This document shows positions 1 to 34,121 of a stretch of DNA of 34,121 bases, one piece after another (within the stretch, counting starts at the first letter, position 1; each line of letters starts with the position of its first letter). Origin of the DNA: Acholeplasmatales bacterium (lineage in GTDB: Bacteria; Bacillota_I; Bacilli_A; Acholeplasmatales; Anaeroplasmataceae); NCBI GenBank assembly GCA_017444645.1, contig JAFSWG010000004.1, forward strand, positions 1 to 34,121, given 5' to 3'. A program made the translations under genes and the position numbers. The notes below the pieces were generated by a model, which saw only the letters and a program-made list of their open reading frames with translations, made no database searches and was not told where the DNA came from.

Positions 1-32
1 AATTTCATTATACTACTTTTTTAAAATTATGC

Positions 33-89
33 AAAAAAAGAATGAATGACATTCAACCGTGTTTTAACGGAATTTAGTCATTCATTCTT
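33..89 (-). terminator. Strong hairpin with T-run, minus strand
   Basis: A perfect 13-bp inverted repeat (arms 38-50 and 77-89) encloses a smaller inner stem (CCGT/ACGG around 57-70). Read on the minus strand it ends in seven T residues (33-39). It lies about 80 bases beyond a first terminator that already follows the sigma-factor gene, so it is either a back-up terminator or the end of a short transcript starting between the two. Confidence 0.7.
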
Positions 90-141
90 ACTGATTGAAA
101 TTTTCAACTATTTATAGCGGAATTTACTTTTTCAATTAACG

Positions 142-174
142 GAAAAAAAGAATCAAGCATAAAACCTGATTCTA
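142..174 (-). terminator. Terminator of the rlmB-sigma factor unit
   Basis: On the minus strand AGAATCA (167-173) pairs with TGATTCT (149-155), followed by a run of T residues. The left arm overlaps the TAG stop codon of the sigma-factor gene. Confidence 0.75.
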
Positions 175-702
175 ATTTAATTCTAAAATCCTTTTTAATT
201 CTTCTATTATTTTCCTATAACGCTTATAAACTATACTATAACGAATTTTTTTATCTTTCGCATATTCGGCTAATGAAGTATTACCAATAATACATTCATC
301 AAATAATTCTATTTTTTCCGGATCATCAAAATACATTCTGCCATAAATTCTCCTATTTTCACTAGAATAAATAGGCATTGACTCTTCTAGTACTATAACA
401 TTACAATAATCTGTATTTAAAAGTTTTAATATTCTTCTTCTAATTGTAACTGTAAAATATGTGAAAAAGGATGTATTTAAATTATCATTATAATTTTTCA
501 TACATGTAAATAATGCCATTCTCCCTTCTTGGACTAAATCTTCAAATCTAGAATCATACACTTTTACATATTCTTTTACTATTTTAATTATATATATTTC
601 ATACTTTTCGAAAAAAATATTAAAAGCCATTTCACTGCCTTCGTTAATTAAATATAGTAGTTCATAATCATTATAATTTTTATAATCATTGTAACTATTC
701 AA
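172..702 (-). CDS. SigH-like sigma-70 family RNA polymerase sigma factor
   Basis: A 176-residue protein with the layout of a small sigma-70 factor. Region 2 is clear: an acidic N-terminal helix (NDYELLYLINEGSEMAF), then the core-binding and -10-recognition segment with FEDLVQEGRMALF and the SFFTYFTVTIRRRI helix, near residues 50-95. The C-terminal part (SLAEYAKDKKIRYSIVYKRY) fits a short region 4 helix-turn-helix. It is about 40 residues shorter than Bacillus SigH (218 aa). Position supports SigH orthology, since Bacillus has cysS-mrnC-rlmB-rae1-sigH and here rlmB directly precedes it. The frame has no ATG before residue 25. A TTG at 700-702 is the only upstream start, with AGAAGG only about 3-4 bases ahead, and the gene overlaps rlmB by 8 bases, so translational coupling is likely. 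The regulon (competence, starvation or other) cannot be read from the sequence. Confidence 0.8.
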   Translation of the reverse strand: MNSYNDYKNYNDYELLYLINEGSEMAFNIFFEKYEIYIIKIVKEYVKVYDSRFEDLVQEGRMALFTCMKNYNDNLNTSFFTYFTVTIRRRILKLLNTDYCNVIVLEESMPIYSSENRRIYGRMYFDDPEKIELFDECIIGNTSLAEYAKDKKIRYSIVYKRYRKIIEELKRILELN

Positions 703-1408
703 TTTCCTTCTTTAAATCTTTTAGTACAATTCCTGCTGAAACTGATGCGTTTAAGCTATTAACATGCCCCGTCATTGGTATTGTGATTAAAAAATCACTT
801 TGCTTAACTAATGTCTTAGACATTCCAAATCCTTCTGAACCAATAATTACCGCAAGATTTAATGACTTATCAATATCTTCAGTTTTTGTTTTGCCTGAAG
901 CATCTGTACCTAAAATCCAATAATTCTTGTCGTGTAATCTTGTTACTGCAGTTAATAAACTATTAACATATGCTATCTTAACATATTCAATTGCCCCAGT
1001 TGAAACATGGGCAACAGTTTCAGTGATGAACGCAGAACGATTTTTAGGTAAAACAACCATATCATAGCTAAATGCGTCGACACTTCTTAGGATAGCTCCT
1101 AAATTATGTGGATCTTGAATACCATCTAAAAGTAATACTCTTCCACCTTTTTCAGGAATCATATCAAAAAATTCATCTCCATAGATAGTATAATCCTCAC
1201 GGTAGGCACCGTAACCTTGATTAGATGTTCCAAATTCTTTATCCATCTTATCTTTTGATAATAATTGATAGTGATAATTTCTTTTAGTTAAAATATCAAC
1301 TATATTCTTATCTTTCTTTGCTTGTGAGTCTAAAATAAAAACTTTTTTTAGAGGCGCACTGGCTCTTAAAGCCTCATATATACAGTTTTTACCATATATT
1401 TTTATCAT
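695..1408 (-). CDS. rlmB: 23S rRNA 2'-O-methyltransferase, TrmH/SpoU family (RlmB-type)
   Basis: A 237-residue SPOUT methyltransferase predicted to methylate a ribose in 23S rRNA (Gm2251 for E. coli RlmB) using S-adenosylmethionine. The N-terminal substrate-binding domain (IYGKNCIYEAL, about residues 3-75) is followed by the trefoil-knot catalytic domain. The three SPOUT motifs are visible: LLDGIQDPHNLGAILRSVDA (about 93-112, with the catalytic Asn-Arg pair), VIIGSEGFGMS and IPMTGHVNSLNASVSAGIVL. Length is normal for the family. An ATG at 1406-1408 is preceded by GGAG at a good distance, and an extended -10 promoter lies just upstream. It overlaps the sigma-factor gene, as expected for an operon. 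RlmB is favoured over other TrmH paralogues because of the cysS-mrnC-rlmB-sigH synteny. Confidence 0.93.
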   Translation of the reverse strand: MIKIYGKNCIYEALRASAPLKKVFILDSQAKKDKNIVDILTKRNYHYQLLSKDKMDKEFGTSNQGYGAYREDYTIYGDEFFDMIPEKGGRVLLLDGIQDPHNLGAILRSVDAFSYDMVVLPKNRSAFITETVAHVSTGAIEYVKIAYVNSLLTAVTRLHDKNYWILGTDASGKTKTEDIDKSLNLAVIIGSEGFGMSKTLVKQSDFLITIPMTGHVNSLNASVSAGIVLKDLKKEIE

Positions 1409-1438
1409 AATAAAATCTCCAATAAATGAACTAACTAA

Positions 1439-1447
1439 ATTATAACA
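1439..1447 (-). promoter_or_regulatory. Extended -10 promoter for rlmB-sigma factor
   Basis: The minus strand reads TGtTATAAT, a consensus extended -10, about 30 bases before the rlmB start codon and downstream of the ATPase terminator. The -35 is weak, as is common with extended -10 promoters. Confidence 0.6.
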
Positions 1448-1479
1448 ATAAATCTAATAAAATGAAAGTAATATTTAAT

Positions 1480-1504
1480 AAAGCCCCTGATAAACAGAGG
1501 CTTT
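1480..1504 (-). terminator. Terminator after the P-type ATPase gene
   Basis: On the minus strand AAAGCCTCTG (1495-1504) pairs with CAGGGGCTTT (1480-1489) with one mismatch around a 5-base loop, followed by an AT-rich tract. It separates the ATPase from rlmB, which has its own promoter. Confidence 0.6.
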
Positions 1505-1508
1505 TATA

Positions 1509-4500
1509 TTATTCTTGATCTTTCTTCTTGTTTTGTCCTTCTTTAGGACCAATCTTATTAATTCCTTTAACAATATATCTAGTTGCTTGTGTTGACCAAG
1601 GAACAGAATATTGGAAAATTCTCATAACAGGACCAGATAATAGACATAACATAATTAAGAAGATAAATGATGGTAAATTAATAATCTTAACTAAGCCACC
1701 TTTTTGAACTGAAATATAATTGCTTGATAATTGATAATCAGTTTTTACATCACTAATCATTAAATAATTATCATCAGTTAATACAGGATTTAAATTAGAT
1801 GTATTAGCTAGATAATCAGTATAGTAACCATCAATAATGAAGTGTCCTGCTTCAGTAATTTCAATTTGTGGTTTTATTTCTGTATTATTAATACCAACAG
1901 TAGTTCTTAAATTCTCACCAATCTTTGAGTAACTCTTTGTTGATTTAGAATATGTCATTATGCTGTAGAAAGTATCATAAATATTTTTATTATCCTTATT
2001 AACATAAACACATAATTCTCTTTCAGAATCATATACATTTATTTTATCAGAATTTTCATCTAAATAATCAGTAAATCCTTTTTCTTTTAAATCTTTAAAA
2101 GTAAAGTTTGTAGCTGGTAATACTCCATCAACATAAATTTGTTTTGTCTTAGTATTTAATGTATATTCATGTCCAATTTGATTTTTTATTGTATATGATG
2201 TTTCTTCATTTTCTACTGTTTCAGTACCATATACCTCAAATATAGTCTTACCAGAATCTAAACCTGATAAGTATATTGCACCCTGTAATTCAGATTTATT
2301 GGCATTTGTTGATACCTTTGGTAATTCTACAATATACGGAGTTTTTGATACTGAGCTATCTCTAGTATATGTAGCATAAATAGGCTCATTATTAACTAAT
2401 AATGTATAAGTTAAATCATCATTTTCTTTTAAAGATAATGAAAGCTGAGATGGTAACATAGATGTTAATGGTGCTTTATATTTATATTCAGGTGATGTTT
2501 GACCATTGATAATATATTCACCATTTTTAACTTCTACTGTTGGCATAATTGAGGCAACATATTCAGCTTTTTCTTTTACATATACACCATATTTAATCTC
2601 ATAATTATAATATGAATTAGATTTTGTTAATAAAATCTTAACAGGGGCATTTGTAGAAGGATCACCAAAATATAAATTACCATCGCCATCAGCTCTTAAT
2701 GTTGCTGTAATACCATCAGTATATGTTTTATTAGTAACTTCGTATCCACCTAAAATAATGTTACCAGTATCTGTATAGCTAATAGTTGGAATGTTTACCT
2801 GAGTATCTAATCTTAATTTTTTATCATATACGCCATCAACAAACGCTGTTGATGAGAATGAATAATAAATCTTTCCTGCTTCATTTTTATCATCAGGATC
2901 ACCATCTACTACATATAAATCTGTACTATTATTATTTTGTGTAGCTGAAAGAGATGTTATTTTTCCATCTACTACATATATTCCTGTTTCAGATTTATCT
3001 ACACTAGGATAATGGTTAATACTTGTGATTGTATAATCATTTGAATAATATTCTCCTGTAGGAAGTATTGGTCTAATTTCCAAGAATTTTGGTAAAACTA
3101 ATACTGCAAATAGGAATAATGTATAGCAGGTTGTAAATAGAGCTGCATGCATTGTATTAAATGGCTTACAAGCCTTATATAATACCATTAAGCAAGTATG
3201 AGTTGCAGCAACAATAATAATTGTATTTCTTGTAATAATATCTAAATACATAGCATCAGCTAAGCTAAATACTATTATTGATAACAATAATATTGTGAGG
3301 GCTCCTGGGAGAGCTTCTCTAATAACGTTATACAAGAACCTACCTTTAACAGGAGCATTATTTGGTTCATTTACCAAGAATAATGATGGTAAACCAATTG
3401 CTAGAGTATCAATTAAGAATAATTGATTTGTAGAAATAGGATAAGATCCTGTAATAACAGCCTCTATTGCTAGGAATAATGAGAAAATTGTTTTAGTTAA
3501 GAATAATGATGATACCTTTGTAACATTATTAATAACTCTTCTTCCTTCAGATACAACAAAAGGCATTGAATCAAAATTAGAATCTAATAATACTAAGTGA
3601 CTACAATTTCTTGCTGCTTCACTACCTGATGCAACAGCAATTGAACAGTCAGCTTCTCTTAATGCAAGGATATCGTTAACACCATCACCTGTCATGGCAA
3701 CAGTTCTACCTGATTCCTTTAATGTTTTAATTAAAATTTGTTTCTGTTTTGGAGAAACACGTCCAAATACAGTATATTTTAATGCGGCACGCATAACATC
3801 TGTATCTGTCATACCTTCAAGTGAAACATATTTTTCAGCACCTGTAATTCCAGCTCTTAAAGCAATTTTAGAAACTGTAATTGGATTATCACCTGATATA
3901 ACTCTAACTTCAACACCAGATTCTTTGAAATATCTAATAGTATTTATAGCATCTGGCCTAATTGTATCTTCAATTAAAATCATAGATACAACTTGATTTT
4001 CACCCTCAGGTAATTTTTCATTTTCAATAACACCAGGATTATATGCTAAGCATAAAACTCTATATCCTAAACCAGCATATTTATCTACATCTTTTTTATA
4101 TCTAGCATAATGTTCTTGTAATACAAACTCAGGAGCACCTAAGATATATGTTCCATATTTATCAAAAGTAACAGCTTGAAGCTTTCTTTGACTTGAGAAT
4201 GATATAGATGCAGTATGCTTAATTCTCTTACCTAAACCAAATTTTTCTTTTAAAGCTTGGCTTGTTAAGTTTCTATCAGGTAGAGCATTTAACATTGCGG
4301 AAATAACATTTCTTGTTGCTAAACCATTCATAACATTATAATCAATGACATTTTTAACAACCATTGTACCATCAGTAATTGTACCAGTCTTATCTAGACA
4401 AATGCAATTAACTCTCGCAAGCATTTCAATACAATATAATTCTTGAACCAATACTTTTCTTTGACCAAGTCTTATTACACCTACCATGAGGGCAATAGAT

Positions 4501-5573
4501 GACATTAAGAAAAGTCCAGATGGAATCATACCAATCATCGCACCTGCAGTTTTTCTAATACAGTTAACGATGTCTCCTGTATAATCACCACTTCTATAAT
4601 ACATAATTAAGAATAATGTACCACCAAATACGATTACAGGGACAGCCATTACTCTAATAATTAAGCTCAATGATTTTAACAAATCACTTTGTGGCTTCTT
4701 ATATGATTTAACTTGACTAGATAATTTTTCAATATAATTATCTTTTCCTACTTTGTCTACTCTTACTTTACATTTTCCTGAAACAACAAATGAACCACTA
4801 TATAAGCTATCACCAGGATTTTTGATTATTGCATCACTTTCACCTGTTAATAATGATTCATTTACTTCAATTGTTCCCTCAACAATAATTGAATCGGCAC
4901 AAATTTGATTTCCTGTTTCTAAAACTAAAATATCATCAAGTACTACCTCAGTTGTATCTATTTCAATTTCAGCGCCTTCTCTAATTACTACCGCAACTGG
5001 GGCAGACATTAAAGATAAGGAATCAATCATATTTTTAGCTTTAATTTCTTGGATAATACCAATTAAAATATTAGCTGTAACAATTGCTAAGAAGATTAAA
5101 TCTGTATATGCTCCTACAGCGATTAAAGCTCCAGCTATTAGGAACATCATAATATTAAAGAAAGATACGATATTTGTAAAAATAATCTTAGGAATAGATT
5201 TTGTCTTATTTTCATTGGATTTATTATTAAATCCATCAATTAATCTATCTTCAACAATTTCTTTAGTTAAACCATAATTAGGATCTGGTTCATACCTTTT
5301 TAAAGTTGTAGGATTCTTCTTAATATCTTTTTTTCTTTTTCTAATGGCTGCTTGTCTAAGCTTTTCTACTCTTTTTTCTTCTTTAGTCTTTTGACGTTGT
5401 TTAAGTTTTTCTTGACGAGGAGGTAAAACTGTAATTTCTTCAGTAATTTCTACTGTTTCTTCTTCCTTATTTTCAGGATAATCATTGTCAGCTTCTTGAT
5501 TTTCTTTTCTATTATCTTCTAAGAATTTTTCTAATTCTTCATCATTAAGTTCATCAACCTTAGTTTCTTTCAT
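1509..5573 (-). CDS. P-type cation-transporting ATPase (CtpE-like) with large extracytoplasmic insert
   Basis: A 1354-residue P-type ATPase. An unusual charged N-terminal tail (about residues 1-105, Glu- then Lys/Arg-rich) precedes the core. Core landmarks are the actuator motif LLTGES near 240, the M4 segment GMIPSGLFLMSSIAL, the phosphorylation motif DKTGT with Asp394, and the hinge MTGDGVND near 627. The M4 and following VLVQELYCIEMLARV resemble CtpE-type transporters, linked to Ca2+ uptake in mycobacteria, so a divalent-cation substrate is an inference. After the last helix pair (FTTCYTLFLFAVLVLPKF, ending near 832) there is a hydrophilic, beta-rich, Thr/Tyr/Asn-rich stretch of about 460 residues. 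One final helix (NLPSFIFLIMLCLLSGPVM, near 1300) and a Lys-rich tail follow. Topology puts the insert outside the cell. A strong AAAGGAGG precedes the ATG, and the gene overlaps mrnC by 14 bases. Confidence 0.93.
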   Translation of the reverse strand: MKETKVDELNDEELEKFLEDNRKENQEADNDYPENKEEETVEITEEITVLPPRQEKLKQRQKTKEEKRVEKLRQAAIRKRKKDIKKNPTTLKRYEPDPNYGLTKEIVEDRLIDGFNNKSNENKTKSIPKIIFTNIVSFFNIMMFLIAGALIAVGAYTDLIFLAIVTANILIGIIQEIKAKNMIDSLSLMSAPVAVVIREGAEIEIDTTEVVLDDILVLETGNQICADSIIVEGTIEVNESLLTGESDAIIKNPGDSLYSGSFVVSGKCKVRVDKVGKDNYIEKLSSQVKSYKKPQSDLLKSLSLIIRVMAVPVIVFGGTLFLIMYYRSGDYTGDIVNCIRKTAGAMIGMIPSGLFLMSSIALMVGVIRLGQRKVLVQELYCIEMLARVNCICLDKTGTITDGTMVVKNVIDYNVMNGLATRNVISAMLNALPDRNLTSQALKEKFGLGKRIKHTASISFSSQRKLQAVTFDKYGTYILGAPEFVLQEHYARYKKDVDKYAGLGYRVLCLAYNPGVIENEKLPEGENQVVSMILIEDTIRPDAINTIRYFKESGVEVRVISGDNPITVSKIALRAGITGAEKYVSLEGMTDTDVMRAALKYTVFGRVSPKQKQILIKTLKESGRTVAMTGDGVNDILALREADCSIAVASGSEAARNCSHLVLLDSNFDSMPFVVSEGRRVINNVTKVSSLFLTKTIFSLFLAIEAVITGSYPISTNQLFLIDTLAIGLPSLFLVNEPNNAPVKGRFLYNVIREALPGALTILLLSIIVFSLADAMYLDIITRNTIIIVAATHTCLMVLYKACKPFNTMHAALFTTCYTLFLFAVLVLPKFLEIRPILPTGEYYSNDYTITSINHYPSVDKSETGIYVVDGKITSLSATQNNNSTDLYVVDGDPDDKNEAGKIYYSFSSTAFVDGVYDKKLRLDTQVNIPTISYTDTGNIILGGYEVTNKTYTDGITATLRADGDGNLYFGDPSTNAPVKILLTKSNSYYNYEIKYGVYVKEKAEYVASIMPTVEVKNGEYIINGQTSPEYKYKAPLTSMLPSQLSLSLKENDDLTYTLLVNNEPIYATYTRDSSVSKTPYIVELPKVSTNANKSELQGAIYLSGLDSGKTIFEVYGTETVENEETSYTIKNQIGHEYTLNTKTKQIYVDGVLPATNFTFKDLKEKGFTDYLDENSDKINVYDSERELCVYVNKDNKNIYDTFYSIMTYSKSTKSYSKIGENLRTTVGINNTEIKPQIEITEAGHFIIDGYYTDYLANTSNLNPVLTDDNYLMISDVKTDYQLSSNYISVQKGGLVKIINLPSFIFLIMLCLLSGPVMRIFQYSVPWSTQATRYIVKGINKIGPKEGQNKKKDQE

Positions 5574-5958
5574 TATTTGCCTCCTCCTTTCGCTTAATTA
5601 TTAAATTAATAATTTCTTCTAGTCTTTCTTTATTTTTTAAATATAAATATCCGATTACAGCTTCAAAGCCTGTTGCGGATAAATATGTCTCAACATCTAT
5701 ATTTTTTCTTACTGAGCCTATATGAGAATTTCTTCCTCTTTTGTAAATAGCTAATTCTTCATCATTTAATATATTATCATTAATTAACCAATAAATAAAG
5801 TTAGCTTGATTTTTTCCACTAGTAAATTCTACACATTTTTTATTTAACACATTTACTTTAGAAAATCCTTTATTTAGTAAATACTCTCTAATATGCAATT
5901 CAAAAACTGCATCACCCAAATAGGCTAGTGATAGTCCATTTAGCTGATTATAATCCAT
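5560..5958 (-). CDS. mrnC: Mini-ribonuclease III
   Basis: A 132-residue stand-alone RNase III catalytic domain without a double-stranded RNA-binding domain. This is the Mini-III form, which trims 23S rRNA precursor ends in Bacillus. The RNase III signature LAYLGDAVFE (residues 11-20, with acidic Asp16 and Glu20) and the second acidic motif ATGFEAVIGYLYL near the C-terminus are both present. Its start codon shares one base with the cysS stop (TAATG), and its 3' end overlaps the ATPase gene, so all three are translationally linked. Adjacency to cysS is conserved in Firmicutes and supports the assignment. Confidence 0.95.
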   Translation of the reverse strand: MDYNQLNGLSLAYLGDAVFELHIREYLLNKGFSKVNVLNKKCVEFTSGKNQANFIYWLINDNILNDEELAIYKRGRNSHIGSVRKNIDVETYLSATGFEAVIGYLYLKNKERLEEIINLIIKRKEEANNERN

Positions 5959-7286
5959 TATAATATACCAGCTTCAACTAACTTATTTCTATAAATATCT
6001 GCAGTTTCAAAATCTTTATTAGATCTTGCTTCTTGCCATTTCTTGTAATTATCTAAATTTTCATCAGACATTTTTTCAACAAATAAATTAATACCTAATA
6101 CATCCATAATTGTCTTAAATGTATTTGTCTTAATAGCTAATGTATTATAATCTTTAGCTCTTAATGTCGTATTCATTGATTTGATAATTGTATTAATTAA
6201 TGTTAAAACATTTTGAACATTAAAATCATCATCCATTTGAGTCTTAAATTCGTTAATATCAGATTCATCAAGCTTATCTGTTAATAAGCCTTCATATTGT
6301 AATGTATAAAGTGCTTGTTTATAAGCTCTTTGCCATTTTTCATATTCCTTTTGATATTGATTTTTTAATTCTTCACTATATGAAATAATAGAACGATATG
6401 GAGCAAATAAGATTAAAGCTCTAATAACCATTCCATCAGTTGTATTATTTAAGTTTTTAACATAAATAACATTTCCTAATGATTTAGACATTTTTTCGCC
6501 TTCTAAATCAAGACGTCCAACATGGATCCAATATTTTGCTAAATGTGTCTTATATAAAGCTTCAAATTGAGCAATTTCATTTTCATGATGTGGAAATTTC
6601 AAATCCATTCCTCCACCATGAATATCTAATGCTGTACCAAATAGCTTATGGTTCATAACAACGCATTCTGTATGCCACCCAGGTCTACCACTACCAAATG
6701 GAGAATCCCATTTAATACCTTTATCTGTCTTTTTCCATAATGCAAAATCAAGTGGAGATTCCTTTTTTGAATTAACTTGAATTCTAGCACCAGACTCTAA
6801 ATCCTCTGATACTTGATTAGATAAGCATCCATAATCAGCAATTTTTGATACTCTGAAGAATACATCACCATCAACTGAATATGCATATCCCTTTTCAATT
6901 AATTCATTGATAAAAGAAATCATTTCATTAATATAATCTGTTGCGTGAGGAATCATATCAGGCTTTCTAGAACCAACCTTTTCAACAGAATCCCAATATG
7001 CATCTTCAAAGAATTTAGCAACTTCTGCCTCAGTTTTGTTTGAATCAATTGCTTTATTAATAATCTTATCATCAACATCAGTAATGTTAGATGCATAATT
7101 TACCTTATATCCTAAAAACTCTAAATATCTTCTTAACATATCATAGAAGATTACAGGTCTTGCATTACCAATATGAATGTAATTATAAACTGTAGGTCCA
7201 CATACATACATATTTACTTCTTTTTCTTTATTTGGAACAAATTCTTCTAATTTATTAGATAAAGAATTATAAATTTTAAGTGCCAT
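5958..7286 (-). CDS. cysS: Cysteinyl-tRNA synthetase
   Basis: A 442-residue class I aminoacyl-tRNA synthetase that charges tRNA-Cys with cysteine. The N-terminal MYVCGPTVY contains the zinc ligand Cys29. The ATP-binding HIGH motif appears as HIGN at 38-41, the other zinc-site elements as HTECVVMN and FPHHENE, and the second ATP motif KMSKS at 265-269. The C-terminal helical anticodon-binding part (QMDDDFNVQNVL and onward) is present, but the length is at the short end for CysS (about 460-470 usual). GGAGG precedes the ATG at a normal distance. It heads the cysS-mrnC-ATPase unit. No clear promoter is seen in the 60-base gap upstream, so read-through past the preceding terminator or a weak promoter is possible. 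Confidence 0.98.
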   Translation of the reverse strand: MALKIYNSLSNKLEEFVPNKEKEVNMYVCGPTVYNYIHIGNARPVIFYDMLRRYLEFLGYKVNYASNITDVDDKIINKAIDSNKTEAEVAKFFEDAYWDSVEKVGSRKPDMIPHATDYINEMISFINELIEKGYAYSVDGDVFFRVSKIADYGCLSNQVSEDLESGARIQVNSKKESPLDFALWKKTDKGIKWDSPFGSGRPGWHTECVVMNHKLFGTALDIHGGGMDLKFPHHENEIAQFEALYKTHLAKYWIHVGRLDLEGEKMSKSLGNVIYVKNLNNTTDGMVIRALILFAPYRSIISYSEELKNQYQKEYEKWQRAYKQALYTLQYEGLLTDKLDESDINEFKTQMDDDFNVQNVLTLINTIIKSMNTTLRAKDYNTLAIKTNTFKTIMDVLGINLFVEKMSDENLDNYKKWQEARSNKDFETADIYRNKLVEAGIL

Positions 7287-7309
7287 TTTTACTCCTCCAA
7301 TAAATAGTC

Positions 7310-7329
7310 TAAAAGAGCCTACTGGCTCT
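7310..7329 (-). terminator. Terminator between the GLUG lipoprotein and cysS
   Basis: On the minus strand AGAGCC (7324-7329) pairs with GGCTCT (7314-7319) around a 4-base loop and is followed by TTTT. It lies 17 bases after the lipoprotein stop codon and only about 24 bases before the cysS start codon, so it may act as an attenuator for cysS as well. Confidence 0.65.
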
Positions 7330-7346
7330 AATAGAAAATATATTAA

Positions 7347-8906
7347 TTATGCTAAAAGTCCTTTTAGCTTTTCGCTTAAATTTTCTGGTTTTTCAGTTGT
7401 AATAGTACTTGAACCATTAAATGCTTCTGCACTAACAGAGTCACTAACCTTAGCTTTGAATGAATCTACAAATAATACTGTATCTCCATCGTCATTGTGT
7501 TCTTTTCCTTCAGCAACAGTTTCAGCTAATAACTTAGAATATGAGTTTCTAACTCCATAAATGCTTCCACTAGCATTACCAATGAATCCACCAACATATG
7601 CATTTTGACTAGCAACTAACTCATTTTCATAATTGTGGCCATCTCCATCAGTAGGAACTAAACCAGCATATGCCTTTAATGTAGCAATTGCTAAAGAGTT
7701 TGTAATTCTAATATTTGCTGTATTACCACCAACAAATCCACCCATGAATAAATCAAACTTTCTAGCTTGTTGTTTCATTGAATATGTTGCATCTACTTTT
7801 GAATAACAATCATTAATTGTACCATTTGAACCGATTTGACCAGCAAATCCACCTACATAGATATAATCTGCATAATCAGATGTTGAAGATAATGAATATT
7901 CTGCAACAACTGTAAGGCTACCTTCAGCACCGCAAGATTTAGCAGTAACATTTTCTAAGCCTTCGCCTAGTAAAGCACCTGCAAATAAACCAACAGATAC
8001 TTTAATTCTTGCACTTGTATAATTAATACTAACGTTAGTTGCTTCTACGCTATCGAATGCTGAACCAACTGACTTACCAACAACACCACCTGTAAAATGC
8101 TCAGCACTTGATGATGCTGTAATCTTGTATGAAACATTCTTAATTGTTACATTATTAACACTTGTTCTTTCAGCATATCCAAATAATGCACCAATAAATG
8201 CATCTGAACGAGAAACTTCAACTGTGACATCTTCAATAATTAAATTCTTTATTGAAGCTCCCTTAACATTTCCTAATAAGCCCATATACTTACTTGAAGA
8301 TAACTTATAATTAGTAATCTTATGGCATCCAGTTAAATTACCATCAGCGTCATAAATACCACCATCAATTGTTCCTATAAATTGAGAAGTATCTGTATTG
8401 AATAAATTTATTGAATCTCCACCAAAATCAAGATCTGATGTTAATGTATAATCATATTTTTCAGTACCAAGTTTATTCTTGAAATCATCTACTGAAGCAA
8501 TTTCAGTTGAAACAGTTGATGATGTAGTTGCAGTCTTTTCTACAATCTTTTCATCTGTACCATTGAAAGTAACATATAAAATGAACTTATATTCTTGCTT
8601 TGAAGCTAAACTTTTAAATTCTACTGTTGATGATGTGTATACGCTATTTGAGAATGATACATTTTGTTTTGTATGATAATTATCTGTACCATCTACAACC
8701 TTATAACAAACAATGTATAAAACACTACTCTTAATATTTTCATTTTCATCAAATGTAAGCTTAATAGTTGCCTTATCTTTTGTTGTTGTAATTTGCATAT
8801 CAACATTTTTCTCACTAATACCACTTGAGTTATTAGAACATGCAGCTAAGAATAATAATCCGAAGCATGCAATTAATCCTGCTAATAATTTTTTAATTCT
8901 TTTCAT
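7347..8906 (-). CDS. Surface lipoprotein with GLUG-like beta-helix repeats
   Basis: A 519-residue secreted lipoprotein of unknown function. The signal peptide ends in the lipobox LAAC, with the lipidated residue at Cys23, followed by a Ser/Asn-rich linker. Residues about 30-130 look like a fibronectin-type beta-sandwich. The rest contains repeated motifs of the type G-x-hydrophobic-x-G-x-(small) followed by I-x-N-hydrophobic (GLLGNVKGASIKNLIIEDVTV, FIGALFGYAERTSVNNVTI, FTGGVVGKSVGSAF, YVGGFAGQIGSNGTINDC, FMGGFVGGNTANIRIT, YVGGFIGNASGSIYGV). These are GLUG-like repeats, which typically form a parallel beta-helix on adhesins and other surface proteins. GAGGTG precedes the ATG and a sigma-A-like promoter lies upstream. 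It is a single-gene unit with its own terminator. Confidence 0.85.
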   Translation of the reverse strand: MKRIKKLLAGLIACFGLLFLAACSNNSSGISEKNVDMQITTTKDKATIKLTFDENENIKSSVLYIVCYKVVDGTDNYHTKQNVSFSNSVYTSSTVEFKSLASKQEYKFILYVTFNGTDEKIVEKTATTSSTVSTEIASVDDFKNKLGTEKYDYTLTSDLDFGGDSINLFNTDTSQFIGTIDGGIYDADGNLTGCHKITNYKLSSSKYMGLLGNVKGASIKNLIIEDVTVEVSRSDAFIGALFGYAERTSVNNVTIKNVSYKITASSSAEHFTGGVVGKSVGSAFDSVEATNVSINYTSARIKVSVGLFAGALLGEGLENVTAKSCGAEGSLTVVAEYSLSSTSDYADYIYVGGFAGQIGSNGTINDCYSKVDATYSMKQQARKFDLFMGGFVGGNTANIRITNSLAIATLKAYAGLVPTDGDGHNYENELVASQNAYVGGFIGNASGSIYGVRNSYSKLLAETVAEGKEHNDDGDTVLFVDSFKAKVSDSVSAEAFNGSSTITTEKPENLSEKLKGLLA

Positions 8907-8956
8907 AAAACACCTCTATAGTTTTATTATTCATAATAAAATAAAATAACTACCTT

Positions 8957-8986
8957 ATTATACCTTAATATTTTTTTGAATACAAG
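8957..8986 (-). promoter_or_regulatory. Promoter of the GLUG lipoprotein gene
   Basis: The minus strand has TTGTAT (8981-8986), an 18-base spacer and a perfect TATAAT (8957-8962), about 50 bases upstream of the start codon. Confidence 0.65.
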
Positions 8987-9024
8987 AATTATGAACAAAA
9001 ATAGAAAATAAAAAGATTATTTTT

Positions 9025-9067
9025 AATCTTACACTTTTAAGAAAAAGAAAATAAATCTTACACTTTT
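9025..9067 (+). repeat. 14-bp direct repeat upstream of the activase operon promoter
   Basis: AATCTTACACTTTT occurs at 9025-9038 and again at 9054-9067, 29 bases apart, ending 13 bases before the -35 box. Two copies on one face of the helix just upstream of -35 is the usual arrangement for activator half-sites. The identity of the binding protein is unknown. Confidence 0.55.
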
Positions 9068-9080
9068 TGGGGTGATTTAT

Positions 9081-9109
9081 TTGACTTTTATAGATCTAAA
9101 TAATATAAT
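9081..9109 (+). promoter_or_regulatory. Sigma-A-type promoter of the activase-dehydratase operon
   Basis: TTGACT (9081-9086), a 17-base spacer and TATAAT (9104-9109), near consensus. The start codon is 30 bases downstream, with AAGGAG at 9125-9130. Confidence 0.85.
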
Positions 9110-9138
9110 TATATTATTGCAGTTAAGGAGTTGATTGA

Positions 9139-12057
9139 ATGCTAAGACTAGGTCTTGATGTTGGTTCTACAACAATAAAATGTGTCATTCTAGACGAAAA
9201 TGATAATATAATTTATAAAGACTATAAGCGTCATTATTCACATATAAAGGATAGTATTGTTGAAAAGCTATCCGAATTAAAAAAGGATGGTATCATCCAA
9301 GATGAAATCAAGCTTGCGATATCTGGTTCTGCAGGAATGGGTATAGCTGATGGATGTAATATACCTTTTGTTCAAGAGGTATATGCTACGCGTATTGCAG
9401 CTAACAAATTAATACCAGGAACAGATTGTATCATTGAGCTTGGTGGTGAAGATGCAAAAATTTTATTCTTAACTGATGGTATGGAAGTTAGAATGAATGG
9501 TACTTGTGCTGGTGGTACTGGCGCATTTATAGATCAAATGGCTACATTATTAAATGTTGACATTACTGAAATTAATGGTTTAGCAAGTGAACATCAAAAG
9601 CTTTATTCTATTGCTTCACGTTGTGGTGTATTTGCTAAAACAGATATTCAACCTTTATTAAACCAAGGTGCATCAAAGTCAGATATTGCAGCTTCTATTT
9701 TTTATGCTGTAGTAAATCAAACAATTGGTGGTCTTGCTCAAGGTAGAGAAATTACAGGTAATGTTGCATATCTTGGTGGTCCATTAACTTTCTTATCTGA
9801 ATTAAAGGAAGCATTTGATAAGGTTTTAGATACAAAAGGTATTTGTCCAGAAAATTCTTTATATTACGTTGCTTTAGGTACTGCTTTTTGCACTACTGAA
9901 GTAATCAATGTGAATAATACAATTAATAATCTAATAGAATTTTCTAACCAATCTACATATGCTTATAATAATCCTTTATTCAAAGATGAAAATGAATATA
10001 ATGAATTTATTGAAAGACATAATAAAGCTAGAGTAGAAACATATCCACTTGAAGGATATGAAGGAAACCTATATTTAGGTATCGATTCTGGTTCTACTAC
10101 CTTAAAGCTTGTATTAGTTGATGAAGATGGAAATATAAGATATGAATCATATAATCCTAATAAAGGAAATCCAGTTTCTGTTATTAAACATATATTAGAT
10201 TATTTATATGAAACATATCCAAATCTTAAAATAAAAGCTTCTGCTTCTACCGGATACGGTGAAGAATTAGCTAAAAATGCATTTAAATTAGATGGTGGTC
10301 TTGTTGAAACAATGGCTCACTATAAGGCAGCAGAAAAATTTATGCCAAATGTAGATTTTATTATTGATATTGGTGGACAAGATATTAAATGCTTTAAAAT
10401 TGAAAATCATACAATATCTAATATTTTCTTAAATGAAGCTTGTTCTTCTGGTTGTGGTTCTTTCTTACAAACTTTCGCAAACGCTCTTGGATATGAAATC
10501 CAAGAATTTGCTAAACTAGGATTAATGGCTAAAAAACCAGTTGATTTAGGTTCTAGATGTACAGTATTTATGAACTCAAGTGTTAAACAAGCTCAAAAAG
10601 ATGGCGCGACTATTGATAATATATCTGCAGGATTATCTATTTCTGTTGTTAAAAACGCACTATATAAGGTTATTAGATGTACTAGAAAAGAGGAATTAGG
10701 AAAGCACATTGTTGTTCAAGGTGGAACTTTCTTAAATAAAGCTGTATTAAGAGCCTTTGAACGTGAACTAGGAATAAATGTTGTATGCCCAAATATCGCA
10801 GGATTAATGGGTGCATATGGTGCTGCCCTTTATGCTAAATCACTAAACGTTGAAAATACTACTACTATTACTAAAGAAGAATTAAAAGATTTTGAGCATA
10901 CTGTTAAAAACATTCCATGCCAAGGATGTAATAACCATTGTTTATTAACAATTAATTCATTTAAAAATAATCCAAATAAATTTATATCTGGAAATAGATG
11001 TGAAAAGCCACTTGGTATTAACGCCGCAATTAAAGGTGAAAACATTTATGAATATACAAGAGAAAAATTAATGGAATTTAAACCTGTCAAAGGTAAAAGA
11101 GGTACTATCGCAATACCACTTGTATTAAATATGTATGAGCTTCTACCATTCTGGCATACATTCTTTACTTCATTAGGATTTGAAGTAATTAATTCTGGAT
11201 TCTCTAATCAAAAAATATATCAATTAGGACAACATACTATTCCTTCAGATACTGCATGTTATCCTGCTAAATTAGTACATGGTCATATTGAAAAACTAAT
11301 CAATGAAGGAAATAAAGTAATTTTCTATCCATGTATGAGCTATAACATTGATGAAAATATGGGAGATAATCACTACAATTGTCCAATTGTAGCTTATTAT
11401 CCTCAAAATATTATTAATAATGTTGGTAAAATTAAAGATGTTACATTTATTAGTGATTTCATTACCTTAGATGATAAAAAGGAATTTCCTAAGAAAATGA
11501 AATTCATTATGGATAAATATTTCAAAGATAAAAATGTTAAAAATGGAGAAATTAGAGAAGCTGCAGCTCAAGCATTTAAAGCATACGATGATTATTTAGC
11601 TAAAATACGTGCTACTGCTGGATTATATATTACAAACGCAAGAGCACATGATAGACAAATAATTGTTCTTGCTGGTAGACCTTATCATCAAGATCCACAA
11701 GTAAATCATGGCATTGATAAATTAATTGCTTCTATGGGTGCAACTGTAGTAAGTGAGGAATCTATTTCTCATTTATTAGAAAAATTCCAAGTAAGAGTAT
11801 TAAATCAATGGACATATCATTCAAGATTATATAGTGCGGCTAAATACTGTACTACTACTTCTGATATGAATCTTGTTCAATTAGTATCCTTTGGTTGTGG
11901 ACTTGACGCAGTTACTACTGACGAATGTAAAGCAATATTAGAATCAAAGGGTAAAATATATACTCAAATCAAGATTGATGAAATAACTAACCTTGGTGCT
12001 GTTAAAATTAGATTAAGAAGCTTATTTGAAGCTTTAAAACAAAGGAAGGATGACTAG
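9139..12057 (+). CDS. Tandem 2-hydroxyacyl-CoA dehydratase activase (BadF/BcrA/HgdC type) with DUF2229-like C-terminus
   Basis: A 972-residue protein containing two HgdC-type ASKHA ATPase domains. The first starts LGLDVGSTTIKCVILDE (residue 3) and the second YLGIDSGSTTLKLVLVDE (about 313). Each keeps the two cluster-binding cysteines at the spacing of HgdC: Cys123/Cys162 and Cys435/Cys474, both 39 apart, with an extra Cys439. HgdC binds one [4Fe-4S] across a homodimer, so this fusion may form it within one chain (inference). A cysteine cluster (IPCQGCNNHC, then SGNRCEKP) joins to a C-terminal DUF2229-like region (IPLVLNMYELLPFWHTFF). HgdC-type proteins use ATP to fire a low-potential electron into a dehydratase or double-cubane reductase. 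Here the substrate is unknown. It is the first gene of a three-gene operon and overlaps or abuts the next. Confidence 0.9.
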   Translation: MLRLGLDVGSTTIKCVILDENDNIIYKDYKRHYSHIKDSIVEKLSELKKDGIIQDEIKLAISGSAGMGIADGCNIPFVQEVYATRIAANKLIPGTDCIIELGGEDAKILFLTDGMEVRMNGTCAGGTGAFIDQMATLLNVDITEINGLASEHQKLYSIASRCGVFAKTDIQPLLNQGASKSDIAASIFYAVVNQTIGGLAQGREITGNVAYLGGPLTFLSELKEAFDKVLDTKGICPENSLYYVALGTAFCTTEVINVNNTINNLIEFSNQSTYAYNNPLFKDENEYNEFIERHNKARVETYPLEGYEGNLYLGIDSGSTTLKLVLVDEDGNIRYESYNPNKGNPVSVIKHILDYLYETYPNLKIKASASTGYGEELAKNAFKLDGGLVETMAHYKAAEKFMPNVDFIIDIGGQDIKCFKIENHTISNIFLNEACSSGCGSFLQTFANALGYEIQEFAKLGLMAKKPVDLGSRCTVFMNSSVKQAQKDGATIDNISAGLSISVVKNALYKVIRCTRKEELGKHIVVQGGTFLNKAVLRAFERELGINVVCPNIAGLMGAYGAALYAKSLNVENTTTITKEELKDFEHTVKNIPCQGCNNHCLLTINSFKNNPNKFISGNRCEKPLGINAAIKGENIYEYTREKLMEFKPVKGKRGTIAIPLVLNMYELLPFWHTFFTSLGFEVINSGFSNQKIYQLGQHTIPSDTACYPAKLVHGHIEKLINEGNKVIFYPCMSYNIDENMGDNHYNCPIVAYYPQNIINNVGKIKDVTFISDFITLDDKKEFPKKMKFIMDKYFKDKNVKNGEIREAAAQAFKAYDDYLAKIRATAGLYITNARAHDRQIIVLAGRPYHQDPQVNHGIDKLIASMGATVVSEESISHLLEKFQVRVLNQWTYHSRLYSAAKYCTTTSDMNLVQLVSFGCGLDAVTTDECKAILESKGKIYTQIKIDEITNLGAVKIRLRSLFEALKQRKDD

Positions 12058-12058
12058 T

Positions 12059-13351
12059 ATGGAAAAAGAAAATACTTTTGTATCTGACAATTTCGAATAT
12101 CCACGTTTTACTCAGGATATGGTAAAAACCCATACTATATTAATTCCTTCAATGCTTGATATTCATATGGCTCTATTTGAAGGTGTATTAAAACAAGCAG
12201 GTTATAATGTAGAAGTTTGTAAAAACCAAGGTCCTGAGGTAGTATCTGAAGGATTAAAATATGTACATAATGATACTTGCTATCCTGCGTTACTAGTTAT
12301 TGGACAATTTATTGATAATTTAAATCATAGAACTGATTTAGATAAGGTAGTTCTTTTAATAACTCAAACAGGTGGTGGATGTAGAGCATCTAATTATATT
12401 CATCTATTAAGAAAAGCCTTAATTAAAGCTGGATATGGTTATATTCCTGTTGTATCATTAAATGCTTCTAACCTTGAAAAAGATTCTGGGTTTAAATTAA
12501 CATTTAACATCATTAAAAAGGTTGCTGCAGCAATTACTTACGCAGACACATTAATGTATTTAAGAAATAAAACTAGATCTTATGAAACAAAACAAGGTGA
12601 TGTTGATAATTTAACTAATTCTTTTATTAAAGATTTATTAAATCAATTTGAAAATGGTAAAGGTATTAGTTATAAATCAATGAAGAAAAATATAAATAAT
12701 ATCGCAAAAGCATTTGATAAATTAGAATTAGATTTAAGTCATAAAAAACCACAAGTTGGCGTAGTTGGTGAAATCTATATTAAATATGCTTCTTTAGGTA
12801 ATAATCACCTTGAAGACTTCTTAGTAAGCCAAGGTGCTGAGGTAATGGTACCTGGATTATTTGGATTTATATTATATTCTTTATATAATGGAATATATGA
12901 TAATTTAATTTATGGTCGTAGTAAAAAGACTGCATTATTAAATAAAGCATTAATTTGGTATATTAGACGTCGTGAAAAATTAATGATTGAGTCAATTGGT
13001 AAAACAAAAATAACACCAATGAAATATTTTAGCCATACAAAGGATTTAAGTGATGGTGTTCTAGATCATGGTGTTAAAATGGGTGAAGGCTGGTTGTTAA
13101 CAGCTGAAATGATGGAACTTGTTGAAATCGGATATAGTAATATAGTTTGTGCCCAACCATTCGGTTGTCTTCCAAATCATATTTGTGGTAAAGGTGTAAT
13201 GAAAAGAATTAAGCAATTACATCCTGATGCAAATATAATCGCAATTGATTATGACCCTAGTGCGACTAAAGTAAATCAAGATAATAGAATTAAGTTAATG
13301 TTAGCAATAGCTAGAGAAAAAATTAAAGAAGGAGAAAAAGCTAAGCTTTAA
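12059..13351 (+). CDS. 2-hydroxyacyl-CoA dehydratase / double-cubane-cluster protein family partner
   Basis: About 430 residues, related to the dehydratase-like partners that travel with large tandem activases (COG3580/COG3581 group). Visible conserved cysteine motifs are NDTCYPALLV, QTGGGCRASNY and CAQPFGCLPNHICGKG, candidates for iron-sulfur cluster ligands. The C-terminal HPDANIIAIDYDPSATKVNQDNR is typical of the family. The gene either overlaps the activase (ATG at 12050, with AAGG only 3-4 bases away) or starts at the ATG at 12059 with AAGGAAGG about 9 bases upstream. The latter is preferred, and both are in frame. Expected to accept electrons from the activase. The reaction (dehydration, reduction of a small molecule, or other) cannot be deduced here. 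Confidence 0.85.
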   Translation: MEKENTFVSDNFEYPRFTQDMVKTHTILIPSMLDIHMALFEGVLKQAGYNVEVCKNQGPEVVSEGLKYVHNDTCYPALLVIGQFIDNLNHRTDLDKVVLLITQTGGGCRASNYIHLLRKALIKAGYGYIPVVSLNASNLEKDSGFKLTFNIIKKVAAAITYADTLMYLRNKTRSYETKQGDVDNLTNSFIKDLLNQFENGKGISYKSMKKNINNIAKAFDKLELDLSHKKPQVGVVGEIYIKYASLGNNHLEDFLVSQGAEVMVPGLFGFILYSLYNGIYDNLIYGRSKKTALLNKALIWYIRRREKLMIESIGKTKITPMKYFSHTKDLSDGVLDHGVKMGEGWLLTAEMMELVEIGYSNIVCAQPFGCLPNHICGKGVMKRIKQLHPDANIIAIDYDPSATKVNQDNRIKLMLAIAREKIKEGEKAKL

Positions 13352-13359
13352 TAATAATT

Positions 13360-14004
13360 ATGGATATCTTTAATAATTTAAGCAGTGAAGAAAAAGAAAT
13401 ATTATTTGATTCAGTTCAACCAGTAATAAGAACATATCATAAAGGTGATACTATATTTTATGAAGGAGATGAATGTGATTATTTGGCATATGTTGAAGAA
13501 GGAACAATCGTTGCTAAACAATCATTTTCAGATGGACATGATAGCATTATTAGAATAATCAATGCTCATGAATATATAGGTATTAATCTTATGTATTCTT
13601 CTTTACCTAAATATAAAGCTTCCTTCTATGCTGATTGTGATGTAAAAATCTCAATGTATAGTTTTAATGACTTATTAATGTTAATGAAGGCTTCTACTAC
13701 TATTTTAAAGAATTTCTTAAAAGCTATTAGTGATTCTGCAATTAGCTTAAGTGATCATATCAAGCTTTTAACACATAAAACAATTAGAGGTAAAATTTGT
13801 TATTTATTATATAATGAATATTTAAAAACTGGTAAATTATCATTTAAGATTGAAACAACAAAAACTGATTTAGCAGCTTTATTAAATATTGAACGTCCTA
13901 GTCTTTCATACGAAATGAAAAAGCTACAGGATGAAGGAATTATTGAAAACAAAAATAAAAATTATACAATTTTATCTTTAGATACATTAATGAAAGAATT
14001 ATAG
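13360..14004 (+). CDS. Crp/Fnr family transcriptional regulator
   Basis: A 214-residue regulator with an N-terminal cyclic-nucleotide-binding-like beta-roll (YHKGDTIFYEGDECDYLAYVEEGTI, about residues 25-50), a long dimer helix, and a C-terminal winged helix-turn-helix (TKTDLAALLNIERPSLSYEMKKL, about 167-190). The phosphate-binding cassette that in CRP reads GE...RSA is here YIGINLMYSS...YKAS. It lacks the Glu and Arg that hold cAMP, and the FNR four-cysteine cluster is absent, so the ligand is unknown. It follows the dehydratase gene by 8 bases with no good ribosome binding site of its own, which suggests translational coupling. It probably controls this operon, and the direct repeat at 9025-9067 is a candidate target (inference). 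Confidence 0.88.
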   Translation: MDIFNNLSSEEKEILFDSVQPVIRTYHKGDTIFYEGDECDYLAYVEEGTIVAKQSFSDGHDSIIRIINAHEYIGINLMYSSLPKYKASFYADCDVKISMYSFNDLLMLMKASTTILKNFLKAISDSAISLSDHIKLLTHKTIRGKICYLLYNEYLKTGKLSFKIETTKTDLAALLNIERPSLSYEMKKLQDEGIIENKNKNYTILSLDTLMKEL

Positions 14005-14009
14005 AATTA

Positions 14010-14034
14010 AAACAGGTATAAAACCTGTTTTTTT
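14010..14034 (+). terminator. Terminator of the activase operon
   Basis: AAACAGGT (14010-14017) pairs with ACCTGTTT (14023-14030) around a 5-base AT loop and is followed by more T residues, 5 bases after the stop codon of the regulator. Confidence 0.85.
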
Positions 14035-14039
14035 ATTAG

Positions 14040-14066
14040 AAAAAAAGCAGAGCTATAAGCTCTACT
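14040..14066 (-). terminator. Terminator of the DAHP synthase gene
   Basis: On the minus strand AGAGCT pairs with AGCTCT around a short TAT loop (about 14048-14062), followed by a run of seven T. It overlaps the TAG stop codon at 14062-14064. It faces the plus-strand terminator across a few bases, insulating the convergent units. Confidence 0.75.
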
Positions 14067-15123
14067 TTCCTAATCTTCTTAATTCCGCTAAATCCCTAAT
14101 TAATTGTTCTGTCTTTTCCCAACCAAGACATGGATCTGTAATAGATTTACCATATACTTTTCCATCTGGCTTTTGGCATCCATCTACGATATAAGATTCA
14201 ATCATTAAACCCTTTACCATGTTATAGATCTCTTCATTATGTCTTGTTGAATGTAATACTTCTTTTGCGATACGAATTTGTTCAAGATAATCTTTTCCAG
14301 AATTTGAATGATTTGTATCTACAATTACAGCTGGATTTTTAAAAGGCTTTTCTTTATATAATTTAGCTAAATATGCTAAATCCTCATAATGATAATTAGG
14401 ATGAGTTCTTCCTGATGAATCAACATATCCTCTTAAAACAGCATGTGCTAAATCATTACCTAATGTATCAGTTTCCCAACCACGATAAATAAATGTATGA
14501 TCATGTTGTGCCGCCCAAATTGAATTCATTAATACGCTCATATCACCAGATGTAGGGTTTTTCATACCTGTAGGTACATCGAATGCTGAAGCAACTAAAC
14601 GATGTTGTTGGTCTTCAACAGATCTAGCTCCAACTGCAACATAACTAATAACATCTGACATATATGCATAATTTTCTGGATATAGCATTTCATCTGCAGG
14701 AGTAAATCCTGTTTCTTTTATAACATCCATATGTAGCTTTCTAATTGCGATAATACCCTTTAACATATCAGGCTTACCATTTGGATCTGGTTGGTGTAAC
14801 ATACCTTTATATCCAGCACCTGTTGTTCTTGGCTTATTAGTATATACTCTTGGAATAATATAAATAACATCTGATACTTCATCAGCTATTTTTCTTAATC
14901 TTTTAACATAATCTAATACTGAATCTTCTCTATCTGCTGAACATGGTCCAATTACTAATAATAACTTATCACTTTTACCAGTAAAAATATCTCTTAATTC
15001 TTGATCATTTTTTTCTTTAATCTTCTTTAGTTCATCAGTCAAAGGATACATCTTTTTTATTTCTTCTGGTGTAGGTAATTCTCTTTGACAAATCATATTT
15101 TTACTAAATTCTTCTCTAGGCAT
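14062..15123 (-). CDS. 3-deoxy-7-phosphoheptulonate (DAHP) synthase, AroG/AroF type
   Basis: A 353-residue class I DAHP synthase of the AroF/AroG/AroH type. It condenses phosphoenolpyruvate with erythrose 4-phosphate as the first step of the shikimate pathway in the cytoplasm. Diagnostic segments are LLVIGPCSADREDSVLDYV, IIPRVYTNKPRTTGAGYKGM, AVGARSVEDQQHRLVASAFD (residues near 180-200), VIVDTNHSNSGKD and the C-terminal SITDPCLGWEKTEQLI. Metal and PEP contacts (the Cys of GPCS, the Arg/Lys of PRTTGAGYKG) are present. Length matches E. coli AroG (350 aa). An in-family N-terminal arm is present but the feedback amino acid cannot be told. AAGGAGAG precedes the ATG. It is monocistronic, with no other aro genes near. 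Confidence 0.97.
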   Translation of the reverse strand: MPREEFSKNMICQRELPTPEEIKKMYPLTDELKKIKEKNDQELRDIFTGKSDKLLLVIGPCSADREDSVLDYVKRLRKIADEVSDVIYIIPRVYTNKPRTTGAGYKGMLHQPDPNGKPDMLKGIIAIRKLHMDVIKETGFTPADEMLYPENYAYMSDVISYVAVGARSVEDQQHRLVASAFDVPTGMKNPTSGDMSVLMNSIWAAQHDHTFIYRGWETDTLGNDLAHAVLRGYVDSSGRTHPNYHYEDLAYLAKLYKEKPFKNPAVIVDTNHSNSGKDYLEQIRIAKEVLHSTRHNEEIYNMVKGLMIESYIVDGCQKPDGKVYGKSITDPCLGWEKTEQLIRDLAELRRLGK

Positions 15124-15156
15124 AATACATCTCTCCTTATAACAATAATTGTCATC

Positions 15157-15165
15157 ATTATAACA
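15157..15165 (-). promoter_or_regulatory. Extended -10 promoter of the DAHP synthase gene
   Basis: The minus strand reads TGtTATAAT, about 34 bases before the start codon. No good -35 is seen. A small palindrome (ACAATAATTGT, 15142-15152) sits between the promoter and the ribosome binding site and might be an operator. Confidence 0.6.
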
Positions 15166-15248
15166 TAATTTTTAATTTTAAAAATATTATTTTTACAACA
15201 TTTTTATTTTTTTATAATTAAATACACATATTAATTAAAAGTGTTGCA

Positions 15249-15284
15249 TAAAAAGAAAAGCTAGGCTTTATATATACCTAGCTT
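15249..15284 (-). terminator. Terminator of the cyclase-FecR-LRR operon
   Basis: On the minus strand AAGCTAGG (15277-15284) pairs with CCTAGCTT (15258-15265) around an 11-base AT loop, followed by TTTCTTTTT. It lies 7 bases after the stop codon of the LRR lipoprotein gene. Confidence 0.8.
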
Positions 15285-15291
15285 AATCTTT

Positions 15292-18200
15292 TTATTCAGT
15301 TGTCCAAGGTGTTGGCTCATCATCTACATAATGCCAATATTTATTATCAGTATCAGTAGGTTCTGTTTCTGAATAATAATATTTTTTAGCAGATGTAAAT
15401 AAATTATTTCCATAAGATGAATAAGTAAATGATTCGAAATCTTTTGGTGTACCAGCAAAATATACATCAGATAAACTTGTACCATAGAATGCATAATCAT
15501 AAATGTATGTAACACCCTTTGGAATAACTACTGATGTTAATTTATTACAGTTTCTTAGTGCATTTGATGATATTGTAACACCATCAGTTCTATTGCATGT
15601 TGCAATAACTGAAGTTACTTCAGATGTTCCTGCATAATAATATCCAATGTAATATAACAAATGATATGGTAATTTCACTTTGACAAGTTTGGCACCTTCA
15701 AATGGACTATAGTCTCTATTTACAACACTATCAGGAATTTCTAAATATTCGACTTCACACCCTTTAAATGCTCCTCTACCTAACTCATTAACACCAGGTA
15801 AAACAATAATCGATTTTAAATCTTTTCTATATTGGAAGGCTGCTTCTTTAATCTTAAGATTTGTGATTTCAGCACCTTCGTAAGTGAATGAACCTGAAAT
15901 TACTGCGTTCTCATTTTCACCTAAATATGCTACAATATAACCCCTATCTTCAGATGCGATATATGCATATACAGCTCCATTTGAATCTTTTACTAATACT
16001 GATTTTTCATCAGTTGAAGTGTGTACTATAAGAGCATATTGTCCAATATAACCATTATCAGTATATCCCTTTGTAATACTTAAAGATGATAAGTTATATA
16101 TTTCAGTTAATCTATAACACCATTGGAATGCAAAAGATTCAATTGATGTAACACTTGCTGGAATTGTAATTGAAACTAATGAACCACAACCATAGAATGA
16201 ATAATTTCCGATTGTATTAACTTTATTACCAATTATTACTTCAGATAAATTATTACAATTATAGAATGCATATTGTCCAATTGATGTAACAGCATCCGAA
16301 ATGACAACAGATTTAATATTATTGTTTTGATAGAATAAATAATCTTTAATTACATATTCTGAAATTATATCATCACCATATTCAAACGAATCAGGTAATA
16401 CTAATTCAGTACTATTTCCAGTATATCCTACTAAATATCCTATATTATCAGCATAGACAAATTGATATCCATTAGAATCAGTAACAATACTTGTATTGTC
16501 ATCTAAAGATGTATGAACAATCTTTGCATATAATCCTAATGAACCATTTTCGTTTTCTATTCCAATATTAATAGTAATATAGTTAGATAAGTTATATACC
16601 TCAACTAAGTTATAGCATCCTGCAAATGCATATGCCTTAGATGTTGAAGAATCGATTGTATTTTCAATAGTTTGAACATTTTCAGGAATAATTATTGATT
16701 TTAAAGAAGTACAATTTTCGAATGCTCTATATTTAATTGTAGTTAATGAACTAGGTAAAGTAATATTCTTTAATGATGTACATCCACTAAACATATCACT
16801 ACCTATTGTGTCATTTCCTTCAGCAATAGTAGCTTCTTCTAACATTGTACAACGATAAAATACTGAGCTAGGAATAGTACTCCATACGCCATTAATTGTA
16901 ACTTTTTCTAAATTAATATCATCAGAGAAAGCATAATCACCAACACTTGTGATAGTTGAAGGTAATACTAATTGTTTTAATCCACATTCTCTAAATGCAC
17001 TACCACCTATACTTGTAATAGAATCAGTGAATGAAACTGTTTCAAGACCACTACATCCAAAGAACGTGCTTGTTGGAATTGAAGTTATATTTTCACCAAA
17101 TGTTACATCATTTAATGATTTACAATTTTTAAATAAACCTTCAGCTAAATTACAATTTATAACTACTTTTTCAAGTTTTCTACATAGATTAAATGCTTCT
17201 TTTCCTATTGAAGTAATTGTTGAAGGTAATTCAAGTGATGTGAAACCTGTATTTTCAAATGCACCTTGATTAATTGTCTTAATATTTGTGAAATCAAATG
17301 ATGATAATGATGTACAATTCTTAAACATTTCATAAGGAATTGAAGTCATATCTGATGCTAAAGAAACGGTAGTTAATTTAGCACAATCCTTAAAGAATCC
17401 AGTATGACCACTTTCATATGTTACACCAGTTCCAAATGTAACTGATGTAAGCTCAGGACATCCTTCAAAAGCATACATACGAAGCTTTGATCCTGAAGGA
17501 ATAGTTAAGTTCTTTATTCCAGAACCTTTTAAACAATCTTCATAATAATACTTAATATTTGTAGTATCAATTGTTTCTAAACTTGTACAATTTTCAAACA
17601 TATGTTCTGATAAAGTATCTCCACTATTCATTGTAAATGATGTTAAACTAGTACAATTTCTAAATGCATATTTACCACCATATGAATTAGTATTAGCATA
17701 ACTTGTATTCCAAATAACAGTTTTTAGTCTCTTACAGTTTTCAAATACACCATAACCAGATGTTCCATGATATAGCTTCATTCCACTTGGTATTGTTATA
17801 GTTTCAATATCAGTGCCATAGAATGCACCTTTTAATACTTCTACTACTTTATTCCAAGTAATTGATTTAATACTTGTATTAGCAAATGCTTGTGTTCCAA
17901 TTAATGTCGTCTTATCAGGGAAAGTAATAGATTCTAGTGCTGTACAGCCATAGAACATTCTACTTGCAACGCCACCTAAATTTGTAGGTAGTAATACATC
18001 AGTTAATGAAGTACATCCTTCAAATGTAGATGATGAATTACTAGAGCCATCACTAAATGAATAAGTAGATATACTCATATTTGTTAAATCAACTGATGTC
18101 AATGCTGTACAATTCTTAAATGCTTGTAAATTAATCTTTTCAAGATTTGAAGATGCAACAAATGTTTCAAGACCTGTACCTTCAAAAGCATTCTTTCCGA

Positions 18201-21200
18201 TTGTTGTAATATCTGAACTTAATGTAATAGATTTTAAATTACTATAATTTTGGAAGGCTTTTTCAGGAATTGTTGTTCCACCATTAATTATCAATTCTTG
18301 TAAATTTTTAATAGATTCATTGTTTAGACCTGTTATATTAGAAAATTTACAAGAATTTTCGCTTGAATAATAATATGGCATTTCAAGATATTTTAATGTA
18401 GAAACACCGCTCAAGAATCCTTCAAAATCAGTACATGTATTTGGTACTACTATTTTTCTTAATTTATAACAATCACTAAATGCACCACTATAAATCTTTT
18501 CACATGCTGGGTGAACTTCACACTCTAATATTGTCTTAGTTCTTGCTTTAACAAGCCATCTAAATGGATTATCACTAGTTCCGAAATAACAACCATTTTT
18601 ATAAACTGTTCCAGTTAATTTATCACATCCTGAGAAAGTTGAAGAATTAATAGATTCCAATGTATCTGGTAATTCAATATTAACTAAATTCTTACAATTT
18701 TCAAATAAAGATGCAGATAAAGAAGTTACTTCAGTATCCTTTAAAGATATTGATTCCAATGTAGTACATCCCTCAAATACTGAATATTGCATTGAAATTA
18801 ATGTAGTAGGAATCACAACAGTATACAAAGATTTACAATTCATAAATGCTTCACTATAAATTGCAGTTGTTCCTTCACTTATTTTTACACTTTGAAGTGA
18901 ACTACAATCTTCAAACATATTTTCACCAATTATTGTCAATGAAGCAGGTAAACTTGCACTAGTTAATGAATTACATTTATAGAATGTTGAATAACCAACT
19001 GATTCTAGACCTTCTTTTAATACAATCTTCTCTAATCCTGAATATGAAAAAGCAAAATTTCCAATATATGTTACAGTTTCTGGAATATCAATGTTCTTTA
19101 CATTTGAGCATTGATATAATGCATAATCAGGTAAAGATGTTATTTCAGTTCCCAATACAACTTTTGTTAATGTATTTGGAATATATTTAGAACAATTATC
19201 ATAATAAGATGCACCAAAATAATATCCAATATAATTGTCATCAAACATATGTAATTCTAATTCTTCTAGCTTTAACCCCCTTAGAGCACCTAAAGCAATA
19301 GAATTAACATCAGCTGGAATAACTAATTTTGTTATAGTCTTATCTTTTACATCAGCTAATACTTTATTACCATTATCGTTATAATATACAAATCCATTTT
19401 CTTCAAAGAAAATTGAATCAGTATTATCAGTAACTACGCTTTTTGCATAATATGCTACATAGCCATTGCTTGAATAACCTTTAGATATACTTAATGATGA
19501 TTTATTTATTACTTCAATTATGTTGTTGCATCCATAGAAAGCATAATTACCAATGCTTTCTAGAGTTTGTGGTAATTCTATTTGTTTTAAGAAATTACAA
19601 TAGTAAAAAGCATCATAATCTATTTCTTTCACTTTAGGGAAGCTAACATTACTTAAACTTGAACAATCAATGAATGCATTTCCACCAATGTATTCTACAT
19701 TTGGTAAATTAGCTGATATCAAGTTGTAACAATCAGCAAATGATCTATAGCCTATATTTGTTACATTCATTAAATCAATAGATGATATATTGACACATCC
19801 TTCGAATGCATTTTCTCCAATTGAAACAACTTTTTCATTTAATGTTACTGTTTCAATATTTGTATTATATTTGAATAATTCATCCTTAATTATAATGTCA
19901 TAATTATCAAATGAAGGTATTACAATATCTTTAGAATTTCCTAGATATTCTAATAATGTGACTGTATTATTTTCTAAATCTAGAAGATATCTAAAATCAC
20001 CTTTAACGCCAATTTGACTTTGCGCAGTCTTATCAGTAATTATTTCAATTACGTTTGGTGCACCACCAGCATCATCTAAAGTTAACTCAACAGTTGAATA
20101 ATTATAGATAGTGAATAATTTAGTACAATCTTCAAATGCATTTTCATCAATATAAGTAACTGTTGAAGGAATTATTATTTCAGATAAAGAACTACAATCA
20201 TAGAATGCTCTATAATCTATTCCTTCTACTCCTTCATTTATCTCTACCTTTTTCAAATTATAGCAATTAGAGAAAGCTTTATCGCTAATATAATCGACTT
20301 TATTAGATAATTTAACACTTTCAACATTTGATTGGAATATATATTCATGAAGTTCATATGAAGGAATTGCATCAGTAGCATCTGGTAATACTAAATTAGT
20401 ATCATCACCATAATATCTATCTAATCTCCAATATCCTGCTTCATAGTTTTCGAATAAATAATCATCAACTAATAAATAACCTGAATTATCAAGAGATTGA
20501 ATAGGATAGCAGTTTTGCATAGCATCTATAAAATCTTGATTTACTTGTAAATCTCCATTTAAATATACTTCTATGGATAAGTCATTATTGTAAACATGAC
20601 CAGGTACACTTGTATCTTCTACTGGATCTGGACTAATAGGTCCGCTTATAGGTATTAAAACCATTCCTGATGGAATTATGTATCTATTGAATACTCCCAC
20701 ACCAACTTCTGGAACACTATTAAATGTAACTCTTACAATACCACTATTTGCAAATGCATAATTATTAATTTTCTTTAATGTTTTTGGTAATGTTAAGAAG
20801 CATACATTTGCATAACTAAATGCGTCCTCAGCTATTTCTGTAACACCCTCAGGTAATGTAAGATCAATAGGGCATCCCTCTTTTAGTCCTAAAACTATAC
20901 ATTCAGTATCTGTTGATTTAAATTCTAAATATTCAAATCCTGGAGCTATTTCAAATTTTGGTGAAACATAATCTGCATCACTTATTAATACTTTAAATGA
21001 ATCACTTGTAGAAATTAAATTATCACCATTATACCAACCAATAAATTTATAACCAATTCCTGAATTTGCTTGTAATAATTTATATTCACCAACAATTTCT
21101 GATGCATATGAATCTACAGGAGAATCATCTGGCTTAACATCTACTGGTTTAATTGTTTTTTCTGAATTATTTTTATAAAAGTCTATTACTTCTTCAGGTA

Positions 21201-21369
21201 AAGTAATATTAGAAGGAGAATTATCAACACTTCCTCTATCATGATCATTTTCGTTTATATTTGTTCCTTGATTAGAAGTAGTTGTTGTAGTACTATTATC
21301 TTTTACGCAAGATGCTAAACTAAAAGATGCAAGTAAAGCTAAGCTAACAAAAATCTTTTTCTTTTTCAT
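15292..21369 (-). CDS. Giant BspA-type leucine-rich-repeat (LRR_5) surface lipoprotein
   Basis: A 2025-residue lipoprotein. The signal peptide MKKKKIFVSLALLASFSLAS leads to a lipobox cysteine at position 21, then a Ser/Thr/Asn linker. Residues about 90-150 resemble a bacterial-repeat (InlB B-repeat-like) domain (GYKFIGWYNGDNLIS). The remainder is dozens of about 23-residue LRR_5 units of the form I-x-x-x-A-F-x-x-C-x-x-L-x-x-(I/V)-x-(I/L)-P-x-(S/T)-(hydrophobic)-x-x-I. About five non-LRR inserts of related sequence interrupt the array (see finding). The C-terminal piece (YYYSETEPTDTDNKYWHYVD) is a common cap in such proteins of gut bacteria. BspA-type proteins bind host or bacterial surfaces, but the target here is unknown. 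GGAGGGAG precedes the ATG and the gap to the FecR gene is 13 bases, so they share an operon. Confidence 0.93.
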   Translation of the reverse strand: MKKKKIFVSLALLASFSLASCVKDNSTTTTTSNQGTNINENDHDRGSVDNSPSNITLPEEVIDFYKNNSEKTIKPVDVKPDDSPVDSYASEIVGEYKLLQANSGIGYKFIGWYNGDNLISTSDSFKVLISDADYVSPKFEIAPGFEYLEFKSTDTECIVLGLKEGCPIDLTLPEGVTEIAEDAFSYANVCFLTLPKTLKKINNYAFANSGIVRVTFNSVPEVGVGVFNRYIIPSGMVLIPISGPISPDPVEDTSVPGHVYNNDLSIEVYLNGDLQVNQDFIDAMQNCYPIQSLDNSGYLLVDDYLFENYEAGYWRLDRYYGDDTNLVLPDATDAIPSYELHEYIFQSNVESVKLSNKVDYISDKAFSNCYNLKKVEINEGVEGIDYRAFYDCSSLSEIIIPSTVTYIDENAFEDCTKLFTIYNYSTVELTLDDAGGAPNVIEIITDKTAQSQIGVKGDFRYLLDLENNTVTLLEYLGNSKDIVIPSFDNYDIIIKDELFKYNTNIETVTLNEKVVSIGENAFEGCVNISSIDLMNVTNIGYRSFADCYNLISANLPNVEYIGGNAFIDCSSLSNVSFPKVKEIDYDAFYYCNFLKQIELPQTLESIGNYAFYGCNNIIEVINKSSLSISKGYSSNGYVAYYAKSVVTDNTDSIFFEENGFVYYNDNGNKVLADVKDKTITKLVIPADVNSIALGALRGLKLEELELHMFDDNYIGYYFGASYYDNCSKYIPNTLTKVVLGTEITSLPDYALYQCSNVKNIDIPETVTYIGNFAFSYSGLEKIVLKEGLESVGYSTFYKCNSLTSASLPASLTIIGENMFEDCSSLQSVKISEGTTAIYSEAFMNCKSLYTVVIPTTLISMQYSVFEGCTTLESISLKDTEVTSLSASLFENCKNLVNIELPDTLESINSSTFSGCDKLTGTVYKNGCYFGTSDNPFRWLVKARTKTILECEVHPACEKIYSGAFSDCYKLRKIVVPNTCTDFEGFLSGVSTLKYLEMPYYYSSENSCKFSNITGLNNESIKNLQELIINGGTTIPEKAFQNYSNLKSITLSSDITTIGKNAFEGTGLETFVASSNLEKINLQAFKNCTALTSVDLTNMSISTYSFSDGSSNSSSTFEGCTSLTDVLLPTNLGGVASRMFYGCTALESITFPDKTTLIGTQAFANTSIKSITWNKVVEVLKGAFYGTDIETITIPSGMKLYHGTSGYGVFENCKRLKTVIWNTSYANTNSYGGKYAFRNCTSLTSFTMNSGDTLSEHMFENCTSLETIDTTNIKYYYEDCLKGSGIKNLTIPSGSKLRMYAFEGCPELTSVTFGTGVTYESGHTGFFKDCAKLTTVSLASDMTSIPYEMFKNCTSLSSFDFTNIKTINQGAFENTGFTSLELPSTITSIGKEAFNLCRKLEKVVINCNLAEGLFKNCKSLNDVTFGENITSIPTSTFFGCSGLETVSFTDSITSIGGSAFRECGLKQLVLPSTITSVGDYAFSDDINLEKVTINGVWSTIPSSVFYRCTMLEEATIAEGNDTIGSDMFSGCTSLKNITLPSSLTTIKYRAFENCTSLKSIIIPENVQTIENTIDSSTSKAYAFAGCYNLVEVYNLSNYITINIGIENENGSLGLYAKIVHTSLDDNTSIVTDSNGYQFVYADNIGYLVGYTGNSTELVLPDSFEYGDDIISEYVIKDYLFYQNNNIKSVVISDAVTSIGQYAFYNCNNLSEVIIGNKVNTIGNYSFYGCGSLVSITIPASVTSIESFAFQWCYRLTEIYNLSSLSITKGYTDNGYIGQYALIVHTSTDEKSVLVKDSNGAVYAYIASEDRGYIVAYLGENENAVISGSFTYEGAEITNLKIKEAAFQYRKDLKSIIVLPGVNELGRGAFKGCEVEYLEIPDSVVNRDYSPFEGAKLVKVKLPYHLLYYIGYYYAGTSEVTSVIATCNRTDGVTISSNALRNCNKLTSVVIPKGVTYIYDYAFYGTSLSDVYFAGTPKDFESFTYSSYGNNLFTSAKKYYYSETEPTDTDNKYWHYVDDEPTPWTTE

Positions 21370-21382
21370 TTTATTCTCCCTC

Positions 21383-24097
21383 CTATTCTGTTACCACAAT
21401 ATTTTGAATTGATATTACAAAGTTACCGCTTGCTGATAATGAAATACTTTGACCCTCGTTTGAAGTACCTGGAACTAATTCTGTTGCGTTATTTGTAGAT
21501 TCAACAACACAGTAGATTTGATAAATTGTATATGTTCCTGTCTTTGTAATCTTTGGTATTTCTGTGGTCCAAGTCTTTCCTTCATCAATTGAGTAATATG
21601 TTGCTGATGAAGTAGCTGGACCAACTATATCGAATACTATACTTGTTGGAATAACTGTTGGAATATCAGTTTTACTTACATTTATATCACTTGGTAATGC
21701 TACATCTACTTCTAAAGATGAATATTTTCCACCACTTGCATAATATCCAATTTCAGAATATTCAAATTTTACAATTCCACTAATTGTATTATATCCATTT
21801 GCAGAAACTGTATAATTAAAATCTGCTGAACCATCTTTTTTATCTGATACTGCCACTTTTACATCTATTTCTTCTTTTGTAATTGAATCATAGAATTTTG
21901 AATTCTTTAATAAATCTGTATAAATCTTATAAGTATCAGCAAGTGAAGTAATTGTTCTTCCATCTGGTGATTCTGCAGTTCCGCTATGTGTCATACCATC
22001 TGAATCTCTATATGAATAACTAATTGTATGGCTATCATTTGAAAGAATATAGATTGTATCACTTAAGAATCTTAAATTGTCTGATGCAATTACTCCTTTT
22101 CCAACTTCAACACTAACATATTCATATCCTGTAACTACACTAGAACCATTAGTTACTTTATAATATACTTTATGATTTCCAGCTTCAGTAATATATAATG
22201 AAGAATTATAAGTTGTTCCATCTATAGAATATTCAACTGTATAATCAGAGCTTATAAAATCCATTAATACTCCTGATGGATTATCATTTGCATTATAACC
22301 ATAACTTGTATTTCCTACTTGGTATGAAGGATAATTAGTTGGTTTTGTATCAGCTAAATACATGTAGATAGTTTCATTATATCCCATTGTAGTTGCAGAT
22401 GGGAAAATTAAGAAATTAACTTCATTATATACGTTTGCTGTAAAACTAAATGTATTAGTACCATCATAATCTTCTATTGTACCAAATTCAGGTTGAGGCC
22501 CACCATTTGATAAATAAATAATATCATATGGATAATTAATTAACGTCATACTTAAGTCATCAACATCTAGACCAAATGCTGTTAATAAGTCACTACCTGA
22601 AATTGAGTATTCACCAGCATTGCCATTTGTAAATGCTGCTGTATTGAAATAATATAAATTACCACTTAAATTTTCTAGATAATCACTTGATGAAGCAATT
22701 GAATAACCTAAATCTTCTCTTGTGTCACTGAAAATAAAATCTACATTAGTTGTAAAATTATATGTTCCAAAATCAAAAGTAACGCTTAACGAATTTTTAC
22801 CATCAACTAATTCAATATAATCATCAATAATCTTATTATATTTAACTGTTGTTGTAGCAGTTACTTCTTCATTATTGAAATAGAATTTTATATTATTTAA
22901 TACTTTCGAAGCTAGAACACCATTATATTTATTGAACATAGTATCTTCAAATTGAGAAATATTCAAAATAGAATTGTTTAAAGTGTTATCATATCTTATA
23001 TAATCAGTTTCAACAATAATATTTGGCTTAGTAATATAAATAACTTCAAAGTCTTCTACATCTTTATAGCCTTCACAAACAATTTTATAATAAACTCTAT
23101 AGCTACCTGGAGCTATATATTCATAATTATTGTTTTCACTATATTCAGTTTCGCCTTCAGCTTTATAGTATACCTTTGCGCCTGTAACTGCAGGTGTTAT
23201 TGAAACTTTATGTGCAGTACCATCATAAGCTCCAAAATAACCTGTTGCAGTGAAATCAATTGTTGGAACATCAAGATTATTTTCAATTTCTCCAATATAA
23301 TCAAAATCAGTTGCTTCAACCTTTCCAACTTCAATTTGGACTTGATCTAACTTATTATTTGCATCTGTTGGATCATCAAATTTGTTATTAACATCTTTTA
23401 ACCAATCTTTTGTAATTTCATTAAACTTATCAGTTGGTATTACTTTTTCCTTTGGTACATTAACTACAATCTTTCCTGAATCAACACCGATATCTGATAA
23501 TTTACCTTTAATGATATTACCATCAACAATATCAAATACATATAATTCAGTACGACCTTTAAATACAGAGAAGCTTTCAACGAATTCTTTTGCCTTCTCT
23601 ACTACTTCAACTCCAAATGTAGTACCACGAACGGCCATTACTGAGTTATTAGATGATAAGAAGAATTCTTCATCTTCTCCTAATTTATTTTGAATTTGAG
23701 CTAATACTTTACCTTTTTCGATAAAGATGTTAGTCTTTTTACTATCTTTTCCTTCACTCTTGATTTTAACTTCAGACAATTGGTCGATGTAAATGTATTT
23801 ATCTTCATCAAATTTTAAAACTAATTTTGAGTTTTCTTTTACATTTAGTTCATCACCATCATATAAATTCATTCCCTTAAAGCAAGTAATAGTTTCTTTG
23901 TCATCAGTAACAGTTGCTTCACCTTCAATTTGAACTATTTTTATACTCCTTGCTTGACCAATAGGTTGAGGATTGTTTTCTTGTGTTTCAACAGTTTGAG
24001 TTGTTGTTGTATTGTTATTTGATCCACCACAGGCTGCTAATCCAAATGTGGCAAAGATTGCGATAAACACAATTATAAATTTCCATAACTTTTTCAT
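21383..24097 (-). CDS. FecR-domain lipoprotein
   Basis: About 904 residues. The start is placed at the ATG at 24095-24097 because GGAGGG sits just upstream; an in-frame TTG at 24107-24109 would place the ribosome binding site inside the gene. The signal peptide ends at LAAC (Cys23). Residues about 45-210 form a FecR domain: a beta-rich segment with GDELNVKENSKLVLKF, IFIEKGKVLAQI, and the signature VMAVRGTTFGVEV. The rest consists of beta-sandwich, Ig/MBG-like modules with repeated Tyr-rich strands (TYNSSLYITEAGNHKVYYKV, TWTTEIPKITKTGTYTIYQI), probably extracellular. In other phyla FecR-domain proteins are encoded beside CHASE2 adenylate cyclases, as here. No FecI-type sigma factor or TonB system is present, so iron signalling is unlikely. 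It may be the extracellular partner of the cyclase sensor (inference). Confidence 0.9.
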   Translation of the reverse strand: MKKLWKFIIVFIAIFATFGLAACGGSNNNTTTTQTVETQENNPQPIGQARSIKIVQIEGEATVTDDKETITCFKGMNLYDGDELNVKENSKLVLKFDEDKYIYIDQLSEVKIKSEGKDSKKTNIFIEKGKVLAQIQNKLGEDEEFFLSSNNSVMAVRGTTFGVEVVEKAKEFVESFSVFKGRTELYVFDIVDGNIIKGKLSDIGVDSGKIVVNVPKEKVIPTDKFNEITKDWLKDVNNKFDDPTDANNKLDQVQIEVGKVEATDFDYIGEIENNLDVPTIDFTATGYFGAYDGTAHKVSITPAVTGAKVYYKAEGETEYSENNNYEYIAPGSYRVYYKIVCEGYKDVEDFEVIYITKPNIIVETDYIRYDNTLNNSILNISQFEDTMFNKYNGVLASKVLNNIKFYFNNEEVTATTTVKYNKIIDDYIELVDGKNSLSVTFDFGTYNFTTNVDFIFSDTREDLGYSIASSSDYLENLSGNLYYFNTAAFTNGNAGEYSISGSDLLTAFGLDVDDLSMTLINYPYDIIYLSNGGPQPEFGTIEDYDGTNTFSFTANVYNEVNFLIFPSATTMGYNETIYMYLADTKPTNYPSYQVGNTSYGYNANDNPSGVLMDFISSDYTVEYSIDGTTYNSSLYITEAGNHKVYYKVTNGSSVVTGYEYVSVEVGKGVIASDNLRFLSDTIYILSNDSHTISYSYRDSDGMTHSGTAESPDGRTITSLADTYKIYTDLLKNSKFYDSITKEEIDVKVAVSDKKDGSADFNYTVSANGYNTISGIVKFEYSEIGYYASGGKYSSLEVDVALPSDINVSKTDIPTVIPTSIVFDIVGPATSSATYYSIDEGKTWTTEIPKITKTGTYTIYQIYCVVESTNNATELVPGTSNEGQSISLSASGNFVISIQNIVVTE

Positions 24098-24109
24098 ATT
24101 TCCCTCCAA

Positions 24110-25924
24110 TTAATCACTATAGCCATCAATTTCAACTACTTGATAACATTTGATTGGCTCTTTTTTATTCTTAAACATTCTATCTCCAGCATCTACTACT
24201 TTGATTCTATCCTTTAATACTTCATATACATCACTAGAGATTAATACTTGATCCCCTGCAGCTGAAGCTTCAATTCTTGATGCTGTATTTACTGTATCTC
24301 CAATTGCAGTAAAGTCCATTCTTGTTTTTGAACCTATGTTACCGATTACGGCATCACCGAAGTGAACACCTACACCAAATTCTAGCTTCTTATTATATTT
24401 TTCATAAACTTGCTCACATATATGCTTACCCACACTTACAATGCCATATGCTGCACAAACTGCTTTATAAATATAATCGTCTAAATCAACTGGGGCATTA
24501 AATATTGCCATTACACAGTCACCAATAAATTTATCAACCATTCCACCATATTTAAATACTTGATTAGTTGCCATCTCTAAATATCCATTTAAGATATCAA
24601 CTACATTTTCTGGTGGTAATTCTTCACTCATCTTTGTAAATCCTCTAATATCTACAAATAAGCAAGCTACATTTCTCTTTCTTCCACCTAAGCTCATCGC
24701 ATCCTCTTGTTTTTCAACAAGTGCTTCTGCAACATCAGGTGAAATATATCTTTTGAATGTACCAATAACTTCACGCTTATGTTTATATTCACTGTAATAA
24801 TGAATAACAATTAATGTAACAAACGCTATTAATAAAATTAAAATTGGTAAAGATATAAAATAATATGATTTAGCTGAATGTAGAATAAATGTTAATAAGA
24901 ATTCAATTCCTATTCCACATGCAAAAGCAATAAATCCTAAATAGAATGCTAAGCATGTCATTAAGAATGTTATTACAAACACAACTAATGTGTTAATTGC
25001 AACAGCGCCAAAGCTTGGAGTAGGAGAATAGATTTCATTATTTAATAAAGATTGAATAATATTACATTGAACCTCTACACCAAACATTTCTCCAATAGGT
25101 GAATTATAAATATCATTTGATAATCCTGTATCAACAGCACTAGCATATGATCCAAAAACAACAATTGAATTTTTAGCACTTCTGATTTGAGTTACAGAAC
25201 CATCAATTAAATCAGCCATTGATATATAATTAAAATCTGGCATTACATCTTTTACTTTTCCATCGCCTGTATAACTCAATGTGGGTGCTGAATAATAATT
25301 GAAATAATAAGCTTTATTCTTTTCATATTGTGATGATGTTTGTCCCGTTTTAGTCATATACATATCATAAATTGAATAAGCTAAACTATTATAATAAGTA
25401 CTCTCTAGATAAGTTCTTCTTACTGCTTCATCATTATCTGTTAAAGCATCAACATATCCAACACTAGATGTTCCCTCATAAATTGTTTTAGATAATCCAT
25501 ATGGAGCGCTATCTCTAGACATTCCATTAACACCTAAGACTACATTATGGCGTTTTAATGCATCTCTTAATTCTATATCTACTTCATCACATCCATATTG
25601 GCTGTTGAATATAACATCAAATCCTATTGTGGCTGGAATACAATTATTATCAGCCCACATATTTAATATGTCAGCAAAATATTTTCTATACTCGATTGGA
25701 TTATAAGCATTATATTTTTCAATTGTTTGATCATCAATTCCAACAACTATAATTTCTTTTGCTGCATCACCTTTATGCTGATATAAACCATCAGTTATTT
25801 TATTATCCAAACCACCAAGAGGATTCCAAAAATTAGATACAATAGATAATATCAATACTATAACTGTAAATATCCCCGAAAATATTAAATTTTTAATACT
25901 GAATTTAAATATTTTATTTTTCAT
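24110..25924 (-). CDS. CHASE2-domain class III adenylate cyclase
   Basis: About 604 residues from the ATG at 25922-25924, which has GGGAG just upstream; an earlier in-frame start at 25957 lacks one. The N-terminal helix (about 12-30) is followed by an extracytoplasmic CHASE2 sensor (IIVVGIDDQTIEKYN, then VVFGSYASAVDTG), three closely spaced membrane helices (about 315-390) and a C-terminal class III cyclase domain. Catalytic residues are present: metal-binding Asp425 (FVDIRGF) and Asp469 (FIGDCVMA), and the transition-state Asn and Arg in IGDTVNTASRIE. Lys465 sits at the adenine-specifying position and a Thr at its partner site, as in bacterial adenylate rather than guanylate cyclases. It should make cAMP in response to an external signal. 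It is the first gene of the operon with the FecR and LRR lipoproteins. Confidence 0.94.
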   Translation of the reverse strand: MKNKIFKFSIKNLIFSGIFTVIVLILSIVSNFWNPLGGLDNKITDGLYQHKGDAAKEIIVVGIDDQTIEKYNAYNPIEYRKYFADILNMWADNNCIPATIGFDVIFNSQYGCDEVDIELRDALKRHNVVLGVNGMSRDSAPYGLSKTIYEGTSSVGYVDALTDNDEAVRRTYLESTYYNSLAYSIYDMYMTKTGQTSSQYEKNKAYYFNYYSAPTLSYTGDGKVKDVMPDFNYISMADLIDGSVTQIRSAKNSIVVFGSYASAVDTGLSNDIYNSPIGEMFGVEVQCNIIQSLLNNEIYSPTPSFGAVAINTLVVFVITFLMTCLAFYLGFIAFACGIGIEFLLTFILHSAKSYYFISLPILILLIAFVTLIVIHYYSEYKHKREVIGTFKRYISPDVAEALVEKQEDAMSLGGRKRNVACLFVDIRGFTKMSEELPPENVVDILNGYLEMATNQVFKYGGMVDKFIGDCVMAIFNAPVDLDDYIYKAVCAAYGIVSVGKHICEQVYEKYNKKLEFGVGVHFGDAVIGNIGSKTRMDFTAIGDTVNTASRIEASAAGDQVLISSDVYEVLKDRIKVVDAGDRMFKNKKEPIKCYQVVEIDGYSD

Positions 25925-25985
25925 TTTTCTCCCTTTTAAAATTATATTTAAAATCATTTAGCAAACATAACAAAAAATCACCTAC

Positions 25986-26014
25986 ATTATACCAATAAAT
26001 TATATTTATTGCAA
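25986..26014 (-). promoter_or_regulatory. Promoter of the cyclase-FecR-LRR operon
   Basis: The minus strand has TTGCAA (26009-26014), a 17-base spacer and TATAAT (25986-25991) with an extended TG. It gives a 5' leader of about 55 bases before the cyclase ATG. Confidence 0.75.
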
Positions 26015-26023
26015 ACGTTTACG
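26010..26023. promoter_or_regulatory. cre-like (CcpA/LacI-family) operator overlapping the -35 box
   Basis: The 14-mer TGCAAACGTTTACG matches 12 of 14 positions of the Firmicute cre consensus TGWAANCGNTNWCA and has the central CG palindrome AAACGTTT. Its position over the -35 box predicts repression by CcpA or another LacI-type regulator. Confidence 0.55.
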
Positions 26024-26043
26024 TTATTAGGTAACATTAACAA

Positions 26044-26072
26044 AAATAAAAAGACTCATTTTACTGAGTCTT
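26044..26072 (-). terminator. Terminator of the GGDEF gene
   Basis: On the minus strand AAGACTCA (26065-26072) pairs with TGAGTCTT (26051-26058) around a 6-base loop, followed by a T-rich tail. It separates the GGDEF gene from the cyclase promoter. Confidence 0.8.
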
Positions 26073-26094
26073 AGTAATAATCGCAATGATTAAT

Positions 26095-27201
26095 CTATCT
26101 TTCTCTTATGATTAAATTATATTGCTTCTTTACTTCTTTTTTATTTTCATACATTCTTTCATCAGCTTCTTGGAAAACCTCTTTATAAGTCATTCCAGGC
26201 TTTTTAAAACAATATCCTCGCGCAACAGAATATGTAAGCTCATGATTTTCAAATTCTATTTTTGAATATCTCATTTTTTTGTCAAAATCTTCAATAATAG
26301 AACCCAAATTATCATAATCATCGCCAATTACAATTGCTACAAATTCATCTCCACCAATGTGAAATAATCTACTTGTTTTAAATATAGTTGGTAGCATATG
26401 ACCACATTCAACTATTAAATGACATCCAAATCTATGTCCATATGTATCATTTGTTGTTTTAACATTATTTACATCCATTACAACTATCGCATATTTTAAA
26501 TCTACTTTTTCTAAAGCTTTCATTAATTTATCTACTTCTTCAAAATATGCTGTTTCATTACCTAAACCTGTTAAATGATCTCTATATGATAATTTCCTTA
26601 GATAATCATTCATCTTTGCTTCACTCATTCGAATTGAATAATGTCTAAAAGCCATTATTATCACCATAATAACAAAGATAAAGAAATTCAAATAGGCGGC
26701 TGGTCCATCGAAATATCCATAATTATTGATAGCATTATAAATTATTATTGAGACAATAGCTGCTAAATTGATTATTGTAAAATAAATAGGAGATATTACT
26801 AAAATACCACTTAATACCATACTTATTGTTAACAATACAATAGGGGATGAATTATGTCGTAAATCAAGTAATGATATAGTAGTTGCCCAAATCATTATCG
26901 CTAGAGAATAAGCATGTAATAAAATACCTAGAGAAAATGATGAGGTTTTACCTTTTTTAGATAACAATAAAACAATTATTGAAACAAGGGATGAAGCTAT
27001 TAAAAATAAATATGAAACTAAATATACAATATTTGTAAATGAAAAAGAACGGAAATTACAAAAGAAATATATTAAAAAAACTAATTCAAAAATTATTACT
27101 AGGGATAACATTAAAACATATAATGTAATATATTTTTTAACAAAGCTACCCATTCTTTCCATATTTTCTTTAAATATATCAATTTTTCTTTTCTTTTCCA
27201 T
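26095..27201 (-). CDS. Membrane GGDEF protein, probable diguanylate cyclase
   Basis: A 368-residue protein. The N-terminal half has about six hydrophobic helices (first YVLMLSLVIIFELVFLIYFF, last FFIFVIMVIIMAF) with no recognisable sensor domain. The C-terminal half (about 200-365) is a GGDEF domain: DHLTGLGN near 210, a metal-binding Asp in VVMDVNNVKTTND, then the active-site GGDEF at 283-287 and a C-terminal DERMYENKK. The signature is intact, so c-di-GMP synthesis from two GTP is predicted. The RxxD product-inhibition site upstream of GGDEF is replaced (FKTS), so feedback inhibition is probably absent. AAGGGG precedes the ATG. It is a separate transcription unit ending just upstream of the cyclase operon. 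No c-di-GMP receptor or phosphodiesterase is visible in the window. Confidence 0.92.
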   Translation of the reverse strand: MEKKRKIDIFKENMERMGSFVKKYITLYVLMLSLVIIFELVFLIYFFCNFRSFSFTNIVYLVSYLFLIASSLVSIIVLLLSKKGKTSSFSLGILLHAYSLAIMIWATTISLLDLRHNSSPIVLLTISMVLSGILVISPIYFTIINLAAIVSIIIYNAINNYGYFDGPAAYLNFFIFVIMVIIMAFRHYSIRMSEAKMNDYLRKLSYRDHLTGLGNETAYFEEVDKLMKALEKVDLKYAIVVMDVNNVKTTNDTYGHRFGCHLIVECGHMLPTIFKTSRLFHIGGDEFVAIVIGDDYDNLGSIIEDFDKKMRYSKIEFENHELTYSVARGYCFKKPGMTYKEVFQEADERMYENKKEVKKQYNLIIRER

Positions 27202-27268
27202 CTTTAATACCCCTTATTTCCCAAAGGATATTTTCTCATAATTTTTTAATAAAGTAAATTACCAAACA

Positions 27269-27292
27269 ATAAAAAGCTGAAATTATCAGCTT
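27269..27292 (-). terminator. Terminator of the superoxide reductase-carbonic anhydrase unit
   Basis: On the minus strand AAGCTGA (27286-27292) pairs with TCAGCTT (27274-27280), followed by TTTTT. It lies 5 bases after the carbonic anhydrase stop codon. Confidence 0.75.
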
Positions 27293-27296
27293 CTTA

Positions 27297-27872
27297 TCAT
27301 TTGTTTATTTTTTTATAAAACTCCACATGGCCAGAATGAGTATGATACATTGCTCCAATAACCTTTAATCCATTTTTCTTTTCTTCTTTTACAATGTTTG
27401 AAGTACATATCTTTTTAACAGTATTCAATACATTTATCTTTGAAGCCTTTGTGTTATCTTTTTCATCTTTTATAGCAAATTGTATTTCTTTTATAATTGA
27501 AGAAATATAATGAGCATGTGTATCTTCAATTGCTGCATGTATCGCACCACACATGGTATGTCCCATTACTACTACTAATTTACATCCTAGATGCTCTACT
27601 GCATATTCAACTGAACCAAGTCCAAAATCAGCTACAACATTTCCAGCTAATCTAATGACAAATAAATCTCCAATACCAGTCATAAATATACTTTCAGGGA
27701 TAACTCTAGAATCCGAACATGTTACTATAACTGCATATGGATTTTGGCCATGTTTATGAGTATGTAATCTTTTTTCTAATGATATATCTCCTCTGTGATT
27801 TTTATCAGATTTTATATATTCATTATTACCTTCAATTAGCCATTCTAAAGCTTTTTTAGCTTCAATAGACAT
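27297..27872 (-). CDS. Beta-class carbonic anhydrase
   Basis: A 191-residue zinc enzyme interconverting CO2 and bicarbonate in the cytoplasm. The zinc and catalytic motif CSDSR is at 52-56 (Cys52, Asp54, Arg56), and the second motif GHTMCGA supplies His105 and Cys108. The intervening RLAGNVVADFGLGSVEYAVEHLG is typical of beta-class enzymes. Length is at the short end for the family. It starts 2 bases after the superoxide reductase stop codon and has only a weak ribosome binding site, so translational coupling is likely. It ends with TGA, which shows that TGA is a stop in this genome. Confidence 0.95.
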   Translation of the reverse strand: MSIEAKKALEWLIEGNNEYIKSDKNHRGDISLEKRLHTHKHGQNPYAVIVTCSDSRVIPESIFMTGIGDLFVIRLAGNVVADFGLGSVEYAVEHLGCKLVVVMGHTMCGAIHAAIEDTHAHYISSIIKEIQFAIKDEKDNTKASKINVLNTVKKICTSNIVKEEKKNGLKVIGAMYHTHSGHVEFYKKINK

Positions 27873-27874
27873 AA

Positions 27875-28213
27875 TTATTTACCATCCCACATACCATGTA
27901 AATTACAATAAGCATAAGCTTTCACAAATTCATCATCATATAATTTAAATACAGCAACTGGTTCTTCATTTGGTTTTAAATTCTTTCTTTGAATTCCCTT
28001 TTTAGTTTCAATTTCAATGAATTCAATATAATGGTTATCTACCATTGGATGAATTACTTCTCCAACTGTTACTGTAACTAAATCACCATCGATTTTTACA
28101 ACTGGAACATGCTTTTCAACTGCAGCATCTACACTTCTAATTTTAATTTCAGCTAATGTAGATTCTCCTTTAATTGCTTCTAAAATTGCATCATTTTCTT
28201 TATAGAATTTCAT
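27875..28213 (-). CDS. One-iron superoxide reductase (desulfoferrodoxin C-terminal type)
   Basis: About 112 residues from the ATG at 28211-28213, which follows AGGAGGA; an upstream in-frame start at 28267 has none. The protein reduces superoxide to hydrogen peroxide without releasing oxygen, a usual defence of anaerobes. All ligands of the SOR iron centre are present: Glu33 and His35 (VEKHVPV), His55 and His61 (HPMVDNHYIE), and Cys103 and His106 (YCNLHG). The N-terminal desulforedoxin cysteines are absent. The short start MKFYKENDAILEAIKG seems to be the vestige of that domain, so this is a class II or similar one-centre enzyme. The electron donor (rubredoxin or other) is not in the window. 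It leads an operon with carbonic anhydrase. Confidence 0.93.
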   Translation of the reverse strand: MKFYKENDAILEAIKGESTLAEIKIRSVDAAVEKHVPVVKIDGDLVTVTVGEVIHPMVDNHYIEFIEIETKKGIQRKNLKPNEEPVAVFKLYDDEFVKAYAYCNLHGMWDGK

Positions 28214-28257
28214 ATTAATTCCTCCTGTTAAATTTTTTATTGTCGTTCTATATTTAT

Positions 28258-28266
28258 ATTTTAGCA
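28258..28266 (-). promoter_or_regulatory. Probable extended -10 promoter of the superoxide reductase operon
   Basis: The minus strand reads TGcTAAAAT, about 45 bases before the start codon, between the preceding terminator and the ribosome binding site. The -35 region is weak. Confidence 0.4.
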
Positions 28267-28284
28267 TAGAGAAAAAACAAATTA

Positions 28285-28323
28285 AAGAAAAATAGACATC
28301 TACTCAAACGAATAGATGTCTAT
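28285..28323 (-). terminator. Terminator of the Xre regulator-DUF4349 operon
   Basis: Perfect 11-bp arms ATAGACATCTA (28292-28302) and TAGATGTCTAT (28313-28323) around a 10-base loop, with TTTTTCTTT following on the minus strand. Confidence 0.85.
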
Positions 28324-28327
28324 CATT

Positions 28328-29071
28328 TTATTCTTCTTTAGATTTTTTCTTTCTAAATACTACAAGTACTATTCCACCCGCTACTAAGAATGGTGCTGAT
28401 ATTGCCATAGTTATTCCTACAAATTTTAATACACTTAGCATTACATTACCGAAATTACTGCCAAAGTTTTCATTTCTCTTATTATAATAAATATTTACTG
28501 TTGAATAATCAATATCATTACTAATTCTATTATATTCTAGATATACTTGTTCAAGTTCATTATCTACTTGATTAATATTATCGTTAATTTGAAGCTTTTG
28601 TTCTAAAGTTAAAGATGTATTATTATCTAATTCATCTTGATATATTTTCTTTCTAGCCTCTAATCTTTCAATTTTAGCTTTATTACTATCGTAAGATGAT
28701 GTTACATCATTTGTGTATACTGATTTATTACCAATTCCAGAAATATTATCTATATAATCTAAAAACTCATTTAATTTATCTGTAGGTACTTCATATGTAT
28801 AAGATGCAGTGTTATCTGAATCACGTGAATAACTAATATAACCATTTATGCTAATTAAATAATCCTTTATATTTTTAATAGTAGTTTTAGAATCATTTCC
28901 ATCATATACATATGATACATGATAAACTACTTTTCTTCCATTTGTATCTACAACTACTGTGTTATCATCATTATAACTAGGATTTGTTGCGACAGAATTA
29001 CCACTATTACAAGATGCAAGTGGTATTAATAATATAATAAATAACAATATAAATATAATTCTTTTCTTCAT
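28328..29071 (-). CDS. DUF4349 lipoprotein with C-terminal membrane anchor
   Basis: A 247-residue envelope protein. The signal peptide MKKRIIFILLFIILLIPLAS leads to a lipobox Cys21. The DUF4349 body follows: a ferredoxin-like half (YHVSYVYDGNDSKTTIKNIKDYL, then YEVPTDKLNEFLDYI), a coiled-coil segment about residues 125-180 (IERLEARKKIYQDEL, INQVDNELEQVYLEY), then STVNIYYNK and a C-terminal helix (VGITMAISAPFLVAGGIVLVVF) with a Lys-rich cytoplasmic end. Having both a lipobox and a membrane anchor is usual in this family. The function is unknown; roles in envelope stress have been suggested for relatives. It follows the Xre gene by 9 bases with its own AGGGGG site and is probably controlled by that regulator. 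Confidence 0.88.
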   Translation of the reverse strand: MKKRIIFILLFIILLIPLASCNSGNSVATNPSYNDDNTVVVDTNGRKVVYHVSYVYDGNDSKTTIKNIKDYLISINGYISYSRDSDNTASYTYEVPTDKLNEFLDYIDNISGIGNKSVYTNDVTSSYDSNKAKIERLEARKKIYQDELDNNTSLTLEQKLQINDNINQVDNELEQVYLEYNRISNDIDYSTVNIYYNKRNENFGSNFGNVMLSVLKFVGITMAISAPFLVAGGIVLVVFRKKKSKEE

Positions 29072-29080
29072 AATATCCCC

Positions 29081-29590
29081 CTAAAAACCAAACATTGAAT
29101 ATATTTGTTCCAAATTAATATAAACAAATATACTTGCCATAAAATAAGTTATTCCAAAAATTAAAGTTAATAAATTATAATTATTTTTTTTCTTTGTCAT
29201 AGAAATAATAGAAAAAGTAATTGTTGCTAAAGTTACCATTGTAGATAATAAAGGAACAATAAACGCAATTGTAGATATACCTAAGAATATAAAAGCTAAT
29301 ATTAAAAACTTTTTATAGCTAGCTTCTAACTCTATTTTTTCTCTTTCTACATTTAAATTAGATAAATCTTCTTGTTTTATTTCTACAACAAATTTTTCTT
29401 GCCCTGTTAATACTGCAATACTTACATCATATAATTTTGATAAAGCTATTAAATTATCTAACGATGGTATTGTTTGATCACATTCCCAAAGACTTACACT
29501 TTGTCTTGAAACATTAAGTGATGACGCTACATCTTCTTGAGATAAGCTTTTATTTTTTCTTGCTTTAATTAAATATTGTCCAATCTCCAT
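29081..29590 (-). CDS. Xre-family regulator with C-terminal membrane helices
   Basis: About 169 residues from the ATG at 29588-29590, preceded by GGAGGG; an upstream in-frame start at 29617 has no such site. The N-terminal helix-turn-helix spans residues about 1-60 (MEIGQYLIKARKNKSLSQED, then VSRQSVSLWECDQTIPSLDNL), typical of the Xre/Cro family. After a charged linker there are three hydrophobic helices (FLILAFIFLGISTIAFIVPL, MVTLATITFSIISM, LLTLIFGITYFMASIFVYI). A DNA-binding domain tethered to the membrane suggests direct signal transduction from envelope to promoter. The palindrome at 29638-29649, 48 bases upstream, is a likely autoregulatory operator. Confidence 0.9.
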   Translation of the reverse strand: MEIGQYLIKARKNKSLSQEDVASSLNVSRQSVSLWECDQTIPSLDNLIALSKLYDVSIAVLTGQEKFVVEIKQEDLSNLNVEREKIELEASYKKFLILAFIFLGISTIAFIVPLLSTMVTLATITFSIISMTKKKNNYNLLTLIFGITYFMASIFVYINLEQIYSMFGF

Positions 29591-29637
29591 TTTTCTCCCT
29601 CCGTTATTTATTTTCAACTATAGTATATGAAAAAATC

Positions 29638-29676
29638 GGTTTGCAAACCACCAATTGACACTTAGAATTTTGTCAA
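29638..29676. promoter_or_regulatory. Two palindromes in the Xre/glycosyltransferase divergent intergenic region
   Basis: GGTTTGCAAACC (29638-29649) is a perfect 12-bp palindrome, and TTGACA (29655-29660) with TGTCAA (29671-29676) forms a second spaced inverted repeat. A further TTTGCAAA lies near 29684-29691. They sit in the 257-base gap between the divergent Xre and glycosyltransferase genes, about 48-90 bases before the Xre start. They are probably operator and promoter elements of the Xre operon. Confidence 0.5.
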
Positions 29677-29787
29677 GTAGCACTTTGCAAAATCAAAAAT
29701 CATCTAGATTATATCATTTTTCACTTGCTTTTTAATATGTTTTTTTATTATTTAAATGCATATTACTAGTATTAACATTCATTAATA

Positions 29788-29816
29788 TTGAATAATATTA
29801 ATTTTTCTCTTATAAT
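29788..29816 (+). promoter_or_regulatory. Promoter of the glycosyltransferase gene
   Basis: TTGAAT (29788-29793), a 17-base spacer and TATAAT (29811-29816), 31 bases before the start codon. The ribosome binding site (TAGGT) is weak. Confidence 0.7.
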
Positions 29817-29847
29817 TTAGTAGGTAATAAAAAATGTAGGTATTAAT

Positions 29848-31353
29848 ATGGATGAATTATTAAAAAAGAATTGGTTTAAATACATCTTAATATTTTTATG
29901 GACATTATTATTAGTTACATTTGTATCTAAATGCTCATTTATCTTTAGAATGAATGACTGGTATGATTCAAATTGCTATTTTACTGTTGCTTATTCTATG
30001 AAAAATGGTAATTATGTTCTATATAGAGATATATATGAACAAAAAGGGCCATATTTATATTTTATGCATATTATAGCTATTTCAATTATTCCTAATTCCT
30101 ACGTTGGAATGTATTTGATTGAATTAATATATGGTTTTATATTTTCTATATTCTCTTATAAGATATTATCTTTATATATTGAATCAGATAAAAGAAAGCT
30201 ATTATGGTTAGTTTTATTTACTACCTTCTATTATATGGCACCATCATTCGCATCAGGTGATTCAGTTGAAGAATCAGCTCTTCCATTTGAAATGATTAGC
30301 TTATATTTTGTTTTAAAGGCATATAAAACAAATAGTCATATAAAATGGTATGAAACTTCTTTAATTGGTTTATTTACTGGTTTTATTTTCCTATCAAAAT
30401 TCATTGATATTGGCCTATTTGCTGGAATAATGATAATGGTTGTTATCTTTGATTTAAAAGATAAAAAAATAAAGGAAGCATTATTACAGATTCCTTATTT
30501 CCTATTAGGATTTATAATTTCTTTAATTCCTGCTATATTATATTTTATTAATACAAATGCGATGAAAGATTTTTTAACATCATATCTCTATAATAATATC
30601 TTCTTATATTCTGGACAAGGTGCTAATATAATTCAAAAACTTACATTACCATTATTAGCCTATGTAACATCTATTGCTGGATGTTATACTATTTATATTT
30701 TAATAATTACAGCACTTGTATATGTAATTAGATATAAATTATTAAAATCTAGATTATTTATACATATGCTTGTAACATACTTAATTATGGCTTTATTAAC
30801 ATTTGGTGGCGGTGGAGTATATATTTATTATGGCTTAATATTCGTATGCTTCGGAATATTTGGTATTATTGTTTTAGATAAATATAGCTATGAATGGAAA
30901 TTAGTAGATTATATTAATAAAGTTAAATATAAATTCCTACTACTATATTTACCTATTTGCTTCTTATTAGTATTTATTGTTAACGAAGATGGTTGGTTCG
31001 CTTTTAGAACAAGAGAAACTTATCCTCAATTAAAAATGTCTGATATAATCAATGAATATAATAATGAAAATCAAACTAAAGCGACTATATTGACTTATAA
31101 TACATTAGATTATGGATTATATTATAATACTAATACTTTACCTACTTGTAAATATTTCTGTGGTTTAAATATTCCATTAAAAGAAATAAAGGAAGAGCAA
31201 AATAATCTTCTAGCAAATGGTTTAGTTACATTTGTTGGTACAATGAATGAAACATTACCTGAAGAATATTTAGATAAATACGAATTAGTATATACTGATT
31301 CTTCTTGGTTTGAATTTGCAATACACACATATTATCTATATAAATTAAAATAA
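29848..31353 (+). CDS. Polytopic membrane glycosyltransferase-like protein (GT-C/PMT-like)
   Basis: 501 residues with roughly ten hydrophobic segments, beginning FKYILIFLWTLLLVTFV (about 9-25) and a second run near 75-105. After the first helix comes an acidic/aromatic loop with NDWYDSNCYF and then EQKGPYLYFMH. This is the arrangement of the first extracytoplasmic loop of GT-C enzymes, where an Asp acts in catalysis and the sugar is carried on a polyprenyl phosphate. The C-terminal 130 residues form a soluble extracytoplasmic domain. Such proteins glycosylate surface polymers, lipids or proteins; substrate and acceptor cannot be named. It is monocistronic, with its own promoter and a strong terminator. 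A non-enzymatic membrane protein remains possible. Confidence 0.7.
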   Translation: MDELLKKNWFKYILIFLWTLLLVTFVSKCSFIFRMNDWYDSNCYFTVAYSMKNGNYVLYRDIYEQKGPYLYFMHIIAISIIPNSYVGMYLIELIYGFIFSIFSYKILSLYIESDKRKLLWLVLFTTFYYMAPSFASGDSVEESALPFEMISLYFVLKAYKTNSHIKWYETSLIGLFTGFIFLSKFIDIGLFAGIMIMVVIFDLKDKKIKEALLQIPYFLLGFIISLIPAILYFINTNAMKDFLTSYLYNNIFLYSGQGANIIQKLTLPLLAYVTSIAGCYTIYILIITALVYVIRYKLLKSRLFIHMLVTYLIMALLTFGGGGVYIYYGLIFVCFGIFGIIVLDKYSYEWKLVDYINKVKYKFLLLYLPICFLLVFIVNEDGWFAFRTRETYPQLKMSDIINEYNNENQTKATILTYNTLDYGLYYNTNTLPTCKYFCGLNIPLKEIKEEQNNLLANGLVTFVGTMNETLPEEYLDKYELVYTDSSWFEFAIHTYYLYKLK

Positions 31354-31397
31354 AGCTCTATGAAATATAGGTTAACTATATAACATAGAGCTTTTTT
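31353..31397 (+). terminator. Terminator of the glycosyltransferase gene
   Basis: AAGCTCTATG (31353-31362) and CATAGAGCTT (31384-31393) pair perfectly, with a smaller inner stem (TATAG/CTATA), followed by TTTT. The hairpin begins at the last base of the stop codon. Confidence 0.9.
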
Positions 31398-31398
31398 C

Positions 31399-31467
31399 TT
31401 ATTCTTCTAATACTTTTTTTACATATTCAATATCTAAATTTAATAATTTAGCTATCATATTGATTAT
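31399..31467 (-). pseudogene. C-terminal remnant of an Rpn-type (PD-(D/E)XK) nuclease/transposase gene
   Basis: The minus strand reads IAKLLNLDIEYVKKVLEE then a TAA stop at 31399-31401. This resembles the C-terminal helical tail (EEIAKI..LSIEEVKKIL type) of Rpn-family recombination-promoting nucleases, common in Firmicutes. Upstream the frame runs into the GC-richer repeat block at about 31470 and meets a stop near 31515, so the gene body is gone. The identification rests on about 20 residues and is tentative. Confidence 0.45.
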
Positions 31468-31469
31468 TA

Positions 31470-31530
31470 CGCGATACGAGTGCACACGATACGCTTTTTG
31501 AGAGCCACCTGTTCACAGGAATAGAGCCAC
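31470..31530. mobile_element. Repeat-rich block resembling the end of an insertion sequence
   Basis: A locally GC-richer island in very AT-rich DNA. It has two copies of CGATACG (31472-31478, 31487-31493), two copies of AGAGCCAC (31501-31508, 31523-31530) and the inverted repeat CCTGT/ACAGG (31508-31519). Multiple short terminal repeats are a hallmark of IS21-family ends, and a truncated IS21-type istB lies 2.4 kb to the right in the matching orientation. It abuts the truncated Rpn-like frame. No target duplication could be confirmed. Confidence 0.4.
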
Positions 31531-31633
31531 TTAATTAAATATATTAGCCTTCTGTAGTAAATATAGTTTATTTTCATGTTTGGACTATATAAGGGACCCA
31601 AATATTAAATTACAAAAAAGTTTAAGGAGAAAT

Positions 31634-31665
31634 AAAAAAGTATACCATTTTATCACGATATACTT
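31634..31665 (-). terminator. Terminator of the ATPase-TOPRIM cassette
   Basis: On the minus strand AAGTATA (31659-31665) pairs with TATACTT (31638-31644) around a 14-base loop and is followed by TTTTA. It lies 11 bases after the TOPRIM gene stop. The stretch 31531-31633 holds no gene that can be seen. Confidence 0.7.
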
Positions 31666-31676
31666 ATTTAGAATGA

Positions 31677-32408
31677 TCATTTATCATCTTTATTATTGTT
31701 TGGAAAAGATAAATTAATATTGGTATTTCTTTCTAAGGAATGCTTATCTTTTCTAATATATTCCCAAGTTTCGTAATAGTTACCTTTCACGACAAAACTA
31801 GATTCTGATAAGAATTTTACACATTCATCCCAATTATTATCATATTTTTCCATAAATACTTTAGCATTTGCTTTCTTTTCGTCATCATTTGTATTTAGTT
31901 TATCATAAAGTACATGATCTAGTGATGATGACATAAAATACAATTTATATGGTACTGTTGACCATATTGTCTCTGTGCCAATTAGTTTTTCTATGTTTTC
32001 ACGTTTCAATTTACGATATTTAAGAAGACTTTCTTTATTATGACATTTTATTTCATTTGTTGAATATAAAACATCTGACAAAGTATTATCTTCTATGATA
32101 TTATCATCTGAAATAAAGCATCCATCTGTATCACATATATGTATTACTTGCAAGAAGTGTTCCTTTCTCAAGAAGTTATTATCTGCATATGATTTTACTA
32201 TTTTTGTTAATTCATTTTTTATGTTAGCACTTCTTTGTTCATGAAGTGATTTATAATTATTTAAATAGTCAGTTAGTATATCACAATGCATTACTTCGAC
32301 GAATACAGTTTGTTCATCAAATAATTCATCATATAAGCTACCTAAAGCTAATTCGTCTGATGGGCCTTCAACAATAATGAATACTACCTTTTTACGCGCC
32401 ATCAACAT
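31677..32408 (-). CDS. TOPRIM-like protein, probable effector of a two-gene ATPase-TOPRIM defence system
   Basis: About 243 residues from the ATG at 32406-32408, which has AAAGG about 6-7 bases upstream; a GTG at 32411 and an ATG at 32402 are alternatives. The N-terminal strand-turn VVFIIVEGPSDELAL gives the TOPRIM glutamate (Glu14, with Asp18). Near residues 89-96 IHICDTDGC supplies the DxD pair (Asp93, Asp95). This E...DxD set is the metal-binding core of TOPRIM nucleases (OLD, DUF4435, AbiLii and RloB-like proteins). No helicase, gyrase or primase features are present. The C-terminal half (WSTVPYKLYFMSSSLDHVLY and onward) is not recognised. It overlaps the ATPase gene by 17 bases, so the two are co-translated. 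The pairing recalls AbiL and PARIS (AriA/AriB), in which the ATPase senses phage and the TOPRIM partner is the toxic effector. Assignment to either is not made. It ends with TGA. Confidence 0.72.
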   Translation of the reverse strand: MLMARKKVVFIIVEGPSDELALGSLYDELFDEQTVFVEVMHCDILTDYLNNYKSLHEQRSANIKNELTKIVKSYADNNFLRKEHFLQVIHICDTDGCFISDDNIIEDNTLSDVLYSTNEIKCHNKESLLKYRKLKRENIEKLIGTETIWSTVPYKLYFMSSSLDHVLYDKLNTNDDEKKANAKVFMEKYDNNWDECVKFLSESSFVVKGNYYETWEYIRKDKHSLERNTNINLSFPNNNKDDK

Positions 32409-33762
32409 CACCAGCCTTTAAGAATGCATAAGCTATCTTTCTATTATTAGTTGGTTCATATACTGGTTCTGATTGTTCACCAAGAATAATATCACGATAA
32501 TAGAAATCACGCAAATTATTTGATGTTTTAACATTTGTAAATCTAATATATCTATTATCAGGATTTACAGTAGTAAATGCAACAAATGATTTATCAATTG
32601 TTTCAAGTGGTCTTAGGTTATGTGATGTGAATATCAATTGACCCTTTCCGTGTTCTGAAATAATTCTCATTAATTCACCAAGAAGATATTCAAAGATACC
32701 TGAATCAAGTTCATCAATCGCAACAGTAACAGATGGGTTATTATAAATAACTATTAATAGTTGTAAAATCGCAACTATTTTTTTAATTCCCTCTGATTCG
32801 TACTTTAAAGCAATTGATTTATTACCTCTAATTGAAGTAAGCTGCACTCTTATACCTTTAGTATTATCTTTTAGCAATTCTTCTCCTAAAGATTTTACAC
32901 CGACATTAAGACCTGGAATAATTTGTTCTAAAACAACATTCATACTCTTAATTATTTTTATTAATAAGTCATAAAACACTTCTGGGATTATACCATTACC
33001 ATTAATTGGAATACTTATTTTACCGCTAGCACCTTGGTTTTCGCCTTCAATTCTAAACGCCAAAGGTAGCGCATCAAAACTAATTAATGCAGAATCTCTA
33101 ATTGATAATACAAATAGATTTCTAATTCCATACGCATTAAGAGCAAAAAGGGGTTTTGCAATATCTTCATCAGTATTATTTTTTATTAACGATAGTAATT
33201 CATTTGAAAATATGAATGAAGTACCAGATTTATAAGCTAATTTCTTGGCAACAATAACATCTGTGTCTAAATCTTTTCCTATAAGGGCACGATATTTTGT
33301 TTGAGGACCAAATGGTTCTCCATCTGTTGTATCAATTAAAGGTTTAAGCGGACTAACACTTTTGCCATTACTATATTTGGCGGTTGATACAACTTCATCA
33401 AATATTGCAGTATATGTAATTTTTTCATTTAGTTCAATTGTTTCAACAATTTCTCTTTTAATAGAAAATTTATAAATCAAATATGTTATATCTAGATTAT
33501 CAGTTATCGAAAATTTAAATGTAAAAGTTGAATAATCAGAATCTAAATTAACTAATTCTGAAGCATAAGTAGGAATCTTTCTACCTGAAATTGCATTTTT
33601 TAATATTTCAATACATTCAATTAATGCGGTTTTGCCACTACCATTTTGACCATATAATGCCAAAATACTAGCAGTTTGTTTTTTTGAGGTTAAATCTATA
33701 ACTCCATGTTTAACATTTTTGAAATTATTAATCTCTATGTTATCAATTCTAATATTAGGCAT
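32392..33762 (-). CDS. AAA_15/OLD-like ABC-type ATPase of a two-gene defence cassette
   Basis: About 456 residues. The ATG at 33760-33762 is chosen because GGAGG lies 8 bases upstream; the earlier in-frame ATG (33777) overlaps that site. The N-terminal IRIDNIEINNFKNVKHGVIDL is the standard opening of RecF/OLD/AAA_15 proteins. Walker A is GQNGSGKT at residues 38-45. A signature-like stretch (ALKYESEGIKKIVAI) precedes Walker B VAIDELDSGIFEYLLGELM (Asp350, Glu351), followed by LIFTSHNLRPLE. The middle region (about 60-270) is a large insertion without recognised motifs, no coiled-coil hook is evident, and there is no C-terminal TOPRIM; that function is supplied by the next gene. Hence it resembles the sensor ATPase of AbiL/PARIS/RloA-type systems rather than a one-chain OLD or GajA. 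It has its own promoter. Confidence 0.85.
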   Translation of the reverse strand: MPNIRIDNIEINNFKNVKHGVIDLTSKKQTASILALYGQNGSGKTALIECIEILKNAISGRKIPTYASELVNLDSDYSTFTFKFSITDNLDITYLIYKFSIKREIVETIELNEKITYTAIFDEVVSTAKYSNGKSVSPLKPLIDTTDGEPFGPQTKYRALIGKDLDTDVIVAKKLAYKSGTSFIFSNELLSLIKNNTDEDIAKPLFALNAYGIRNLFVLSIRDSALISFDALPLAFRIEGENQGASGKISIPINGNGIIPEVFYDLLIKIIKSMNVVLEQIIPGLNVGVKSLGEELLKDNTKGIRVQLTSIRGNKSIALKYESEGIKKIVAILQLLIVIYNNPSVTVAIDELDSGIFEYLLGELMRIISEHGKGQLIFTSHNLRPLETIDKSFVAFTTVNPDNRYIRFTNVKTSNNLRDFYYRDIILGEQSEPVYEPTNNRKIAYAFLKAGDVDGA

Positions 33763-33785
33763 ATTATTGTCCTCCATGTATTAAT

Positions 33786-33813
33786 ATTATATCATGATCA
33801 TCAAAAATAGCAA
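33786..33813 (-). promoter_or_regulatory. Promoter of the ATPase-TOPRIM cassette
   Basis: The minus strand has TTGCTA (33808-33813), a 16-base spacer and TGaTATAAT (TATAAT at 33786-33791), an extended -10, about 24 bases before the ATG. Confidence 0.7.
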
Positions 33814-33923
33814 GTCTTTTTAGGAAAACGATATTTTTTATTCCGTTTTTTAATTCTGACTAATGAAGTTTGAGATTTTGTTTCATTTTTTATGTTCTAA
33901 TACTCTTTTTATTAGTTGACCTA

Positions 33924-34121
33924 CAAAAAGATATCTTAAAAACTCTTTATATGCGATTACCTGATTTATTACAAATGAAGCAGGAATATACATTAATGCA
34001 CCGTGATAGAATATATTTAAATAGATTGGCATCTTATAAATTATTAGTAATTGATGAGTGGTTAATTAATGATTTGACTCAAGATGACATTCAATTTTTA
34101 TTTGAATTATTTGAAATACGA
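33924..34121 (+). pseudogene. 5'-truncated IS21-family istB fragment, running off the window
   Basis: Frame +, reading KTLYMRLPDLLQMKQEY, then YKLLVIDEWLINDL and DIQFLFELFEIR. This matches the middle of IS21-type IstB helper ATPases (YxRLPDLL followed by the Walker B LLxIDEWLL). The Walker A region and all of the N-terminus are missing. Upstream, the frame is open only to about 33867 and encodes nothing recognisable, with a TGA at 33864-33866. About 66 residues are visible and the rest, if any, lies to the right. No istA is present. Confidence 0.75.

Follow-up and report, generated by a model that had tools for sequence, protein, structure and literature searches.

Few membrane machines are as well studied as P-type ATPases, and in the bacterial ones the outer loops should be short. 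What, then, is a region of more than 460 residues doing between the last two membrane helices of a bacterial pump, in a loop that normally has 10-30? We address this question for a gene in the window, a 34,121-nucleotide stretch from an Acholeplasmatales bacterium (GCA_017444645.1, contig JAFSWG010000004.1) whose draft genome measures 1.59 Mb at 74% completeness. In the open-access literature we found no P-type ATPase described with a large ectodomain between TM9 and TM10. A large, recurrent, conserved, and fast-evolving ectodomain suggests either that the environment directly controls an ion pump or that a housekeeping pump is put to use as a surface anchor. These ideas are testable: the insert is present family-wide, insert-free relatives occur naturally (G032 of the same family and the order's other families), and cultured Anaeroplasma exist.

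The pump and its locus

The catalytic motifs TGES (residue 243), DKTGT (394), and GDGVND (629) stand in order in the 1354-residue protein, placing it in the P-type ATPase superfamily. Pfam finds E1-E2_ATPase (PF00122, 8e-43) and a HAD hydrolase (PF00702). In NCBIfam, the generic P-type model TIGR01494 scores above its cut-off and no equivalog reaches its own; the P2 Ca2+ pump equivalogs fall below theirs (TIGR01116, 172 of 703 bits; TIGR01517, 217 of 507; TIGR01522, 193 of 798). The best PDB relatives are a Listeria Ca2+-ATPase and yeast Pma1.

The first-pass annotation called the pump CtpE-like, and the comparison supports this within limits. The name P6 has been proposed for CtpE-like pumps, marked by PEGL in TM4 and by a TM6 in which Ile substitutes for Asp (PMC10654040); CtpE of Mycobacterium takes up Ca2+ (PMC5615198), and Tenericutes homologs are reported within the group (PMC5615198, PMC10654040). 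The window protein shares the ten-helix P-type architecture and, in TM6 (QLFLIDTLAIGLPS), the Ile of the CtpE group. This places Ile at a position that, from SERCA, we take to be that of the Asp. The differences lie in TM4, which reads IPSGL (all 68 aligned relatives covering the site have this motif or a close variant, none PEGL), in length (1354 versus 791 residues), and in the outer insert of about 466 residues. Because TM4 carries IPSGL without PEGL, we call the protein a CtpE-like, putative cation pump without assigning it to P6.

The gene sits in a conserved cluster (window 172-7286) that is found across the order. Wherever a contig is long enough, the genes run cysS-mrnC-ATPase-rlmB-sigma factor, insert present or not, so the host pump genes are orthologous. 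Coordinates are collected in Table 1.

Table 1. Features of the pump gene and its neighbors, in window coordinates
Feature	Residues	Position	Strand	Basis
SpoU/rlmB-type rRNA methyltransferase, conserved neighbor downstream of pump		695..1408	(-)	
P-type ATPase gene, insert included	1354 aa	1509..5573	(-)	single unbroken ORF
TM10, helix after insert	1299-1317	1623..1679	(-)	hydropathy and AlphaFold2
Insert between TM9 and TM10, extracellular by topology	~836-1301 (466 aa)	1671..3068	(-)	
Conserved membrane-proximal strand just before TM10, possible stem strand	1287-1295	1689..1715	(-)	AlphaFold2 strand 603-611 of model
Last unit DDNYLMISDVKTDYQLS, adjoins TM10	1267-1283	1725..1775	(-)	
Repeat unit PQIEITEAGHFIIDGYYTDY, best conserved of the units	1235-1254	1812..1871	(-)	unit profiles, A5 profile
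Degenerate unit TYTLLVNNEPIYATY	1055-1069	2367..2411	(-)	assigned by eye
Repeat unit PTVEVKNGEYIINGQTS	1011-1027	2493..2543	(-)	unit profiles
Repeat unit PTISYTDTGNIILGGYEVT	929-947	2733..2789	(-)	unit profiles
Repeat unit PSVDKSETGIYVVDGKIT	856-873	2955..3008	(-)	unit profiles
Conserved membrane-proximal strand just after TM9, possible stem strand	842-852	3018..3050	(-)	AlphaFold2 strand 158-168 of model
TM9, helix preceding insert	813-830	3084..3137	(-)	hydropathy and AlphaFold2
TM6 QLFLIDTLAIGLPS, Ile at Asp position of Ca2+ efflux pumps		3384..3425	(-)	
DKTGT phosphorylation motif		4380..4394	(-)	
TM4 IPSGL (PEGL in CtpE and P2 Ca2+ pumps)		4512..4526	(-)	
Mini-RNase III (mrnC), conserved neighbor upstream of pump		5560..5958	(-)	

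Elsewhere in the window, a 519-residue protein with a weak GLUG motif lies upstream of cysS (7347-8906, minus strand); many family members share it in synteny, and it evolves fast (27-50% identity). A Crp-type regulator lies at 13360-14004. A signaling and surface cluster (15292-27201) encodes a 2025-residue BspA-type leucine-rich-repeat protein, a FecR-domain protein, a CHASE2-adenylate/guanylate cyclase, and a GGDEF protein.

An outward-facing array of short beta units

The region of about 460 residues that the first-pass annotation saw before the last helix (1675-3080, residues 832-1299) is borne out. The hydropathy profile has no hydrophobic segment inside residues 836-1301. We examined two AlphaFold2 models of two orthologs: one covers TM5-TM10 plus the insert (46 alignment rows, mean pLDDT 83), the other the full-length ortholog L036 (1194 residues, pLDDT 79). 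Ten membrane helices are predicted; TM2 and TM3 flank the A domain, TM4 and TM5 the P and N domains, and both models place the insert after TM9 and before TM10. Given P-type topology, the orientation of the A and P/N domains in the models puts the TM9-TM10 loop outside; the predicted position of the insert is thus on the outer face of the membrane, as first proposed, and the cytoplasmic placement named as the outcome that would speak against it was not seen. A lysine-rich tail after TM10 is consistent with a cytoplasmic C-terminal end. The full L036 model resembles SPCA1, Pma1, and SERCA, with E-values as low as 5e-42: a type II ten-helix fold with A, P, and N domains.

The insert is hydrophilic, acidic, and all-beta. 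All 46 ortholog inserts have a pI of 4.1-4.9 and a net charge of -11 to -41, and they hold 0-5 Cys. Conservation peaks at the two ends, over the initial ~40 and the final ~75 residues (commonest residue at 0.49-0.57), and the middle is variable (0.23-0.42). The insert has a pairwise dN/dS of 0.12-0.47 and the pump core one of 0.01-0.14: purifying selection on the insert is 2.8-10 times weaker.

Within the insert we recognize a tandem array of three-strand units of about 28-30 residues, with the pattern P.I.I...G.Y.I(N/D)G..T.Y. The models display runs of short, short, and long strands at a spacing of about 28 residues, clearest in the shorter L036 insert. Profiles built from single segments detect other segments of the same insert (E down to 4e-10), and a unit profile built from the inserts of a different family, f19 (see below), detects 73 units across the 46 Anaeroplasmataceae inserts, 44 of which have at least one; shuffled copies of the 46 give no match. 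This cross-detection, together with the f19 matches and their absence from shuffled sequence, indicates that the repeats are not chance. The beta-rich, repetitive character read from the letters alone is therefore upheld by models and unit profiles; the strands quoted as examples each occur once (TGIYVVDGKITSL, residues 863-875; GEYIINGQTS, 1018-1027; KQIYVDGVL, 1144-1152; GHFIIDGYYTDY, 1243-1254).

The structure prediction and family search suggested at the outset gave a beta-rich region without a convincing match. The insert matches no Pfam, NCBIfam, or PDB sequence family, and Foldseek against PDB and BFVD returned nothing convincing. A beta-propeller was considered and rejected: the best TM-scores are near 0.1 at an rmsd near 20 A, and Pfam propeller matches are weak.

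Distribution, recurrent gain, and related hairpins

Of 160 genomes of the order, 49 match a profile of the insert, every one of them from Anaeroplasmataceae and together spanning six of that family's seven genera; one match (G021) is an ABC exporter, leaving 48 pumps. Named relatives are Anaeroplasmataceae and Acholeplasmatales genomes from rumen and gut, one labeled Anaeroplasma bactoclasticum. Counting flanking residues, the TM9-TM10 loop spans 306-520 residues in insert-bearing members, versus 13-29 in the order's other families and in G032, an early-branching genome that alone represents the seventh genus. In a core tree with the insert removed, the insert-bearing proteins unite at 100/100 with G032 outside, which argues for one gain in Anaeroplasmataceae. 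In the survey of related genomes the insert proves to be a family-wide trait, and inserts of the same repeat type recur in this loop elsewhere in the class.

That recurrence emerged from a survey across the class, which turned up one more long pump homolog, G262 (1184 residues), and from family surveys and direct reading of the loops. A separate survey of 295 genomes, all of this class, revealed no other above 1000 residues outside Anaeroplasmataceae. Four genomes of f19, in two genera (G262, G320, G350, G391), carry inserts of 272-286 residues in the same loop; they read 'GYWIINGIETNVKA'. In a third family, G214 has a loop of about 96 residues with two units of this repeat type, and the other homologs surveyed have loops of 10-42 residues. 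The f19 and Anaeroplasmataceae inserts differ in length and align with each other (hhalign 96%, E=1.6e-9), sharing repeat type and loop.

Inheritance of both large inserts from one origin along with their pumps is rejected. Each insert group nests within its own family in the core tree, well-supported branches force at least three changes, and an AU test rejects grouping the two large-insert clades (p=0.0003), so the insert either arose more than once or moved without its pump. Judged from the sequences, the same repeat type is separately gained in the same loop by at least two other bacterial lineages, and the gain is recurrent. The insert may have passed on its own from pump to pump; a single ancient gain followed by many losses is also possible, at the cost of more events. 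Recurrent gain in one loop suggests that selection favored an outer domain at this site, and the insert is probably useful as an outer attachment and not there by accident.

The f19 insert also points to a link with known surface proteins. It scores 28.6 bits (E 1.4e-6) against DUF4988 (PF16378), whose gathering cut-off is 30; the window insert itself has no Pfam match. On this sequence evidence, the repeat appears related to the G.W.I(N/D)G..T repeat of DUF4988 type in lipoprotein and collagen-like surface proteins. The hairpin found there appears to be of the same kind as in the f19 insert, which aligns with the window insert; the window pump differs in carrying many degenerate copies inside a membrane pump.

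Single hairpin copies occur in three lipoprotein-like surface proteins with collagen-like stretches (L113, L114, L128), of which L113 matches DUF4988. Four f19 N-acetylmuramoyl-L-alanine amidases (L110, L111, L112, L115) carry a P.I.IS.DGYY.LNG..T hairpin within the Amidase_2 catalytic domain, confirmed for L111 and assigned by eye for the others. The G021 exporter (L106; G021:C31:8631-10778, minus strand) has 717 residues versus 605-666 in its closest genus relatives.

What the outer domain may do

The reading we favor, at roughly even odds, is that the pump carries the array as a fused outer domain that engages an external partner or polymer. We favor it because the domain is exposed, its middle evolves fast yet under constraint, its repeats have kin in surface proteins, and it was gained repeatedly at one site. 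The pump core, with intact motifs and fold, would cycle like other P-type ATPases; pumping as such does not need the insert, which most homologs in the class lack. The outer domain would be a row of short beta units, three strands each, anchored to TM9 at one end and to TM10 at the other. Its two conserved ends may form a base beside the membrane, and its exposed, variable middle most likely binds something outside the cell. Against this reading, the insert has no match to a family or solved fold whose binding role is known, and any ligand is a guess; candidates would be a surface or host polymer, a food particle, or a partner protein. The pump would then serve as membrane anchor of the binding domain, and possibly as its regulated target.

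An alternative that we consider somewhat unlikely is a built-in accessory subunit over the extracellular mouth beside TM7-TM10, governing folding, ion access, or cycle speed. Accessory subunits are familiar from the beta subunit of Na,K-ATPase, CDC50 of P4 pumps, and neuroplastin/basigin of PMCA, and they sit near TM9 and TM10. The tether at these helices fits such a role, as do the strong conservation of the membrane-proximal ends and the PMCA-neuroplastin entries that turn up as structural matches to the pump part. These subunits, like KdpC, would resemble the insert in placing an outer domain beside the last helices; they are separate polypeptides of unrelated folds, whereas here the domain is a loop insert within one polypeptide. 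A fast-evolving middle and a length that varies over 300-520 residues are unlike a part fitted to one pump, and homologs manage without the insert.

The binding reading must also be weighed against the idea that the loop may simply tolerate insertions. A repeat-prone segment would have entered it and persisted, either as passive protection from phage, protozoa, or proteases or through drift; we judge this unlikely. Great length variation and relaxed constraint agree with it, and so does the G021 exporter, where about 105 residues carrying the hairpin motif (E=2e-6 to 3.5e-6) are inserted in frame right after Walker A, in the cytoplasmic nucleotide-binding domain. The unit can thus land where outer binding makes no sense. 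This insert occurs in G021 only and is either a real insertion or a draft-assembly chimera. Against passive expansion stand a dN/dS far below 1, retention in nearly all genomes of six genera, the conserved ends, and at least two clean, separate gains at the same loop. The exporter also raised the idea of a mobile in-frame element striking many genes, which a motif profile run over 55 Anaeroplasmataceae genomes does not support: outside the pump it found this exporter, one collagen-like surface protein (G045), and seemingly chance matches in unrelated proteins.

Two bolder proposals fare less well. In the first, which we hold to be quite improbable, the protein would be a receptor-pump: binding of a ligand or surface to the TM9-TM10 ectodomain, passed through TM10, would switch the transport cycle, a design that would have evolved at least twice, each time through insertion of one kind of hairpin repeat at one site. 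In the second, a long shot, the acidic domain would concentrate divalent cations for an importing pump, by analogy with CtpE and Ca2+. The uniform acidity and the uptake activity of CtpE (PMC5615198) speak for cation capture; TM4 lacks the PEGL glutamate, no conserved EF-hand-like site was found, and acidic surfaces are common among secreted proteins. Finally, an assembly or annotation artefact fusing two genes, named in the first-pass annotation as a refutation and a concern since the genomes are metagenome drafts, is practically negligible and we rule it out: the same in-frame arrangement recurs in 49 genomes from many studies, among neighbors in conserved order, with both parts under purifying selection.

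A tie between the insert and cell wall loss was considered and ruled out. In 19 genomes tested from insert-bearing genera, mraY is present in 9 and absent from 10; the lack of a link removes the simple idea that the insert replaces a lost wall. With insert-free G032 included, mraY is present in 10 of 20 Anaeroplasmataceae genomes tested. These counts agree with the report of mur genes in 40-60% of the family (PMC10868615): part of the supposedly wall-less Anaeroplasmataceae retains peptidoglycan genes.
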